Origin: Candidatus Sphingomonas excrementigallinarum
GTDB lineage: Bacteria; Pseudomonadota; Alphaproteobacteria; Sphingomonadales; Sphingomonadaceae
Length of the DNA: 64,000 bases
Direction of reading: 5' to 3'
NCBI GenBank assembly: GCA_019112965.1
Contig: DXIH01000037.1
Span: 35,566 to 99,565, forward strand
This document shows positions 1 through 64,000 of the stretch, one piece after another. Position 1 is the first letter of the stretch; every line of letters begins with the position of its first letter. The position numbers and the translations under genes were made by a program. The notes below the pieces were generated by a model. It saw only the letters and a list, made by a program, of their open reading frames with translations, made no database searches and was not told the DNA's origin.

Positions 1-18
1 TGAGGTTTATAGCAGGAT

Positions 19-97
19 GCCATGAGATGAACCCACCCCTCCCCTTCAGGGGAGGGGCTCGCGTTGATCGGATGCAACGTCATCATGGTCTAATAGG
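19..97. repeat. Palindromic repeat, type A, short copy
   Basis: A perfect palindrome of CCCCTCCCC and GGGGAGGGG arms around TTCA lies at about 36-57. It is flanked by ATGAGATGAAC on the left and by a segment at 71-91 that is the reverse complement of the left flank of the longer copy at 20219. It is therefore a shortened member of the same family, lacking the central GGGGTGGGGC / GCCCCACCCC part. It reaches the 3' end of the porin gene and could act as its transcription end or 3' stabiliser; that role is inferred. Confidence 0.7.
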
Positions 98-1550
98 TGA
101 ATTGCAGCTGGGTCCGGATCAGGTCGCCCGTCGCCCGGCCGGTTCGCCGGGAGTCCGCCTCGCGCCGCTCCATCCGGGCATAGGCGAGCGTGAGTTCCAG
201 CGCCTCGACCAGCTGGATTTCGGCGCCCAGTTCCCATTCGTCGGTTTCCAGCCGGGGCGCGTCGACATTGGCCTTCCAACCGCCGCGATAACGCTGCCAC
301 CGGACATAGGGGATGGCCCTGCCGATCGGGGTCTTGCCCAGATCGGTCATCAGCTGAACATAGCCACCGCCGAGCCGCTGGCTGCGCACCGAGCGCAGGG
401 CCATGTCATATTGCGGGCCCCAGCCGGTCGTCCATTCGGTCTGGATGCCGAAAGGCTGCGGATAAAGGATCGCGTGGAAGCCGACCCGGTCGTCGCGATA
501 TTCGACGGGACTGATCCCGCTGCGCAATTCGGGGCGATAGCGGTTGAAGATCGCCGATCCGCCCAGCTCCAGCACCTGCCCCTCGAACAACGGCCCCAGC
601 CCGTCGAGCGCGAAGGGCCAGGTGGCCATGGCGACCTTCATCAGGCTGTCGTTGCGCTCGGTTCGGTTTGTGCCCTGCCCGTTATAGACCGCCAGACCGA
701 ACGCACCATAATTGCCGAACAGCTTCTGCTTGTTCTTGGTCAGCCGGTCCCAGATCGCCTGGACATGGTCGGGGGTGTAATAGACGTTCACCCCGACATC
801 GCGTTCGCCGGGGACGCCGCTGTTGATCGCATCGGATCGGTCGAGCGGCAAGCGGTTGGACGAGCTTTGCAGATTCTCCCAGCCGAACGGCACCTTGGAC
901 TGGCCGAAGCGCAGGCGCAGGCGGCGTTCGGGGTCGAGGAACCAGTCGACATAGACGTCGCGCAACTGGCCGAAATTTTCCCGCCGCTCGGTGCTCGACT
1001 GGTTGTTCACCGCCGCGCCGAAATCATGCTGGAAATAGAGTTGCAGCCGGTCAGTGATATCCCCCTGCAATACCAGCCGCACGCGGCGCAGCAGGAAGCC
1101 GCCATCGTCGTTGATCGAGCTGTCATGCACCGAGCGTAGCCGCGACCCGGTATCGGACAGAGGCTCGTGATCGTCCAGAATCGCATTGTAGCGAAGCTGC
1201 GTATAGCCGCGCAGGCGAAGCCGCTCATACCAGGGTGCGCGAGCCGAGGGCGGCTTCGCGACGACCGCGACCCGCTGCGGCTGCGCTGGTGCCGGGGTGG
1301 GCGATGGCGCAGGCGTCGAAGCCGCGACCTGCGGCGCTGGCGTGGGTACCGCCGCGACGGGCGACGGGCTTGCGGGGACGACCGCCGCCTTCTGGGCATC
1401 GGTCAGCGCCTTGATCTGCGCCTTGAGTTCATCGATCTGCCGCTGCAGTTCCTGTACGGTCTGGGCAGCCGCCGGTACCGGGCAGCTTGCCAGCACGATC
1501 GCGGTGGCGATCCCGACACCGGCTCGCTGGGATTTCGACTTGATCGCCAT
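90..1550 (-). CDS. OprO/OprP-type outer membrane porin
   Basis: Predicted phosphate-selective-type porin of 486 residues. The N-terminus is a signal peptide ending near AAAQ (residue 30). A short coiled coil follows (about 32-55, TVQELQRQIDELKAQIKAL), then a Pro/Ala-rich linker, then a barrel rich in aromatic and charged beta strands that ends in the outer-membrane signature QLQFTY with C-terminal aromatic residues. This layout is typical of the OprO/OprP family, which takes up phosphate or polyphosphate. The Pho-box-like array upstream at 1599-1638 supports a phosphate link, although some family members transport other anions. It is a single gene, separated from folB by about 100 bases. Confidence 0.85.
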   Translation of the reverse strand: MAIKSKSQRAGVGIATAIVLASCPVPAAAQTVQELQRQIDELKAQIKALTDAQKAAVVPASPSPVAAVPTPAPQVAASTPAPSPTPAPAQPQRVAVVAKPPSARAPWYERLRLRGYTQLRYNAILDDHEPLSDTGSRLRSVHDSSINDDGGFLLRRVRLVLQGDITDRLQLYFQHDFGAAVNNQSSTERRENFGQLRDVYVDWFLDPERRLRLRFGQSKVPFGWENLQSSSNRLPLDRSDAINSGVPGERDVGVNVYYTPDHVQAIWDRLTKNKQKLFGNYGAFGLAVYNGQGTNRTERNDSLMKVAMATWPFALDGLGPLFEGQVLELGGSAIFNRYRPELRSGISPVEYRDDRVGFHAILYPQPFGIQTEWTTGWGPQYDMALRSVRSQRLGGGYVQLMTDLGKTPIGRAIPYVRWQRYRGGWKANVDAPRLETDEWELGAEIQLVEALELTLAYARMERREADSRRTGRATGDLIRTQLQFTY

Positions 1551-1598
1551 GCTGTTCCGCCCTGTTTGCGGCGGCTTAGGACGGGTCCGGCCCCTTTC

Positions 1599-1638
1599 GC
1601 AACAGAATGATGACAGTGACGTGATATTCCTGTGACAC
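1599..1638 (-). promoter_or_regulatory. Pho-box-like direct repeats upstream of the porin
   Basis: Read on the minus strand there are four 7-mers at exact 11-bp spacing: GTGTCAC, ATATCAC, CTGTCAT and CTGTTGC, starting at 1638, 1627, 1616 and 1605. PhoB boxes consist of CTGTCAT-like 7-mers separated by 4 bases, so the period and the core agree. The last half-site lies about 50 bases upstream of the porin start. PhoB control of this porin is inferred. Confidence 0.6.
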
Positions 1639-1649
1639 CGCCGTTATCG

Positions 1650-2003
1650 TCAGCGCGTCCGATCGATCTCGCACCCCACACGCGCGTCGGGATAGATGCC
1701 GGTCTTGGTCGAGCGCACCTTCACCGATACCACCCGCGCATCGGCCAGGCACAGCTCCGCCACCGCTTCGCACAGGCTTTCCTGGAGCGCGAAGCCGGGG
1801 CCGCGCGCCATCGCCAATATCCCTTCGCGCAGGAAGTCATAATCGAGCACTTCCTCGATGCGATCGGCGCGGGGGGCCGACGGATAGGTGACGGTCATCG
1901 CCACCGACAGGCTGACCGGCTGGGGCTCGGTTTCGTGCGGGTGGATGCCCAGCCGCATCGCCACGCTCATATCGTCGAGCAGGATGGTATAGGTCGCGCT
2001 CAT
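1650..2003 (-). CDS. folB: Dihydroneopterin aldolase
   Basis: Folate biosynthesis enzyme that converts 7,8-dihydroneopterin to 6-hydroxymethyl-dihydropterin and glycolaldehyde. The 117-residue product has the compact family length. It shows the IHPHE segment near the N-terminus, the LDYDFLREGI region and the C-terminal VRSTKTGIYPDARVGCEI stretch typical of FolB. The ATG at 2003 is chosen because it overlaps the stop of the upstream SDR gene (ATGA); a longer reading to 2057 would run into the SDR coding region. It is the last gene of a folE - SDR - folB cluster, which gives the pathway assignment independent support. Confidence 0.85.
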   Translation of the reverse strand: MSATYTILLDDMSVAMRLGIHPHETEPQPVSLSVAMTVTYPSAPRADRIEEVLDYDFLREGILAMARGPGFALQESLCEAVAELCLADARVVSVKVRSTKTGIYPDARVGCEIDRTR

Positions 2004-2746
2004 CCTCGTCCCTCGAACATCACATCGCCGTCGCGGCGGCAGAAGCGCTGGCCGCAATCGACATAAAGCGTCTGCCCCCTGATCCCTCGCGCGGTGAGCA
2101 GGAAGGATACGGCCTCCGCTACCGCCTCTGCGCCGATCGGGCGGCCGAGCAGGTTCTTGACCGATGCCGCCGCGAACTCTTCGTTGCTCTGATCGCCGCT
2201 TTGCAGGGTCAGGCCCGGCGCCACCGCATTGACGGCGATGCGCGGCCCCAGTCCCTGCGCCAGCATCCTATTCGCCCCCGCCAGCGCGAACTTGGCGCAG
2301 CTATAGGCGAAGAAATCAGGATTGGGGTTCGCCAGCTTCTGGTCGAGAATATCGACCACCGCGCCGTCCGCCACATCGTCCTGCCGCGCCAGCGCTGAGG
2401 CGAGCAAGGCGGGCGCGGCGGCGTTGATCGCATAGAGCCTGGCCATCAACCCCGCATCCGTTTGCGGGGGGCGATCATACTCGAAGGACGAGGCGCTGCT
2501 GACCAGCCCGTCAATCGGCCCGCCCGCTGAGGCACGCACGCGAGCGAACAGCGTGTCAATCTCGTCGATCCGCGACAGGTCGCCCTGCACCATCGGCGCG
2601 CCCAGCTCCTTCGCCAACGCCGCCGCGTCCTCGCCCGAGCCATTATAATGGATCACCGGCCGATGCCCGTCCGCCGCCAGCCGCCGGGCGATGCTCGCGC
2701 CCAGCCTTTTGGCCGCGCCGGTCACCAGCACGGTGCGGCGGATCAT
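2000..2746 (-). CDS. Pteridine-reductase-like short-chain dehydrogenase (FolM type)
   Basis: SDR-family oxidoreductase of 248 residues. The cofactor loop is TGAAKRLG (residues 9-16). This matches the TGX3RXG form of pteridine reductases (PTR1, FolM) rather than the usual TGX3GXG. The catalytic residues Tyr148 and Lys152 (YSCAK) are present, and Asp135 lies 13 residues before the Tyr, as in PTR1. It sits between folE and folB and overlaps both by ATGA. Reduction of dihydropterin or dihydrofolate with NADPH is therefore likely, but the exact substrate is inferred. The start at 2746 follows from the overlap with the folE stop. Confidence 0.75.
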   Translation of the reverse strand: MIRRTVLVTGAAKRLGASIARRLAADGHRPVIHYNGSGEDAAALAKELGAPMVQGDLSRIDEIDTLFARVRASAGGPIDGLVSSASSFEYDRPPQTDAGLMARLYAINAAAPALLASALARQDDVADGAVVDILDQKLANPNPDFFAYSCAKFALAGANRMLAQGLGPRIAVNAVAPGLTLQSGDQSNEEFAAASVKNLLGRPIGAEAVAEAVSFLLTARGIRGQTLYVDCGQRFCRRDGDVMFEGRG

Positions 2747-3369
2747 CCGCGCAGGCCCATCAGCGACAGCACTTCCTTGCGGCTGCGCTCGTCGTCGCGG
2801 AAGGTGCCCATCATCCGGCTGGTCACCATCGACACACCCGGCGTGCGCACCCCGCGCGAGGTCATGCAGCCATGCGTCGCCTCGATCACCACCGCAACGC
2901 CCAGCGGCTTCAAATTTTCCCAGATACAGTCGGCGACCTCGGCGGTCAGCCGCTCCTGCACCTGCAAGCGGCGGGCGAAACCATGCAGCACGCGGGCGAG
3001 CTTCGAGATGCCGACGACATGGTTGCGCGGCAGATAGGCGATATGCGCACGGCCGATGATCGGCGCCATGTGATGCTCGCAATGCGACTGGAAGGGGATA
3101 TCCTTCAGCAGCACGATCTCGTCATAGCCGCCGACCTCTTCGAACACCCGCGACAGGTGGACGGCGGGGTCGTCGCCATAACCGGCGCAATATTCACGCC
3201 ATGCGCGCGCGACGCGCTTGGGCGTATCGACCAGCCCTTCGCGCGTGGGATCGTCCCCCGCCCAGGCGATGAGGGTGCGAATGGCTTCGGCAACATGATC
3301 GGGCACGGCGATCTTGCCGTCCGCGCCCATCAGGTCGCCATCCTCCGGATCGCCATGCGCGCAGCTCAT
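2743..3369 (-). CDS. folE: GTP cyclohydrolase I
   Basis: First enzyme of pterin and folate synthesis; it opens GTP to 7,8-dihydroneopterin triphosphate. The 208-residue protein carries the zinc ligands Cys97 and His100 in SHCEHH and Cys168 in THGCMTSRG. It also has the family segments VVGISKLAR and TSRMMGTFRDD. Length and motifs match the canonical homodecameric FolE. It is the first gene of the folE - SDR - folB operon. The next upstream region (3370-3626) contains no gene but a large inverted repeat. Confidence 0.95.
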   Translation of the reverse strand: MSCAHGDPEDGDLMGADGKIAVPDHVAEAIRTLIAWAGDDPTREGLVDTPKRVARAWREYCAGYGDDPAVHLSRVFEEVGGYDEIVLLKDIPFQSHCEHHMAPIIGRAHIAYLPRNHVVGISKLARVLHGFARRLQVQERLTAEVADCIWENLKPLGVAVVIEATHGCMTSRGVRTPGVSMVTSRMMGTFRDDERSRKEVLSLMGLRG

Positions 3370-3515
3370 ATCATGTCCTTCACTACAAAGCCGGTGCGAT
3401 AGCGTATCGATTGCCGGGGTGCAAAACGGGCAACACCTTAACCCACATCACGATTTTGGGTTCAGTGCTTCTTTGCGTTCTGGCCCACGCCATCACCTTC
3501 GCCCCAGCCATAGCC

Positions 3516-3605
3516 CCGTTCAGCCTGAGCGAAGTCGAAGGCCAAGGGAATACGCTTGGGTTCAGCCGCTATAGCGTGGCCTTCGACTTCGCTCAGGCTG
3601 AACGG
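3516..3605. repeat. Inverted repeat, GTTCAGCCTGAGCGAAGTCG family
   Basis: A 28-base arm at 3516-3543 and its reverse complement at 3578-3605 surround a 34-base spacer. The same arm pair recurs at 63661-63738, so this is a dispersed repeat and not just a local terminator. It occupies most of the gap between folE and fghA and could fold into a long hairpin in RNA. Function unknown. Confidence 0.8.
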
Positions 3606-3626
3606 AGGCCTGGATGCGACTGATGC

Positions 3627-4469
3627 TCAGCGCCGCAGCCGCTCCGCCGCCCACGTCACATGGTCGGCCATGAAGGTGGAGATGAAGTTGTAGCTGTGGT
3701 CGTAACCCGGCTGCCTCCGCAGGGTCAGGGCAATTCCCGCCTTCCCACAAGCCTCGGCCAGCAATTCGGGGCGGAGCTGCTCGGTCAGGAATTGGTCGGC
3801 ATCGCCTTGGTCGACCAGCAGGTCGTGCACCCGCGCGCCGTCCTCGATCAGCGCGACGGCGTCGGCCTGCCGCCATGCCGCCCGGTCCTGCCCTAGATAG
3901 CCGCCCAGCGCCTTCTCGCCCCACGGTACCTGAGAGGGCGCGACGATGGGCGCGAAGGCCGACACGCTGCGGAACCGATCCGGATTGCGAAGCCCGATGG
4001 TCAATGCCCCGTGGCCGCCCATTGAATGGCCGGTGATCGCTTGCGCGCCCATATCGGCCATGGGGAAATGCTCGGCGATCAGCGCGGGCAGTTCCTGCTC
4101 GATATAGGTCTGCATCTGGAAATGCTTCGCCCAGGGCTCCTGCGTGGCATCGACATAGAAGCCCGCTCCCTGCCCCATGTCGTACGCGTCGTCATTGGCC
4201 ACGCCCTCCCCGCGCGGCGAGGTGTCGGGGGCGATGAAGATCACCCGGTGCTCGGCGCAGGGCCCACGATACTCGCCCTTGTCGGTGACATTGGCATGGG
4301 TGCAAGTCAGGCCCGACAGATACCAGAGGACGGGGAGCTTTTCGCCCTCCTCATGCGCGGGCACGAAGACCGAGAAGGTCATGCGGGTGCCGGTCGCGCC
4401 GCTCTGATGGGCATAGACGCCCTGCACGCCGCCATGCGCCTTGGAGGTCGAAATCGTCTCGATCGTCAT
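3627..4469 (-). CDS. fghA: S-formylglutathione hydrolase
   Basis: Esterase-D-type serine hydrolase that splits S-formylglutathione into formate and glutathione, the second step of glutathione-dependent formaldehyde detoxification. It has 280 residues with the alpha/beta-hydrolase fold. The nucleophile Ser149 is in GHSMGG, followed by a probable acidic residue in DQGDADQF and the catalytic His in GYDHSYNF. The YLSGLTCT oxyanion region and the FYVDAT segment are family hallmarks. It is the last gene of an operon headed by adhC and overlaps purU by ATGA. Confidence 0.93.
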   Translation of the reverse strand: MTIETISTSKAHGGVQGVYAHQSGATGTRMTFSVFVPAHEEGEKLPVLWYLSGLTCTHANVTDKGEYRGPCAEHRVIFIAPDTSPRGEGVANDDAYDMGQGAGFYVDATQEPWAKHFQMQTYIEQELPALIAEHFPMADMGAQAITGHSMGGHGALTIGLRNPDRFRSVSAFAPIVAPSQVPWGEKALGGYLGQDRAAWRQADAVALIEDGARVHDLLVDQGDADQFLTEQLRPELLAEACGKAGIALTLRRQPGYDHSYNFISTFMADHVTWAAERLRR

Positions 4470-5326
4470 CGGAACACCACCGTCCGGTTGTCATTGAGGA
4501 ACACCCGCCGCTCGCCCACCCAGGCGACCGCACGGGCCAGCACCTGCGCCTCGATATCGCGGCCGATGCGGATCAGGTCGTCGACGCTGGCGCGGTGATC
4601 GACCCGCTCGACCGCCTGTTCGATGATCGGCCCCTCATCCAGGTCGGCGGTCACGAAATGCGCGGTCGCACCGATCAGCTTCACCCCGCGTGCGTGCGCC
4701 CGGTGATAGGGCTGCGCGCCCTTGAAGCCGGGCAGGAAGCTGTGATGGATATTGATGCACCGCCCCGGCAAGGCCGCAACCAGCCGCTCGCCCAGCACCT
4801 GCATATAGCGGGCGAGGACCAGGTAATCGGCCTTCGTGCTCTCCATCAGACCGAGCATCGCCGCTTCCTGTTCGGCGCGGTTGCTATTGTCGACGGGCAG
4901 GTGATGCCAGGGCAGGCCATGCCATTCGACCAACGGCCGCAGGCCGTCATGGTTGGAGACGACCCCGACGATCTCGACCGGCAGCGTGTTGGTCCGCCAG
5001 CGATGGAGCAGGTCGTTCAGGCAGTGCGAGCCCTTCGACACCGCGATCAGCATCCGGGGCCGCTCGGTGGCGGGGGCGACATGCCAGTCGAAGCCGAAGC
5101 GTGACGCCGGTTCCGCGAGCGCCGCCCGCACGCCCTCGACAGAGGCCGGGAACCGTGCCCCCTGCCCGGTGAAGACGATGCGCAGAAAGAAGCGTCCCGT
5201 CTCCAGATCGGCATATTGCTGGCTGTCGAGGATGAACCCGTCGATCCCCGCCAGCGCGCCAGACACGGCGGCGACGATGCCGACCCGGTCCTGGCACGCC
5301 AGCGTCAGGATATAGTCGTGGCTCAC
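4466..5326 (-). CDS. purU: Formyltetrahydrofolate deformylase
   Basis: Hydrolyses 10-formyl-tetrahydrofolate to formate and tetrahydrofolate. The protein has 286 residues: an N-terminal ACT domain (about 1-75, starting SHDYILTLACQDRVGIVAAV) and a C-terminal formyltransferase-type catalytic domain with the INIHHSFLPGFKGA motif. The GTG at 5326 is chosen because it overlaps the TGA of the upstream VOC gene (GTGA) and lies right before the ACT domain; the open frame extends upstream only as a shadow of other genes. Its place between formaldehyde-oxidation genes suggests a role in formate and C1 balance rather than only purine synthesis. Confidence 0.9.
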   Translation of the reverse strand: MSHDYILTLACQDRVGIVAAVSGALAGIDGFILDSQQYADLETGRFFLRIVFTGQGARFPASVEGVRAALAEPASRFGFDWHVAPATERPRMLIAVSKGSHCLNDLLHRWRTNTLPVEIVGVVSNHDGLRPLVEWHGLPWHHLPVDNSNRAEQEAAMLGLMESTKADYLVLARYMQVLGERLVAALPGRCINIHHSFLPGFKGAQPYHRAHARGVKLIGATAHFVTADLDEGPIIEQAVERVDHRASVDDLIRIGRDIEAQVLARAVAWVGERRVFLNDNRTVVFR

Positions 5327-5706
5327 GCCTTCGACAGGCGGCAACCCAGGCACAGCTTGTTGCCGTCCGGGTCGCGCAGATAGCCAAGATAGGCCGGACC
5401 CATCGGCGTCTGACGCTCGCCCACCGGCGCCTCGATCGCGGTCCCGCCATGTGCCACGGCCGCCGCATGGGCGGCGTCGAGCTGCGCCGGATCGGCCGCG
5501 CCCAGGCCAATCGTCCCGCCATTGGCGAAGGTCGCCGCCTCGCCGTCGATCGGCCGTGTCACCATGAAGGCCGCGCCCTTGTGGCGATACAGAAGGCGCT
5601 CGCCCATCTGCATCCCGGGCTCGCCGCCCAGTGCACCGAACAGCGCGTCGTAGAACGCCTTGGACCGCGCGAGATCGTTCGATCCGACCATGACATGGGT
5701 ATACAT
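5323..5706 (-). CDS. VOC-family (glyoxalase-fold) protein, copy 2
   Basis: Small vicinal-oxygen-chelate-fold protein of 127 residues beginning MYTHVMVGSNDL and ending near YLRDPDGNKLCLGC, which is the normal C-terminal betabetabeta signature of glyoxalase-like proteins. It is clearly paralogous to the adjacent upstream gene; both share the FYDALFG / FYDATLG, GEPATYANG-like and YLRDPxGNKLC segments. The ATG at 5706 is chosen because it overlaps the upstream stop by one base. Lying between adhC and purU, it may act on a glutathione adduct or reactive aldehyde, but no substrate can be read from the sequence. Confidence 0.75.
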   Translation of the reverse strand: MYTHVMVGSNDLARSKAFYDALFGALGGEPGMQMGERLLYRHKGAAFMVTRPIDGEAATFANGGTIGLGAADPAQLDAAHAAAVAHGGTAIEAPVGERQTPMGPAYLGYLRDPDGNKLCLGCRLSKA

Positions 5707-6092
5707 CAGTTCGCCTCCACCAGATGCCGTGCGCACAGCTTGTTGCCGGTCGGATCGCGCAAATACGCCAGATAGACCTTGCCGACAGGCACGTTGCGGA
5801 TGCCGGGCGGGTCCTCGATCGCGGTGCCGCCGTGCGCCAGGCCCGCCGCGTACCAGGCATCGGCCTGTTCGGGCGATTCCATCGCGAAGCCCAGAGTAGC
5901 GCCATTGGCGTAGGTGGCGGGTTCGCCATTGATCGGCTTGGAGATCAGGAAGCGCGCGCCGTTATAGCTATAGACCAGCCGCCCAGCCGCATCGACCACG
6001 CCTTCCGGCGCGCCCAGCACGCCCAGCGTCGCGTCGTAGAAGCGCTTGGCCGCGGCGATGTCGTCGGCCCCCAACATGACATGGCTGAACAT
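5706..6092 (-). CDS. VOC-family (glyoxalase-fold) protein, copy 1
   Basis: A 128-residue VOC-superfamily protein with [20 protein letters not shown] at the start and YLRDPTGNKLCARH near the end. Its stop overlaps the start of the second VOC copy, and its start abuts the adhC stop at 6092, so it is cotranscribed with the formaldehyde genes. The two copies look like a tandem duplication that has diverged. Such proteins are often annotated as glyoxalase/bleomycin resistance proteins; here drug resistance is less likely than a detoxification role because of the operon. Confidence 0.75.
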   Translation of the reverse strand: MFSHVMLGADDIAAAKRFYDATLGVLGAPEGVVDAAGRLVYSYNGARFLISKPINGEPATYANGATLGFAMESPEQADAWYAAGLAHGGTAIEDPPGIRNVPVGKVYLAYLRDPTGNKLCARHLVEAN

Positions 6093-7204
6093 CAGAAGAT
6101 CACCACGCTGCGGATGCTCTCGCCCGCATGCATCAGGTCGAAGCCCTTGTTGATCTCCTCCAGTGTCAGCCGGTGGGTAATCATCGGGTCGATCTCGATC
6201 ATGCCGTTCATATACCAGTCGACGATCTTGGGCGTGTCGGTGCGCCCGCGCGCGCCGCCGAACGCGGTGCCGCGCCAGTTGCGGCCCGTCACCAGCTGGA
6301 AGGGCCGCGTGCTGATCTCCTTGCCCGCCTCGGCCACGCCGATGATGATGCTGGTGCCCCAGCCGCGGTGGCAGGATTCCAGTGCGGTGCGCATCACCTC
6401 GGTATTGCCCGTCGCGTCGAAACTATAGTCCGCGCCGCCATCGGTGAGTTCCAGCAGCTTGGCGATCGTCTCCTCGCGGCTCAGCCCCTTGGAGTTGAGG
6501 AAGTGGGTCATGCCGAAGCGGCGGCCCCATTCCTCACGGTCGGGGTTGATGTCGACGCCAATGATCCGGCCCGCGCCCGCCAGCTTGGCGCCCTGGATGA
6601 CGTTCAGGCCGATGCCGCCCAGGCCGAAAACGACGATATTCTCGCCCGGCTGGACCTTGGCGGTATTGACCACCGCGCCCACGCCCGTCGTCACGCCGCA
6701 ACCGATATAGCAGCTGGTGTCGAACGGCGCGTCTTCGCGGATCTTGGCCACCGCGATCTCGGGGAGAACGGTGAAGTTCGAGAAGGTCGAGCAGCCCATA
6801 TAATGGAAGATCGGCTGCCCCTTATAGCTGAAGCGGGTCGTACCGTCGGGCATCAGGCCCTTGCCTTGCGTCGCACGGATCGCGGTGCACAGGTTCGTCT
6901 TGCCCGACAGGCACGACTTACACTGGCGGCATTCGGGGGTGTAGAGCGGGATGACGTGATCGCCCGGCACCACGCTGGTCACGCCCGCGCCAACCTCGCG
7001 CACGATGCCGCAGCCTTCATGGCCCAGCACGCTGGGGAAGATACCCTCGCTGTCGAAACCGTCGAGCGTATAGGCATCGGTGTGGCAGATGCCGGTCGCC
7101 ATGATCTCGACCAGGACCTCACCGGCCTTGGGGCCTTCCAGATCGAGTTCGACGATTTCGAGCGGCTTCTTGGCTTCGAAGGCGACGGCGGCGCGGGTCT
7201 TCAT
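6092..7204 (-). CDS. adhC: S-(hydroxymethyl)glutathione dehydrogenase, class III alcohol dehydrogenase
   Basis: Zinc- and NAD-dependent dehydrogenase of 370 residues that oxidises S-hydroxymethylglutathione (from formaldehyde plus glutathione) to S-formylglutathione; also called frmA. It has the catalytic zinc site [10 protein letters not shown] and GHEGCGIV, the structural zinc cluster [15 protein letters not shown], the segment [11 protein letters not shown], and the Rossmann motif [15 protein letters not shown]. All are typical of class III enzymes. A good ribosome site (AGGAG) lies about 10 bases upstream of the start. It heads the five-gene operon adhC - VOC - VOC - purU - fghA. Confidence 0.95.
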
Positions 7205-7311
7205 GGGTCCTGTCTCCTGGGCTGGCCGCCCTGATGCCCCGTGGCGCGCGCCGGTGCAACCAACGAAAGCCCCGAGCGATTGATGCCGACCACAACCCCA
7301 GGAGAGCGACG

Positions 7312-7515
7312 ATGACCGAGTTCAAAAAAGGCGACCATGTCGAATGGAACAGCCATGGCGGCACCGCCGAGGGCAAGGTCGTCAAGAAACAGACCAGCGA
7401 TACCGAGATCAAGGGCCACACCGTCCGCGCGTCGAAGGACGAGCCGCAATACATAGTAGAGAGTGACAACGGCGGAAAGGCGGCGCACAAGGCGGACGCG
7501 CTGAAGAAAGCGTGA
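7312..7515 (+). CDS. DUF2945 (HVA1-like) small protein
   Basis: A 67-residue soluble protein, [20 protein letters not shown] at the N-terminus, matching the DUF2945/HVA1 family pattern (xxKGDxVxWxxxxGxxxGxV...). The family adopts a Tudor-like small beta barrel; its function is not established. The ATG at 7312 is chosen because AGGAGAG lies 5-10 bases upstream and the family starts here; the open frame reaches back to 7234 but without a ribosome site. It is divergent from adhC and 56 bases upstream of the SWIB gene. Confidence 0.8.
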
Positions 7516-7571
7516 TTCACGCGCGACCCGCCGAACGGCTGGGGCGCAGAAGGATTAAGGGAAGGAATAAC

Positions 7572-7832
7572 ATGGCCACCGCAACCACGGGCACCGGCAT
7601 CCACGCACCGGTCCAGCCGTCCGAGGAACTGGGCGCGATCGTCGGCAACGAGAAGCTGCCGCGCAGCCAGGTCATCAGCAAGGTGTGGGACTATATCAAG
7701 GCCAACAACCTGCAGAACCCCGAGAACAAGCGGGAAATCCTGGCCGACGACAAGCTGAAGAAGGTGTTCGGCAAGGACAAGTGCACCATGTTCGAGATGA
7801 ACAAGTTCATCTCGGCGCACCTGAAGAAGTAA
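7572..7832 (+). CDS. SWIB/MDM2-domain protein
   Basis: An 86-residue protein that is almost entirely one SWIB/MDM2 domain (about residues 14-85): the segments LPRSQVISKVWDYIKANNLQ, KREILADDKLKKVFG and FEMNKFISAHLKK match the fold. SWIB domains are best known from eukaryotic SWI/SNF subunits, and stand-alone versions occur in chlamydiae and various proteobacteria, sometimes linked to chromatin or topoisomerases. GGAAGGAATA just upstream is a plausible ribosome site. It lies downstream of the DUF2945 gene on the same strand, possibly in one transcript. The role here is unknown. Confidence 0.85.
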   Translation: MATATTGTGIHAPVQPSEELGAIVGNEKLPRSQVISKVWDYIKANNLQNPENKREILADDKLKKVFGKDKCTMFEMNKFISAHLKK

Positions 7833-7891
7833 GTCCTGCTCGCGTCCCGGCGACCATGCCGGGGCGCGCCCCTCCCCGCCCGCGCTGCCGA

Positions 7892-8314
7892 TTAACGCAG
7901 GTCCAGGACCAGCGGCTTGCGCGCGGGCGGTGTCGCGGCCGGTTTTGGGGCCGCAGACGATGCACGATCCTTTGGCCCGGAAAGCGTCGGCGTCGGCGTT
8001 GCCGATGGTGACGGACTGGGCGTATCGACACGGCCCGCCTCGATCTGGTTCAGCCGCTGCTCGACCAGTTGCGCATCCAGCAGCTTGCGATCCCCCTGCA
8101 TCGCCGCCACCTGCGCCTCCAGCGCCGCCACGCGCTGTTCCAGCATTTTGACCCGCACCTGATCCTCGGTCCGGGACACCATGTCCTTGGCGACCTTCTC
8201 CTGCCGCGCCCGCTCCTGCGCGTCGGCATCGGCCAGGCGCGTGTCCGCATTGCTCCGCTGGTTGCAGGCGGTGAGGGCAAGGGTCAGCAGCCAAAGGGAA
8301 ACGGCACGGCGCAT
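7892..8314 (-). CDS. Putative coiled-coil lipoprotein
   Basis: A 140-residue predicted lipoprotein. The N-terminus MRRAVSLWLLTLALTACNQR is a signal peptide with lipobox LTAC (Cys17). Residues of about 30-95 form a strong heptad-type coiled coil (VRVKMLEQRVAALEAQVAAMQ). The tail is rich in Pro, Ser, Thr and Ala, with a short basic and hydrophobic end, RKPLVLDLR. The frame is open far upstream, but the start at 8314 is chosen for the signal peptide. No specific family is recognised. It lies between the SWIB gene (convergent) and a palindromic repeat. Confidence 0.6.
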   Translation of the reverse strand: MRRAVSLWLLTLALTACNQRSNADTRLADADAQERARQEKVAKDMVSRTEDQVRVKMLEQRVAALEAQVAAMQGDRKLLDAQLVEQRLNQIEAGRVDTPSPSPSATPTPTLSGPKDRASSAAPKPAATPPARKPLVLDLR

Positions 8315-8338
8315 TGGGCGTACTCGGATTAGAGAAAA

Positions 8339-8466
8339 ATCCTCCCCGGCACGGGGAGGTGGCAGGCCACAGGCCTGACGGAGGGAGGCTTCCACGCAGG
8401 TCACCCTTCGCCGTAGCCCCCCTCCACCATCCTTCGGATGGTCCCCCTCCCCGTGCCGGGGAGGAA
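8339..8466. repeat. Palindromic repeat, type B
   Basis: Composite element bounded by CCTCCCCGGCACGGGGAGG on the left and its near mirror image, CCCCGTGCCGGGGAGG, on the right. It contains a second small palindrome, ACCATCCTTCGGATGGT, next to the right arm. It fills the gap between xthA and the lipoprotein gene. Related copies occur at 9633, 24146, 38016 and, inside a gene, 43974. Confidence 0.75.
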
Positions 8467-9243
8467 TTACAGGTCCCGCAACTTTACCCAGGTCGGGGCG
8501 TGGTCGCTGGCCTTTTCGCGCCCGCGATAGCTCTTGTCGACGCCCGCATCGACCAGCTGGTCGGCGGCCTGCGGGCTGAGCAGCAGGTGGTCGATACGGA
8601 ACCCCGCATCGCGCTGCCACGACCCGGCCTGATAGTCCCAGAAGGTCCATACCCCGCCCTTGGGCGCGCGCGTGCGCAGCGAGTCCGTCCACCCTTGCGC
8701 CAGCAACCGGCGATAGGCCTGACGGCTTTCCGGCTGCATCAGCGCATCGCTCGCCATGGCGGGGACCGAGAAGGTGTCGTCGTCATTGGGGATGACGTTA
8801 TAATCTCCGGCCAGCACGGCGGGCACTTCCTCCGCCAGCAATTCGCGTGCCCGGGTCGCCAACCGCTCCATCCAGCGCAGCTTATAGTCGAATTTCGGCC
8901 CCGGTAGTGGATTGCCGTTGGGCAGATAGAGCGAGGCGACGACCAGGCCGTTCACCTCGCATTCGAGGTAACGGCTATGTTCGTCCTCATCCTCGCCCGC
9001 CAGCCCGCGCTGCCGCTCGACCGGCTGGGCACCGCGCGCAAGGACCGCGACGCCGTTCCAGCTCTTCTGACCATGCCAGACCGCGCCGTAACCGGCGGCC
9101 TCGATATCCTTGATCGGAAAGGTCTCGTCGCTGGCCTTCAATTCCTGAAGGCAGACGATATCGGCCTCCGCCTCGGCCAGATATTCGAGCAGGCGGGGCA
9201 GACGGGCCTTGATCCCGTTGACGTTGTACGTGGTGATCTTCAC
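8467..9243 (-). CDS. xthA: Exodeoxyribonuclease III (AP endonuclease)
   Basis: DNA repair nuclease (3'-5' exonuclease and AP endonuclease) of 258 residues in the EEP fold. Visible motifs are TYNVNGIKAR at the N-terminus, CLQELKASDE with the metal-binding Glu, GDYNVIPND with the catalytic Asp-Asn pair, and RIDHLLLS and SDHAPTWVKL at the C-terminus with the catalytic Asp-His. The GTG at 9243 is chosen because the family begins with this KITTYNVNG segment and it lies one base after the erpA stop. It is cotranscribed with erpA. Confidence 0.92.
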   Translation of the reverse strand: MKITTYNVNGIKARLPRLLEYLAEAEADIVCLQELKASDETFPIKDIEAAGYGAVWHGQKSWNGVAVLARGAQPVERQRGLAGEDEDEHSRYLECEVNGLVVASLYLPNGNPLPGPKFDYKLRWMERLATRARELLAEEVPAVLAGDYNVIPNDDDTFSVPAMASDALMQPESRQAYRRLLAQGWTDSLRTRAPKGGVWTFWDYQAGSWQRDAGFRIDHLLLSPQAADQLVDAGVDKSYRGREKASDHAPTWVKLRDL

Positions 9244-9244
9244 G

Positions 9245-9583
9245 TCAGACCGAGAAGCTGGTGCCACAACCACAGCCCGAGGCCGCGTTGGGGTTCTTCA
9301 CCTGAAACGCCGCGCCGCCAAGCGACTCGACATAATCGACCTGTGCGCCCCGGACGAGGTCCAGACTGATGCTGTCGACGACCAACGTGACGCCATCGGT
9401 CTGCGCAACCGCATCATCGTCAGCGGGCGCATCGGCCAGGCCGAACTTGTACTGGAAGCCCGAACAGCCGCCGCCTTCGACCGACAGACGCAGGATGGCG
9501 GGCTTGTTCTGCCGCTCGGCGATCGTCGCGACACGCGCCGCGGCGGCCGGGGTCAGCGCGATTTCGGAAATGCTGGTGGCCAT
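9245..9583 (-). CDS. erpA: Iron-sulfur cluster insertion protein ErpA/IscA type
   Basis: A-type Fe-S carrier of 112 residues that delivers clusters to apoproteins. The three conserved cysteines are visible: one in EGGGCSGFQYKF and two in the C-terminal SGCGCGTSF. The ATG at 9583 gives the normal family length; the open frame further upstream enters a palindromic repeat. It directly precedes xthA with a one-base gap. Confidence 0.9.
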   Translation of the reverse strand: MATSISEIALTPAAAARVATIAERQNKPAILRLSVEGGGCSGFQYKFGLADAPADDDAVAQTDGVTLVVDSISLDLVRGAQVDYVESLGGAAFQVKNPNAASGCGCGTSFSV

Positions 9584-9632
9584 GGGAGTGAGATAGGCGC
9601 GAGGGGCGAACGGGGCAATCCCGCTTCCGCTA

Positions 9633-9776
9633 TTCCTCCCCTGCAAGGGGAGGTGTCAGGGCGTCAGGCCTGACGGAGGGGTGTCGACGCCGGTATGATT
9701 TCGGTCGCGAGCGCCACTGCCCCTCCACCATCGCTTCGCGATGGTCCCCCTCCCCAAGCACAGCTTGGGGAGGAAT
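9633..9776. repeat. Palindromic repeat, type B
   Basis: Element between the M23 peptidase and erpA. The left arm is TCCTCCCCTGCAAGGGGAGG and the right arm GGTCCCCCTCCCCAAGCACAGCTTGGGGAGGA, with the inner palindrome ACCATCGCTTCGCGATGGT. Layout is the same as the copy at 8339, but the spacer sequence and the short variable hairpin tips differ. Confidence 0.75.
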
Positions 9777-9784
9777 ATGCACCG

Positions 9785-10525
9785 TCAGTCCTGCGCGGCC
9801 GGGCCGTCGGAGGAGACGGGAATCTGGTGGATCGCATGATCCTGCGACGCGGTCAGATAGTCGCCGGTGGTGAGGAAGGGGACCGGGTTGACGGCATGGC
9901 CGTCCATGCGGACTTCATAATGAAGGTGCGGGCCGGTCGAACGGCCGGTCGAACCCATCAGCGCGATCAGCTGGCCGCGCGTCACGCGGGCGCCGTCGGC
10001 GACCAGGATCTTGGACAGATGGCCGTAACGCGTGGCGATACCCTTGCCATGGTTGATCTCGACCAGATTGCCATAGCCACCCTGCCAGCTGGCGTGATCG
10101 ACGATACCGTCGGCGGTGGCATAGATCGGCGTGCCGACCGGACCCGGAATATCAACCCCGGCATGCATCGCGGCGGTGCCGCGGAACGGGTCGGAGCGGA
10201 TACCGAAATTGCTGGTGAACTGGAGCTTTTCGACCGGATGGACCGAGGGGATCGCGATCACGCCGTTCGGGCGGGCGTCCATCTTCTTCCAGGTCTGGAA
10301 CAGGGTGCGGAACTGCTGATCGGTGCGAAGGTCGGCGGAGGCTTCGGCGCTGTTGGCGGGGATGAACTCGCCCCCGACCGCCTTGCCGGCGCTATGGGCC
10401 GGAGCGGTGGCGGGAGCCGAATGGGCCGCCGCCATCTGGCTGGACGAACCGATCGTCAGGGCAGCAATGAGTGCGAAGCGTACGTGCGATGCAATCGATT
10501 TACCCGAGAACAGCAGTTGATTCAT
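9785..10525 (-). CDS. M23-family peptidoglycan endopeptidase
   Basis: Secreted or periplasmic LytM-type zinc metallopeptidase of 246 residues. An N-terminal signal segment (about 1-35, hydrophobic FALIAALTIG) is followed by a linker and the M23 domain (about 115-225). The domain has the HxxxD-type motif AMHAGVDIP, the YGNLVEINHGKG strand, RYGHLS, and the second zinc motif GPHLHYEVR. The family cleaves peptide crosslinks or regulates amidases. The ATG at 10525 is preferred over 10585 because it puts the signal peptide at the N-terminus. Confidence 0.82.
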   Translation of the reverse strand: MNQLLFSGKSIASHVRFALIAALTIGSSSQMAAAHSAPATAPAHSAGKAVGGEFIPANSAEASADLRTDQQFRTLFQTWKKMDARPNGVIAIPSVHPVEKLQFTSNFGIRSDPFRGTAAMHAGVDIPGPVGTPIYATADGIVDHASWQGGYGNLVEINHGKGIATRYGHLSKILVADGARVTRGQLIALMGSTGRSTGPHLHYEVRMDGHAVNPVPFLTTGDYLTASQDHAIHQIPVSSDGPAAQD

Positions 10526-10612
10526 CGAACCCCGAACCCTTGTCGCCGAACGATCCCGCAGTCGGAAAAGCCCGGCTTCGTTCATCCTATGCTGTGTCGC
10601 AGCCCCACCGCG

Positions 10613-11437
10613 TTACAGACGGTCAGCTTGTGCCTTTATGGGTTCCTCGTCCGCAAGAGGCGCATAGAAATCGCGCGTCAAACCGGCTGTATCGCGCGCC
10701 GAAACGTTGAACGGTGGCTTAACGACCCCCCGAAAATGGCGGCGGACCAGCATTCGCCAGTGTTCGGCGGGCTCGATGTCATGCCCCGCCGCCAGATATC
10801 CAAACCATTTCGCGCCGAATCCGACATGCCGAATCTCATCGGTGTAGATACGGTTGAGGATGCGCGCTGAGGCCTCGTCACCCCCGGCGCGGAACCGCGC
10901 GACCGTCTCCGGCGTGACGTCGAGCCCCCTCGCCTCCAGCACCATCGGCACGACGGCCAGCCGCGCCATGGCGTCATGCGCGGTTTCCTCCGCCGCTTCC
11001 CAAAGCCCGGCATGGGCGGGCAGTTCGCCATAGCCCGATCCCAGCGTCTTCAACCGGCGATGCAGGACGGCGAAGTGCATCGCCTCGTCCGCGCCGACCG
11101 AAATCCAGTCGTCGACGAAGGTGCGGGGAAACTGCCCGCCGAACCGCCCCGCCGCGTCGAAGGCCAGGTCGATCGCGGCGAACTCGATATGCGCCAGCGC
11201 ATGGAGCAGCGCGATCCGCCCCTTTTCGGAGCCCCCGCGCCCACGTTTGGGCATCCGGTTGGGCGGCAGCAGCTCGGGCCGATCGGGACGACCCGGCGCA
11301 TCGGGCATCGCGACGTCGAAGTCATGCGCCAGTTCGCCGCGACGCCAGCCGCGCGCCACCGCCCGCGCGGCGCGCACCTTGGCCAGCGGATCGCTTTCGC
11401 GCAGGACGGCGGCGCAGGCTTGGGCAATGGAGGTCAA
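10613..11437 (-). CDS. DUF455 ferritin-like protein
   Basis: A 274-residue protein of the DUF455 family, ferritin-like four-helix type. Potential di-iron ligands are visible in order: HIEFAAIDLAFD, GADEAMHF, VLEARGLD and TDEIRHVGFG, i.e. the repeated Glu and ExxH pattern of ferritin-like enzymes. The family has an uncharacterised, possibly hydroxylase or oxygenase-like, function. Its start overlaps the bcp stop by ATGA, so it follows bcp and glnE in one operon. Confidence 0.8.
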   Translation of the reverse strand: MTSIAQACAAVLRESDPLAKVRAARAVARGWRRGELAHDFDVAMPDAPGRPDRPELLPPNRMPKRGRGGSEKGRIALLHALAHIEFAAIDLAFDAAGRFGGQFPRTFVDDWISVGADEAMHFAVLHRRLKTLGSGYGELPAHAGLWEAAEETAHDAMARLAVVPMVLEARGLDVTPETVARFRAGGDEASARILNRIYTDEIRHVGFGAKWFGYLAAGHDIEPAEHWRMLVRRHFRGVVKPPFNVSARDTAGLTRDFYAPLADEEPIKAQADRL

Positions 11438-11889
11438 AGCGCGCGCGCCGCCCCTAGCACCGCCTCGGCATGGCCGGGCACCTTCACCTTGCGCCAGCTC
11501 TGCGCCAGCTTGCCGTCGCGGTCGAACAGGAAGGTCGCGCGCTCGATGCCCATATAGGTCTTGCCGTAGAGCTTCTTCTCGCCCCAGACGCCGAACGCCT
11601 CACAGGCCGTGCCGTCCTCGTCGCTGACCAGTTCGACCGCCAGTGCGTGCTTTTCGCTGAACTTGCGATGCTTGGCCGGACTGTCCTTGGAGATGCCGAT
11701 CACCCGCACGCCCGCACCCGCGAAATCCCCGGCCAGCGCGGTGAAGTCCTGCGCCTCGCGCGTGCAGCCGCTGGTGTCGTCCTTGGGATAGAAATAGACG
11801 ACCAAGGGCCCGGCCAGATCGCCCAGCGCCAGCTTTTCGTCGTCGGCGGTCGTGACCGTCACCGCCGGAATTGCGTCACCCTGCTGCAT
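11434..11889 (-). CDS. bcp: Peroxiredoxin of the BCP/PrxQ type
   Basis: Thiol peroxidase of 151 residues. The peroxidatic Cys42 sits in FYPKDDTSGCTREAQDF. The position five residues later, where classical BCP has its resolving cysteine, is Gln. Cys96 (GTACEAFG) is the only other cysteine, so the enzyme is either 1-Cys or uses this atypical partner. The GVWGEKKLYGKTYMGIERATFL stretch is typical of BCP. The start overlaps the glnE 3' end by 14 bases, so it is part of the glnE - bcp - DUF455 operon. Confidence 0.9.
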   Translation of the reverse strand: MQQGDAIPAVTVTTADDEKLALGDLAGPLVVYFYPKDDTSGCTREAQDFTALAGDFAGAGVRVIGISKDSPAKHRKFSEKHALAVELVSDEDGTACEAFGVWGEKKLYGKTYMGIERATFLFDRDGKLAQSWRKVKVPGHAEAVLGAARAL

Positions 11890-14551
11890 CGTCCACTCCT
11901 TGCCAGACTCGGGCTACCTCCTGCCGCGTCGCCTCCAGCGTGGCAACCACCGTCGGCCAGTCCGGCAGGCCCATGGCGCGCGCGATCAGCGGGCGGGTCG
12001 GCTCGGGCGGCTCCTGTCCATCGGGCACCAGCAGGCGGAAGGACACGAGCGCCTGGGTCAGCACATCATGCGCCTGCGCCATGGTCGACGGCATCAGCCC
12101 CTCGGCCACCAGCGCGCCGATCGCCCGGCCCAGATCGGGGTCGAAGCCGATCCGGTGGACCAACTGCGTGCGGTGCACCGCGAACTCCAGATCGACCAGA
12201 CCGCCGGGAAGCAGCTTGACGTCGAGCGGCCCCTGCGGCGGCTTGTGCCGCGCCATCTCCGCGCGCATCTCGCCCGCCTCGGCCGCCACGTCACGCGCGG
12301 GCCGGTTGCCGTTCAGCACATCGGCGACGATCGCGGCCACCGCCGCGCGCGCGTCCGCCGAGCCGAAGATGGGACGGGCGCGGGTCAATGCCATGTGTTC
12401 CCAGGTCCAGGCGTCTTCGCGCTGATATCTCGCGAAACTCTCGACGGAAACCACCAGCGGCCCCTGCGTGCCCGAGGGTCGCAACCGCGTGTCGACCGGA
12501 TAGAGCGGCCCCGCCTGGGTCGGCACCGACAGCGCCGCCGTCACCCGCTGCGCCAGCCGGTTGTAATAGAGCGTCGCCCCCAGCGGCTTGGGCCCATCGG
12601 ACTCGGCGGCGAAATCGCCGGTGAACAGATAGACGAGATCAAGGTCGGAGGCATGAGTCAGCGCCGCGCCGCCCATCCGCCCCAGCGCCAGGATGACCAG
12701 CTCGCTATCCGGCACGCGGCCATGCGCCGCGACGAATTGATCGACCGTCGCCTGCGCCAGCACGCCGACCGCCGCTTCGGCGACGCGGGCATAGCCGCCC
12801 GCCACCTCCAGCGGATCGGCCCGCCCCGCGACGATCTGCGCGCCCAAGGCAAAGCGCAGTTCACCGACAACGCGACGAACGTGATCGAGCCGGTCCTGAT
12901 AGTCCTGCCCGCTTTCGCCGCCGCGCATCGCGCGTTCGAGGAATGCGACGGCGGGCAGCGGCTCAAAGGCGGAGGCGTCGATCAGCCCGTCGAGCAGCGC
13001 CGGACGCCGCGCCAGCTCGGCCGCCAGGGGTGCGGCATGGCTGAGGATCGCGACGGTCAGGCTGGCGAGCCCCGGTCGCGCCTCCAGCAGGCGGAAGATG
13101 TTGATCGCACTCGTCATCCGCTCGAACAGCGAATCGAGCTTCAAGATGGCGGCATCGGGGTCGGGCGCGTCGGCCAGCGCTTCGACCAGCGTGGGCAGCA
13201 CCGCGTCCAGCGCCTCGCGTGCCGCCGGGCTGCGCAGCGCGGCATAGTCGCCGCCGCGCCATGCCGCGATCCGCCGCGCCGCCGCCTCGACGTCGCGCAA
13301 GCCCGCCGCCGCCAGCCGCGCGTTCAGGAGGACCGGATCGTGCGGCAGGCGGGGCCGTTCGTCCGCGTCGAGCGCATCGTAGAAGCGCCCGACCCGTTCG
13401 GTGACGGGGGCGAGCATATCGATCAGCGCCTCGCCATCCACCAGTCCGTGGAGCCGCGCCACCCGGTCCAGCCCCTCGCCCATCGGCAGTTGATGGGTCT
13501 GGCGATCGTCGATCATCTGCACCCGATGCTCGATCGTGCGCAACAGGACATAGGCACTGGTCAGCGCCGCCGCCTGCTCCGCATCGATCCGCCCCGCCTC
13601 GGCCAGTTTCGCCAGCGCGTCACGGGTGGCGGGCGCCCGCAGTGCGGGATCGCGTCCGCCATGGATCAACTGGTGGATCTGCGCGAAAAACTCGATCTCG
13701 CGAATGCCGCCGCGACCGCGCTTCAGGTCATAGCCCGGCCCCATGGCCTGTCCCTGCGCATGATGGTCGCGAATGCGCCGGGTCAGGTCGCGAATCTCGC
13801 CGACCGCGCCGAAGTCCAGCGCGCGCCGCCACACGAACGGGCGGATCGCGTCGAGGAAGCGCTGGCCCAGCGCCAGATCCCCCGCCGCCGCCCGCGCCCG
13901 GATAAAGGCCGCCCGCTCCCAGGTCAGCGCCTGGCTTTCGTAATAGGCGATCGCCCCTTCGACGGGAATCGCGATCGGGGTCGCCTCTGGGGAAGGCCGC
14001 AACCGCAGGTCGACACGCAGCACATAGCCATCGCCGTCGCGCGCCTGCAGCAGTTCGACCACCCGCTTGCCGATCCGCACCGCCGCATCCTCCGGCTCCT
14101 CGCGCGGGCGGCGGGGCAGCGTCTTCGGATCGAAGATCAGGATCGGATCGATGTCGGACGAATAGTTGAGTTCGCGACTGCCCTGCTTGCCCAGCGCGAT
14201 GGCGGCGAAACCGACCGGCTCGGCCCCCGGCGTCCGCTCCTCGATCGCGGCGCGGATCGCACGGTCGAGCGATCGGTCGGCGAAGTCGGTCAGCCGGTGC
14301 GTCACCTCGGTCAGGTCATACAGGCCCGCCAGATCGCCCAGCGCCACGGTAAGCGCCTGCGCGCGCCGTTCACGCCGCAACCGGGTGCCGACGGGTAGCT
14401 CCTCCGCCACATGGGGCGGCGCGAGCAACTCGCCCGCCAGCGCCGCCGCCTCGATCTCCGGTTCACGGTCGAGCAGCATCGCCAGGAAGGACGAATGCCG
14501 ACGCGCACGGGCAACGGCGTCGGGCAGGGCGCAAGGGGACGGGCTATTCAT
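11876..14551 (-). CDS. glnE: Glutamine synthetase adenylyltransferase / deadenylylase
   Basis: Bifunctional nitrogen-control enzyme of 891 residues that adds AMP to and removes AMP from glutamine synthetase. It has the two-domain GlnE architecture: an N-terminal deadenylylase nucleotidyltransferase domain with GKQGSRELNYSSDID (about 121-135), a linker with GRGGIREIEFFAQ, and a C-terminal adenylylase domain with LGRMGGAALTHASDLDLVYLF. Length is close to the usual 900-950. Its 3' end overlaps bcp. Confidence 0.95.
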   Translation of the reverse strand: MNSPSPCALPDAVARARRHSSFLAMLLDREPEIEAAALAGELLAPPHVAEELPVGTRLRRERRAQALTVALGDLAGLYDLTEVTHRLTDFADRSLDRAIRAAIEERTPGAEPVGFAAIALGKQGSRELNYSSDIDPILIFDPKTLPRRPREEPEDAAVRIGKRVVELLQARDGDGYVLRVDLRLRPSPEATPIAIPVEGAIAYYESQALTWERAAFIRARAAAGDLALGQRFLDAIRPFVWRRALDFGAVGEIRDLTRRIRDHHAQGQAMGPGYDLKRGRGGIREIEFFAQIHQLIHGGRDPALRAPATRDALAKLAEAGRIDAEQAAALTSAYVLLRTIEHRVQMIDDRQTHQLPMGEGLDRVARLHGLVDGEALIDMLAPVTERVGRFYDALDADERPRLPHDPVLLNARLAAAGLRDVEAAARRIAAWRGGDYAALRSPAAREALDAVLPTLVEALADAPDPDAAILKLDSLFERMTSAINIFRLLEARPGLASLTVAILSHAAPLAAELARRPALLDGLIDASAFEPLPAVAFLERAMRGGESGQDYQDRLDHVRRVVGELRFALGAQIVAGRADPLEVAGGYARVAEAAVGVLAQATVDQFVAAHGRVPDSELVILALGRMGGAALTHASDLDLVYLFTGDFAAESDGPKPLGATLYYNRLAQRVTAALSVPTQAGPLYPVDTRLRPSGTQGPLVVSVESFARYQREDAWTWEHMALTRARPIFGSADARAAVAAIVADVLNGNRPARDVAAEAGEMRAEMARHKPPQGPLDVKLLPGGLVDLEFAVHRTQLVHRIGFDPDLGRAIGALVAEGLMPSTMAQAHDVLTQALVSFRLLVPDGQEPPEPTRPLIARAMGLPDWPTVVATLEATRQEVARVWQGVDDAAG

Positions 14552-14661
14552 AAGCCCGCTTCTACTCTGCAGTGAGCCTGAGAAGAAACTCTTTCCAGCA
14601 GGTTAAGAAAAAGCAATTCAGATCATTTGCAACTTGTCAAGACGCGATCAGTTATGTTGCC

Positions 14662-14829
14662 ATGATGAGCACCGAATCCGGGACCAGCGATATCCGTATC
14701 GTCCGCGCGCCGCAGCGCACGGACGATATCGGCTGCGCGCTCCGCTCGGCCTATTCCCGGCCGGTGCGGTTGCCGGATCATTGGGTGCGGTTGCTGGCAC
14801 GGCTGGATCGGCGTTCACCACACTCCTGA
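14662..14829 (+). CDS. NepR-like small protein (possible second anti-sigma factor)
   Basis: A 55-residue ORF (ATG at 14662 or 14665). Its centre reads IGCALRSAYSRPVRLPDHW followed by VRLLARLD. This follows the NepR pattern (IGxxLRxxY...PDxx..LLxxLD) and resembles the nepR product at 17960 (SALRQAYQKTVDERIPDEM, LLSKLD), with two residues fewer between Tyr and Pro. NepR proteins sequester the EcfG sigma factor and are released by phosphorylated PhyR. The location 1.1 kb from ecfG fits that role. No GGAAC promoter was found upstream. The assignment rests on a short motif only. Confidence 0.55.
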   Translation: MMSTESGTSDIRIVRAPQRTDDIGCALRSAYSRPVRLPDHWVRLLARLDRRSPHS

Positions 14830-14833
14830 GGGA

Positions 14834-15838
14834 CTATCGCGGCTGGCCGGGTGGGCAGCGACCATAGGTTTGATCCATTCCGGCCAGATAGCCTGCCACA
14901 GGCGCCAGGCCGACGTCCGCACGCAGCCGGTCGACGGCCTTTTCATCCTCAAGAGGCTTCGGCACGCGCTTGCCGTTGTCACACGTTGCCTGCGTCGCAT
15001 AACGCTGCTTGCCCGTGATCTTCAGCATCACGCGGTCATACAGATAGGCATAGTCGCCTTTCGCAACCTCCCCCTTCACCATGAGCGGCTCCATCAAGCG
15101 CAAGGATGAGAGTTGGAAGGCCGGATCGGCATCCGCATGTTGCACCAGCAGCCAAGCCTGTTCGGCGGCATCCTCGCCGATCTCGGAGCGCTTCGGCCAA
15201 CCCTGCTTCGCAACCAAAGCCTTGAGCCACTCAGTGTTATCATGATCCTCGACGGCAGCCGCCAACAATAGCCGCGATACGATCACCGCCTGGACGTCAT
15301 CGGAAACAGCGGGCGCGCCCGCCATGTCCCCTTCGCCCCAACCCGCACCTACCCGCAGCATCTGCTCGCCGAGGGGACGGGCGATCAGAATGTCATGCAA
15401 TTTTGGCGTCTTGGCTGCGCCCATGGCCTTGGCCACTTTGACCGCCATCAGATAGGCGTCGGCGATCGGCGCGGCCTTGTCGACCGAGCGCTGAAATGCG
15501 TCAAAGCTCGTCCAGTGGTGCGCGTCGGGCGCCGTTGCTACTTGCGAGCAAAGGGGATTACGACTGGTGGTGTTAATCATTTTCGGATCGGCGACACCCA
15601 GAGCGCGAAGCTCAACCCGGGACTCCGCCAAGTCATCCCGGTAGCAGGCGATCAGCCATTCCCCGATCTGCTTGTCCTGTGCCCTCTCTTCCGGCGTCGC
15701 GTCCGGAAAGCGCCCCTTCATTCACCTGTAATCGCCCGGATCGAAGCGATCCCCCTTGATATAGGGTTTCAGGACGTCCGGGACCGGCGGCGTGGCCGCT
15801 GTCAGCAGAAAGGCGAGGATCAGGGACAGCACGCGCAT
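14834..15838 (-). pseudogene. DUF6624-like secreted protein broken by an in-frame TGA
   Basis: Two segments lie in one frame. An N-terminal part from ATG 15838 encodes a signal peptide (MRVLSLILAFLLTAATPPVP) and ends at a TGA at 15722-15724. An ATG immediately follows at 15721, and the frame then continues for 295 residues to 14834. The junction reads FDPGDYR-stop-MKGRFPDATPEER; a Trp codon (TGG) at the stop would give one continuous 334-residue exported protein. Either this is a recent nonsense mutation or a sequencing error, or translation restarts at 15721 and makes an unexported protein. The family is recognised only tentatively (DUF6624 type); function unknown. Confidence 0.65.
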
Positions 15839-15891
15839 GACGGGATCGGATAAGGTCACGGCATCACTGTCAAGCCGGTGTCTCTCAATAC

Positions 15892-15925
15892 AAAAAAGCC
15901 GCCCCGGTCAGAACCGGGACGGCTA
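15892..15925 (-). terminator. Rho-independent terminator of ecfG
   Basis: On the minus strand, GCCGTCCCGG and CCGGGGCGGC pair around a short TTCTGA loop and are followed by six T. It lies about 28 bases after the ecfG stop. Confidence 0.85.
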
Positions 15926-15952
15926 TTTATTAACGCCAAGAAGTAGAAGCGT

Positions 15953-16600
15953 TTACCGCCCGCCGCTCAACTGGTCGACATCACCCATGATGCTGTCGAG
16001 CGCCGTCTTGCTGCTGTCCGTTTCATGCTCGCGACGCGAGGGCAGCGAACCGTCGGTCAGGATCGCTTCCAGCGCGACGCGACCGCGCGCCACGCGGCTC
16101 TTGATCGTGCCGACTGCGACATTGCAGATTTCGGCCGCTTCCTCATAGGCGAAGCCCCCCGCACCGACCAGAATCAGCGCCTCGCGCTGCGGCTGCGGCA
16201 GGTGCATCAAGGCACGCTGCATATCGCCAAGCTCGACATGGCGGTCCTGGCTCGCCGGAGCCGCCAGGATGCGGTCGGCGACCAGATCATCCCACTCGCC
16301 CTTGAAGCGCGCGCGACGCATCTGCGACAGATACAGGTTGCGCAGGATGATGAAGGTCCAGGCACGCATGTTCGTGCCCGCCTGAAAACGCTTGCGCGCC
16401 GCCCAGGCCTTCAGAAGCGTCTCCTGCACCAGGTCATCGGCCAGATCGCGGCTGCCCGACAGAGAGCGTCCAAAGGCGCGCAGATGGGGAATGACGCGCG
16501 CCAGTTCCGCCTTGAACTCGGAATCGGGAAGCGCGACATGCTCGACCGGCGCTTCAGGTGCGTCGTCCTCGAATTCGTCCCGCGTCAGTGGCTGCGTCAT
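15953..16600 (-). CDS. ecfG: EcfG-type RNA polymerase sigma factor (general stress response)
   Basis: ECF sigma factor of 215 residues. Region 2 spans about 31-100 (LADDLVQETLLKAW, FIILRNLYLSQMRR) and region 4 about 128-178 (LPQPQREALILVGAGGFAYEEAA, VAVGTIKSRVARGR). These sequences and the company of phyR and nepR identify the ECF15/EcfG sigma that directs the alphaproteobacterial general stress response. It recognises GGAAC-N16/17-GTT promoters; two perfect examples occur nearby (17832 and 19748). It is held by NepR in unstressed cells. The C-terminal 35 residues form a short extension of no known motif. Confidence 0.92.
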   Translation of the reverse strand: MTQPLTRDEFEDDAPEAPVEHVALPDSEFKAELARVIPHLRAFGRSLSGSRDLADDLVQETLLKAWAARKRFQAGTNMRAWTFIILRNLYLSQMRRARFKGEWDDLVADRILAAPASQDRHVELGDMQRALMHLPQPQREALILVGAGGFAYEEAAEICNVAVGTIKSRVARGRVALEAILTDGSLPSRREHETDSSKTALDSIMGDVDQLSGGR

Positions 16601-16706
16601 GAAAATCCGATCATCGGAAACGGCCGACCCAACGACCGTTTCGAAACATAAGAGGCCGACTCCGAAATAGCCAGCCGTCCCAATAGGCTAATCGCAAAGC
16701 CCCGTG

Positions 16707-16844
16707 TCAGCGCAGCACCAGAAAGGCGAAGATCGCGATCACGAGCACTAGCGAGATGGGCAGGACGTACCGCGTGACATGCGGCGTCGACCCTGCCCGA
16801 GCGTCCTCTTTGGCGACATGAATGGGTTCATTGGAATCAGCCAT
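16707..16844 (-). CDS. 45-residue single-pass membrane protein between ecfG and phyR
   Basis: ORF from ATG 16844 to TGA 16707, reading MADSNEPIHVAKEDARAGST and then a juxtamembrane segment and one hydrophobic helix (about residues 25-44, YVLPISLVLVIAIFAFLVL) ending in Arg. GAGGTAG five bases upstream is a good ribosome site. It lies on the ecfG/phyR strand in the roughly 300-base gap between them. No family is recognised. The position suggests a link with the stress response, perhaps membrane sensing, but this is inference. Confidence 0.6.
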   Translation of the reverse strand: MADSNEPIHVAKEDARAGSTPHVTRYVLPISLVLVIAIFAFLVLR

Positions 16845-16895
16845 GTCTACCTCAACGCCTCTCAACCGTTTTGGGTCCGTAACTGTAGGTCTTTC

Positions 16896-17696
16896 TTACT
16901 CGGCCGGGACCGTGCTCTGGTCGAAGAACAGCGCCTGGCTGATCGCGGCCTTCACCGTCGACCGCTGGAACGGCTTGGTGATGAGGAAGGTCGGCTCCGG
17001 GCGCTCGCCGGTCAGCAGACGCTCGGGGAAGGCGGTGATGAAGATCACCGGAACCTCGAACTCGGCCAGGATGTCCTTGACCGCATCGATGCCCGAGCTG
17101 TCGTCGGCCAGCTGGATGTCCGCCAGCACCAGGCCGGGGCGGTCCTCCATGGCCAGCGCCACGGCTTCGTCGCGGGTCACGGCGACGCCGGTGACTTCAT
17201 GGCCCAGGTCGCGCACGATCGTCTCGATATCCATCGCGATGATCGGCTCGTCCTCGATGATGAGCACGCGGGCGCGGGTCTGCTTCTCGATCTCGGCCAG
17301 CGCCTCGGAGACGAGATTCTCGACCTCGCTCGGCTCCACGTCGATCAGATACGCCGCGTCCTCGGGCGTGAAGCCCTCCATGGCCGTCAGTAGCAACGCC
17401 TGGCGCGACAGTGGCGTCATCCGGGCGAGACGCGCACGGGCCAGCCCTTCATTGCCGTCGGCGTCGATGCCGTCATTGTCCAGCTCGTCATAATTGGCCG
17501 ACGACCAGATGCCCTGGAACATCCGATAGAGGCCCAGCCGCGGATCGACGTCGCGCGGAAACTGGTCCGGGGCCGCGACGATCGCCTCCAGCGTGGCGCG
17601 GACATATTTGTCGCCGTGCATCTGGCTGCCGGTCAGGGCCCGGCCATAGCGCCGCAGGAAGGGAAGATGGGGCGCAAGCTGCTGTCCAAGCGACAT
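16896..17696 (-). CDS. phyR: PhyR, response regulator / anti-anti-sigma factor
   Basis: Master activator of the general stress response, 266 residues. The N-terminal part (about 1-135) is a sigma-factor-like domain (LPFLRRYGRALTGSQMHGD, MTPLSRQALLLTAMEGFTPEDAA). The C-terminal part (about 142-260) is a receiver domain with the acidic pair in IIEDE, the phosphoacceptor Asp193 in VLADIQLAD, Thr in FITAFPE and Lys in FLITKPF. When phosphorylated, PhyR binds NepR through the sigma-like domain and frees EcfG. It is divergent from nepR, with a 263-base intergenic region between them. Confidence 0.95.
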   Translation of the reverse strand: MSLGQQLAPHLPFLRRYGRALTGSQMHGDKYVRATLEAIVAAPDQFPRDVDPRLGLYRMFQGIWSSANYDELDNDGIDADGNEGLARARLARMTPLSRQALLLTAMEGFTPEDAAYLIDVEPSEVENLVSEALAEIEKQTRARVLIIEDEPIIAMDIETIVRDLGHEVTGVAVTRDEAVALAMEDRPGLVLADIQLADDSSGIDAVKDILAEFEVPVIFITAFPERLLTGERPEPTFLITKPFQRSTVKAAISQALFFDQSTVPAE

Positions 17697-17831
17697 GGGT
17701 AATAATCACTCCCTGAGGTATTCGCGGACACCTGATGTGCTGGCCCCCGCGCATGTTTTCAATGGCGTTTCCCGAAATCCCCTTGTGGCACACGTCATGC
17801 ACGTACCCTTCGGATTTTTCGTATCGCATCG

Positions 17832-17856
17832 GGAACCAACAAGATCGAATTTGGTT
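17832..17856 (+). promoter_or_regulatory. EcfG-dependent promoter of nepR
   Basis: GGAAC at 17832-17836 and GTT at 17854-17856 with a 17-base spacer, which is the consensus of alphaproteobacterial EcfG sigma factors. It lies about 105 bases upstream of the nepR start on the same strand, so nepR and the following kinase gene would be under autoregulation. A matching site for phyR on the other strand was looked for and not found. Confidence 0.8.
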
Positions 17857-17959
17857 TCATCGCCACATCAACTATGGCCCAGGCATGACGCCAATCGGCA
17901 GTGCCCCATGGCCGCCATTGCGTCGGTTGCCCCGCTAGTGGGTCGTGCAGGGGGATATT

Positions 17960-18115
17960 TTGAGTTTGGGCAACAAGACGAAGAAGACGCCGTCCTCCAC
18001 GCCCGAAAAGGGCGGTCAGAAAGATGCGGGCTCGGCACTTCGCCAGGCGTATCAGAAGACCGTGGACGAGCGGATCCCCGATGAGATGCTTGACCTTCTC
18101 AGCAAGCTGGACTGA
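17960..18115 (+). CDS. nepR: NepR anti-sigma factor
   Basis: A 51-codon ORF with a TTG start at 17960, preceded by GGGGG at the right distance for a ribosome site. The N-terminal part is polar and probably disordered (GNKTKKTPSSTPEKGGQKD). The core AGSALRQAYQKTVDERIPDEM and DLLSKLD is the NepR helix pair that grips EcfG or phospho-PhyR. It lies 12 bases upstream of the kinase gene and opposite phyR, which is the classical gene order. No ATG is available in frame upstream of the core, so the non-ATG start is needed. Confidence 0.88.
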   Translation: MSLGNKTKKTPSSTPEKGGQKDAGSALRQAYQKTVDERIPDEMLDLLSKLD

Positions 18116-18127
18116 ACGTCCGGCTGA

Positions 18128-19714
18128 ATGGCCAGCGCTCCTCCCCAAGACATCGAGGCTCCCGAACGCCTCCGCCCTCCCCCGCCCCGTCTCGCAACGG
18201 GCGCGAAGCTCGTGCTCGTGCTGGGCAGCACCCTGTTCATCCTGGCCGCCATCGCGGTGTTCGCCACGCTTCAGACCACGCGGCTGGCCGACAGCGAGGC
18301 GAGCGGGCGGCTTCGCATAGCCGCCAACGAGGATGCCCGCGCCATCGCCTCCGAGTTGATGGGCGATATGACCGCGCTGCGCGTCGCCGTACGCGCGATG
18401 GGCCAGGACCCGATGGACATGCCGAGTTGCGCCCGCGCCCAGGGCGTATTCGCGCAACAGTCGGTGACCGGCGCACGTTTCCTCATCACCGATCGGTCGG
18501 GCAAGACGCTGTGCGGAGATCCACTGCCCGCCGCACTGCCGGTGCCGGTCGAAGGGTCGCCGATCGGCGCCGACATATTGCCCGGCAAGGGGCTGGTCCT
18601 GTCGATCGCCAGCCAGGACGGCCGCGCCCAGGCACGCGCCTTCTTCCCCTTGCCCTTCCTCCAGTCGCTGACCGACCAGAACGCTCCCGCCAGCCCGATC
18701 GAGTCGGTGCTGGAGCTGGATGGCGAGTTGCTGCCGCTTCACCAGCTGTCGCATCGGGGGGCGCTGGATCGCATGAAGTCGATGCGCACCGAATTGGGTA
18801 TCGCCGGACTGGTCCTGCGCACCTCCACGCCCAGCGCGCCGATCACCTCGTCGCTGATCGTCGCGCTCGCGCTGCCGCTGCTGATGTGGCTGGCCGCCGT
18901 GGTGCTGGGCTGGTTCATCGTCGATCGGCTGCTGATCCGCCCCTTGCGTCGGTTGCGGACCATCGTCGCGACCTATCAGCCGGGCGAGGTGCTGGATATT
19001 TCTGGGGTCGAGGCCGCCCCCGCCCAGGAAATCCGCGATCTGGCCGACACGTTCGAGGCGATCACCCAGACCGTCGCCACGCACGAGGCGGGGCTGGCCG
19101 AGGGACTGGTGCGCCAGACCAAGCTGACCCGCGAGGTCCACCACCGGGTCAAGAACAACCTGCAGGTCATCTCCAGCCTCATCAACTTTCATGCGCGCGG
19201 GGCGACCGGGCCGGAGGCGATGGCCGCATATTCCTCGATCCAGCGGCGGGTCGACGCGCTGGCGGTCGTCCATCGGCATCACTTCGCCGAACTGGAGGAA
19301 AATCGCGGCCTGAACCTGCGCACGATGATCGGCGAGCTGGCCGCCAATATCCGCGCCACCGCGCCGGAGAGCGTGTCGGGCATCGGTATCTCGCTCGACG
19401 TCGCGCCGCTGCTGGTCAACCAGGACGTGGCGGTCGCCGTTGCCTTCCTGGTCACCGAGACGATCGAGCTGGCGATGAACTGCGATCCCACGGCGCAGAT
19501 CCGCGTTGCGATCAAGCCCGCCGAACAGGAAGGCCGCGCGGTCGTCCGGGTCGTCACCCGCGCGCTGGTCGAGACCGACGAACTGCGCCACCTGATCGGC
19601 AAGCGCTATGGCCGGGTGATGGAGGGGCTGGCGCGACAGCTTCGTGCGCCGCTGCACCATGATCCGCTGGTCGGTGCCTATGAGATCGCCATCCCGATCG
19701 TCGGACGCGACTGA
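18128..19714 (+). CDS. phyP: PhyP-like HisKA_2 histidine kinase/phosphatase
   Basis: Membrane sensor of 528 residues: TM helix about 26-49, a periplasmic sensor part about 50-240, a second TM about 243-265, a HAMP-like linker, a HisKA_2 dimerisation domain with EVHHRVKNNLQVISS (His339), and a C-terminal ATPase-like domain. In that last domain the N-box is poor (TETIELAMN) and no clear DxG or GxG boxes are visible, so ATP binding may be lost. PhyP of Sphingomonas sp. Fr1 is known as a negative regulator that acts on PhyR phosphorylation; the location and degeneracy fit a phosphatase role. It is probably cotranscribed with nepR. Confidence 0.85.
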   Translation: MASAPPQDIEAPERLRPPPPRLATGAKLVLVLGSTLFILAAIAVFATLQTTRLADSEASGRLRIAANEDARAIASELMGDMTALRVAVRAMGQDPMDMPSCARAQGVFAQQSVTGARFLITDRSGKTLCGDPLPAALPVPVEGSPIGADILPGKGLVLSIASQDGRAQARAFFPLPFLQSLTDQNAPASPIESVLELDGELLPLHQLSHRGALDRMKSMRTELGIAGLVLRTSTPSAPITSSLIVALALPLLMWLAAVVLGWFIVDRLLIRPLRRLRTIVATYQPGEVLDISGVEAAPAQEIRDLADTFEAITQTVATHEAGLAEGLVRQTKLTREVHHRVKNNLQVISSLINFHARGATGPEAMAAYSSIQRRVDALAVVHRHHFAELEENRGLNLRTMIGELAANIRATAPESVSGIGISLDVAPLLVNQDVAVAVAFLVTETIELAMNCDPTAQIRVAIKPAEQEGRAVVRVVTRALVETDELRHLIGKRYGRVMEGLARQLRAPLHHDPLVGAYEIAIPIVGRD

Positions 19715-19747
19715 ATCCGAAAAAGATTCGCGACGGCGAAAAAGACG

Positions 19748-19772
19748 GGAACCCCTGCCTTGGCAGTGTGTT
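19748..19772 (+). promoter_or_regulatory. EcfG-dependent promoter ahead of a candidate small RNA
   Basis: GGAAC at 19748-19752 and GTT at 19770-19772 with a 17-base spacer, identical in layout to the nepR promoter. Transcription would start near 19779. No ORF with a ribosome site follows before the strong terminator at 19825-19881. Confidence 0.75.
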
Positions 19773-19778
19773 CTGCTC

Positions 19779-19881
19779 TTCGGATAGCGAACTTATGCCC
19801 CCCCGCTCTCGCTGTCCAAGCCATAGGCCTGGAAGCGTCCACCCTCCCCCCCCGGTGACGCTTCCAGGCCTTAATCTTTTT
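19779..19881 (+). ncRNA. Candidate stress-induced small RNA with a C-rich hairpin loop
   Basis: Predicted transcript of about 100 nt between an EcfG promoter and an intrinsic terminator. The 5' part includes a run of seven C at 19798-19804. The 3' part is a perfect 15-bp stem (19825-19839 with 19857-19871) with a loop carrying CTCCCCCCCC (19844-19853), then a T-rich tail. A C-rich single-stranded loop could pair with G-rich Shine-Dalgarno regions. In Caulobacter the EcfG-type sigma SigT controls a small RNA, GsrN, that uses a C-rich loop; this may be a functional counterpart. Homology cannot be judged by eye. Start and size are inferred. Confidence 0.6.
19825..19881 (+). terminator. Strong intrinsic terminator, also 3' hairpin of the small RNA
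   Basis: A 15-bp perfect stem, AGGCCTGGAAGCGTC with GACGCTTCCAGGCCT, is followed by TAATCTTTTT. It can end transcripts from both the phyP gene (stop at 19714) and the 19748 promoter. Confidence 0.85.
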
Positions 19882-19934
19882 CGGGGCCAATTCTCTCCAC
19901 GACATCCTTCAGCCACATCGTCCGTGACAGACGC

Positions 19935-19959
19935 GGAACGATTGCAGGCGTGACGCATT
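19935..19959 (+). promoter_or_regulatory. Possible EcfG-type promoter of the entericidin-like gene
   Basis: GGAAC at 19935-19939, a 17-base spacer, then ATT instead of GTT at 19957-19959. A start near 19967 would leave a 26-base leader with AGGAGA before the ATG at 19993. One base departs from consensus, so the call is weak. Confidence 0.35.
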
Positions 19960-19992
19960 GATCGGCAACGGATTTCATCGAGGAGACAGAGA

Positions 19993-20127
19993 ATGCGTAA
20001 GCTCATGGGTCTGGCGATCGTCGCCGGTGCGCTGCTGGTCAGCGCGTGCAACACCGTCGAGGGCGTCGGCCGCGACGTGAGCTCGGCGGGCAACACGGTC
20101 GCCAAGACGGCGAACGACGCCAAGTAA
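19993..20127 (+). CDS. Entericidin A/B-like small lipoprotein
   Basis: A 44-residue lipoprotein precursor: MRKLMGLAIVAGALLVSACN has a signal peptide with lipobox VSAC (Cys19). The mature part, NTVEGVGRDVSSAGNTVAKT, shows the entericidin family pattern (CNTxxGxGxDxxxxGxxxxxxA). The family gives tiny outer-membrane-associated lipoproteins, often stress-induced; the exact role is unclear. AGGAGACAG just upstream is a good ribosome site. The gene follows the stress response locus and has a possible EcfG promoter and its own terminator. Confidence 0.85.
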   Translation: MRKLMGLAIVAGALLVSACNTVEGVGRDVSSAGNTVAKTANDAK

Positions 20128-20153
20128 GCCTTCACCCGGCTGACGATTGCGAA

Positions 20154-20190
20154 AGGGCTCCGACGGGTTTCCGTCGGGGCCCTTTTCCGT
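20154..20190 (+). terminator. Terminator after the entericidin-like gene
   Basis: GGGCTCCGACGG and CCGTCGGGGCCC pair around GTTT and are followed by TTTT. It lies about 30 bases after the stop. Confidence 0.85.
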
Positions 20191-20218
20191 GTTTGGCGTG
20201 AATGGGTGGAGTTCCCGA

Positions 20219-20366
20219 GACCATGATGACGTTGCGTTGAGCCAAGGCAAGCCCCTCCCCTTCAGGGGAGGGGTTGGGGTGGGGCCTCGCCACGGGCTGC
20301 ACGCTTGCGGAGGCGCCCCACCCCCGGCCCCTCCCCTGAAGGGGAGGGGTGAGTTAATCTCATGTC
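20219..20366. repeat. Palindromic repeat, type A, full copy
   Basis: Composite of two palindromes CTCCCCTTCAGGGGAGGGG (about 20251-20274) and CCCCTCCCCTGAAGGGGAG (about 20329-20350). They surround GGGGTGGGGC and GCCCCACCCC arms and a small central part. The flanks carry ATGATGACG and the GAGTT/ATCTCATG type sequence seen again at 19-97 and 63751. The region around it (20191-20461) contains no other recognisable gene. Confidence 0.8.
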
Positions 20367-20461
20367 ATCATGCTTTAGGCGGTCAAGCGAGGCATCTGCT
20401 CTCGCCCAGTTGCGAGCATTTCAGGCTGGCCTCTCGAAGAAGGCCAACATAACGTCCTGCG

Positions 20462-20836
20462 GTGTTCATCGAGCGAGCCTATGTCGAGCGGGAGAGCCTG
20501 TCGGATCGCAATCTGCAGCGACTGCGCGCTGGCTTTGCCGATCAGGTGCAACGTTACGAGTACGCCATCCGCAACTACCCGCCGGATCGGATGGAAAAGC
20601 ACGGGCGGCCTTTTCTAAACAAGCTACGCGAAAAAGTAGCTATAGTTGATGCTCTAATTACCAATCGGATGGATGTTCGCCGACGCCCAGTTGGTGACTG
20701 CGTTCCCGAAGCGTCCTGCCACCACGATCTTGATTGGCTGCTTATCGCCGCCGCACTGGCGGTTGCCGCCGTCGTTGGTTTCGATAGCCGCGCCGCGATC
20801 AACGCGATCATCAGCCGCTGGCACAACGGCAGCTAA
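20462..20836 (+). CDS. Hypothetical protein with C-terminal membrane helix
   Basis: Open frame of 124 residues from a GTG; no clear ribosome site. The N-terminal two thirds are charged and helical (LSDRNLQRLRAGFADQVQRY). Residues of about 90-106 (DWLLIAAALAVAAVVGF) form one hydrophobic helix. Part of it (about 20615-20670) has visibly lower GC than the surroundings. No family is recognised, and no other candidate gene was seen between 20366 and 21030. It may be real, a remnant, or a chance ORF. Confidence 0.35.
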   Translation: MFIERAYVERESLSDRNLQRLRAGFADQVQRYEYAIRNYPPDRMEKHGRPFLNKLREKVAIVDALITNRMDVRRRPVGDCVPEASCHHDLDWLLIAAALAVAAVVGFDSRAAINAIISRWHNGS

Positions 20837-20976
20837 CCATCCTTTCCGGACATTACGATAGCCGACAGCGTTAAATTCGCCCGTGGCTTTCGACAGCGCT
20901 CATGCCGGACGGCGGTCGATCCCGGGCCTTTTCTTCCTGACCACTGCCGGAGGCCAAGCCCCACCCTCTGCCCAAC

Positions 20977-21008
20977 AAAAAGGGCCTCGGCTTCCACCGA
21001 GACCCTCC
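20977..21008 (-). terminator. Terminator of the tatABC operon
   Basis: On the minus strand GGGTCTCGG and CCGAGGCCC pair around TGGAAG, followed by TTTTTG. It lies about 25 bases after the tatC stop. Confidence 0.85.
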
Positions 21009-21030
21009 CCAATCCAAAACCGTATCGCGA

Positions 21031-21816
21031 TCAGGCAACCGCGTCGGCATCCTCTTCCACCGCCGCCTGCTTCGACCGGGCCCGTTCGGTGAACCAGATG
21101 CCGATGATCGCCAACTCGTACAGAATGATGAGAGGCACTGCGAGCAGCACCTGCGACATCAGGTCGGGCGGGGTCAGCACCGCCGCGATCGCGGTGGCCG
21201 CGACGATGGCGTAGCGCCGCGCACCGATCAGCTGCTTGCGGGTGACGATCCCCGCCCGCTCCAGCAGCATCAGCAGCACCGGCAGCAGGAAGGCCAGGCC
21301 GAAGGCGAACAGGAACTGCATGACGAAGGACAGGTAATTGCCGATCGCGGGCAGCGCCTCTCGCTTCACACCACCGACCATGCCGTCAAAGCCGAGCAGG
21401 AAGTGCAGCGCCATCGGGATGGCGATATAATAGGCCATCGCCGCCCCCATCAGGAACAGCACCGGCGTCGCCAGCAGGAAGGGCAGCAGCGCCTTCTTTT
21501 CCTTGCGGTACAGGCCCGGTGCGACGAACTGCCACAACTGATTGGCGATCACCGGGAAGGAGATCATCATCGCGGCGAAGAACGATACCTTTACCTGGAC
21601 GAAGAACGCCTCGAAAATCTGGGTATAGACCAGCGTCCCCTGCCCCGCCCGGAGCAGCGGCTTGGCAAGGAAGCCGAAGATCGATTCCGAAAAATACATC
21701 GACACGCCAAAGGCCAGGCCGATGGCGATGATGCAGTAGAGCAGCCGCCGCCGCAGCTCGATCAGATGCTCCAGCAGGGGCGCGCGGCTGGCGTCGATCT
21801 CGTCATGGTCGCTCAC
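21031..21816 (-). CDS. tatC: Sec-independent translocase subunit TatC
   Basis: Polytopic core of the twin-arginine translocon, 261 residues, with six predicted membrane helices. The N-terminus HLIELRRRLLYCI is the conserved twin-arginine signal recognition region. The segment FPVIANQLWQFVAPGLYRKEKK and the helix preceding FLLGFD are family hallmarks. Its start overlaps the tatB stop by ATGA, so it is the last gene of tatABC. The C-terminal tail after the last helix is short and charged. Confidence 0.94.
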   Translation of the reverse strand: MSDHDEIDASRAPLLEHLIELRRRLLYCIIAIGLAFGVSMYFSESIFGFLAKPLLRAGQGTLVYTQIFEAFFVQVKVSFFAAMMISFPVIANQLWQFVAPGLYRKEKKALLPFLLATPVLFLMGAAMAYYIAIPMALHFLLGFDGMVGGVKREALPAIGNYLSFVMQFLFAFGLAFLLPVLLMLLERAGIVTRKQLIGARRYAIVAATAIAAVLTPPDLMSQVLLAVPLIILYELAIIGIWFTERARSKQAAVEEDADAVA

Positions 21817-22292
21817 GATGCCGCCCCCTCGGTGCCGCGCGACGGATGCTCGCTGGCGGGTGCAGGTGCGACGACGGGCTTTTCGACCATCACCGGCCGA
21901 TCGCTATGATCCGCATGGGCATCGCCCCGGTCGTGTGCGTGGGGGTCGTGTGCGTGCGCATCACGATGGGGTGCATCGGATGCGGTGTCGTCGGGCAATG
22001 CCGCCGGGGTCGCCGCCGCCGGGGTCGCTTCGACGTCGACATGCGGGGGCGTATCGGCGGCATGTTCGCGCATGATCCGCTCATTCTCGGCGGCCCAGCG
22101 CTTTTCCATTTCCTCCAGCTCGGCCTCCCGGACCATATTGTCGAAGCCTTGGCGGAACTGGCGCGTGACGCCGCGCGCCTTGCCCACCCAATAGCCGACG
22201 ACACGCATCGCCTTGGGCAGGTCCTTGGGACCGATCACGACCAGCGCGACGATGGCGACCAGCAGGAATTCGCTGGAATCGATGTTGAACAT
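21813..22292 (-). CDS. tatB: Sec-independent translocase subunit TatB
   Basis: Tat receptor component of 159 residues: a short N-terminal membrane helix (about 1-21, SSEFLLVAIVALVVIGPKDLP), the hinge GPKDLPKAMR, an amphipathic helix (to about 70) and a long disordered tail. The tail is rich in His, Asp, Ala and Pro (HRDAHAHDPHAHD), which is unusual and might bind metal. Middle gene of tatABC. Confidence 0.9.
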   Translation of the reverse strand: MFNIDSSEFLLVAIVALVVIGPKDLPKAMRVVGYWVGKARGVTRQFRQGFDNMVREAELEEMEKRWAAENERIMREHAADTPPHVDVEATPAAATPAALPDDTASDAPHRDAHAHDPHAHDRGDAHADHSDRPVMVEKPVVAPAPASEHPSRGTEGAAS

Positions 22293-22324
22293 GAAAGTCC
22301 GGTGCTGGGTCTAAACGAGCCGGA

Positions 22325-22561
22325 TCAGCGATCGTCGCGCACGCGCTCGCCGTCGCGATCGAAGGCGGGCTCGGCCGACTTCTGCGCCTCGATCCGGGCC
22401 GACGGCTTGGCGGGCGTCTCGTCTTCCTCGGCCATGCCCTTCTTAAAGTTCTTCACGCCCTTGGCGACATCACCCATCAGGTTGGAGAAACGGCCGCCGC
22501 CAAGCAGAAGGATCGCGACGATCGCGAGAACGACAAGATGGATCGGGCTAAAGCTGCCCAT
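22325..22561 (-). CDS. tatA: Sec-independent translocase subunit TatA
   Basis: Pore-forming Tat component of 78 residues: an N-terminal membrane helix (SPIHLVVLAIVAILLLGGG), the FG-type hinge region replaced by GRFSNL, an amphipathic helix with DVAKGVKNFKKGM, and a charged tail. A promoter-like TATAAATT lies just upstream on the minus strand (about 22577). First gene of tatABC; 32 bases to tatB. Confidence 0.9.
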   Translation of the reverse strand: MGSFSPIHLVVLAIVAILLLGGGRFSNLMGDVAKGVKNFKKGMAEEDETPAKPSARIEAQKSAEPAFDRDGERVRDDR

Positions 22562-22716
22562 GGCACGTCTCCTGGAATTTATAATCTATCTAGGCTTTGG
22601 CATCGCCAGCGGCAATGGGCCAGCGGCAATGGTCGAGCGATGACATGGCCCCTGATCGGGGGATGCAGAAGCCGTGGCCCCGCATTGTGACGTGGCCATG
22701 ACGCAAAGGAAAGCGC

Positions 22717-23331
22717 TCAATCGCCGTCTTCCCCGTCCGAATGCGCTTCACCATCGGGCATATCCTCGTCGCCCAACCGCTCCAGCGCGAGATCGACCGG
22801 ATCGAGCAGCCCGGCGGCGCGCAGATCCTCCAGTCCCGGCAGGTCACGGCGGCTGGTCAGCCCGAAATGCTGGAGAAAGGCGGGCGTCGTCGCATAGATG
22901 AGCGGCCTGCCCGGCACCTCGCGCCGCCCGGCGGGGCGCACCCACCCGGCCTCCATCAACACGTCCAGCGTCCCCTTCGAGATGGCGACGCCGCGAATCG
23001 CCTCGATCTCGGCGCGGCTGACGGGTTCGTGATAGGCGATGATCGCGAGGGTCTCGATTGCGGCGCGCGACAGGCGGCGGGCTTCCTCGCGGTCGCGGCG
23101 CAGCAGATGGGCGAGATCGGGCGCGGTCTGGAAATGCCAGCGGTCGCCGCGTCGGACCAGCGTGATGCCCCGCCCGCGATACTGCGCCTCCAGTTGCTCC
23201 AACGCGCTGCGAATGTCGCCGCCGCCCCTGCCGACGCCGACATGCGCGCGGATCGAGTCCACGCTTATCGGATCGGGCGAGGCGAACAGCACCGCCTCGA
23301 CGGCACGGACGGTCGGATCGATGTCGGTCAT
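22717..23331 (-). CDS. scpB: Segregation and condensation protein B
   Basis: Subunit of the SMC-ScpAB condensin complex that compacts and segregates chromosomes; 204 residues with tandem winged-helix domains. The segments VEAVLFASPDPIS, TLAIIAYHEPVSRAEIEAIRGV and GRPLIYATTPAFLQHFGL are classic ScpB. The start at 23331 overlaps the scpA stop (ATGA); the longer open frame is a shadow of scpA. An acidic C-terminal tail follows the second winged helix. Confidence 0.93.
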   Translation of the reverse strand: MTDIDPTVRAVEAVLFASPDPISVDSIRAHVGVGRGGGDIRSALEQLEAQYRGRGITLVRRGDRWHFQTAPDLAHLLRRDREEARRLSRAAIETLAIIAYHEPVSRAEIEAIRGVAISKGTLDVLMEAGWVRPAGRREVPGRPLIYATTPAFLQHFGLTSRRDLPGLEDLRAAGLLDPVDLALERLGDEDMPDGEAHSDGEDGD

Positions 23332-24053
23332 GGCGCGGGCTGACGGATCAGCAGCGGCGCGAAGGGGGCGGCCTGACGAAGTTCGACCTTGCCCTGTCGC
23401 GCGAGTTCGAGAATCGCAAGAAAACTCGATGCCAGCGCCGACCGCCGCAGTCGCTCGCTGCCCTCGGGGAGGAAGGTCTCGATCGCCGACCAGTCGATCC
23501 GGCTGCCGACCAGCATCGACACCCTCTCCAGCGCGGCCTCCAGCGTCATGACCTGCCGGTCGGCGACGACGTGCATGACCGGGCGGGTGCGCGCGTTGAT
23601 CCGGCCATAGGCGGAGATCAGGTCGTACAGCTCGGCCTGCCACATCGCCTTGCGCTGCACCGCCAGTCCTTCAGGCGCACCCCGCGGGAACACGTCGCGG
23701 CCCAGCCGGTCGCGCGCCATCAGCCGCGCACCGCATTCCCGCATCGCGGCCAGCCGTTCGAGCCGGAGTTGCAGGCGCAGCGCCATTTCCTCGGGGTCCG
23801 GCTCCTCCTCGGGCGGGCGAGGCAGCAGCAGGGAGGATTTGAGATAGGCGAGCCAGGCGGCCATCACCAGATAATCGGCGGCCAGTTCCAGCTGCATCCG
23901 CCCCGCCTTGTCGACGAAGCGCAGATATTGCTCGACCAGGGCCAGGATCGAAATCTGCCGCAGATCGACCTTTTGCGAGCGGGCCAGCGACAGCAACAGA
24001 TCGAGCGGCCCTTCCCACCCGTCCAGATCAAGCGTCAGCTGTTCCCCCGTCAT
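23328..24053 (-). CDS. scpA: Segregation and condensation protein A
   Basis: Kleisin subunit of the SMC-ScpAB complex, 241 residues. N-terminal DGWEGPLDLLLSLARSQKVD and ADYLVMAAWLAYLKSSLLLP are the ScpA signatures; the C-terminal winged helix includes SSFLAILELARQGKVEL. It is translationally coupled to scpB. The nagZ gene lies upstream, separated by a palindromic repeat. Confidence 0.93.
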   Translation of the reverse strand: MTGEQLTLDLDGWEGPLDLLLSLARSQKVDLRQISILALVEQYLRFVDKAGRMQLELAADYLVMAAWLAYLKSSLLLPRPPEEEPDPEEMALRLQLRLERLAAMRECGARLMARDRLGRDVFPRGAPEGLAVQRKAMWQAELYDLISAYGRINARTRPVMHVVADRQVMTLEAALERVSMLVGSRIDWSAIETFLPEGSERLRRSALASSFLAILELARQGKVELRQAAPFAPLLIRQPAP

Positions 24054-24145
24054 CCCTCGTTGCTTAGCGGCGATGATGCGGGATGGCGAGACGGCGCGTA
24101 ACAGGCGTCAAACCGATGGAGAGAAGAGATCGGCTTCTTCCAATT

Positions 24146-24284
24146 CCTCCCCATCTTCGATGGGGAGGGGGACCGCGCCCGCAGGGCGTGGTGGAGGGGC
24201 TTGGGCGCTCTGTCTCGCCCCTCCACCATCGCTGGCGCGATGGTCCCCCTCCCCAAGCTTGCTTGGGGAGGAATGGGGGCATTA
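24146..24284. repeat. Palindromic repeat, type B
   Basis: Left arm TTCCTCCCCATCTTCGATGGGGAGG, right arm CCTCCCCAAGCTTGCTTGGGGAGGA, each with its own variable hairpin tip. An inner palindrome ACCATCGCTGGCGCGATGGT lies before the right arm. The element separates nagZ from scpA. Confidence 0.75.
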
Positions 24285-24288
24285 CCTA

Positions 24289-25290
24289 TTACGCGAGCGC
24301 CAGCAGCGCGTCGCGGCGTGCGATCAGCTCGGCGAAATCGCCCTCGCCCGATCCGACGCTCGCCATCGCGCGGTCGAGACGGGCACGGGCGATATCGGTG
24401 ATCGGGGGCACGCGTCCGGCGATCTCGACCATCTCGTCCATGCGCGCCCAGCAATCGAGGACGAGATCGCATCCTGCCGCCAAAGCACCTGCGGCCTTTT
24501 CGCCCGCCGTGCCGCTCAGCGCCTTCATGTCGATATCGTCGGTCATCAAAAGGCCGTCGAAACCGATCCGCCCCCGGATGATCCGCTCGATCACGGTCGG
24601 CGACAGAGTGGCGGGGCGTTCGGCGTCCCAGGCCTCGAACAGGATATGGCTGGTCATGCCCATCGGGGCATCCGACAGCGTGATGAAGGGTTCCAGATCG
24701 ACTTCGAGTTCCGCTTCACCGGCGGTGACGGTAGGCATCAGGTGATGCGAGTCGACGAGCGCCCTGCCATGGCCCGGCATGTGCTTGATAACGCCGATCA
24801 CGCCCGCCGCCGCCAGCCCTTCCAGCATGGCACGCCCCAATGCGGCGACCTGCATCGGTTCGGTGCCATAGGCACGGCAGGCGATCGCCTCCGTCGTGTC
24901 GGCTTGCGCCACGTCGAGCAGCGGCGCGCAGTCGACGGTGATCCCGACCTCACGCAGCATCACGCCCAGCGCCTGGCCGTTGGCGCGCATCGCCTGGATC
25001 GCCGACATCGGCGCCTGCTCGTACAGCTTGGCGAAGACCGGCCCGGCCGGGAAAGCGGGCCATTCGGGCGGCCCCATGCGCGCGACACGGCCGCCTTCCT
25101 GATCGATCAGGATCGCCAGATCGTCCCGCCCCGCCAACTCCCGCAAGCTGTCGGTCAGGGCGCGGACCTGCGCCCGGTCGACGATGTTGCGCTTGAACAG
25201 GATATAGCCCGCCGGTTCGACCGAGGCGAAGAACGCCCGCTCGTCGGGGGTCATGACCGGGCCGGACAGGCCGAAAATGACGGGGATCAT
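24289..25290 (-). CDS. nagZ: Beta-N-acetylhexosaminidase (glycoside hydrolase 3)
   Basis: Cytoplasmic peptidoglycan-recycling enzyme that removes N-acetylglucosamine from anhydro-muropeptides; 333 residues. Visible motifs are DQEGGRVARM (63-72), the KHMPGHG signature with the acid/base His (169-175), DSHHLMP, and the nucleophile Asp251 in LLMTDDIDMKAL. The start at 25290 puts MIPVIFGLSG first, as in family members. It follows the SPOR protein gene. Confidence 0.92.
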   Translation of the reverse strand: MIPVIFGLSGPVMTPDERAFFASVEPAGYILFKRNIVDRAQVRALTDSLRELAGRDDLAILIDQEGGRVARMGPPEWPAFPAGPVFAKLYEQAPMSAIQAMRANGQALGVMLREVGITVDCAPLLDVAQADTTEAIACRAYGTEPMQVAALGRAMLEGLAAAGVIGVIKHMPGHGRALVDSHHLMPTVTAGEAELEVDLEPFITLSDAPMGMTSHILFEAWDAERPATLSPTVIERIIRGRIGFDGLLMTDDIDMKALSGTAGEKAAGALAAGCDLVLDCWARMDEMVEIAGRVPPITDIARARLDRAMASVGSGEGDFAELIARRDALLALA

Positions 25291-25300
25291 GATTGGGCGA

Positions 25301-26041
25301 TCAGCTGGCGACGAAGCAGCTCTCGCCCGCCACGCGCAGGCGGCCGCAGATGTCGGCGGCCTGGTTGGCCGATCCGGCATTCACGCGCAGGCGATAGAGG
25401 GTCTTGCCGTTCGAGGCGACCGGCTGGACCACCTTGCCCAGTGCGGCGACATAGGAGAAGCGCTTGGAGAAGCGGTCCCAGGCGGCGTTGGCCGATGACT
25501 CGCTGGGATAGGCACCCAGCTGGACCATCGCACCGCCAGCCGGAGCGGCAGCAGGCGCCCGCGCCGCCGCGACGGGTGCAGGTGCAACGAGCTTGCCGCC
25601 CGATTCCGGCACCTGCGCCACCGCGTTGCGGCCGCCATTGGGCTCGGCGGGCTTCTGCACGACGCGGGTGCCGTTCATCGGTGCCTCGGGCACGGCGCGC
25701 AGGTCGATCGCGCCGGTGCCGCCGGGCTTGCCCGCGCTGGTCGCGATGGCGGTGTTGCCCTCGCCCTTGACCTTCAGGCCGCCGGGATCGGCCGGACGGA
25801 CCTTATAGTCGCCCTCGGGCGCGGCGATCACCGCACCGTCGCCGTCCGCCGCCGCGCGGTTCGCCTGCCATTTGTAGAAGCCGAAGCCGATCGCTGCCAG
25901 GATGGCGAGGCCCAGAATGACCAGCGCCACGACCTTGCCGATGCCGACGCCCTCGGGCTCATCGGCCTCGACGGTTTCCAGCCAGGGCAGGCGATCCGCC
26001 TCGTCCAGATCCAGGGCTCGACCGTCCGTCTCGTTCGCCAT
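25301..26041 (-). CDS. SPOR-domain membrane protein
   Basis: A 246-residue inner-membrane protein: an acidic cytoplasmic N-terminus, one TM helix (about 34-56, GKVVALVILGLAILAAIGFG), a Pro/Ala/Gly-rich periplasmic linker, and a C-terminal SPOR domain (about 168-245, MVQLGAYPSESSANAAWDRF). SPOR domains bind denuded glycan strands at the septum. The ATG overlaps the argS stop by one base (TGATG). Likely a division-site protein. Confidence 0.85.
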   Translation of the reverse strand: MANETDGRALDLDEADRLPWLETVEADEPEGVGIGKVVALVILGLAILAAIGFGFYKWQANRAAADGDGAVIAAPEGDYKVRPADPGGLKVKGEGNTAIATSAGKPGGTGAIDLRAVPEAPMNGTRVVQKPAEPNGGRNAVAQVPESGGKLVAPAPVAAARAPAAAPAGGAMVQLGAYPSESSANAAWDRFSKRFSYVAALGKVVQPVASNGKTLYRLRVNAGSANQAADICGRLRVAGESCFVAS

Positions 26042-27765
26042 CACTTCATCTCCGACACGGCTTCGACGCCCATCAGCGCCAGGCCGTTGCGTATGATCTG
26101 CCCGATCCCGTCGCTGAGGAAAAGACGCGCGCGGGTCAGTTCGGCATCTTCCGCGATCAGGAAGCGGCGATCGACCCGGTCGTTGCCGACATTCCACGCC
26201 GCATGGAAGGCGGCGGCGAGGTCATACAGGTAGAAGGCGACACGATGCGGCTCGCGCGCGGTCGCCGCCGTCTCGACGATGCGCGGGAACTGCGCGGCCA
26301 GCTTGACCAGCGCCAGATCCTCGGCGTCGAGCAGCGACAGGTCGGCGGTGCCGCCCTCAATCCCAGCTTCCGCCGCACGCCGCTTGAGCGAGGCGATACG
26401 GGCATGCGCGTACTGCACGTAGAAGACCGGATTGTCCTTCGACGCCTCGACCACCTTGGCGAAGTCGAAGTCCATCTGCGCATCGGCACGGCGGGTCAGC
26501 ATGGTGAAGCGCACCACGTCCTTGCCGACTTCGCGCACGACATCGGCGAGCGTCACGAAGTTGCCTGCGCGCTTCGACATCTTCACTGGCTCGCCGCCGC
26601 GCAGCAGGCGGACCATCTGGACCAGCTTCACGTCGAACTTCGTCTTGCCGCCGGTCAGTGCCTCGACCGCCGCGACGATGCGCTTGACGGTGCCCGCATG
26701 ATCGGCGCCCCAGATGTCGATCAGCTGGTCCGCGCCTTCCGCCTTCTGGTAGTGATAGGCCAGGTCGGCGCCGAAATAGGTCCAGGCGCCGTTCGACTTC
26801 TTGATCGGGCGGTCCTGATCGTCGCCGAACTGGCTGGAGCGGAACAGCGGCAGCTCGACCGGCTCCCAATCCTCGGGCGTTTCGCCCTTGGGAGCCTCCA
26901 GCACGCCGTCATAGACCAGTCCGCGCGAGCGCAGCTCGGCCTCGGCCGCCTCGGGCTTGCCCGCCGCCTGCAGCTCGGCCTCGGACGAGAAGATGTCGTG
27001 ATGGATGCCCAGCAGCGCCAGATCCTCGCGGATCATCGCCATCATCGCCGCCACCGCGCGGGTGCGGAACAGGACCAGCCATTCGCTCTCGGGCGCGTCG
27101 ACATATTTGTCGCCATATTCGGCCGCGAGTTCCGCGCCGATCGGTTTCAGATATTCGCCCGGATACAGGCCCTCGGGGATTTCGATCGTCGCGCCCAGCG
27201 CCTCGCGGTAGCGCAGATGCGCCGAGCGGGCGAGGACGTCGACCTGCCCGCCCGCATCGTTGACATAGTATTCGCGGATGACCCTGTGGCCCGCAAACTC
27301 CAGCAGGGTGGCGAGCGCATCGCCCACCACCGCGCCGCGGCAATGGCCCATGTGCATCGGCCCGGTCGGATTGGCCGAGACATATTCGATGTTGACGGTG
27401 ACGCCATTGCCACGCGTCGAACGGCCATAGTCACCGCCCGCCTCCGGGATCGCGGCCAGTTCGTCGCGCCATGCCGCATCGGTCAGCCGCATGTTGAGGA
27501 AGCCCGGCCCCGCGACGGATACGCTGTCCACCTCGTCCAGCTTGCCCAGCTCCGCGGCGATCGCCTCGGCCAGCGCGCGCGGATTGGTGCCTGCGGGCTT
27601 GGCCAGCACCATCGCGGCGTTGGTGGCGAGATCGCCATGCGACGCGTCACGCGGCGGCTCCACGGTCACATTGCGGCGATCCAGCCCGCCGGGCAGCGTG
27701 CCGGCGGCGACCAGCGTGTCCAGCGCCGCATCGATATGCGCGGCAAAGCGGGTGTAGAGGGTCAT
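26041..27765 (-). CDS. argS: Arginyl-tRNA synthetase
   Basis: Class I aminoacyl-tRNA synthetase that charges tRNA-Arg; 574 residues. The N-terminal Arg-tRNA synthetase domain is followed by the HIGH-type motif in NPTGPMHMGHCRG, REYYVNDAGGQ, the KMSKR motif in EPVKMSKRAGN, and a DALR anticodon-binding domain ending in NGLALMGVEAVSEM. The ATG at 27765 (MTLYTRFAAH) is preferred to 27789. In related genomes this gene commonly follows dgt; here a three-gene block separates them. Confidence 0.95.
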   Translation of the reverse strand: MTLYTRFAAHIDAALDTLVAAGTLPGGLDRRNVTVEPPRDASHGDLATNAAMVLAKPAGTNPRALAEAIAAELGKLDEVDSVSVAGPGFLNMRLTDAAWRDELAAIPEAGGDYGRSTRGNGVTVNIEYVSANPTGPMHMGHCRGAVVGDALATLLEFAGHRVIREYYVNDAGGQVDVLARSAHLRYREALGATIEIPEGLYPGEYLKPIGAELAAEYGDKYVDAPESEWLVLFRTRAVAAMMAMIREDLALLGIHHDIFSSEAELQAAGKPEAAEAELRSRGLVYDGVLEAPKGETPEDWEPVELPLFRSSQFGDDQDRPIKKSNGAWTYFGADLAYHYQKAEGADQLIDIWGADHAGTVKRIVAAVEALTGGKTKFDVKLVQMVRLLRGGEPVKMSKRAGNFVTLADVVREVGKDVVRFTMLTRRADAQMDFDFAKVVEASKDNPVFYVQYAHARIASLKRRAAEAGIEGGTADLSLLDAEDLALVKLAAQFPRIVETAATAREPHRVAFYLYDLAAAFHAAWNVGNDRVDRRFLIAEDAELTRARLFLSDGIGQIIRNGLALMGVEAVSEMK

Positions 27766-27994
27766 CACATCGTCCGATCGGGGTAGCAAAGCGTTGCGCT
27801 CTAGCGAAATCGGATGCCCGCTTCAAATCATGGCTTACCGGCCCATGGGACGATTGCGCCGGATGCAATCAGGCGGAATGCCTTTGCAGTTGCCACCCAT
27901 GCTGCATCGCAATATTTTCGAAGGCGAAAGTAGAAGCGCTGACAAAGCGCGAGAGGACCTGATCCGGCTCAACGCAAATGCGGGAGTTTCGATC

Positions 27995-28294
27995 ATGCGC
28001 AAGACCATTCTGATCCTGGCCGCCACCGTCGCCGCCGCCGTCCCCACCATCGGTGCGATTGCCGCCGAGGGCGAGCAGCGCTTCGTCCATGAGGGCAGCA
28101 CCTATGTCTACACCCGTTCGGACGCGAACGGCCAGTCGGTGATCCAAGGCCATCGCTATCCGGGTGGCGAGCCGTTCCGCTTCGTCGTGAAGGGCCACCG
28201 CGTCACCGGCACGACCGGCAACACCCAGGTCGCCTTCACCACCGACGAAGCGCGCGGCGCAATGGGCGCGGGCGTCGAGACCAGCGCTCGCTGA
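27995..28294 (+). CDS. Small secreted protein of unknown function
   Basis: A 99-residue protein with a signal peptide (MRKTILILAATVAAAVPTIG, cleavage near AIAA) and a mature part rich in Tyr, Gly and Arg (GSTYVYTRSDANGQSVIQGH) predicted to be all-beta. No family is recognised. A hairpin terminator at 28319 follows. It lies divergent from argS. Confidence 0.65.
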   Translation: MRKTILILAATVAAAVPTIGAIAAEGEQRFVHEGSTYVYTRSDANGQSVIQGHRYPGGEPFRFVVKGHRVTGTTGNTQVAFTTDEARGAMGAGVETSAR

Positions 28295-28318
28295 TCCCGG
28301 CCTGACGGCTGGATGGAA

Positions 28319-28356
28319 AACGGCTCGTTCCCCGCACCGGGAGCGGGCCGTTTTTG
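28319..28356 (+). terminator. Terminator after the small secreted protein
   Basis: AACGGCTCGTTCCC pairs with GGGAGCGGGCCGTT (14 bp with G-T pairs) around CGCACC, followed by TTTTTG. The end touches the stop of the convergent WYL regulator gene. Confidence 0.85.
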
Positions 28357-29100
28357 TTACCCGCTTATGGGATAGTCCGCATTTTCGACCTTCGTCACGG
28401 CCGCCTGGCGATATCGCTCCCGCTCCTCGTCCATCGCGGTCTGCCACTGGGCGCGCAGGATCGCCCGCCTCACGGGTATATGCTGCTCCAGCAGCGTGGC
28501 GGATGCCATGCGATCCGTTCGGAAGTAGCGAAAGGCGCCACGCCATTCGCACCACGCCGCCATGATGCGGCCGCTGTCGCGATATCCCAGCAGTACCGGC
28601 CAGACGATCCGTTGCGACTGAGCGCCCTGATCGGTTCGATACGTGATCGCCATCTTGCGGTTCAACCGGATCGCCCGGCGGAGGATCGCGGCGTCCACCT
28701 GCTCGACCGGTCTTGCGACAGGAGCGACGCTGGTTGCCGGCTCTAGGATATGGCCGCGCAGCGCCTCCGGCACGATGACTTCGATCTTTGCGAGAAGATT
28801 TTCGGCGGCCCTTGCCAATTCGGCCTCTCCCCGGCTCGCTACCCAGTGGGCCCCCAGCACGACGGCATCCAGTTCGTCGATGGTCAGCATCAGGGGCGGC
28901 ATGTCGAAGCCGCGTTCCAGAATATAGCCGATGCCCGGCTCACCTTGGATGGGTACGCGCTGCGCGATCAGTGACGCGATGTCGTGGTAGATCGTGCGCT
29001 GCGAAACCTCCAATTCGTCCGCGATCGACGCGGCGGAAACGGGCCGCTTGGTCCGCCGCAGCAGCTGCACGATTTCAAACAGACGATCGGCGCGGCGCAT
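28357..29100 (-). CDS. YafY-type HTH and WYL-domain transcriptional regulator
   Basis: A 247-residue DNA-binding regulator. An N-terminal winged helix-turn-helix of DeoR/HTH_11 type (about 1-60, RPVSAASIADELEVSQRTIY) is followed by a WYL domain (about 135-210) with RKMAITYRT and AAWCEWRGAFRYFRTDRM. The family usually acts as a local repressor or activator. It is divergent from the GFA enzyme gene, and a perfect 9-bp inverted repeat lies between them at 29117-29140, a probable operator. Confidence 0.88.
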   Translation of the reverse strand: MRRADRLFEIVQLLRRTKRPVSAASIADELEVSQRTIYHDIASLIAQRVPIQGEPGIGYILERGFDMPPLMLTIDELDAVVLGAHWVASRGEAELARAAENLLAKIEVIVPEALRGHILEPATSVAPVARPVEQVDAAILRRAIRLNRKMAITYRTDQGAQSQRIVWPVLLGYRDSGRIMAAWCEWRGAFRYFRTDRMASATLLEQHIPVRRAILRAQWQTAMDEERERYRQAAVTKVENADYPISG

Positions 29101-29116
29101 GGCAGGCCCTGGCCCT

Positions 29117-29140
29117 ATGCTGACATAACGGTGTCAGCAT
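29117..29140. promoter_or_regulatory. Palindromic operator between the WYL regulator and GFA gene
   Basis: ATGCTGACA and TGTCAGCAT, perfect 9-bp arms with a 6-base spacer, placed in the 88-base divergent promoter region. It is a plausible binding site of the YafY-type regulator. The binding itself is inferred from position and symmetry. Confidence 0.7.
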
Positions 29141-29188
29141 GTTTATGCGATCCACGGGCCTCAGCCAATATATCGCAAAGAGGACGAG

Positions 29189-29614
29189 ATGACGGAATTG
29201 ACGGCAAGCTGCGCCTGCGGCCGGGTGGCGTTCCGATTGTCGGCACCGCCGACCATGATGGCGACCTGTCATTGCAGCCGGTGCCGCAAGGTCGGCGCGA
29301 GCACCTTCGTCTTCGTCGCCGCAGACAGCTTCGCCTGGATCAGCGGCCAGGATGTCGTTCGCCGTTTTGCCGCCACGCCGCCCTATCGCTACGATCGCCA
29401 TTTCTGCGGCGAGTGCGGAACCGCATTGGGCGAACCGGGTGTCGGCGCGTCCTTCCCCATCAACGCTAACTGCTTCGACGGCGCGCTGCCGCTACGGGTG
29501 CAGTTTCACGAGTTCGTCGGCGAAAAGCCCCATTGGTATGCGATCTGCGACCAGGCCACGCAATATGTCGGCCATCCGATCGAGCACGATCCGCAACCGG
29601 CCGCCGAGCCTTGA
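29189..29614 (+). CDS. GFA-family (glutathione-dependent formaldehyde-activating enzyme-like) protein
   Basis: A 141-residue zinc protein. Cysteine pairs sit in SCACGRVAF, CHCSRC and CGECGTALG, which is the GFA/CENP-V zinc pattern, and the tail has HWYAICD. The original Gfa was proposed to speed up formation of S-hydroxymethylglutathione, but many relatives have no known substrate. Divergent neighbour of a YafY-type regulator, a common pairing. It might join the adhC/fghA formaldehyde pathway, though it is 22 kb away. Confidence 0.85.
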   Translation: MTELTASCACGRVAFRLSAPPTMMATCHCSRCRKVGASTFVFVAADSFAWISGQDVVRRFAATPPYRYDRHFCGECGTALGEPGVGASFPINANCFDGALPLRVQFHEFVGEKPHWYAICDQATQYVGHPIEHDPQPAAEP

Positions 29615-29618
29615 GCCA

Positions 29619-30785
29619 TCAGAACCCCTCCGGCAGGTCGATGTCGCCCAACAGTTCCCGGTAACACCGCACCGCATAACGATCGGTCATGCCCGCGATG
29701 AAATCGGCGATGTGCCGACTCCGCGCGGGCTCCTGCTCCGGCAAGCGCTCGCGCCATTCCTCGGGCAGTTGGCTCGGATCGGCGCGATAGGCCGCGAACA
29801 GGCCCTGGACGATGCCATGCGCCGCATCGGCCGCCGCCAGCTGGAGCTGATGGTGGTAGAGATTGGCGTACATGAAACGCTTCAGGTCGCGCTCCTCGAT
29901 CCGCATCGCATCGGAAAAGCCGACCAGCGCCCGGCCCGCCGCGCGAACGTCGGCCACGTCCCCTACCCCGCTTTCGGCGATGCGGGTTCGGGTTTCGGCG
30001 ACCAGGTCGTTGACCATCACCCCGATCTGCGAGCGGATCAGTTCGCTCGCCAGCCTTTTGGGTGTGACATCAGGAAACTGCGCCCGCGCCGCATCCCAGC
30101 CCCGCGCGACCAGCGGCACCGCCAGCAACTGGTCGAGCGTCAGCAGCCCGGCGCGCAGGCCGTCGTCGATATCGTGATTGTCGTACGCGATATCGTCCGC
30201 CAGCGCCGCGACCTGCGCCTCCAGCGAGGCATGGCTGTCCAGGTCGAGCGGAAAACCCGCATCCGCCTCCTGCAAGGCCCAGCCGGGATGGCGCACCGGG
30301 CCGTTATGCTTGGCCAACCCCTCCAGCGTCTCCCAGCTGAGGTTCAGGCCGTCCCATCGGGGATAGGGTCGCTCGATCTCGGTCAGGGTGCGCAACGTAT
30401 GGCCGTTATGGTCGAACCCGCCATGATCGGCGAGCGCGGCTTTCAGCGCATCCTCGCCCGCATGGCCGAAGGGCGGATGACCGATATCGTGCGCCAGGCA
30501 CAAAGCCTCGGTCAGGTCCTCGTTCAGCCCCAGCGTGCGTGCGATCGTGCGGCCGATCTGCGCGACCTCCAGGCTGTGGGTCAGGCGGACGCGGAAATGG
30601 TCGCCGTCGGGCGCCATGAAGACCTGGGTCTTGTGGCGCAGCCGCCGGAAGCTGATCGAATGGATGATCCGGTCGCGGTCGCGCTGGAACGCGTCGCGCG
30701 GTCCCCGCGCCAGCCCTGAGGCCTCGTCATGTCGGCGGCCGCGGCTGTGTTCGGGATCGGAAGCCCAGGGGGCGTAGCGGCTCAC
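29619..30785 (-). CDS. dgt: Deoxyguanosinetriphosphate triphosphohydrolase-like protein
   Basis: HD-domain dNTP triphosphohydrolase of 388 residues, releasing triphosphate from dNTPs. Motifs include [34 protein letters not shown], the HD pair in [17 protein letters not shown], and [13 protein letters not shown]. The start is GTG at 30785, overlapping the TGA of the upstream SPOR gene (GTGA). The length and GHPPFGH motif are typical of the bacterial dGTPase-like group. Confidence 0.9.
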
Positions 30786-32833
30786 TTGGCGTCGAGCCGC
30801 GTCACCGCCTGCCCTGCATCGCTGGTCACGGGAAAGGCCGATACGCCCTTCTTGGCGAGCTGGTTGACGAAGGCGCGCGCCTCCGCATCGGTCTTGAACG
30901 GGCCGGTCAGGACGCGGTTGGTCGCGCGGTTCGGAGTCTTATACCCCTTGCGCGCGGCGAACAGCTCGGGCGCCTTTGCCTTTGTCGCGGCCCAGGCCTT
31001 GGGCAGATCGTCCTCATTCGCCCCGCCCGAAACCTGGACCCAGATACGCTCTGGGTTCGCACGCGCGCGCTTCTTTTCCTCTGCCTCTTCCTTGGCGGCG
31101 AGCGCCTTTTTCTCGGCCTCGGCCTTTTTGGCGGCCAGCGCCTTCTTTTCGGCAGCGGCCTTGGCGGCGGCGGCCTTGCGCTCGGCGGCGGTGGGGGCGC
31201 GGGGGGCGGCTTCCGCCTCTTCGGCCTTATCGCGCGCTTGCTTGTCGCGTTCGGTTTTGGCGCGCGCCTCGGCGACGACCCGCTGCGCGCCGCTGCTCAC
31301 CGGGGTTGCGGCAGCAATGGCGGCGGGGCGCTCGGGACCTTCCACGCCGAGTTCGGACGCGGGGATCGAGAGATTGGCGACGATCCGCGCCAGCACCGAG
31401 TCCTCGCGCGCCGAACGAGCGGGCGTCGGCGGCGTGCGGCGTGCGGCGACCCGCGTCGGGCGGGTCGACGGCGTCTCATCCTCGGCCTTGCTCGACAGCG
31501 GCTGGACCATCGCGGTGGCGACGGGTGCAGGCTTGACGGGCACAGGGTCGGGCGCCGGAACGGTCTGCACCATCTGGAGCGGCGGGGCCGCCGGAGTAGC
31601 GGCAGGCAGTGACTGGACCATCGCGGTGGCGGTCGTGACGGGCGTCGTCGGAGCCGATGCCGCCGGAGTCGTCGTCGGCGCGGCGGGCAGCGGCTGGATC
31701 GTCGGCCGTGTGGTGTTCGATGCCATTTCGACCGGCGCCCGGGCTGCCGGTCCCGTCGGCAAGGCGCTCGTGAAGCCCGGCTGCGGCTGGGTCTGGGAGG
31801 GCGTCTGCGTTTGGGGCAAAGGCTGGACCATCGGCGTCGGCGCTGCGGCGGCGACGACGCGCAGGGTCATCGTCGACGCCATTTGCGTCGGTGCGGAAGT
31901 GACCGGCGCGGTGTTCACCGCACTTGCTACCCCACGCGAATTGCGACCGCCGCGCCGCCGAGCATCTCGCGTCGCCAGCGGCGCAGGCGTGGTCACGGGG
32001 GCCGAGGCGAGCGCCACCGGCGCCTCCGGGGTCAGCGGCGGCAGGTTCGGGGCCAGCTTCGCATCGGCCAGCCGTTCGGGAGTCGGGCGGGTCTCGCCGA
32101 AATGGACGGCAAAGGCGCGGTCGACGGCGGGCAGGCTCGGCAGCCGCTGGAAAAAGGGTTGCAGCCCCTGCGCCAGCTGCGGTGGCATCATGGTCGAGGC
32201 GATCCGCGTCGCCTCGGGCAGGTCGCCGCCCATCGCCAGGATGAAGGCGCGCGCCCGCCAGGCGGCGCGGTCGGTCTTGCGCAGCAGCGGATCGAGCTGT
32301 TCGAGCGCCTGGTCCCGCTGCCCGGAGATACCGAACGATAGGGCGTAGCGGCGGATGATCTCGTCGGTGGGCGCATTGGCCAGCGCCAGCCGGTAATCGC
32401 GTTGCGCCCGCGCCTGATCGCCGACCAGGTCATAAGCGAGGCCACGGTCGCCCGCGAAGCGCGCGGGCGGCAGGCCTGCGGCTTCGGCCTGGGTGAAATA
32501 GCGCAGCGCCTCGCCCGGCCGTTCCGACCGGACCAGGATCGACCCCATGCCCGCCTTGATCCGCGGATCGCGCGGATCGACCTTTTCGGCGCGCGCCAAC
32601 AGCGAGGCGGCACCCGACAGGTCGTCGAGATGGATGGACAGATCCGCCGCCTCGACCAGCGCGTCGACATTGCGGGGATTTTGCGCGACGCGGCGCATCA
32701 CGTCCCCCAGCTTGTCGGCATCGGTGGTGCCGGGAAGCGGCTGAACCACTTCCTGTGCGAGAACGGGCACGGGCGCGGCGGCGAGGGCCAACGCGAGCGC
32801 GAGCGAAGCGCGGGGAAAAATTGCGAACGTCAT
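30782..32833 (-). CDS. TPR and SPOR-domain exported protein
   Basis: A 683-residue protein with a signal peptide (about 1-26, ending PVLAQ). TPR-like helical repeats lie at about 45-230 ([20 protein letters not shown]). A long Pro/Thr/Ala low-complexity region contains several MVQ(S/P)LP repeats. A Lys/Ala/Glu-rich helical stretch follows ([20 protein letters not shown]), and then a C-terminal SPOR domain (about 605-683). It probably binds septal peptidoglycan. The start at 32833 is chosen for the signal peptide. The stop overlaps the dgt start. Confidence 0.8.
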
Positions 32834-32978
32834 GGGACCATGGCCCATAAAGCGTGTTTCGTGGGCGGCGGCAATGGCTAAGGCGAGCCTCACGCGCCCG
32901 ATTGCTCCGCACGGTCGACCAATAGGGAATGGCGGCCAGTGATCTTCGGGGATTTCCTCAGGCCGGAGCTGCTTGTGG

Positions 32979-33090
32979 CCTTGCCCTCCCCCAGCCCCTC
33001 CCGCCTGCGGGAGGGGAGTTTTTAAGCCCTTTGCCCTCGCAACGCGCGCTCCCCCTCCCGCAGGCGGGAGGGGGTTGGGGGGAGGGCCTA
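32979..33090. repeat. Palindromic repeat, type C
   Basis: Inverted arms: CCCTCCCCCAGCCCCTCCCG with CCTGCGGGAGGGG on the left, and CCCCCTCCCGCAGGCGGGAG followed by GGGGTTGGGGGGAGGG on the right. It lies in the 359-base gap between the SPOR protein gene and ftsZ. Besides this and the ftsZ terminator the gap contains only the SPOR gene leader. Confidence 0.75.
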
Positions 33091-33121
33091 CCACGCGCAA
33101 AAACATCAGCCACCGCCCAAA

Positions 33122-33158
33122 CAAAAAAGGCCCGCGCGATCCCTCGCCCGGGCCTTCT
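33122..33158 (-). terminator. Terminator at the end of the dcw cluster (after ftsZ)
   Basis: On the minus strand AAGGCCCGGGCG and CGCGCGGGCCTT pair around AGGGAT and are followed by TTTT. It lies about 35 bases after the ftsZ stop. Confidence 0.85.
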
Positions 33159-33192
33159 TTCCGATGCTCTGCCCGGCACACCGGGCAGAAAG

Positions 33193-34722
33193 TTACTGGT
33201 TGTTCTGCCGATGCAGGAAGCGCGGAATGTCGAGCGACGAGTCCGCCCCGCCTTGCGCATTCTCGTCACGCTGCGCACCACGCGCCGCGTTCGACATACG
33301 CTCGAACAGCGTGCCGCCCAGCTTCACGCGCGGTGCGGGCTGCGCAGGGACTTCCCCGGCTTCGCTGCCGGGAGCCAGCCAGCGGCGACGGGCTTCGTCG
33401 CTGCCGGGCGCGGGCTCGACGGCGGCGGGGTGCGACGGCGTTGCCGGAGCGGGCATGATCGTGTCCGCACCCAGCACCAGTTCGTCATCGGCCGCCGGTG
33501 CGGGAGCCGGAGCGGGCGCAGGCTTGGCTACCGGCGCCGCGCTGCTCGACGCGACGGGGGCCGCGACCGGCGCGGGCGCAGGGGCCGGAGCTGCACTCGG
33601 CTGCTCGGCGGGGGCCGCCGGAGCGGCGCTGGCCTGCGGCGCAGGCGCGCTGGGCTCGCTAGGACGATAGCTGGGCGTCTCGTCCGACTTGCGGGCCATG
33701 CCGCCCATGCTGAAGCCGCTGCGGTTCGCCTCGGAAGGCGACGGTGCGACCTTGACGTCGGCGTCGATGCCGGTCGCGACGACCGACACGCGGATGCGGC
33801 CTTCCAGCTCGGGATTGAAGGCCGAACCCCAGATGATGTTCGCTTCCGGATCGACCAGCTCGCGGATGTGATTCGCCGCTTCGTCGACCTCGAGCAGGCG
33901 CATGTCGTCGCCGCCCGTGATCGAGATGATGACGCCCTTGGCGCCCTGCATCGACACGCCGTCGAGCAGCGGGTTGGCGATCGCCTTCTGCGCCGCCTCG
34001 ATCGCGCGATTGTCGCCGGTGGCTTCGCCGGTGCCCATCATCGCCTTGCCCATCTCCTGCATCACCGAGCGGACGTCGGCGAAGTCGAGGTTGATGAGGC
34101 CTGGCATGACCATCAGGTCGGTGATGCCGCGCACGCCCTGCTGCAGCACCTCGTCCGCCATCGCGAACGCTTCCTTGAAGGTCGTGTTGGCGTTGGCGAT
34201 CAGGAACAGGTTCTGGTTCGGGATGACGATGAGGGTATCGACGTACTTCTGAAGCTCTTCGATGCCGCCATCGGCCGACTTGGCGCGACGATTGCCTTCA
34301 AAGGCGAAGGGCTTGGTCACGACGCCGACCGTCAGGATGCCCATGTCGCGCGCCGCCTTGGCGATGACCGGCGCCGCGCCCGTGCCGGTGCCGCCGCCCA
34401 TGCCCGCCGCGATGAAGCACATGTGGCTGCCCTCGAGCAGCTTCGACAGGTCGTCGATCGTCTCTTCGGCCGCCGCACGGCCGATCTCGGGACGGCTGCC
34501 CGCACCCAGACCTTGGGTGATCTTGGCACCCAACTGGATACGCCGCGGGGCGATCGATTGCTTCAGCGCCTGCGCATCGGTATTGGCGACGAGGAAATCC
34601 ACGCCCTGCACCTCGGCGCGCATCATGTTCGCGATCGCGTTGCCGCCGGCACCGCCGACGCCGATGACCGCGATACGCGGCGTCAGCTCGTCGACCTCGG
34701 GTGCGATGAATTCGATGCTCAT
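33193..34722 (-). CDS. ftsZ: Cell division protein FtsZ
   Basis: Tubulin-like GTPase that forms the division ring, 509 residues. The GTP-binding tubulin signature GGGTGTG is at 109-115 and the T7 synergy loop NLDFAD at 211-216. A conserved core to about 320 is followed by a long Pro/Ala-rich intrinsically disordered linker (about 340-480). The end [12 protein letters not shown] carries the conserved C-terminal peptide that binds FtsA and other partners. The long linker is usual for alphaproteobacteria. It is the last gene of the dcw cluster, 119 bases after ftsA. Confidence 0.97.
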
Positions 34723-34841
34723 CCCAATTCTACTCCGCCGTTCCCGGTCGATACGCTAAGACCGGGCCCCTGAATAACTGTTAGTGCACCAGCGACCGGC
34801 CCGGTGCCAACCCAAAACTGCCCAGTGTCGCGCAGTTTTGC

Positions 34842-36101
34842 TTAATAATTTGCCTTCGCCGCCTGAATCAGCCGCCGGAACAGCCCCATGCCGCTGGGCC
34901 GGTGCACCGCCTGGTTCACCGCCGGGATGCTGCGCAGGTCGATCGGGTCGGTCGCGGCATAGAAAGCCAGGCCCGCGAGCGTCGCGAAAGCGGGTCCGCC
35001 ATGCGCATCGGGCAGGCCGGTCAGCCCGCGCGGTCGGCCGATCCGAACCGAGCGGCCCAGCGCCTGCTGCGCATAATCGGCAATGCCCTTCAACTCCGCG
35101 CCGCCGCCGGTCAGCACGACCTGGCGCCCCACCGGCCCCTCGAACTTCAGATGCTGGAGCGCCTTGCGGATCTCGCCCATCTGATGCTCCAGCCGCTGGC
35201 GGATCACGCCGATCAGTTGCGCCTTGGTGATCTGCATCGTGTCGCCGCCATCTTCCGCAGAGATCGGCGTCACCTGTAGCATGTCGTGATTGTCCCGCGG
35301 GCTGGCATTGGCCGAGCCGTGGAAACACTTCATCCGCTCAGCCATCTGCCGCCGGGTGCCGAAGGCCGAGGCGACGTCGTCGGTGATGTCGGCCGCGCCC
35401 ATCGGCAGCGAGCAGAGCCCCACCAGCATACCGCCCGCGAACAGCGAGACATTGGTGATCCCCGCCCCCATCTCGACCAGCGCGACGCCCAGCTCGCGCT
35501 CCTCGTCGGACAGACAGGCCAGGCCCGTCGCGACGGGTGCCGCAATGATCGACTTCACCTCCAGATGCGCCGAACGGACGCACAGGTCGAGGTTGCGCAC
35601 CGGCGATCCGTCGGCGGCAACGACATGGATGTGCACGCCGAGCCGGTCGGCGTGCAGCCCGAGCGGCTTCTTCACGCCGGTCAGCCCGTCTAGCGTATAG
35701 AGCGCGGGCTGGGCGTGGAGCACCATCCGCCCCTGCGGGTCGATCGAGTTGCGCCCGGCCGCCAGCAGCGCATCGATATCGCCCTGTTCGACCTGATGAC
35801 CGCCCAACTCGAACTCGACCTCGGCCACGTCGGACACCAGGCCACCGGCCGAGAAACCGACCCAGACATTCTCGATGTTGAGCCCTGCGATCCGCTCGGC
35901 CTGTTCGACCGCCTCGCGCACTGCCGCCTCGGTCGCGCCCATATCGGCGATATAGCCGCGCTTGACGCCCCGGCTCTCGCGCTGGCCGGTGCCCAGCACG
36001 ATCAACTCGCCGCCATCGCCCTTGCGCGCGATCAGCGCCGACACCTTGGACGATCCGATATCGAGCGCGGTAATCAGCCCCTCGGGTGCAATCTTTGCCA
36101 T
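34842..36101 (-). CDS. ftsA: Cell division protein FtsA
   Basis: Actin-like ATPase that tethers FtsZ to the membrane, 419 residues. It shows the phosphate-1 motif ALDIGSSKVSALI, the SHS2/1C domain (NVWVGFSAGGLV), phosphate-2 VEMGAGITNVSLF, the adenosine motif VLTGGGAELKGI, and the C-terminal amphipathic helix GLFRRLIQAAKANY that inserts in the membrane. It starts 7 bases after ftsQ. Confidence 0.95.
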   Translation of the reverse strand: MAKIAPEGLITALDIGSSKVSALIARKGDGGELIVLGTGQRESRGVKRGYIADMGATEAAVREAVEQAERIAGLNIENVWVGFSAGGLVSDVAEVEFELGGHQVEQGDIDALLAAGRNSIDPQGRMVLHAQPALYTLDGLTGVKKPLGLHADRLGVHIHVVAADGSPVRNLDLCVRSAHLEVKSIIAAPVATGLACLSDEERELGVALVEMGAGITNVSLFAGGMLVGLCSLPMGAADITDDVASAFGTRRQMAERMKCFHGSANASPRDNHDMLQVTPISAEDGGDTMQITKAQLIGVIRQRLEHQMGEIRKALQHLKFEGPVGRQVVLTGGGAELKGIADYAQQALGRSVRIGRPRGLTGLPDAHGGPAFATLAGLAFYAATDPIDLRSIPAVNQAVHRPSGMGLFRRLIQAAKANY

Positions 36102-36108
36102 GGTCCTG

Positions 36109-37053
36109 CTACCCCTGTGATTCCCCGGTGCCGGACGCCTCTGTGGCGTTGCCCTCCGGCCCGGTGGCTTCCCCGGCCTGCGCCGGTTCGGCCAGCGCGT
36201 GATTCTGATTCAATCCGGGCTTGCGTGCAACCAGCTTTGCAGGATCGCGCATGTCGAAGCGCAGCCAGCCGCGCCCGAGCAGCGGTCGCGAGCCGTCCAT
36301 CGCCGCGAACTTCATCAGCGCCGCGCCCGCCCCATCTTCGGGCAGCGCCAGCGTCTCGCCGCTGTCGAAGGTGATGTCCCAGCGCCGGTTGCCGATCCAC
36401 GTCGCCGCCTTCACGCGCGGCTTCAGGGCGGGGGCGGCGGACAGCAGCGCCTGATAGGCGGGCTCCTGCAAATTCGCGCCCGGCCCGATGATGAGCGGCA
36501 GGTCGGGCATCGCCTCTGGGCGCACCGGCTCCAGCAGCACGCCGCTCGCATCGATCAGGGTCAGCTGGCCATTGTCCTGCCACACCGCCGCCGGGCTGCG
36601 CTCGTCGATATCGACCAGCAACGTGTCGGGCAGGCGGCGCGAGACATGCGCGTCCTTGATCCAGCCATAGCGGAGCAGCTTGGCGCGGACATCCTCCAGA
36701 TTGACGAGCGGCATCGCCCGGCTCTGCTGGTCGAGCGCGACGGCATAGACGGTCATCCGGTCCATGCGCTTCAGGCCCGTGACCTCGATCTGCTGGACGC
36801 GGAAACCGGCATGGCCCGCCTCTTCGGCGATCGCGGTGCCGATCATGCCCGGCACGCCGACATAGGTCGCGACCGCCAACACCGCCGCGCCCGCGCCGCC
36901 CAGGATCGTCCAGGTGACGGCCTTCTTGATTGTCTCCTCGCTGACCGGCACCTTGGCCAGCAGGCGCTGCGCCAACGTGACGCGCTTGACCGGCTGTCGG
37001 CGACGCGGGGCCGGACGGCGCGGCGGGGGGCCGCGCTTGATCGTGCGGCTCAT
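36109..37053 (-). CDS. ftsQ: Cell division protein FtsQ
   Basis: Bitopic divisome protein of 314 residues. A strongly basic cytoplasmic N-terminus (RGPPPRRPAPRRRQ) is followed by one TM helix (about 48-66) and a periplasmic POTRA domain (FRVQQIEVTGLKRMD), then the beta domain with VNLEDVRAKLLRYGWIKDAH and RLPDTLLVDIDERSP. It scaffolds FtsL and FtsB. The start overlaps the ddlB stop by ATGA. Confidence 0.92.
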   Translation of the reverse strand: MSRTIKRGPPPRRPAPRRRQPVKRVTLAQRLLAKVPVSEETIKKAVTWTILGGAGAAVLAVATYVGVPGMIGTAIAEEAGHAGFRVQQIEVTGLKRMDRMTVYAVALDQQSRAMPLVNLEDVRAKLLRYGWIKDAHVSRRLPDTLLVDIDERSPAAVWQDNGQLTLIDASGVLLEPVRPEAMPDLPLIIGPGANLQEPAYQALLSAAPALKPRVKAATWIGNRRWDITFDSGETLALPEDGAGAALMKFAAMDGSRPLLGRGWLRFDMRDPAKLVARKPGLNQNHALAEPAQAGEATGPEGNATEASGTGESQG

Positions 37054-37985
37054 CCCGCCTGATCCTTATACCATTGCAGCGCCTCGTCGACGATCGCCTG
37101 GACCACGGCGTCATAATCCATGCCGACATGGCGGCCCTGTTCGGGCACTAGGCTGAGCGGGGTCATGCCCGGCTGGGTGTTGACCTCCAGCAGGAACAGC
37201 CCGTCGACGCCGCGCTCGTCGTCCCAGCGGAAGTCGGAGCGCGAGGCCCCGCGACAGCCCAGGATCCGGTGCGCCTCCAGTGCCAGCGCCTTGCACGCCT
37301 CGGCAATGTCGTCGGGAATCTGCGCGGGGCAGACATGCTCGGTCAGCCCATCGGTGTATTTGGCGTCGAAATCATACCAGCCGTTCTTGGGCTTCAGCTC
37401 GGTGACGCCCAGCGCGCGGCCGCCCAGCACGGCGGTGGTCAACTCGCGGCCCCGGATATAGGGCTCGGCCAGCAATTCCTCGAATTCGGCCCAGGGACCG
37501 GCGGCGTCGCGCGCGATGGGCTGGCCATGGTTGCTGGTGTCGGTGACGATCGCGACGCCGACCGACGAGCCCTCATTGACCGGCTTCAGCACATAGGGAC
37601 GCGGCAGGGGATCACCGACGAACAGCTCTTCCGACTTGACTATGCGGCCGCCGGGCATGGGGATGCCGTGTGGCACGAGCGCCTGCTTGGTCAGCACCTT
37701 GTCGATCGCGATGACCGACGTGGCGAGGCCCGAATGGGTGTACGGAATGCCCATCAGGTCGAGCATCCCCTGCACCGTGCCGTCCTCGCCGGGCGAGCCG
37801 TGCAGCGCGTTGAAGACGAGGTCGGGCTGGGCCTCGACCAGTTTCGCGGCCAGATCGCGATCCATGTCGATCCGGGTCACGCGGTGGCCGTTCCGCTCCA
37901 GCGCATCGGCAACGCCCGCGCCCGACATCAGCGACACCGGCCGCTCCGCCGACCAGCCGCCCATCAGTACGACGATATGCATCAC
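37050..37985 (-). CDS. ddlB: D-alanine--D-alanine ligase
   Basis: ATP-grasp enzyme that makes the D-Ala-D-Ala dipeptide for MurF, 311 residues. Motifs are VLMGGWSAERPVSLMSG at the N-terminus, HGSPGEDGTVQGMLDLMGIPYTHSG, KPVNEGSSVGV in the ATP-grasp, and the C-terminal LLEVNTQPGMTPLSLVPEQ. Two ATG codons in a row (37985, 37982) can start it. A palindromic repeat separates it from murB. Confidence 0.95.
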   Translation of the reverse strand: MMHIVVLMGGWSAERPVSLMSGAGVADALERNGHRVTRIDMDRDLAAKLVEAQPDLVFNALHGSPGEDGTVQGMLDLMGIPYTHSGLATSVIAIDKVLTKQALVPHGIPMPGGRIVKSEELFVGDPLPRPYVLKPVNEGSSVGVAIVTDTSNHGQPIARDAAGPWAEFEELLAEPYIRGRELTTAVLGGRALGVTELKPKNGWYDFDAKYTDGLTEHVCPAQIPDDIAEACKALALEAHRILGCRGASRSDFRWDDERGVDGLFLLEVNTQPGMTPLSLVPEQGRHVGMDYDAVVQAIVDEALQWYKDQAG

Positions 37986-38015
37986 GCGATCCTTGTTGTT
38001 TGCGTGGAGTCTTCT

Positions 38016-38144
38016 TCAATCCTCCCCAAGCTCGCTTGGGGAGGGGGACCGCGCTCGCAGAGCGTGGTGGAGGGGCAAGCCCCTCGCCCCTCCACCACCG
38101 CTTCGCGGCGGTCCCCCTCCCCATCGAAGATGGGGAGGAATGGG
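38016..38144. repeat. Palindromic repeat, type B, within the dcw cluster
   Basis: Left arm AATCCTCCCCAAGCTCGCTT + GGGGAGG, right arm CCCCTCCCCATCGAAGATGG + GGAGG. The inner palindrome ACCGCCGCGAAGCGGCGGT has the same layout as the other type B copies. It opens a gap of about 170 bases between ddlB and murB, which otherwise would probably abut as the other dcw genes do. Confidence 0.75.
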
Positions 38145-38154
38145 AAGGCGGCGG

Positions 38155-39042
38155 TCACTTCGCCACCCCGACGCGCTGGATTTCCCATTCCAGGGTTACA
38201 CCCGACTGGGCCTTGACCTTGTCCCGGACATCCTCGCCCAGCGCCTCGATCTCGGCCGCCGTCGCGTTGCCGAGGTTCAGGAGGAAATTGCAATGCTTCT
38301 CCGACACCTGCGCATCGCCGCGCGTCAGCCCGCGACAGCCCGCCGCATCGACCAGCGCCCAGGCCTTGTGCCCCTCGGGGTTCTTGAAGGTCGAGCCGCC
38401 GGTCTTGGAGCGCAGCGGCTGCGACGCCTCGCGCGCGGCGGCGATGCGGTCCATCTCGGCCTGGATGTCGGCCGGTTCGGCGGCGTGGCCGCGGAACGTC
38501 GCCTCGACCACCACCGTACCGTCGGTCAGGTTGGAGTGACGATAGGTATATTCGAGGTCCGCGACGCCCAGCGTCTCGACCGTCCCGTCGCGGCGGACGA
38601 CCGTGGCGGAGACCAGCACGTCCGCCACCTCGCGTCCATAGGCCCCGCCATTCATCCGGACGAACCCGCCGACCGTGCCGGGGATCGAGCGCAGGAACTC
38701 CAGCCCGCCGATGCCTGCATCGCGCGCGTTGGAGGAGACGAGGATGCCCGAGGTGCCGCCGCCGCAGGTGATAAGGTGCCCCTCCCCTGCGCGCGCATAG
38801 CTGAACGGCTTGCCCAGACGAATCACCACACCGGGCACGCCACCGTCACGGACGATCAGGTTGGAGCCCAGGCCGAGCGCCATCACCGGCACATCGCCGC
38901 CAAGCCCCCGCAGGAACGCCGACAGGTCATCGACGTCCTTAGGCTCCAGCAGATATTCGGCCGGTCCGCCCGCCTTGAACCACACCAGCGGCGCCAGCGG
39001 CGCACCCGGTGTCAGTCGGCCGGCGGTGTCGGGCAGGTTCAT
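38155..39042 (-). CDS. murB: UDP-N-acetylenolpyruvoylglucosamine reductase
   Basis: FAD-dependent reductase that produces UDP-MurNAc, 295 residues. Motifs include [10 protein letters not shown]-like [60 protein letters not shown] with the catalytic Ser region, and [17 protein letters not shown]. The start at 39042 overlaps the murC stop by ATGA; the longer frame is not needed. Confidence 0.95.
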
Positions 39043-40454
39043 CGGCGCGCCTCGATGGCGTCCGCCAGGCCCGCCGCCCATTTGGTGATGTCGCCCGCCC
39101 CCAGGCAGACGATCATGTCATCCGCGCGGATCGAGCCCGCCAGTTCCTCGGCCAGCGCATCGGCGTCGGCAATCGTGGCGGTCGAGCGGTGCCCGCGCCG
39201 CTTCAGCCCCTCGACCAAAGCGTCGGCATCGACACCCTCAATCGGCGGCTCACCCGCCGCAAAGACCGGCGTCACCAGCACGCGATCGGCATCGTTGAAG
39301 GCGGTCTGGAACTCCTCCATCAAATTGCCGAGCCGGGTGAAGCGATGCGGCTGCACCACCGCGATCACGCGACCGCGTGCGCCTTCACGCGCGGCGGCCA
39401 GCACCGCGCGGATTTCGACCGGGTGATGGCCATAATCATCGATGACGGTCGCCGTGCCGCCGTCCACCGCGATCTCGCCGACCTTGGTGAAACGCCGCTT
39501 GACCCCGCCGAACTGGCCGAAGCCCTGCTGGATGGTCGCGTCGTCGATACCCAGCTCCAGCGCGACGCCGATCGCGGCCAGCGCATTCTGGACATTGTGG
39601 CGGCCGGGCATGGGCAGCTCGATCCCCTCGATCGAGCGGCTGGAGCCGTCACGGTGGCGGATGATCGCCTCGAAACGGTTGCCGCCGGGGATCGGCGTGA
39701 CGTTGACGCCGCGCACGTCCGCCTGCGCCGAAAAGCCATAGGTCACGACGCGCCGGTCACGCACGCGCGGCAGGATGTTCTGCACCTCGGGGTGGTCGAG
39801 ACAGAGCAAGGCCGCGCCGTAGAAGGGCACATTCTCGACGAACTCTACGAACGCGTCCTTCACCCGGTCGAACGAGCCATAATGGTCGAGATGCTCGGGA
39901 TCGATATTGGTCACGACCGCGATCGTGCCGTCCAGGCGCAGGAAGCTGCCGTCGCTCTCGTCCGCCTCGACCACCATCCAGTCGCTCGCACCCAGACGCG
40001 CGTTCGAGCCATAACTGTTGATGATGCCGCCATTGATGACGGTCGGGTCGACCCCGCCCGCATCCAGCAGCGCCGCGACCATCGAGGTCGTCGTCGTCTT
40101 GCCATGCGTGCCCGCCACCGCGACGGTGGATTTCAGCCGCATCAGCTCGGCCAGCATCTCGGCGCGGCGCACCACGGGGATGCGGCGTTCCAGCGCGGCT
40201 TCGACTTCGGGATTGGAGCGGGTGATCGCGGTCGAGGTCACGACCACCGCCGCATCGCCCAGATTGTCCGCGGCATGGCCGATGGCGACCGGAATGCCCT
40301 TGTCGCGCAGGCCCTGCACCACATAGCCCTCGGCCACGTCGGAGCCCTGCACCCGGTAGCCGAGATTCTTCATCACCTCGGCAATGCCCGACATGCCGAT
40401 GCCGCCGATGCCGACGAAGTGGATCGTGCCGATATCCGTGGCGACGCCCTTCAT
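39039..40454 (-). CDS. murC: UDP-N-acetylmuramate--L-alanine ligase
   Basis: Mur ligase that adds L-Ala to UDP-MurNAc, 471 residues. N-terminal Rossmann segment [18 protein letters not shown]-binding [10 protein letters not shown] (115-124), central EADESDGSF and the C-terminal [10 protein letters not shown] and VQPHRFTR motifs are all present. The start overlaps murG (ATGA). Confidence 0.96.
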
Positions 40455-41602
40455 GCGCCTGCTCCCGCCAAACTGGTTTTCCTTTGTGCCTTGCCGACCG
40501 GCAGGACCATGCGAGGGGAATCGAGGCTCTCGACCAGATCGGCCAGATCGCTCGCCGCCTCCGGCCGTCCGCAGTTCCGCGCCCGCCCCGCCGCATTCTC
40601 CAGCGCCGCCGGGTCGAGGCCCAGCTTCTGCATCTGCTTGGCGAGTTCGACCGGCGTGAAGTCACCCTGCGCGATGGTCCGCGCGCCGCCCGCCTTCGTC
40701 ATCTCGCGCGCGTTCGCCGTCTGGTGATCGTCGGTCGCACTAGGCAGCGGCACCAGGATCGCGGGACGGCCCGCGACCGTCAGCTCCGCCAGCGTCGAGG
40801 CCCCGGCGCGCGCGATCACCAGATGCGCCCAGGCCAGCTGTTCGGGCAGGTCGGGCAGATAGGTGGCGAGTTCGGCCGGGATCTCATGCTCGGCATATTT
40901 GGCGCGCACCGCGTCGATATCCTCGATCCGCGCCTGATGCGTCACCTGCAACCGCCGCCGGAAGGTGACCGGCAGCATCGCGAGACCATCAGGCACGACC
41001 TGGCTCAGGATGCTCGCCCCCTGGCTGCCGCCGGTGACGAGGACGCGGAAGATGCCGTCCTCCTCGAGCAGCGGATAGGGCCGCGCACGCAGCGCCAGTA
41101 CCTGATCGCGCACCGGGTTGCCGATCAGCCGGGTCTTGTCGGCGTGCTTGGCGCTCAGCCGCTGCGTCTCCTCATAGGATAGTGCGATCGCATCGACCTT
41201 GCCCGCGACCAGCCGGTTGACGCGGCCGAGCACCGCGTTCTGCTCGTGGATGGCGGTGGGGATGCCTTCCGCAAACGCCGCGAGCAACGCGGGCATCGCC
41301 GGATAGCCGCCGAAACCGATCACCGCCGCCGGGCGGAAGGTCTTGTAGAGTTCGCGCGCCATCGCCCGGCCGCGCCACATCTCGCGCAGCGCCTTGGCCC
41401 AGCCGATCGGCCCGCCCGAAAAGCGCCCGGCGGGCAGGACATGCGTCTGGATATCCTCGAACAGCCCCGGGAAGCGAACGCCGCGCGCGTCCGAAACCAG
41501 CGCCACGCGGTGGCCGCGCCGGGTCAGCTCGGCCGCGAGCGCGGCGGCGGGCACCATGTGACCGCCGGTACCCCCGGCGGCGAGGACGAAGTGACGGCTC
41601 AT
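40451..41602 (-). CDS. murG: MurG, lipid II-forming N-acetylglucosaminyltransferase
   Basis: Membrane-associated GT28 enzyme converting lipid I to lipid II, 383 residues. It has the N-terminal glycine loop [45 protein letters not shown] and the UDP-GlcNAc region [11 protein letters not shown]. The ATG at 41602 overlaps the ftsW stop (ATGA); it is preferred over the upstream 41614. Confidence 0.95.
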
Positions 41603-42828
41603 TGCCCGCTCCACCTGACTATATAGGGGCTGCGCGTCAGGAACGGATTGCGCCGGGTGAACGCCAGCAACAACCCCATCCCGATCGACAGCGCGATCAT
41701 CGACGAGCCGCCATAGCTGATGAACGGCAGGGTCATCCCCTTGGACGGGGCCAGCCCCGTATTCACCGCCATCGAGATCAGCGCCTGCGCGCCGAACTGC
41801 ACCGCCAGCCCGGAGGCGGCGTAGAGCTTGAACTCGTCCTGTTCGTCAAGCAGCTTCACGAACACGCGCACCACGATCGCCAGAAACACCAGAGCGATGA
41901 TCGAACAGGCGATCAGCCCAAATTCCTCGCCGATCACCGAAAAGATATAGTCGGTATGCGCTTCCGGAAGGCCGAACTTGGCGGTGCCGCCCCCCGGCCC
42001 CGTGCCCGTCCAGCCGCCCGCCGTCAGCGTGTTGTGCGCGGCGTTGACCTGAAAATGGTCGGCCGCGCCCTCGCCGTCGACATCGGGGAACAGGAAGGCG
42101 TTAATGCGGCTGCGCGCCACGCCATAGAACATATAGGCGGTGACGAGGCCGATCGGCGCCAGCGAACCGATCGCCAGCATCACCCGCATCGGCGTGCCGG
42201 AGATCATCAGCAGCGCGATCCAGACCAGACAGAAGACGATCGTCTGGCCGAAATCGGGTTGCAGCATCAACAGTCCGGCAACGAGCGCCGTCATGCCCAT
42301 GGTGATGAGCGTGGCGGGCAGGTCCTTCTCCTTGGCCCGCAGCGACAAGATCCAGGCGGTCGTTACGATGAACATCGGCTTCAGGAACTCGGACGGCTGG
42401 AATTGCGCGATGCCGAACCCGACCCAGCGCCGCGCGCCGTTGATCGACACCCCGATGAACGGCGTCAGCGCCAGCACCCCGATCAGCACCGCCGTCCCCA
42501 GCACCGCCATGCGCCGCGCGGTGACGACGGGCAGCATCGATACGGCAAACAGCACGGGCAGCGAGACGCCGACCCACATCACCTGCCGCCAGAAATAATT
42601 GAGCGGCGCGAATTTGCGATGCTCACCCGAATAGCGGATCGCCGTGGCCGGGCTGGCGGCGGCGACCGCGATCAGGCCGATCGCGATCAGGAACAGGGTG
42701 AGCAGCAGCAGCACCCGGTCGATATCCCAGAACCAGGTGCCCAGCGGCGAGCGGTCGCCCCGTCCACCGCGCCCCTTCATCGATCCAATCAAGCCGGGAC
42801 GCGGGGTCTTGGGTGCGCGCTCGCTCAT
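41599..42828 (-). CDS. ftsW: FtsW, septal peptidoglycan glycosyltransferase
   Basis: SEDS-family lipid II polymerase of 409 residues with about ten TM helices. It shows GARRWVGFGIAQFQPSEFLK, the LLMLQPDFGQT motif, the periplasmic loop with HTDYIFSVIGEEFG and the C-terminal PFISYGGSSMIA, all typical of FtsW. It works with FtsI, also in this cluster. ATGA overlap with murD. Confidence 0.95.
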   Translation of the reverse strand: MSERAPKTPRPGLIGSMKGRGGRGDRSPLGTWFWDIDRVLLLLTLFLIAIGLIAVAAASPATAIRYSGEHRKFAPLNYFWRQVMWVGVSLPVLFAVSMLPVVTARRMAVLGTAVLIGVLALTPFIGVSINGARRWVGFGIAQFQPSEFLKPMFIVTTAWILSLRAKEKDLPATLITMGMTALVAGLLMLQPDFGQTIVFCLVWIALLMISGTPMRVMLAIGSLAPIGLVTAYMFYGVARSRINAFLFPDVDGEGAADHFQVNAAHNTLTAGGWTGTGPGGGTAKFGLPEAHTDYIFSVIGEEFGLIACSIIALVFLAIVVRVFVKLLDEQDEFKLYAASGLAVQFGAQALISMAVNTGLAPSKGMTLPFISYGGSSMIALSIGMGLLLAFTRRNPFLTRSPYIVRWSGQ

Positions 42829-44246
42829 GCCAGGGCCTCCACCGCCGCGTGAAAGGCATCGCCCCGCGCTTCGTAATCGCGGAACTGGTCGAAGCTGGCA
42901 CAGGCCGGGGACAACAGCACCGTATCACCGGGCCGCGCCGCCGCCGCCGCATGAGCGACCGCCGCCTCCAGCGTGCCGGATTGCTCGACCACGGGAATCT
43001 TTTCCTTCAGTAGATCAAAGAACAACGGCGCGGCCTCGCCGATCGTATAGGCCGCAACGACATGATCCAGATGCGCGGCACAGGCGTCGAGGTCGTCGCC
43101 TTTGCGCTTGCCACCGACAATCCAGTGGACGCGGGGAAAGGCCGCCAGTGCGGGGGCGGTCGACTCCGGGTTGGTCGCCTTCGAGTCGTTCACAAACGCC
43201 ACGCCGTTCCGGGTGGCGACATGTTGCATCCGGTGCGGCAGGCTGGCGTAGGTGCGCAGTCCCATCCGAATGGTATGGAGATCGAGACCGAGAATATCAC
43301 ATACTTCGACGGCGGCACGGGCGTTGTGCCGGTTATGTGGCCCCTGCAAGGCGGGCCATTCGCGCTGTTCGCTATCTTCAATAGGTTTGAAGTCGAAAGC
43401 ATCCTCGATAAAGCTCGCAACCACGCCCTTTGAACCGCGCAAAGCATCATGATCTGCGGCCGAGACGACATCGACCACAGCGTTGCGCCCGGCCGACTGC
43501 ATCGAAAACAATCGAGCCTTCGACGCTGCGTACCCCTCGAACCCATCATAACGATCGAGATGGTCGGGCGTGATGTTCAGCAACACCGCGACGTCGCAGT
43601 CCAGACTCTGCGTCAGGTCGATCTGATAGCTGGACAGTTCCAGGACATAGACCCCGCCCTGGGGCAGAGGCTCCTGCCCCAGGATCGGCAGGCCGATATT
43701 GCCGCCCATCAGGGTCGGCACGCCCGCCGTCGTCAGGATGTGGTGGACCAACGCGGTCGTGGTCGACTTGCCGTTGGTGCCGGTGATGCCGACGACCTTG
43801 TGCGGCGGGAGGTCCTTGCGGGCCTGTGCGAAAAGCTCGATATCGCCGATGACGGGCACCCCTGCCGCCCGCGCCGCAGCGGCCAGCGGATGGGTGTTGA
43901 GCGGTACCCCCGGCGACACGACCAGCGCGTCGAAACCGGACAGGTCGAGCGTGTCGAGGTCGGCAATCACCAGATCCTCCCCCGCACGGGGAGGGGGACC
44001 GCCAGCCGCAGGCTGGGGGTGGAGGAGGGCTTCGGCAAAGGGTGCCCCTTGCGGAACGCCCCCTCCACCAGCTTCGCTGGTCCCCCTCCCCGTACCGGGG
44101 AGGATCGCGTCACGCTTGGCGGGATCGCTGTCCCACGCCACGACGCTCGCCCCGCCTGCCAACAGCGCCGAAACGGTCGCGGCGCCGGAGCGTGCGAGCC
44201 CCAGCACCGCGTACCGTTTTCCCGCCCAGTCGCGCGAAACGATCAT
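42825..44246 (-). CDS. murD: UDP-N-acetylmuramoylalanine--D-glutamate ligase with an in-frame repeat insertion
   Basis: Mur ligase adding D-Glu, 473 residues. The ATP loop [17 protein letters not shown] (153-169), [12 protein letters not shown] and the C-terminal [19 protein letters not shown] are intact. Between the N-terminal Rossmann segment ([20 protein letters not shown], to about residue 46) and [20 protein letters not shown] (from 91) lies a Gly/Pro-rich block of 45 residues encoded by a type B palindromic repeat (43974-44108). The repeat is a multiple of three and has no stop in this frame, so the ligase may stay functional with a surface loop. Translationally coupled to mraY and ftsW. 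Confidence 0.93.
43974..44108. repeat. Palindromic repeat, type B, inside murD coding sequence
   Basis: The outer arms GATCCTCCCCCGCACGGGGA and CCCCGTACCGGGGAGGATC are near mirror images. An inner ACCAGCTTCGCTGGT palindrome lies at about 44075. Length is about 135 bases, i.e. 45 codons, and the reading frame of murD is kept. The same element type lies in intergenic regions elsewhere in the window. Confidence 0.85.
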
Positions 44247-45313
44247 CGCAGCTTCAACGTCGACAGGCCCGCCAGCGCCAGCACGAAGGCGATGATCCAG
44301 AAGCGGATCACGACCGTCGGTTCGGACCAGCCGAGCTGTTCGAAATGATGGTGGATCGGCGCCATGCGGAACACCCGCTTGCCGGTTCGCTTGTAGAAGA
44401 AGACCTGGATGATAACCGACAGCGCCTCGACCACGAACAGGCCGCCGATGATGCCCAGCACGATCTCGTGATGCGCGACGACCGCGATGGTGCCGAGCGC
44501 GCCGCCGAGCGCCAGGCTGCCGGTGTCACCCATGAACACCGCCGCCGGGGGCGCGTTGAACCACAGGAAGGCGAGCCCTGCCCCGACCACCGCGCCGCAG
44601 AAGATCGCCAGCTCGCCCGCGCCCGGCACATGCGGGATGCCGAGGTAATCGGCGAATTTCACGTTGCCCGCCAGATAGACGATAACCATGAACGCGACGC
44701 TGGCGATGATGACCGGCATGGTCGCCAGACCGTCGAGCCCATCGGTCAGGTTCACCGCATTGCCGAACGCCACGATCGTGAAGGCGGCGAACAGCGGGTA
44801 GAAATAGCCCAGATCCAGATACATGCGCGACGTGAACGGCAGGTACAGATGCGGCCCGTTCTGCCCCATGATGATCCACGCCGCGATGCCCGCGATCGCG
44901 AATTCCAGCATCAGCCGGGTCTTGCCCGAGACGCCCGCCGTCGAGGCCTTCCGCACCTTGTCGTAATCGTCGAGGAACCCGATCGCACCGAACCCCAGCG
45001 TCACGAACAGGCACGCCCAGACGAAGGGATTGAAGACGTTCATCCAGATCAGGATCGACAGCGTCATGCTGGTCAGGATCATCAGCCCGCCCATGGTCGG
45101 CGTACCGCGCTTGGCGAGGTGGGTCTGCGGCCCGTCGGCGCGGATCGGCTGCCCCTTGCCCTGGCGGACGCGCAGCCAGCCGATGAAGCGCGGCCCGATG
45201 ATGAGCCCGATGAACAAGGCGGTCGCCACCGTCGCGCCCGTCCGGAACGACTGGTAACGGATGAGGTTGAGAAGCCCCGGAAAACCGAGATGCTCCGCGA
45301 TCCAATACAGCAT
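44243..45313 (-). CDS. mraY: Phospho-MurNAc-pentapeptide transferase
   Basis: Polytopic enzyme making lipid I on undecaprenyl phosphate, 356 residues, about ten TM helices. Motifs: [10 protein letters not shown], the Asp-rich [41 protein letters not shown] and the basic-His [13 protein letters not shown]. Ends with ATGA overlap to murD; 5 bases after murF. Confidence 0.96.
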
Positions 45314-45318
45314 CTAAC

Positions 45319-46692
45319 TCACGCCCCGCCCGTTGGGATGTCGTCACGCAGGGCGGCCACGACACGCGACAGCCCCACTCCGTTCGACCCCTTGATCAGC
45401 ACCACGTCATCCGGTGCGATGATCGCGGCCAGCGCCTCGCGCGCGGCCTTCGCATCGGGCACATGGACGAAATCGACCCGCCCCTCAAGCGCAGCAGCCA
45501 GCGGCGCCATCGATTCACCGACCAGCAGCGCCCATTCGACGCGCGCCGCGAGGATCGGCTCGGCCAGCCCGGCGTGATAATCGGCGGAGTCCTCGCCCAG
45601 TTCGCGCATCTCGCCCAGTATCGCAATGTGGCGGCCGGGCTCCTCGGCCAGCACCGCCAGCGTCGCGCGCATCGAGGCGGGATTGGCGTTGTAGCTTTCG
45701 TCGATGACCAGTGCGCCATTGGCGGCCCGGAACCGCGCACCGCGTCCGGCAAGGCCACCCAGTTCGGCCAGCGCCAACCCGGCCAGCCCCAGATCGCCCC
45801 CCGCCGCATCCACGGCGGCGATCACCGCGAGGGCATTGGACACCCAATGCCGCCCCGGCTGGGACAAGGTGAAATTCAGTTCCTTGTCGCCCAGCTTGGC
45901 GGTGACGAAGCTGCCGCCGGTGGGGCCGCGCATCGCCTCGACCGCGCGGACATCGGCGGCGGGGTCGAAGCCGAAGGTCACGATGCGGTCGGCATAAGGC
46001 CTGGCCGCCGCGATCAGCCGGTCGCGGTGCGGACTGTCATAGGGAATGATCGCGGTGCCGCCGGGCTGAAGCCCCTGGAAAATCTCGCCCTTGGCATCGG
46101 CAATGGCGGATTCGTCCGGGAAAAACTCGGTGTGCGCGGGCGCGATGGCGGTAACGATCGCGATGTGCGGACGCACCATCGCGGTCAGCGCGGACAGTTC
46201 GCCCGCATGGTTCATCCCCATCTCGAACACGCCCGCTTGGCAATCACGCGGCATCCGCGCGAGGCTCAAGGGCACGCCGGTATGGTTGTTGTAGCTCTTG
46301 ACCGAACGATGCACCGCTCCCCGCCAACCGCGTTCGAGGGCGGCGTAGAGCGCTTCCTTGGCGCTGGTCTTGCCGACCGATCCGGTGACGCCGATGATCG
46401 TCGCCTGCGTCCGGGCGCGGCTGGCACGGGCCAGGTCTTCGAGCGCGCGGAAGCTGTCGGCGACGCGGACATGGGGATGATCGGTCGGATTGCTGACCAA
46501 AGCCCCCGCCGCGCCCTGCGCGAATGCCTGGTCAAGGAAGCGGTGGCCGTCAGTCGCTTCGCCCGACATGGCGACGAACAGGTCGCCTGGGCCGACCTCG
46601 CGGCTGTCAAAGGCAACGCCCGATACGGCGAAGTCAGCGGACGCGGTTCCGCCGGTCGCGGCCGCAATCTCCTGCGCGGTCCACAGGGTCAT
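45319..46692 (-). CDS. murF: UDP-MurNAc-tripeptide--D-alanyl-D-alanine ligase
   Basis: Mur ligase adding D-Ala-D-Ala, 457 residues. P-loop GVTGSVGKTSAKEAL (about 100-114), SYNNHTGVPLSLA, GMNHAGEL, and DESYNANPASMRA in the C-terminal domain are diagnostic of MurF. Its ATG overlaps the stop of a 43-codon ORF that itself overlaps murE. Confidence 0.95.
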   Translation of the reverse strand: MTLWTAQEIAAATGGTASADFAVSGVAFDSREVGPGDLFVAMSGEATDGHRFLDQAFAQGAAGALVSNPTDHPHVRVADSFRALEDLARASRARTQATIIGVTGSVGKTSAKEALYAALERGWRGAVHRSVKSYNNHTGVPLSLARMPRDCQAGVFEMGMNHAGELSALTAMVRPHIAIVTAIAPAHTEFFPDESAIADAKGEIFQGLQPGGTAIIPYDSPHRDRLIAAARPYADRIVTFGFDPAADVRAVEAMRGPTGGSFVTAKLGDKELNFTLSQPGRHWVSNALAVIAAVDAAGGDLGLAGLALAELGGLAGRGARFRAANGALVIDESYNANPASMRATLAVLAEEPGRHIAILGEMRELGEDSADYHAGLAEPILAARVEWALLVGESMAPLAAALEGRVDFVHVPDAKAAREALAAIIAPDDVVLIKGSNGVGLSRVVAALRDDIPTGGA

Positions 46693-46820
46693 TTGCGCTC
46701 CTCGGGGGTCTTTGCGCCATAATGGAGCGACAGCTTGGGGCGGGCCCGCACGGGCGCTTCCGGCTGCCCGGCATCGGCCTTGTCGTTCGGGGGCGTCTTG
46801 GTCGGAGCTTGAGCGCTCAT
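46689..46820 (-). CDS. 43-residue ORF coupled between murE and murF
   Basis: ATG at 46820 overlaps the murE TGA (ATGA), and its own TGA overlaps the murF ATG (ATGA), so the ORF exactly fills the space between the two genes in frame. The product starts MSAQAPTKTPPNDKADAGQP, is Pro/Ala/Lys-rich and probably disordered in the first half, and ends in a basic segment RPKLSLHYGAKTPEERK. No membrane helix or known domain. Exact double overlap argues that it is translated, if only to pass ribosomes to murF. Confidence 0.6.
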   Translation of the reverse strand: MSAQAPTKTPPNDKADAGQPEAPVRARPKLSLHYGAKTPEERK

Positions 46821-48247
46821 GCCGCGCACTCCCGCGCGACGGTCACGTCGTCGAAGGGCAGGACGAGGTCACCGACGATCTGGCCCTGTTCATGGCCCTT
46901 GCCCGCGATCAGCACGATGTCCTGCTCGCCCGCCTCGGCGATAGCGGCGGCAATGGCCGCGCGACGATCGCCGATCTCGATCGCGCCGGTGGCGCCGCGC
47001 ATCACCTGCGCGCGGATTGCGGCGGGGTCTTCGGTGCGGGGATTGTCGTCGGTCACGATCACCCGGTCGGCGTGCATCGAGGCCACCTGCCCCATCGCCT
47101 CGCGCTTGCCCGGATCACGGTCGCCGCCCGCGCCCAGCACGACGATCAGCCGTCCACCCGCATGCGGCTTGAGTGCAGCGATCGCCGCTTCGATCGCATC
47201 GGGGGTATGGGCATAGTCGACATAGACCGGCGCGCCACTCCGCGCGATGGCCGCCCGCTCCAGTCGCCCGCGCACTGGCTGAAGCCGTGCCAGGTTGGCG
47301 ACGGTCGTCGCGACATCGCCCCCGGTCGCCAACACCAACCCGGCGGCGACCAGCGCGTTGGCCGCCTGATAGGCGCCGATCAGCGGCAGCTGGACCTTGT
47401 GCGTCTGGCCATGCTCATCCTCGATCACCAGCCCCTGGCCCAACAGGGTCGGATGCCGCTCTACCAATTTCAGCGTCGATCCGCGCGTGCCGACCGTCAC
47501 CAGCTTGTTGCCGCGCGCGCGCGCCAGATCGATCACGCGGCCGCTCTCGACCACGTCGGCCCAGACGACCGCCGTGCCGTCCGGCGACAGCACTTCGGAG
47601 AACAACCGCATCTTGGCAGCCAGATAGGCTCCCATGTCGCCATGATAGTCGAGGTGATCGCGCGACAAATTGGTGAAGGCCGCCGCCGACACCTCCAGCC
47701 CTTCGGTACGATACTGGGTCAGGCCGTGGCTCGACGCCTCGAACGCCAGATGGGTCACGCCCTCGCGCGCCAAGCCGGCGACGTTGGACAAAAAGGTCAC
47801 GACATCGGGCGTGGTCAGCCCGGTATAGGTCCGCTCGTCGGCAGTGGTCACGCCCAGCGTCCCGATCGAGGCGGCGTGGTGACCCGCCATGCGCCACAGC
47901 TGGCGCGTCATCTCGACGGTCGAGGTCTTGCCGTTGGTGCCGGTCACCGCCACCGCCGTCGCCGGGAAGGGCGCGAAGAACGCCGCCGCCAGCCGGGCAA
48001 AGGCGGCGCGCGGCTCGTCCGAGGCGATATGGACCGCCCCCTCGACCTTCACACCCGGTCGCGCAACGACCGCGACGGCCCCGCTGCGCACCGCATCCGC
48101 GATGAAATCCTCACCGTTCACCCGCGCGCCCTGGAATGCGCCGAAGATGGTGCCCGGCGCGACCTTGCGGTGGTCGATCGCAAAACCGGAGACAAGGGCG
48201 TCACCGCCCTCTTCGTGATCGTTTCCGGTCAGTTGGTTCAGCTTCAT
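46817..48247 (-). CDS. murE: UDP-MurNAc-dipeptide--meso-diaminopimelate ligase
   Basis: Mur ligase adding the third residue, 476 residues. ATP loop VTGTNGKTSTVEM (about 101-113), FEASSHGL, NLSRDHLDYHG, VDYAHTPDAIE and the specificity motif TDDNPRTED are visible. The DNPR motif indicates meso-diaminopimelate rather than lysine. The ATG at 48247 lies 10 bases after the ftsI stop; the open frame further upstream is a shadow of ftsI. Confidence 0.95.
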   Translation of the reverse strand: MKLNQLTGNDHEEGGDALVSGFAIDHRKVAPGTIFGAFQGARVNGEDFIADAVRSGAVAVVARPGVKVEGAVHIASDEPRAAFARLAAAFFAPFPATAVAVTGTNGKTSTVEMTRQLWRMAGHHAASIGTLGVTTADERTYTGLTTPDVVTFLSNVAGLAREGVTHLAFEASSHGLTQYRTEGLEVSAAAFTNLSRDHLDYHGDMGAYLAAKMRLFSEVLSPDGTAVVWADVVESGRVIDLARARGNKLVTVGTRGSTLKLVERHPTLLGQGLVIEDEHGQTHKVQLPLIGAYQAANALVAAGLVLATGGDVATTVANLARLQPVRGRLERAAIARSGAPVYVDYAHTPDAIEAAIAALKPHAGGRLIVVLGAGGDRDPGKREAMGQVASMHADRVIVTDDNPRTEDPAAIRAQVMRGATGAIEIGDRRAAIAAAIAEAGEQDIVLIAGKGHEQGQIVGDLVLPFDDVTVARECAA

Positions 48248-48257
48248 GCCGCGCCCC

Positions 48258-49976
48258 TTATCGTCCATCCACCGGCGGCGACTTCGGGTCCTGCCACAAG
48301 GTGGGCAGGATGTCCGACTCGTCGATGTCCTTGGTGGCATCGGGCACCACGCCCAGCATCGCGCCGACCCGCGTGATCGTCCGCCCGACCACGGGGGCGG
48401 CGTTCCAGGCTGCGGTCTTCCACCCGAACGTCTCCTTCGTACCCTTTGGCGAGTCGAGCATCGCCACCACCACATAGCGCGGCGCATCCATCGGGAACGC
48501 CGCCGCGAAGGTAGCCACGTTGCGCGACCGATCATAGCCGCCCGCGACCGCCGCCTCGGCGGTGCCGGTCTTGCCGCCGACGCGGTAGCCCGGCGCATCG
48601 CCCTTGCGCCCCGTGCCGCGCATCACGATCAGGCGCAGCATCTGCCGCATCTTGTAGCTGGTCGCCTCGCTGATGACCCGACGCCCCGCTGCCGCATGGC
48701 CCGGCGCGACCTTCATCAGCGTCGCGGGCCGCCAGATGCCGCCATTGACCAGCGCCGCATAGGCCGAGGCCAGGTGCAGCGGCGTCACCGCGATGCCGTG
48801 GCCGTAAGCCGTCGTCATCGTCGTCGTGCGCGCCCAATAGGTGGGCAGCAGCGGACGCCCCTTTTCGCGCAGTTCGATATCGGGCTTGGTATCGAAGCCC
48901 AGCTTCTTGAACATCGCCTGCATCCGCTGCGGCCCGATCTCGTCGGCGATCCGCGCCGTCGCGACGTTGGACGAATACATCAGCGTCTCGGCCATGTTCA
49001 GCCAGCGTTTGGGATCACCCGCTTCGTCATGGATGGTATAGTTCCCGACCTTGAGCGGATGGGTCGCGTCGAAGCGCCGCTGCATCGAGGTGACGACGCC
49101 ATTCTCCATCGCAACCGCCATGGTGATCGGCTTGAAGGTCGAACCCAGCTCGAACACGCTCTGCGTCGTGATGTTGCGCAGTTCCTCGCTGCCCGCCATG
49201 CCGACCCGGTTGGGATTGAAGGTGGGCAGCGAGACCATCGCGATCACTTCGCCGGTGTGCACGTCCAGGATGATGCCACCGCCGCCGCGCGCCGAGAAGG
49301 TGTTCATCGCCCGGCCGAGTTCGCTTTCCAGCGCGGCCTGGGCGCGGGTGTCGATCGACAGCGCGACGGGCTTGCCCGCCTGCGCCGGGTTCAGCAGCCG
49401 CTCGTCGAGCACGCGCTCCATGCCGCTCATCCCATGCCCGTCGGTCGACAGGAAGCCCAGCGCATGGGCGGCGAGCGAGGATTGCGGATACAGGCGCTGC
49501 GTCTCGCGGTCGAAGACCAGGCCGGGTTCGCCGATGGCGTTGACCTGTTCGACCAGCGTGGGGCTGGCACGGCGCTGCAGATAGACGAAATTGGCCTTGC
49601 GGGTCAGCTGGCCGTAGAACCAAGCCTGGTCGCCGCGATCGGGCATCAGCGCGGCGAGGCGCGCGGCGATTTCCATCGGATCGCCGATCAGCTTTTTCGG
49701 ATGGACCGCGATCGTCCAGCTGTCGATGGTGCGCGCCAGCGGCGCACCGTTGCGATCGACGATGTCACCGCGCGCCGCCAGCGTGGCGGTTCGCGTCGCC
49801 GCGTCGGCCGGTCCGGCGAACACCGCCAGCAACATCAGCCGCCCGATGACGACGAGAACCGCCGCACCGAACAGCATCATCAGCATCATCAGGCGCATGT
49901 GCGTCGTCGCGACCAGCGCGTGGCGCTGGCCGGCGGTACGCTGCGTGCCTGTGGGACGCGCGACCAGAACGCTCAA
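48258..49976 (-). CDS. ftsI: Penicillin-binding protein 3 / FtsI, septal transpeptidase
   Basis: Class B PBP of 572 residues: cytoplasmic basic N-terminus, one TM helix (about 28-53), a PBP dimerisation domain (RGDIVDRNGAPLA), and the transpeptidase domain with catalytic STFK (279-282), SSN (335-337) and KTGT (469-472). The start is TTG at 49976, overlapping the ftsL TGA (TTGA). The next in-frame ATG lies just before the TM helix at residue 27. It crosslinks septal peptidoglycan with FtsW. Confidence 0.94.
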   Translation of the reverse strand: MSVLVARPTGTQRTAGQRHALVATTHMRLMMLMMLFGAAVLVVIGRLMLLAVFAGPADAATRTATLAARGDIVDRNGAPLARTIDSWTIAVHPKKLIGDPMEIAARLAALMPDRGDQAWFYGQLTRKANFVYLQRRASPTLVEQVNAIGEPGLVFDRETQRLYPQSSLAAHALGFLSTDGHGMSGMERVLDERLLNPAQAGKPVALSIDTRAQAALESELGRAMNTFSARGGGGIILDVHTGEVIAMVSLPTFNPNRVGMAGSEELRNITTQSVFELGSTFKPITMAVAMENGVVTSMQRRFDATHPLKVGNYTIHDEAGDPKRWLNMAETLMYSSNVATARIADEIGPQRMQAMFKKLGFDTKPDIELREKGRPLLPTYWARTTTMTTAYGHGIAVTPLHLASAYAALVNGGIWRPATLMKVAPGHAAAGRRVISEATSYKMRQMLRLIVMRGTGRKGDAPGYRVGGKTGTAEAAVAGGYDRSRNVATFAAAFPMDAPRYVVVAMLDSPKGTKETFGWKTAAWNAAPVVGRTITRVGAMLGVVPDATKDIDESDILPTLWQDPKSPPVDGR

Positions 49977-50641
49977 CGCCGCCGCCGCGATTCGGTCTTG
50001 GCGCCTTTCAGAATGTCACCCAGCGTCGTGTCGGACAGCAGCTGGCGGTCGAGCATCGCGACCGCTTCCGGGCGAACCTTCGCGACGGCGGCGGCGGTGC
50101 GGACGGTGGCGAGCGGCGCGGGCTTGGCCTTCTTGCCGCTGACGACATGCTCGGACACGGCCTGGACGATCTGGGGCTTGGGCAGGTCGACCTTGGCGAG
50201 GCGGACGACGGGGGCGGGCGCGTTGGGCTTGGCCGGGGCGGCAGGCGTGGCGGCGGCAGCCACGGCGTCCGGCTGGACGACGACGGGGGCGGGCTGCGAG
50301 GGGACGAGCAGTGCGGCGGTCTGGATCGCGCCCTCGGCAGGGCCACGCGTCACGTCGAGCGAGGCCAGCTGCGCCTCGTCACCGACGAACTGGCCCGCCA
50401 CCGGCGCGGTCAGCGCCAGCGTGTCGCCGTTCCACTTTTCCAGCTGGACCAGGTTGGCGCGGGTGTCGAATTCGGTCTCCAGCGCGCGGATGTCCCGCTG
50501 CGCAGCGGCGATGCGGCCGTTGACGTCGTCGAGCTTCTTGCGCTCCGCCGCCACCTGCAAGGAGACGAGGTAGAATCCCAGGACGACTGCGACGCAGCTC
50601 CCGAACCACCCTATCCCCCTCAACCGATACGCCGCCGTCAT
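49973..50641 (-). CDS. ftsL: FtsL-like divisome protein with long C-terminal extension
   Basis: A 222-residue bitopic protein in the usual ftsL position between rsmH and ftsI. An N-terminal TM helix (about 10-30, [20 protein letters not shown]) is followed by a coiled coil (about 31-75, [20 protein letters not shown]). Unlike the normal 90-130-residue FtsL there is a further part rich in Ala, Pro and Val (about 105-222) ending in RRRR. Assignment rests mainly on position and topology. Confidence 0.8.
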
Positions 50642-51618
50642 ACGCCAAACTCCTGACTCAACTCGCCCCCCGGCGCCCTACCCTTTTCCGCCGACCAGGC
50701 CGGGGATTCCGTACGCGTCGCAAAACGCAGCGTCGCCGATCGCGCGCGCGGATTGCGAGCCAGTTCCGCTTCGCCGGCGCGCACCGCCTTGCCGACCTGC
50801 GCAAAGCTGGGCGCCCGCGCCGCCGCCTGTTCGGGCAGATGGCGGGACCCCCCCGGCATCTGCCCGGCACGCTCGCGCAAGAAGCGCTTGACCATGCGAT
50901 CTTCCAGACTGTGGAACGTCACCACCGCCAAGCGACCACCCGGCTTCAGCGCACGCTCGGCCGCGGCCAGTCCGTCGGCCAGCTCGTCCAGCTCGCGGTT
51001 CACATGGATGCGGATCGCCTGGAAGGTCCGGGTCGCCGGGTCCTTCTTGTCATGCGGGCGATAGCCCAGCGCGCGGCGGACCACCGCGGCCAGCTCGCCG
51101 GTGCGGGTCAGCGGACGCGCGGCGACGATCGCCTGCGCCACCCGGCGCGAACGCGGCTCCTCGCCGTAATGATAGAGGACATCGGCGATCGCGGCTTCGT
51201 CGGCGGTGTTCAGGAAATCGGCCGCCGACTCGCCCGCCTGCGCCATGCGCATGTCGAGCGGCCCGTCGCCCTGGAAGGAAAAGCCGCGCTCCGCCTGGTC
51301 GAGCTGCATCGAGGACACCCCGATATCCAGCACCACGCCATCGACGCGAGCGTCCAGTTCCTGGTCCAGCCCCGAAAATTCGTGGTGGATCAGGGTCAGT
51401 CCCGGCTCAGCGGCGACCAGCGCCTGGCCGTTCGCGATCGCATCGGGATCGCGATCGAAGGCCACGACCTTCGCGCCGCGCCCCAGCATCGCGCGGGTAT
51501 AACCGCCCGCCCCGAACGTGCCGTCGACATGCGTCTCGCCGGGGGCGATGGCGAGCGCGTCGAGGACTTCGTCGAGCAGGACGGGGATGTGCGGGGCGTC
51601 GCTCAGGGCACCGCTCAC
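50638..51618 (-). CDS. rsmH: 16S rRNA (cytosine-1402-N4)-methyltransferase
   Basis: SAM-dependent methyltransferase (formerly MraW) of 326 residues acting on C1402 of 16S rRNA. Motifs: [27 protein letters not shown] (SAM loop), [31 protein letters not shown] and [17 protein letters not shown] start at 51618 overlaps the mraZ TGA (GTGA); the extra 8 residues up to 51642 lie in mraZ and are not needed. Confidence 0.94.
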
Positions 51619-52115
51619 AGCGCGATCCCCTTTTCCTGGCAATGGAACCGCGCGGCCGAGATCATCTTGGCGGGCAGACCCGGCGTCTCGACCAGCGTCT
51701 TGGGGTCCCAGATTTCGATATAGTCGAACGTGCCCCAGAAAAAGGCGTGGCCGGTGATCCCGGCATGGAAACGGGGAAAGCCCGGCATGATGAAACGGCC
51801 CGACCCATCGAAGGGCACCGCCTCGCCATTCGCCAGGTCGCGCTTGATATTATAGTCGATGCGGCCGTCGGGCCCGCGCGACATCTCGGTTCGCGCGTCC
51901 AGCTCCTTCTTCAGCACGGCAACATAACCCGGGTCATAGGCGATCAGACAACGCTCGGTTTCATGGACCGCAATGATGATGGTCCCGCCATCCTTTCCGT
52001 CGGGGCGCGGCGCATTTTGGGCCAGCGTGGAGCGGAGTGCATTGGGGATGGCGACGCGACCCTTGTCGTCGACAAGGCCAATGCCACTTCCCTGATACAA
52101 ACCCCTTTCGGACAC
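51615..52115 (-). CDS. mraZ: Transcriptional regulator MraZ
   Basis: First gene of the dcw cluster, an AbrB-like repressor of its own operon; 166 residues from the GTG at 52115. Two SpoVT/AbrB-like repeats are visible: [16 protein letters not shown] and [21 protein letters not shown] lies 5-6 bases before the GTG. An ATG at 52130 or 52160 could also serve. Upstream at 52241-52275 are four GGGA boxes with a 10-bp period that fit MraZ operators. Confidence 0.92.
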
Positions 52116-52227
52116 GCCAACCTCGCACATGGCGCGCACGGCCTCACCATTTCGAAACACGACCCTCGCCGCATTCCGACCATTTCTGGATCACAGTGAG
52201 CCTGCCCCTCTGTTAGGACTCGGTTTA

Positions 52228-52280
52228 CCTATAGCATAACCGGGAGGCAACGGGATTTTTGGGGATGACCGGGGAAATCA
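52228..52280 (-). promoter_or_regulatory. Promoter region of the dcw cluster with phased MraZ boxes
   Basis: On the plus strand CGGGA, CGGGA, GGGGA and GGGGA begin at 52241, 52251, 52261 and 52271, an exact 10-bp period. MraZ of E. coli binds TGGGN repeats separated by 5 bases, the same spacing. On the minus strand a TATGCTATAG sequence (52229-52238) just downstream could be the -10 region, so bound MraZ would cover the -35 area. The rest of the gap from 52281 to 52543 holds no recognisable gene. Confidence 0.65.
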
Positions 52281-52543
52281 TGTCTGAAAACGGCGCAATG
52301 CGACGAACGGCTGGGCGACGGACGGGAAGAGGCCATCATGACCGCTGGTCGAAAACGCCCGATTTCCGCCGATGGGGCGCGCATTCCCCGGATTTCCCCG
52401 ACATCGACCACGCAGGACAGCGGCCACAGCCAGCTTAACTTCCATTAAGTAAAAAGTCCGAACCGGCCAAAAACGACCGGCGATGTCAGGCGCCGACGCT
52501 CGAACATGGCAGCCGCGCCAAAGGGCCGGTCGCGATGCGGCGA

Positions 52544-52822
52544 TCAGTGTGCGGGTTCGGCCGGGGCCTGGGTGTTGACCGGCGCCGGCGCAACGCCGAG
52601 CTCGGCCAGCGGCTCGTTGCTCGCCGGGGTCGTCGCGTTGGTCACAGTCATATCAGCGACCATGTTGGACTGCGCCGCACCAGCCGCCACGACCGGCGGC
52701 TCGTCGCGGTTGAGCGAGCCCAGAATCGTGCTGGCGATGGCGATCAGAAGGATGACGGCGGCAAGGCCGATCATGCCGACTTTCACGCGCTGCATGATAT
52801 GATGGTGGTCGGGTGACTTCAT
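52544..52822 (-). CDS. Small single-pass membrane protein of unknown function
   Basis: A 92-residue protein: short basic N-terminus with MKSPDHHHIMQRVKVG, one TM helix (about 17-37, MIGLAAVILLIAIASTILG), then a periplasmic Ala/Pro/Val-rich tail ending PAEPAH. No family recognised. No convincing ribosome site at 52822; a second ATG at 52795 (MQRVKVG) is possible. It lies between mraZ and cysK on the same strand. Confidence 0.6.
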   Translation of the reverse strand: MKSPDHHHIMQRVKVGMIGLAAVILLIAIASTILGSLNRDEPPVVAAGAAQSNMVADMTVTNATTPASNEPLAELGVAPAPVNTQAPAEPAH

Positions 52823-52885
52823 GGAATTTGGGTATACTATCTCGTGCGCCGCATTCTGTCGACCTCCGACGCGCCGGGGCAGCGG

Positions 52886-53851
52886 CTATAGCCCCTTTTC
52901 GGCCCGCCACGCCGGGTTGTGGAGCGTGGAGAGGTAACGAAATCCGGTATCGCACAAAATGGTTGCGATCCGCTTATCCGGCCCCAACTGACGCGCCAGC
53001 GCCACCGCGCCCGCGACGTTGATGCCGGAGGACAGGCCCAGGCACAGCCCCTCCTCGCTCAGCAACCGCTGCACCCAATACCAGCCTTCGGCATCGGACA
53101 AGCGGAACTGGGTATCGATCGGCGCCCCTTCCAGATTGGCGGTGATCCGCCCCTGGCCGATGCCCTCGGCCACCGACGATCCTTCGGACTTCAATTCGCC
53201 ATGGGCATAATAATCGTACAGCGCCGCACCATACGGATCGCTGAGCGCGATCGTCACGGACTCGTCGTGCGCCTTCAGGCCCAGGCCGACGCCCGCCAGC
53301 GTACCGCCGGTCCCCGCCGCGCAGGTGAAGCCGTCGATTCGCCCGCCCATCTGGTTCCAGATTTCCTCGGCCGTGCCGACGATATGTGCGCGGCGATTGG
53401 CGATATTGTCGAACTGGTTGGCCCAGATCGCATTGTCCGTCTCCTCGGCGATGCGGCGCGAGGTGTGGACGAAGTGACACGGGCTGGAATAGGGCGCGGC
53501 GGGCACCAACACCAGCTCGGCCCCCAGCGCGCGCAACGTGTCCATCTTCTCGCGGCTCTGTGTCTCGGGCATCACGATGATCGTGCGATAGCCCTTGGCA
53601 TTGGCGACCAGCGCCAGGCCGATGCCGGTATTGCCCGCTGTCCCCTCGACGATCGTGCCGCCGGGCTTCAACAGTCCACGCGCCTCGGCATCCTCGACGA
53701 TGAACAGGGCCGCGCGATCCTTCACGCTGGCGCCCGGATTGGCGAATTCGCACTTGCCATAAATGTCGCAGCCCGTGGCCTCGCTCGGGCCCTTCAGGCG
53801 GACGAGCGGGGTGTTGCCGATCAGGGCCAGCGTATCGGAGATCACTTCCAT
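52886..53851 (-). CDS. cysK: Cysteine synthase A (O-acetylserine sulfhydrylase)
   Basis: PLP enzyme of 321 residues making cysteine from O-acetylserine and sulfide. It starts IGNTPLVRLKGP; the PLP lysine Lys44 is in NPGASVKDRAAL, substrate loop VEGTAGNTGIGLA, phosphate-binding AGTGGTLAGVG and the LGLSSGINVAGA loop are visible. The extended C-terminus (TLHNPAWRAEKGL) resembles the CysK/CBS-like subgroup common in sphingomonads, so cystathionine beta-synthase-like activity cannot be ruled out. Confidence 0.88.
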   Translation of the reverse strand: MEVISDTLALIGNTPLVRLKGPSEATGCDIYGKCEFANPGASVKDRAALFIVEDAEARGLLKPGGTIVEGTAGNTGIGLALVANAKGYRTIIVMPETQSREKMDTLRALGAELVLVPAAPYSSPCHFVHTSRRIAEETDNAIWANQFDNIANRRAHIVGTAEEIWNQMGGRIDGFTCAAGTGGTLAGVGLGLKAHDESVTIALSDPYGAALYDYYAHGELKSEGSSVAEGIGQGRITANLEGAPIDTQFRLSDAEGWYWVQRLLSEEGLCLGLSSGINVAGAVALARQLGPDKRIATILCDTGFRYLSTLHNPAWRAEKGL

Positions 53852-54038
53852 GCCGCCTAGATGGCCCCTGCCCCGCCATCGGGCAAGTCAAGCCTTGCTT
53901 GGGCTCACACAAGCTGGATCGCGCGGGCTCAGTCAGCGCATGCAGGGAGTGGCGACCCGAAATGTTGGACATTAGGACGCCTGACCTGCAGGTCGTGCTT
54001 GACGCCGGGTTGCTGCATTTGCGAAGCACCGCCTCGCT

Positions 54039-54425
54039 ATGAAAAGCCTCCTCCCCGTTTTCGTCGCCGCACCGCTGCTCGCCCTGGCAGCGTGCAACTC
54101 CAAGCCCAGCCAGCCCGAGGTCGTCGATACCAATCCCGACCCCATGGCCAACATCCTCGCCAACCGCGCGCCGGTCGAGCTGCCGCCCGCGATCAAGGCG
54201 GAAAAGAGCCTTCGCTGCAAGGACAACAGCCTGGTCTTCGTCACCTTCTTCGAGGGCGACAAGCAGGCCAATGTCCGCCTGAAGCAGGGCGATGCTCCGG
54301 TGATCCTGAAGGCGCCTGCCGCCGGTGAGCCGCTGACCGCCGAGGGCGGCTGGAAGATGACCGGCGACGAAAAGGCCGTCACCCTGACCACGCCGAAGAA
54401 GCCCGCGCAGGTCTGCCACATCTGA
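54039..54425 (+). CDS. MliC-like lipoprotein
   Basis: A 128-residue precursor with signal peptide and lipobox LAAC (Cys19). After a linker the C-terminal part (about 55-128) shows SLRCKDNSLVFVTFFEGDKQ, VRLKQGDAPVIL, GGWKMTGDEKAVTL and a final Cys, the layout of MliC/PliC c-type lysozyme inhibitors (two Cys framing a small beta barrel). The match is by pattern only. A terminator at 54483 follows. Confidence 0.6.
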   Translation: MKSLLPVFVAAPLLALAACNSKPSQPEVVDTNPDPMANILANRAPVELPPAIKAEKSLRCKDNSLVFVTFFEGDKQANVRLKQGDAPVILKAPAAGEPLTAEGGWKMTGDEKAVTLTTPKKPAQVCHI

Positions 54426-54482
54426 TCCGTGGCGCATTCAGCCTTGGCGTCGCTTGATCGACGATAAGGACTTGATCGAAAA

Positions 54483-54518
54483 CCGGCCGGCGGGGATATC
54501 TCCGTCGGCCTTTTCTTT
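54483..54518 (+). terminator. Terminator after the MliC-like gene
   Basis: GGCCGGCGG and CCGTCGGCC pair around GGATATCT and are followed by TTTTCTTT. Its presence makes translation of the parA-like gene from the in-frame start at 54454 unlikely. Confidence 0.75.
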
Positions 54519-54549
54519 GGGCCGTGTCGGGAGGTCGGAGAGAAAAGCC

Positions 54550-55259
54550 GTGGCCGCGATCGCGATCTACAGCCTGAAGGGGGGCGTCGGAAAGACCAGC
54601 ATGGCGGTCAATCTGGCCTGGTGTGCCGCCAGCCTGTGCGCGCGCCGGACGCTGCTATGGGACCTCGACCCGCAGGCCGCCTCGACCTGGCTGCTCGGCG
54701 GCGGCGCCCATGGCGACCAGGCGCAGGCCGTATTTTCCCGCGATATTTCCGCCGAGCGCCTGATCCGCCAGACCGCCATCCCGCGCCTCTCGCTGATCGG
54801 TGCCGACGATTCGCTGCGCGGCCTGGATCATCTGTTCCACGCGATCGACAAGAAGAAGCGGCTCGGCAAGCTGGTCGACGGGTTGGACGATTATGAGCGC
54901 GTCATCCTCGACTGCCCTCCCGGCCTGACCGAAACGACCGAACAGGTGCTGCGCGCGGTCGACCTGATCGTGGTGCCGGTCGTGCCCTCCGCACTCGCCA
55001 CCCGCGCGCTGGAGGTGGTGGACGGCCATGTCCGCGGACGCGTGCCCCTGCTGCCCGTGCATGTCATGGTCGATCGTCGCCGCCGCCTTCATGCCGAGGC
55101 GCTGGCCGCGCATCCCGACTGGCCGATCATCCCGATGGCCAGCCTGGTCGAGGCGATGGGCGAACATCGCGCGCCCCTGGGAGCCTTCGCGCCGCGCAGC
55201 GGTATCGCCCAGGCCTATGCCGATCTGTGGCGCAGCGTCGAACGGCGAATGGCGGGGGG

Positions 55260-55263
<4 letters not shown>
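54550..55263 (+). CDS. ParA-family ATPase
   Basis: P-loop ATPase of 237 residues of the ParA/MinD type. Deviant Walker A is YSLKGGVGKTSMAVN near the N-terminus, with LLWDLDPQAASTWLL (A') and VILDCPPGLTETT (Walker B). GTG at 54550 is chosen because it directly precedes the first strand and AGGTCGGAGAG lies upstream. It has no ParB partner beside it; the next gene is aat, overlapped by ATGA. Role unknown; possibly positioning of a cellular cargo. Confidence 0.82.
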
Positions 55264-56018
<755 letters not shown>

Positions 56019-56490
56019 ACCGGGTGGAGCACGACGTTGAGCGCGGGCCGCTCCTTGTACAGCCAGCCTGAAAAGACCCGCTGCCAGCGCTGATTGGCCC
56101 CGCGCACATCGAGCTGGACGAAAGCGCCGGTCAGCTGTTCCGGCTCCCATGACGCCGTCTTTTCGCAGGCGCGCAGACGTACCACGACATCGCCGACGCG
56201 CACCGCCTGGCCGGGTTTCAGCGTCAGGTCGCGCGACACGCCGTTGCGCTTGTTGAGCAGGCCGATCACCGCAACGCGCTCGGCCATCGGAGTCCCGCCG
56301 GTGGGCAGGTTCGCCTGCGTGCCGTCGACCGACTCGATCCCCGACGCGGCACCGGGGCTGTCGGGTAGAATCTGGCTCACCGCCGATTCGGCGGAGCCGC
56401 CCCGATGATCGGTCAGCGCCTGATAGCCGAACCAGCCACCGACCCCCAGCAAGGCGACCAACGCACCGCTGGCCAGCCAGCGCGACGTCT

Positions 56491-56883
56491 TCACCCCTCG
56501 GGCGTCCAGGCTTCGTAATCGCCGGTCGCCGCCTGACGCTGGCCACCCTTTTCAAGCGCGCCGGACGGGCGATAGGCCATGGCGGTGCCGGTCATGTTCG
56601 GAATCGCTGGCTTCTGCCACGCGCGACGCGGCGGCAGCGAGCGGTCGGGCACGTCATCGACCTGATGATTCAGCCAGCTGAACCATTCCGCCGGAACCCG
56701 GCTGGCGTCGTTCGAGCCGTTATAGATCACCCAGCGGCGCGGACGGCCAGCGGTGTCGCTGCCGCCCTCATAATAGACGTTGCCATGCGCATCCTCGCCC
56801 ACCTGCGCCTTGCCGCGCAGACCGAACCAGGTGCCGATGGTTGCGCCGTTCCACCAGGTGAAGGGATTGAGGTTGATGCCCAT
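56491..56883 (-). CDS. NADH:ubiquinone oxidoreductase 17.2 kDa subunit homologue (NDUFA12 type)
   Basis: A 130-residue accessory complex I subunit. Segments WWNGATIGTWFGLRGKAQVG, DAHGNVYYEGG, RRWVIYNG, VPAEWFSWLNHQVDD and the GTAMAYRPSG tail match the NDUFA12 family of mitochondria and alphaproteobacteria. The start at 56883 gives the family N-terminus; the frame upstream runs into a repeat. It overlaps the DUF2155 gene by ATGA, a frequent alphaproteobacterial pairing. Confidence 0.9.
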   Translation of the reverse strand: MGINLNPFTWWNGATIGTWFGLRGKAQVGEDAHGNVYYEGGSDTAGRPRRWVIYNGSNDASRVPAEWFSWLNHQVDDVPDRSLPPRRAWQKPAIPNMTGTAMAYRPSGALEKGGQRQAATGDYEAWTPEG

Positions 56884-56957
56884 GACGCGCCGTGTAGCCC
56901 GGCTCTCGCCGCCCTTCAACCGCGTTCGCGTGATTGGGACCAGTTCATGAGTTTGCT

Positions 56958-57078
56958 TGAAGCCCCTCCTCCCGGCAGGGGGGGAGTGGTTTGGGGTGGG
57001 GGCATGGCCGCAAGCGATGGTCTCGGTGAGACATCGGCCCTCCCCCGACCCCTCCCGCCTGCGGGAGGGGAGAAGTGC
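56958..57078. repeat. Palindromic repeat, type C
   Basis: Left arm GCCCCTCCTCCCGGCAGGGG + GGGAGTGG, right arm CCCTCCCGCCTGCGGGAGGG. The right arm equals the arm of the copy at 32979. It separates the NDUFA12-like gene from the DUF192 gene. Confidence 0.7.
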
Positions 57079-57157
57079 GGGGCAAGGCACCGTCGCATGA
57101 AGCCCCCCCCACCTGCGAGAAGGCAGCGGCTCGGTTTAAACGGTCTACCTCAGCCGA

Positions 57158-57640
57158 TCACTTCGGCCAGAAAACCGAATCGCCCTCCGCGATCCCCAGT
57201 TCCGCCGAACGCCCGCCGACCAGTTCCAGCACGGCCGCGATCGGCTCGCCGGAGGGGATCTGTGCTTCGCTGAACGGCACGCTATTCTCCGCGATCCGGG
57301 CGATCGTGCCGTCGGCGCGGATGAACAGGATGTCGAGCGGGGTCGGCGTGTTCTTCATCCAGAAGCTCGCCGCGCGAGGACCACCGCCCTCGGGCGGATA
57401 GGGTGCGAACAACATGCCGCCATCGGGTTTCAGGTCGGTGCGGTACATCAGACCCTGGGCCTGCTCGGCGGCGGTGCGGGCCGCTTCTACCTGGAAACGA
57501 TGCTTGCCCTGCGCCGTGGTGATGGTGACGGGCACGGTCGCGACCTTCTGCCCCGCCTGTTCGGAGGACGATGTTTTCTCCGAACATCCCGCCAGCCCCG
57601 CGCCAGCCAGGGCCAGCGCCACCATCGCAATGCGGATCAT
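57158..57640 (-). CDS. DUF192 lipoprotein
   Basis: A 160-residue precursor: signal peptide with lipobox LAGC (Cys19), then a DUF192 domain (about 40-158) with FQVEAARTAAEQAQGLMYRT, GGMLFAPYPPEG, SFWMKNTPTPLDILFI and AVLELVGGRSAELGI. The family occurs in many bacteria, sometimes linked to cell envelope metabolism; function not known. Start overlaps the cold-shock gene stop (ATGA). Confidence 0.87.
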   Translation of the reverse strand: MIRIAMVALALAGAGLAGCSEKTSSSEQAGQKVATVPVTITTAQGKHRFQVEAARTAAEQAQGLMYRTDLKPDGGMLFAPYPPEGGGPRAASFWMKNTPTPLDILFIRADGTIARIAENSVPFSEAQIPSGEPIAAVLELVGGRSAELGIAEGDSVFWPK

Positions 57641-58209
57641 TCGGGTCCTCTCGGCGTCACGATCACGGCCAAAGGCCCTTTCGGCCCCTCGACCACGCGC
57701 GCCGCCAGCAATTGCCCCGGCTCGACGTCCAGAATCCCGCCGCGGCGCAGCGTCTCCATGTGCACGAAGATGTCCGCCCCGTCACGCTCGCGCAGCAAAA
57801 AGCCATAGCCTTTCAGCCGGTTGAACCACTTCACCGCGACCTGTTCGGGCTCCCCGGCCTCATCGACCAGCGCGACCGGGTCGATCCGGTCGGGCGAACG
57901 CGGCCGCTTGGGCTGCTCGGGCACCGCATGGGTCAGGTCGATGGTCAGCACCTCACGCGCCTGGTACCCCCGCCCCCCGCGCGCACCCAGCAGCTCGACG
58001 CGGGCGCCCTCGGGCAGGCTGCGCCGCCCATGTGGCTGCAATATGGAAAAATGCACGAGCACATCCCCATAGATGGGATCGTCCGCCACAACGAAGCCAA
58101 AGCCCCGCGTCACGTCGAACCATTTCACGACCCCCGCCAGCCTTACGGCCGTTTCCGCCGTTTCGCCGTCGATGCCGCCCCCTTGAATTGGCGTTTCTTC
58201 CAGCATCAT
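57637..58209 (-). CDS. Double cold-shock-domain protein
   Basis: A 190-residue protein with two cold-shock domains: one about 24-88 (AGVVKWFDVTRGFGFVVADD, DVLVHFSILQPHGRRSL) and one about 120-185 (VAVKWFNRLKGYGFLLRERD, DIFVHMETLRRGG). Both keep the RNP1 and RNP2 aromatic residues for single-stranded nucleic acid binding. Two consecutive ATGs (58209, 58206) follow AAGGGTG; the open frame upstream is not needed. It heads an operon with the DUF192 gene. Confidence 0.88.
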   Translation of the reverse strand: MMLEETPIQGGGIDGETAETAVRLAGVVKWFDVTRGFGFVVADDPIYGDVLVHFSILQPHGRRSLPEGARVELLGARGGRGYQAREVLTIDLTHAVPEQPKRPRSPDRIDPVALVDEAGEPEQVAVKWFNRLKGYGFLLRERDGADIFVHMETLRRGGILDVEPGQLLAARVVEGPKGPLAVIVTPRGPE

Positions 58210-58337
58210 CGCACCCTTATACTGCAACGCTAGCAGCATTGTTCGCACTCGCAATGCGGCGACGTTCGTTTTTTGCTGGTTCGGACTGGGACGATCGTTC
58301 AAAAATCAGGCTTGGCAGCCTATGGCCTTGCGCTGGA

Positions 58338-58868
58338 TCAATATTCTTCATCGTCCGACATCTCGCCGGGTGCCGCCGATACGATCCGCCGGGACAGCTC
58401 CATGGCATGTCCGGCGCGCAACATCGCCGCGAGTTGCTTCTCGCGCACCGCCCGGTCGACCTCGCCCTCGCCGAACGGCCCGATTCGCCGCCGCCGGGCA
58501 AAGGCCAGGGCGGCGGCTTGCGCCGCCTCGGCGACCTGGGGTGCGATCGCTTCGTGATCCTCCGCCCCGACCCGCGCGGCGTGAAGCGCCTGCGCCACGC
58601 GGCGCGCTCCCAGCCCCCGCCGCGCCAGCGAGGCCGCCTTGGCCTCCGCATAGGCCCGGTCGTCGATATAACCGAGCTCGACCATACGCGCCGCCAGCCC
58701 GCGCACGTCGGGCGGCCCTTCCCCCGCCCAGTCCCTTTCGCGCAGCTTGCGGGTCAGATAGTCGACCAGCTTGCCTTCGGTGGTGGCAAATCGCTCGACA
58801 TACCGTAACGCCAGATTCTCCAGCATTTTGGGGTCAAGGGGTTTTGGCGGGCGACGATCGGCGGACAC
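58338..58868 (-). CDS. recX: RecX-family regulatory protein
   Basis: Modulator of RecA filaments, 176 residues with the helical-repeat RecX fold: ALRYVERFATTEGKLVDYLT, ARMVELGYIDDRAYAEAKAA, LARRGLGARRVAQALHAARV and ALAFARRRRIGPFG are recognisable repeats. The acidic tail is EMSDDEEY. Start uncertain: GTG at 58868 is given because the family similarity begins after it. The frame continues to 59000, where it would overlap the divergent ligase gene. recA is not in the window. Confidence 0.8.
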   Translation of the reverse strand: MSADRRPPKPLDPKMLENLALRYVERFATTEGKLVDYLTRKLRERDWAGEGPPDVRGLAARMVELGYIDDRAYAEAKAASLARRGLGARRVAQALHAARVGAEDHEAIAPQVAEAAQAAALAFARRRRIGPFGEGEVDRAVREKQLAAMLRAGHAMELSRRIVSAAPGEMSDDEEY

Positions 58869-58998
58869 GCCTTGTTTGTGCCACACTGACACCGGAATTA
58901 GAACGCGGGAAGCCGCCATTTGATGGCGGAAAAGAATCACTCGTGCCCGCGCGATCACCTTGCGGGGACGCAAAAGCATAAGGAACGAAGGCAAGGCC

Positions 58999-60753
58999 AT
59001 GACGATCGAGCACCATCAGGACGACGCGCGCGCCATCATCGCGACGCCGACCGAGGATGCGCTGCCGCGCCGCTTCGCCGACTTCGATACGCTGGGCGAA
59101 GCGCTGGACTATGCGGCCTCGGGCGCGCGCGGCCTAAACTTCCACGACGCACGCGGCACCCTGACCCGCCCCTACCCCTTCGCCGAACTGCGCGAGGATG
59201 CGCTGACCTGCGCCCGCCGCCTGATCGCTAGCGGCGTGAAGCCGGAAGAGCGGATCGCGCTGGTGGCCGAGACGGGGCCGGAATTCGCCGCCCTGTTCTT
59301 CGGCGTCGTCTATGCGGGCGCATGGCCGGTGCCGCTACCGCTGCCGACGTCGTTCGGCGGGCGTGACAGCTATATCGAACAGCTGCGCGTCCAGCTCGCC
59401 AGCTGCGACCCCAAGATGCTGATCTTCCCGCCCGAACTCGCCCAGATGGCGGGCGCCGCCGCCGAGGCCGCGGGCGTCGAGGGCGTGGACTGGGACAGCT
59501 TCGCCACACGCGCGGCCCCCGAGACCAAGCTGCCGAAGGCCGATCCCGAGGCGATCGCCTATCTGCAATATTCCAGCGGCTCGACCCGTTTTCCGCATGG
59601 CGTGGCGATCACCCATCACGCGCTGCTGAACAACCTGGCCGCCCACAGCCATGGCATGAAGATCCAGGACAGCGACCGCTGCATCTCGTGGCTGCCCTGG
59701 TATCACGACATGGGGCTGGTCGGCTGCTTCCTGTCGCCGATCGCCAACCAAGTGTCGACCGACTACCTCAAGACCGAGGATTTCGCGCGCCGTCCACTCG
59801 CCTGGCTGGACATGATCAGCCGCAATTCCGGTACTTCGGTCAGCTATTCGCCGACCTTCGGCTATGACATTTGCGCGCGTCGCATCTCGTCGCAGACCAA
59901 GGCGTCGGATCGCTTCGACCTGTCGCGCTGGCGGATCGCGGGCAATGGCGCGGACATGATTCGCCCCGACGTGATGCAGAGCTTCGTCGACGCCTTTGCC
60001 GATGCAGGCTTCCCGGCGACTGCCTTCCTGCCGTCCTATGGCCTGGCCGAGGCCACGCTGGCGGTGTCGATCATGCCGCCGGGCGAAGGCATCCGCGTTG
60101 AGCTGGTCGAGGAGACCCAGCTGTCGGGCGGCGCGCAAGGGACCGACCGGCCGCAGCGTTTCCGCGCCATCGTCAATTGCGGCAAGCCCGCGCGCGACAT
60201 GGTGATCGAGATCCGCGAGGAAGACGGCACGCCGCTTCCCGATGGGGCGATCGGCAAGGTGTGGTGCAAGGGCCCGTCGGTCATGGTCGGCTATTTCCGC
60301 GACCAGACCGCGACCGATGCCTGTCTGGTCGATGGCTGGCTCGACACCGGCGACATGGGCTATATGTCGAAGGGCTATATCTACATCGTCGGCCGCGCCA
60401 AGGACATGATTATCGTCAACGGCCGCAACCACTGGCCGCAGGACATCGAGTGGGCGGTCGAGCAGCTGCCGGGCTTCAAGGCGGGCGACATCGCCGCCTT
60501 CGCCATCACCACGCCGGGCGGCGAGGAAACCCCCGCCGTGCTGGTCCAGTGCCGCAGCTCGGACGATGAAGAGCGCCTTCGCCTGCGCGACGAAATCCGC
60601 GAGCGGGTGCGCGCGGTGACCGGCATGAACTGCGTGATCGAACTGATCCCGCCGCGCACCCTGCCCCGCACCAGCTCGGGCAAGCTGAGCCGCGCCAAGG
60701 CCCGCAACTTGTATCTGGCGGGCGAGATCAAGCCGTACGACGTCGCGGCGTGA
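58999..60753 (+). CDS. Fatty acyl-AMP ligase (FAAL)
   Basis: Adenylate-forming enzyme of 584 residues that activates fatty acids as acyl-AMP. Core motifs: IAYLQYSSGSTRFPHGVAIT (ATP loop), SWLPWYHDMGLVG, LPSYGLAEATLAVS, DGWLDTGDMGYM and the C-terminal PRTSSGKLSRAKARN with the catalytic Lys. The HDMGLVG and SSGSTRFP forms and the overall length fit FAALs, which pass the acyl group to acyl carrier proteins. No carrier protein, PKS or NRPS gene is adjacent, so the acceptor is unknown. ATG at 58999 follows AACGAAGG. Confidence 0.88.
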   Translation: MTIEHHQDDARAIIATPTEDALPRRFADFDTLGEALDYAASGARGLNFHDARGTLTRPYPFAELREDALTCARRLIASGVKPEERIALVAETGPEFAALFFGVVYAGAWPVPLPLPTSFGGRDSYIEQLRVQLASCDPKMLIFPPELAQMAGAAAEAAGVEGVDWDSFATRAAPETKLPKADPEAIAYLQYSSGSTRFPHGVAITHHALLNNLAAHSHGMKIQDSDRCISWLPWYHDMGLVGCFLSPIANQVSTDYLKTEDFARRPLAWLDMISRNSGTSVSYSPTFGYDICARRISSQTKASDRFDLSRWRIAGNGADMIRPDVMQSFVDAFADAGFPATAFLPSYGLAEATLAVSIMPPGEGIRVELVEETQLSGGAQGTDRPQRFRAIVNCGKPARDMVIEIREEDGTPLPDGAIGKVWCKGPSVMVGYFRDQTATDACLVDGWLDTGDMGYMSKGYIYIVGRAKDMIIVNGRNHWPQDIEWAVEQLPGFKAGDIAAFAITTPGGEETPAVLVQCRSSDDEERLRLRDEIRERVRAVTGMNCVIELIPPRTLPRTSSGKLSRAKARNLYLAGEIKPYDVAA

Positions 60754-60772
60754 TCCTTCGGAACAGTAAAAA

Positions 60773-60805
60773 GGGGCTCGATCGAAAGACCGGGCCCCAT
60801 TTTGT
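60773..60805 (+). terminator. Terminator after the acyl-AMP ligase gene
   Basis: GGGGCTCG and CGGGCCCC pair around a 10-base loop, followed by ATTTTG. It lies about 20 bases after the stop. Confidence 0.75.
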
Positions 60806-60898
60806 GCGGTTACAAAAGTCCGTTCGCGTACCCATCAGCGCTTGATACGTCCGCAGTGCTGACGCATCCTGCCGCAATTCAAGGGGGAGATGACGGGC

Positions 60899-61165
60899 AT
60901 GAACCATATCGGCGCAATGATGATGGCCCTGGCGGTCATGACGACCGCAGCCCCCGCCATCGCGCAAGCGGGACAGGGCGCGGAGAAACCCAAGGTCAAG
61001 AAGACCTGCCGTTCGTTAACGCCGACCGGGTCCTTTCTGCCTACCCGCGTCTGCAACACGGAGGCGGAATGGCAGAAATTCGACAGCATAGGTCAGGAGG
61101 GCGTGGGTGAGTTTCGCCGGGCATTGAACATGACCAGCACGAACGAGCGCAACCGGCGTAACTGA
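60899..61165 (+). CDS. Small secreted protein of unknown function
   Basis: An 88-residue precursor with signal peptide (MNHIGAMMMALAVMTTAAPA, cleavage near AIAQ). The mature part KKTCRSLTPTGSFLPTRVCN has two Cys spaced by 13 residues, then an Asn/Arg-rich tail. The pattern CR..TPTGS..PxRVC..xxEW is seen in many small exported proteins of sphingomonads, without known function. AAGGGGGAG nine bases upstream favours the ATG at 60899 over 60890. Confidence 0.7.
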   Translation: MNHIGAMMMALAVMTTAAPAIAQAGQGAEKPKVKKTCRSLTPTGSFLPTRVCNTEAEWQKFDSIGQEGVGEFRRALNMTSTNERNRRN

Positions 61166-61197
61166 GTTATCGATCGGGGGCGAGCCTTCGACTCCGC

Positions 61198-61536
61198 TCA
61201 ATCCTTCAGCGGATCATGACCCCAGTTCATCAGCGAGTACCGCCACGGCGAATGCTCGACATCCTTGTCCGGCCCGCCCTGCTTCAGATGCCGGTGCACA
61301 TAGCCGACGACCTTCTTCATGTGCGCATAATCGTCGTCAGTCAGATCGGCCTTCTTCTTGCGCTTGATCTCGACGATCCGGCGGCCCGATTCATGCCCGA
61401 CGCTCTCGCCTGACCCGCCCTTTTTCTGGCCGACCTCCTGCGACTCGTCGGTGTCCAGAAACTTCTCCAGCTCCGCCGGGGCCATGTTCACGGTTTCCTT
61501 GAAATCGGCGTAAATCTGTTCGTGATCGTCGGCCAT
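61198..61536 (-). CDS. DUF3140 family protein
   Basis: A 112-residue hydrophilic protein. VNMAPAELEKFLDTDESQEV, SVGHESGRRIVEIKRKKKAD, LTDDDYAHMKKVVGYVHRHL and the SPWRYSLMNWGHDP end match DUF3140, a family found in bacteria and fungi with no known function. It sometimes co-occurs with DUF2945 proteins, one of which is at 7312. It has a normal ATG; AAAGGAGCC lies just before it. Confidence 0.85.
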   Translation of the reverse strand: MADDHEQIYADFKETVNMAPAELEKFLDTDESQEVGQKKGGSGESVGHESGRRIVEIKRKKKADLTDDDYAHMKKVVGYVHRHLKQGGPDKDVEHSPWRYSLMNWGHDPLKD

Positions 61537-61583
61537 GCGTGGCTCCTTTCGAAGCGCTCAACGTCGCGTGGCGGCTTTGGGGT

Positions 61584-62966
61584 TCAGAGCAGCATCGCGT
61601 CATAGCTTTGCGGCGGCACCGGCAGGGTAGCCCGCGCAACCCCGCCGAGGATCAGTACCACCAACAGCACCGCTCCGGTCGTCCGCACGATCCAGCGGTC
61701 GCCATGCCAGGGCTTGGCGATCATCAGCCCCAGCGCGCAGGCCATGATCGGCCAGAGGTGATAGCGGAAGTCCGACGCCACGCTGATGACCAGGAAGCTC
61801 GCCTCGAGCCCAAGCGCCGAGCCGAACAACGCGCCCGCAAAGCCATTCCCCCGCGTCACCGCCAGCCCCCCGGCGGCCAGCACCAGCCAGACAATCGGCC
61901 ACATGATCGGCGTATCGACCCAGGGAGCCGCCATTTTCTGCCAAGCCAACGCGATCCGGCCCGGCTGACCCAGATGATAGTCGTTGGGCTCGCTCCCCTG
62001 CGGCGCGGCGGCATTGATCCAGCGGGCGGGCACCCAGAAGCGCCAGGTCGAATTGACATGCGCCAGCCGCTGTTCCGCATAGGCCAGCGGGTGATGCAGG
62101 ATGGCGGGTGCGAGCTTGGCATAGACCTGCCCCGGCGGGGTCTTCTCGAACCGCTGGAGCCGGGTGCCGCAGCGGGCGGGCTCGCCCAGCGGATCCCAGA
62201 AGAAGGGCTTTACGCAATGCCTCCCGCGAATCTCCGCCACCTCGGCGGGGGACAGCCCCATGCGGGAATCATAGGGCACGCGCACCGCGATCCCTGCCAG
62301 ATCATACAGCGCCTGGGTCCGCGCGACGCCGCTGTCCGACGCGCCCAGCAGTCGGTGGTTGATGACGGGCGCCGCCGCCAGCGTAACCAGAGTCAGCGCG
62401 ACGGTGATCGCGATCCGGCGCGACCAACGCTCAGCCACCAGCAGCGCGACGAGCGGCGCGATCGCGAAGATCGCATTGGCCCGCACGAGCGCGGCATAGG
62501 CGAGCAACAGCCCCGCCGCGACCCAGGCGCCGCGCGGCACCACCTGCCCCCGCAACCGCCACCAGCCGATGATCCCGACCGCACCCAGCGTCGCGCCGGT
62601 CATCTGCGCGTCCTTCAGGATCGCGACCTGCCAGCCCAGCCAGGGCGGCACCAGCCCGACCGCCAGCACCGTCAGCGCGGCACGCGGTCGCCGGTCGACG
62701 ATCGCCGCTGCCAGCAGGCCCAGCCCTAGCCACCAACAGCCCAATTGCAGCACCAGCATCGGCGCCGCGCCCTGCCCGGTGAACAGCGACCAGAGCCGCG
62801 CCATGATCGGTGGATGCCAGTCGTCATACTGCCCGGTCAGCGCCTGCGCATATTGGCCGACACTGTCATATTGGACGAAGCCCGGCGCGAAGACGGTGAC
62901 GCTGAGCCCGAACAGGATCAGGGCCGCGACGATGATGCGCAGGCGGTGGCTATGGGTTCGGGTCAT
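61584..62966 (-). CDS. Polytopic membrane protein, possible GT-C type glycosyltransferase
   Basis: A 460-residue integral membrane protein with about nine to ten predicted TM helices. After the first helix comes a periplasmic loop with FVQYDSVGQYAQALTGQYDD, and later a larger loop with RYHLWP near the C-terminal helices. The early Asp motif and many helices resemble GT-C fold enzymes or O-antigen-type transferases, but no diagnostic family motif was identified. ATG at 62966 is chosen as it precedes the first helix. It is divergent from the isochorismatase-like gene. Confidence 0.65.
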   Translation of the reverse strand: MTRTHSHRLRIIVAALILFGLSVTVFAPGFVQYDSVGQYAQALTGQYDDWHPPIMARLWSLFTGQGAAPMLVLQLGCWWLGLGLLAAAIVDRRPRAALTVLAVGLVPPWLGWQVAILKDAQMTGATLGAVGIIGWWRLRGQVVPRGAWVAAGLLLAYAALVRANAIFAIAPLVALLVAERWSRRIAITVALTLVTLAAAPVINHRLLGASDSGVARTQALYDLAGIAVRVPYDSRMGLSPAEVAEIRGRHCVKPFFWDPLGEPARCGTRLQRFEKTPPGQVYAKLAPAILHHPLAYAEQRLAHVNSTWRFWVPARWINAAAPQGSEPNDYHLGQPGRIALAWQKMAAPWVDTPIMWPIVWLVLAAGGLAVTRGNGFAGALFGSALGLEASFLVISVASDFRYHLWPIMACALGLMIAKPWHGDRWIVRTTGAVLLVVLILGGVARATLPVPPQSYDAMLL

Positions 62967-63100
62967 GACGGATGCGACCGATGCGGCCAAAACCGGACGT
63001 TTCGCAAGCGGAATGCGGCATATCGTCGCGATTGCACGGGGATAGCGGCATCGGCCTCCCACGCGTAGATGGTGCGCGGGCGTCAATCGGGGGCAAGCGG

Positions 63101-63649
63101 ATGGATAGCGACACGGCACTGCTCATCATCGACATGCAGAGGGAGATGCAGCACCGGATCGACGCGGGGCGTTCCCATGTCAATCCGGATGCCCCCGCCA
63201 TCATCGCGGCGCTGGCCTACGCCTTTCGCTACGCCCGTCGCCCGGTCATCCATGTCCGCCATGCCGAGGCCGACCCCGCCTCGCCGCTGCATCCCGATGC
63301 CCCCGGCTATCCGTCCATGGCCTGTGCGGTGGAACGGCCCGACGAGGCCGTGTTCGTGAAGCGCAGCTCGTCGGCCTTTGCGACGACGGCGCTGGAGGCG
63401 CATCTGCGCGAGCGGGGAATCACGCATATCCATGTCGTGGGGGCCGTCGCGGGGTTCTGCGTCAACTCGACGGTGCGCGCGGCGGCGGACCTGGGGTTTC
63501 GCGTGACGGTGGTACGCGACGGGGTGATCGGGTTCGACCTGCCCTCCGCCGGGTTGGACGCGGGGGTGATCTTCGACGTGACCATGGGGTTGCTGGCGGC
63601 CGACTTCGCCGAGGTGGTGGATGGCGAGGCGGTATTGGCTGGGTTGTGA
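63101..63649 (+). CDS. Isochorismatase-like cysteine hydrolase
   Basis: A 182-residue hydrolase of the isochorismatase/nicotinamidase superfamily. The catalytic triad is visible: Asp11 in LLIIDMQREM, Lys87 in EAVFVKRSSSAF and Cys120 in VVGAVAGFCVNSTVRAA. The substrate cannot be deduced; nicotinamidase is less likely because the metal-binding Asp-His-His pattern is not evident. ATG at 63101 follows GGGGGCAAG. Confidence 0.85.
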   Translation: MDSDTALLIIDMQREMQHRIDAGRSHVNPDAPAIIAALAYAFRYARRPVIHVRHAEADPASPLHPDAPGYPSMACAVERPDEAVFVKRSSSAFATTALEAHLRERGITHIHVVGAVAGFCVNSTVRAAADLGFRVTVVRDGVIGFDLPSAGLDAGVIFDVTMGLLAADFAEVVDGEAVLAGL

Positions 63650-63660
63650 GAGTAGGGCGT

Positions 63661-63738
63661 GGCCTTCGACTTCGCTCAGGCTGAACGGGGTGAGGGAATC
63701 AACTAAAAAGCCGTTCAGCCAGAGCGTAGTCGAAGGCC
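63661..63738. repeat. Inverted repeat, GTTCAGCCTGAGCGAAGTCG family
   Basis: Arms of 28 bases at 63661-63688 and 63711-63738 with two mismatches, around a 22-base spacer. Second member of the family seen at 3516; here the arm order is reversed (GGCCTTCG first). It directly follows the hydrolase gene and could serve as its terminator. Confidence 0.8.
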
Positions 63739-63750
63739 ACGCCACCCCCT

Positions 63751-63868
63751 GGAGCAAGATGACATGAGATGAACTCACTCCTCCCCTTCAGGGGAGGGGC
63801 CGGGGGTGGGGCGTTTCCGCAAACGTACAGTCTGTGGCGAGGCCCCACCCCAACCCCTCCCCTGAAGG
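63751..63868. repeat. Palindromic repeat, type A, truncated at its right end
   Basis: ATGAGATGAACTC, then CTCCCCTTCAGGGGAGGGG and GGGGTGGGGC, a central part, and GCCCCACCCCAACCCCTCCCC as in the full copy at 20219. The right palindrome breaks off after CTGAAGG, where the full copy continues GGAGGGG. The following sequence (CAGGGGGATCG) does not belong to the repeat. Confidence 0.75.
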
Positions 63869-64000
63869 TCAGGGGGATCGCATATGGGTTGCGGCATGGC
63901 TTGATACCGATTCTGAAGATTCCCGGCATGGTTCGGGAGGTAAAGAATGGATCGTGTGGTCGAGTATTTCGGGGCGGTGGCGGATCCGCGGGCGGGCAAC
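63869..64000 (+). mobile_element. Left end of a probable ISAs1-family insertion sequence
   Basis: The palindromic repeat is interrupted at about 63868 and an unrelated sequence beginning TCAGGGGGATCGCATATGGG leads, after 80 bases, to the start of a transposase-like ORF. The left terminal inverted repeat is taken to begin near 63869; its right partner and any target duplication are outside the window. Confidence 0.5.
63947..64000 (+). CDS. Transposase, ISAs1 family type (N-terminal fragment)
   Basis: Only 18 codons lie in the window: MDRVVEYFGAVADPRAGN. ISAs1-family transposases typically begin with a short helix and the F..(V/L).DPR motif (FGAVADPR here). GGGAGG eight bases before the ATG is a good ribosome site. 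The window edge cuts the gene; the catalytic DDE residues are not visible. Confidence 0.6.
   Translation, partial: MDRVVEYFGAVADPRAGN

Follow-up and report, generated by a model that had tools for sequence, protein, structure and literature searches.

Sphingomonads serve as a model for the PhyR-NepR-EcfG pathway, and the question raised by the locus described here is whether the stretch that separates two protein-coding genes of their general stress response locus, one for a histidine kinase and one for an entericidin-like protein, carries a further gene whose product is an RNA. The locus was followed through a window of 64,000 nucleotides from Candidatus Sphingomonas excrementigallinarum, by which is meant the whole stretch of DNA that was analysed, and through genomes of the genus, the family, the order and the class. 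The sphingomonad stress locus apparently includes a strongly conserved, unannotated gene for a small RNA (sRNA) of approximately 100 nt, as predicted from sequence.

The predicted sRNA, of about 103 nt, occupies positions 19779..19881 of the forward strand, as defined by a covariance model, by its fold and by genus-wide conservation. On the same strand it is preceded by the gene of a HisKA_2/HWE histidine kinase (18128..19714; Pfam PF07568, 6e-18), presumably PhyT/PhyP-like, a name that is taken from its position and from the gene order in S. melonis Fr1, and it is followed by an entericidin-like gene (19993..20127, forward strand; Pfam PF08085, 4.5e-07), which has a separate EcfG-like box, GGAAC-N17-ATT, at 19935..19959 of the forward strand, 33 nt before its start. 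The tatC gene (21031..21816) lies 3' of the entericidin gene, and the interval between the two contains an ORF of 124 aa (20462-20836) without a Pfam match. On the far side of the kinase gene from the sRNA are found, both on the reverse strand, phyR (16896..17696; Pfam PhyR_sigma2, PhyR_sigma-like and Response_reg) and the gene of an ecfG-type sigma factor (15953..16600; Pfam Sigma70_r2 and r4_2), named ecfG as the neighbour of phyR. None of the ORFs in the gap between phyR and ecfG (16601-16895) was recognised as nepR; one of 52 aa (16707-16865, reverse strand) resembles a single-span membrane protein. The gap between phyR and the kinase gene holds a second GGAAC-N17-GTT box (17832-17856), resembling the box of S. 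melonis gene #1444 (GGAACCAAC...TTTGGTT). A scan of 14000-26000 for tRNA and tmRNA genes reported none. The window also contains a palindromic repeat, CCCCTCCCCTTCAGGGGAGGGG, at positions 36-57, 20252-20349 and 63778-63875; at two of these places it occurs in pairs with a spacing of 76 bases. It gives nine matches on both strands against zero expected, and a similar sequence adjoins three sites of the same genome with a run of six G (L185, L378, L386).

The EcfG motif of S. melonis Fr1 has been given as GGAAC-N17-20-GTT, and ecfG and phyR are genes #1447 and #1445 of that strain (PMC6599016). Gene #1442, annotated as 'Predicted small secreted protein', is listed in Table 1 of that paper with a GGAAC-N17-ATT box 30 bp upstream of the start; the gene is EcfG-dependent, with a log2 ratio of -4.7 (PMC6599016). 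Judging from gene order, #1442 would correspond to the entericidin gene and #1443 would encode the kinase PhyT, and both the number and the box of #1442 suggest that it neighbours the position of the sRNA. The main text of the Fr1 regulon paper (PMC6599016) does not contain the words sRNA, small RNA, non-coding or intergenic, nor do the words sRNA and small RNA occur in the main text of the regulon paper on S. granuli TFA; among open-licence full texts, no report of the sRNA described here was found.

The promoter ascribed to the sRNA, GGAAC-N17-GTT with the spacer CCCTGCCTTGGCAGTGT, is an exact match at 19748..19772 of the forward strand, as a first-pass annotation of this DNA had claimed. 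Taken by itself in the window, such a box is at chance level: exact GGAAC-N16-18-GTT is present at four sites in the 64 kb, against 2.68 expected in shuffles, and genome-wide the pattern has 134 sites, fewer than the 216 of its reverse. Its significance thus derives from position and from conservation in relatives, not from the count in the window. In all 30 genus loci fetched, GGAAC-N17-GTT lies 31 nt upstream of the model start, with a spacer sequence that varies, and the box was likewise detected in 35 of 37 copies of a more diverse set (described below), which shares with the genus loci one member, the window's own copy. The spacer is 17 nt in 33 of these copies and 18 nt in two, in a scan that allowed spacers of 14 to 20 nt and in which all matches were of 17 or 18; in a control limited to spacers of 16-17, the pattern was present in 114 of 20,500 random 60-mers from the diverse loci. 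The two diverse copies that have no exact box (L117, L125) show one-base departures, as judged by eye. Loss of promoter and C-rich loop in close relatives, which had been named beforehand as grounds for giving up the sRNA, was therefore not what these 30 and 37 copies displayed. The box, in addition, tracks the RNA and not the stress locus, since copies without nearby ecfG and phyR still keep it: in five loci (L104, L108, L102, L086, L089), tatC and the box are retained, although neither ecfG nor phyR is matched within 6 kb. It is very probable, on this sequence evidence, that the sRNA is driven by EcfG.

Folding of 19779-19881 with RNAfold predicts two hairpins, with an energy of -48.7 kcal/mol and a z-score of -8.67, none of 200 shuffles being as stable. 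Hairpin 1 (19782..19817, forward strand) has a loop around CTTATGCCCCCCCGCTCT, with seven consecutive C at 19798-19804, and hairpin 2 (19825..19871, forward strand) has the loop CTCCCCCCCC at 19844-19853; in the RNAfold structure the latter hairpin consists of 15 pairs, a one-base bulge and 3 further pairs that close a 10-nt loop, CUCCCCCCCC. Hairpin 2 probably doubles as the intrinsic terminator, and after it comes a U-rich tail, TTAATCTTTTT (19871..19881, forward strand), which from its sequence is an imperfect terminator tract; the tail is weak in some relatives, such as L025 and L030, and a simple terminator scan with a loop limit of 8 did not report hairpin 2 and its tail. The stem, loop and tail of the first-pass annotation correspond to hairpin 2, with its loop CTCCCCCCCC and U-rich tail, but hairpin 1 and its C7 loop had been overlooked. 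Both C-runs are predicted to be unpaired, except for a two-pair helix within loop 1 (G19-C28, C20-G27): C21-C26 are unpaired with a probability of at least 0.98, and C20 is mostly paired (0.23 unpaired).

Conservation within the genus is close to complete, as a 278-bp query (19715-19992) matched 287 of 295 Sphingomonas genomes, the window's own included, and among the matches listed most span only query positions 56 to about 165, that is, 19770-19879, corresponding to the -10 element and the RNA. In the window, a covariance-model match covers 19779-19883 with 110 bits. A covariance model built from the genus (R1) identified the RNA in 131 of 397 genomes of the family, representing 35 of its 96 genera, and gave no match in 266 of the 397 under Infernal's stricter filters. 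The diverse set was drawn from representatives of the genera with a match, supplemented by some other loci, with 44 matches in 41 sources, of which 37 were kept after leaving out the weak L116, L118 and L119, the truncated L121 and matches on the opposite strand. In the model-fitted alignment of these 37 copies, both sides have changed in 27 of 29 pairs, including 9/9 pairs of the hairpin-1 stem and 18/18 pairs of hairpin 2, and the covariation score is 0.432, as opposed to 0.167 in shuffles (0/500), with a collapse of the signal in slid controls. A model-independent MAFFT alignment with an RNAalifold structure displays compensatory changes in 16 of 18 pairs and recovers the outer 9 pairs of hairpin 2.

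Conservation is much stronger in hairpin 1 than in stem 2. The mean majority fraction is 0.92 in loop 1 and 0.90 in stem 1, and 0.77 in loop 2 and 0.70 in stem 2; the sequence CCCCCCGCT of hairpin 1 is present in 36 of the 37 diverse copies and CCCCCCGCTCTCGC in 27, and the seven invariant columns of the MAFFT alignment are all located in loop 1. Among 29 aligned genus copies, taken from the 30 fetched loci, the C-run of loop 1 has a length of 7 or 8 and that of loop 2 a length of 8 to 12. One genome (G516) has two copies, L122 and L123, the former with a different stem 1 but the same CCTTTTGCCCCCCCGCTCT and an EcfG box. Both L122 and, in G306, L150 are second copies at a distance from the first, and each of the two has an EcfG box to itself. 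The fixed bases that flank the C-run of loop 1 surpass what generic pairing with a G-run needs. As for the neighbourhood, ecfG and phyR matches were found no more than 6 kb from the RNA in 27 of 41 rows, the window and low-scoring rows included, a tatC match near the RNA in 34 and an entericidin match in 30 (within 6 kb). Selection on the RNA structure, conservation of the promoter and of the loop, and the gene neighbourhood can all be read from these sequences directly, and the RNA gene itself is almost certainly under selection.

The range of the RNA was explored with a second model (R2) in 38 genomes, namely 37 that had no match in the earlier search and the partial G111. A match at E up to 1 was obtained in 24, and eight loci from seven genomes were accepted by reading, each of which combines two C-rich hairpins with an EcfG box (L126, L127, L128, L150, L129, L132, L134 and L135); L126, L127, L132 and L134 are still beside tatC, and L135 (G318) is a divergent copy in which loop 2 contains CCTCCTCCC, the anti-Shine-Dalgarno (anti-SD) motif of alpha-r14 RNAs. 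In 27 phyR-containing stretches from 26 genomes, all of them earlier misses, the box followed by the RNA was present only in G306 (L219); in G228 and G203, which are among these stretches, the contig ends at the position expected for the RNA, so that these two count neither for nor against its presence. Outside the family, a search of the order (296 genomes) returned one weak match, G682, without an EcfG box, and R2 in 385 genomes of the class returned three matches, two of the genus itself and one weak, G938, again without the box. The covariance search across relatives that the first-pass annotation had called for thus placed the RNA in 35 of 96 family genera, with only weak, boxless matches beyond the family. 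A further locus, L147 (G335), consists of three consecutive hairpins with C-rich loops; the 150 nt that precede the match lack an EcfG box, and the locus is possibly a relative or an independent C-loop RNA.

Known RNAs offer several points of comparison. GsrN of Caulobacter crescentus is a SigT/EcfG-dependent sRNA whose 5' loop exposes six tandem C that recognise G-rich sites, the pairing with katG being supported by compensatory mutations (PMC5869019). Its homologues are typically located near ecfG-nepR-phyR, although not in C. crescentus itself; its blastn matches are confined to Caulobacteraceae, and for Erythrobacter litoralis the paper reports that a gsrN-like gene is not apparent (PMC5869019). 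As GsrN is described there, the sphingomonad RNA is similar to it in having an EcfG-type promoter, a length of approximately 100 nt, a C-run in the 5' loop (the C7 of loop 1, in the predicted fold), a 3' terminator hairpin and a position at the stress locus, in the 27 of 41 rows mentioned above. It is unlike GsrN in that the loop of its putative terminator hairpin is C-rich too and in that the flanks of loop 1 are nearly fixed. The first-pass annotation had offered it as the counterpart or an independent analogue of GsrN; it may be called GsrN-like by position, box and loop, and homology is not claimed. Predicted GsrN-like RNAs of Rhizobiaceae were assigned by transcription, an EcfG box and a position at the stress locus, and have an exposed C-rich 5' loop (PMC5869019); transcription aside, the sphingomonad RNA shares these features, as compared by published description.

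A second group of similar RNAs is formed by alpha-r14/NfeR1 and cuckoo/CcsR, whose hairpins also expose pyrimidine-rich loops of anti-SD type. The alpha-r14 RNAs are described as having three C-rich hairpins with variable stems and fixed loops that carry the motif CCUCCUCCC, anti-SD motifs serve as the seed of NfeR1, and the CcsR locus has an RpoHI/HII promoter and a DUF1127 partner (PMC10746234, PMC10253847). The sphingomonad RNA, in contrast to alpha-r14 as so described, has two hairpins, not three, and it differs from CcsR in its EcfG-type box and in its neighbours. None of the aligned copies, 29 from the genus and 37 from the diverse set, contains the motif CCUCCUCCC, which was found only in loop 2 of the divergent L135. 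CcsR also bears the CCUCCUCCC motif. Rfam release 15 gave no match at gathering score in the window, and six sub-threshold matches in 19600-20140 at E up to 10 (E 0.35 to 5.9), none of them sensible. We place the RNA in a sphingomonad sRNA family of its own, which we take to be a variant of the EcfG-controlled C-loop RNAs. The RpoE-dependent MicA and RybB of E. coli would be a parallel in regulatory logic, as an sRNA arm of an ECF sigma factor directed at the envelope, if cpoB (see below) proves to be a target; they belong to another sigma group, and homology is not claimed (PMC8103513, in its account of these RNAs).

These features are best accommodated by a trans-acting sRNA of the general stress response, transcribed by EcfG, whose C-rich loops would pair with G-rich mRNA starts, a reading that we consider probable. 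EcfG, once freed from its anti-sigma factor, would transcribe 19779 to about 19881 from GGAAC-N17-GTT, and the RNA would fold into two hairpins, the second of which would terminate transcription. Each hairpin would leave a run of C single-stranded, C7 for loop 1 and C8 for loop 2, and these runs may base-pair with G-rich sequence where translation of the target mRNAs begins, altering their translation or stability under stress. Transcription, dependence on EcfG, termination, base pairing and the existence of any target are all steps that we infer. Pairing with mRNA starts, in itself likely, is taken as the likeliest role of the loops because the C-run of GsrN recognises G-rich sites.

The search for targets, which the first-pass annotation had proposed for the C-rich loop, provided one lead. 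In a single genome, the complement of loop 1 with up to three mismatches yielded no convincing target among the sites inspected, and a longer loop-1 match is present at 566 sites, versus 414 for the reversed control (at most three mismatches), a modest excess. A run of six G (G6) before ATG was matched 242 times and its reverse 52 times, although the reverse is a poor control, since the frequencies of ATG and GTA differ; as the 48 G6 sites inspected were largely hand-picked (40, many for short spacing), no G6 enrichment is claimed. The lead concerns cpoB, whose product, a Tol-Pal accessory protein, has the TolA-binding trimerisation domain (PF16331), and whose start is preceded by a CACCGGGGGGTG-like sequence in many Sphingomonas (L370 and the cpoB loci L410-L439). 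In a sample of 30 hand-chosen genomes, from which L438 was dropped at a contig end, 25 of the remaining 29 have five G (G5) in the 22 nt before the start and 20 have G6 there, with L430 counted as negative (its start is probably misassigned, and G6 is nearby); the background for G5 is 0/43 ORFs of the window and 10/344 ORFs in L086-L125. Hairpin 2 contains CCCCCCGGTG, the complement of the cpoB sequence CACCGGGGGG, and the loop 2-cpoB duplex has an energy of -28.1, compared with a mean of -15.2 (sd 4.8, minimum -25.3) for 43 window ORFs, a comparison that is circular since cpoB was selected for its G-run. The loop 1-cpoB duplex, at -22.1, is inside the background of the same 43 ORFs (minimum -27.8).

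In other genera, G5 within 30 nt of the cpoB start was found in one of 15 that have the RNA and in none of 15 without a convincing copy, several of the starts being uncertain; in G302, which belongs to the latter, the G5 lies further upstream. Since the G-run is lost in other RNA-bearing genera, cpoB cannot account for the family-wide conservation, and it is at best a candidate target in Sphingomonas only, where the CACCGGGGGGTG-like run could instead be a cis element independent of the sRNA. A second candidate, a BBP2_2 porin, is ambiguous because start codons are uncertain: G5 is within 22 nt in 1 of 18 homologues, and 6 of the 18 have G6 somewhere in the interval from -40 to +12, compared with 0/43 window ORFs and 7/344 ORFs in L086-L125, the homologues being 23-39% identical and drawn from 29 matches (query start at most 16, L468 left out). 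The target prediction thus delivered the cpoB lead in Sphingomonas, which did not extend to other genera, and pairing with G-rich ribosome sites is something that we infer with this one genus-level lead.

A different division of labour between the loops is conceivable, although doubtful: loop 1 would be a nearly fixed element of about 17 nt with one dedicated, family-wide partner, a core RNA or protein, and loop 2 a fast-evolving seed for lineage-specific envelope mRNAs such as cpoB, a design that would be unlike that of GsrN. The near invariance of the loop-1 flanks, retained in L122 where stem 1 has been replaced, and the lack of a family-wide target in the cpoB search across genera also suit an RNA that does not pair with mRNA but serves a protein, either an RNA-binding protein or an RNase, as decoy or scaffold, the protein recognising the fixed loop CUUUUGCCCCCCCGCUCU. 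We know of no partner protein for CUUUUGCCCCCCCGCUCU, and we regard this possibility as unlikely, given that an exposed C-run is the seed of GsrN (PMC5869019) and that, in the same class, anti-SD motifs are the seed of NfeR1, as these RNAs are described. The element could also be simply the terminator of the kinase gene combined with an additional EcfG promoter and structured leader for the entericidin gene, with no free regulator, although termination does not require the nearly fixed loop 1. Such an arrangement would fit the location of the RNA exactly between the two genes and the entericidin match that follows it in 30 of 41 rows, but the entericidin gene has its own EcfG-like box at 19935, RNA and box are retained in loci that gave no entericidin match (L109, L087, L114, L111, L102), and both recur in the second copies L122 and L150, so that we hold this explanation to be improbable.

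Membership of the sphingomonad RNA in the cuckoo/CcsR or alpha-r14 (NfeR1) anti-SD groups is more improbable still. Its loops resemble an anti-SD sequence, its C-rich hairpins have variable stems as described for alpha-r14, and the divergent copy L135 has CCTCCTCCC in loop 2; this motif, however, is missing from 29/29 genus and 37/37 diverse aligned copies, there are two hairpins instead of three and no Rfam match, and the promoter and neighbours differ from those of the RpoH-driven, DUF1127-linked CcsR locus, as far as the latter is described. A short protein, or a dual-function RNA in which the frame ATG/TTG-CCC-CCC-CGC-TCT is translated, is scarcely credible. An ORF of 61 aa does span the region, and hairpin 1 of relatives can encode similar peptides, but the GTG start of the ORF precedes the predicted start of the transcript, the compensatory changes in the stems favour an RNA, and the variable length of the C-runs (7-8 and 8-12) shifts the frame. 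The range of the loop-2 run among the 29 genus copies, which displaces the frames downstream, leaves a protein gene unsupported, in agreement with the original view that the interval has no coding gene.

Under the preferred reading, that of a trans-acting, EcfG-transcribed sRNA, the gene, if transcribed as predicted, would constitute an unannotated post-transcriptional arm of the sphingomonad PhyR-NepR-EcfG stress response. If this is true, EcfG-controlled sRNAs with exposed C-runs would recur across the Alphaproteobacteria.
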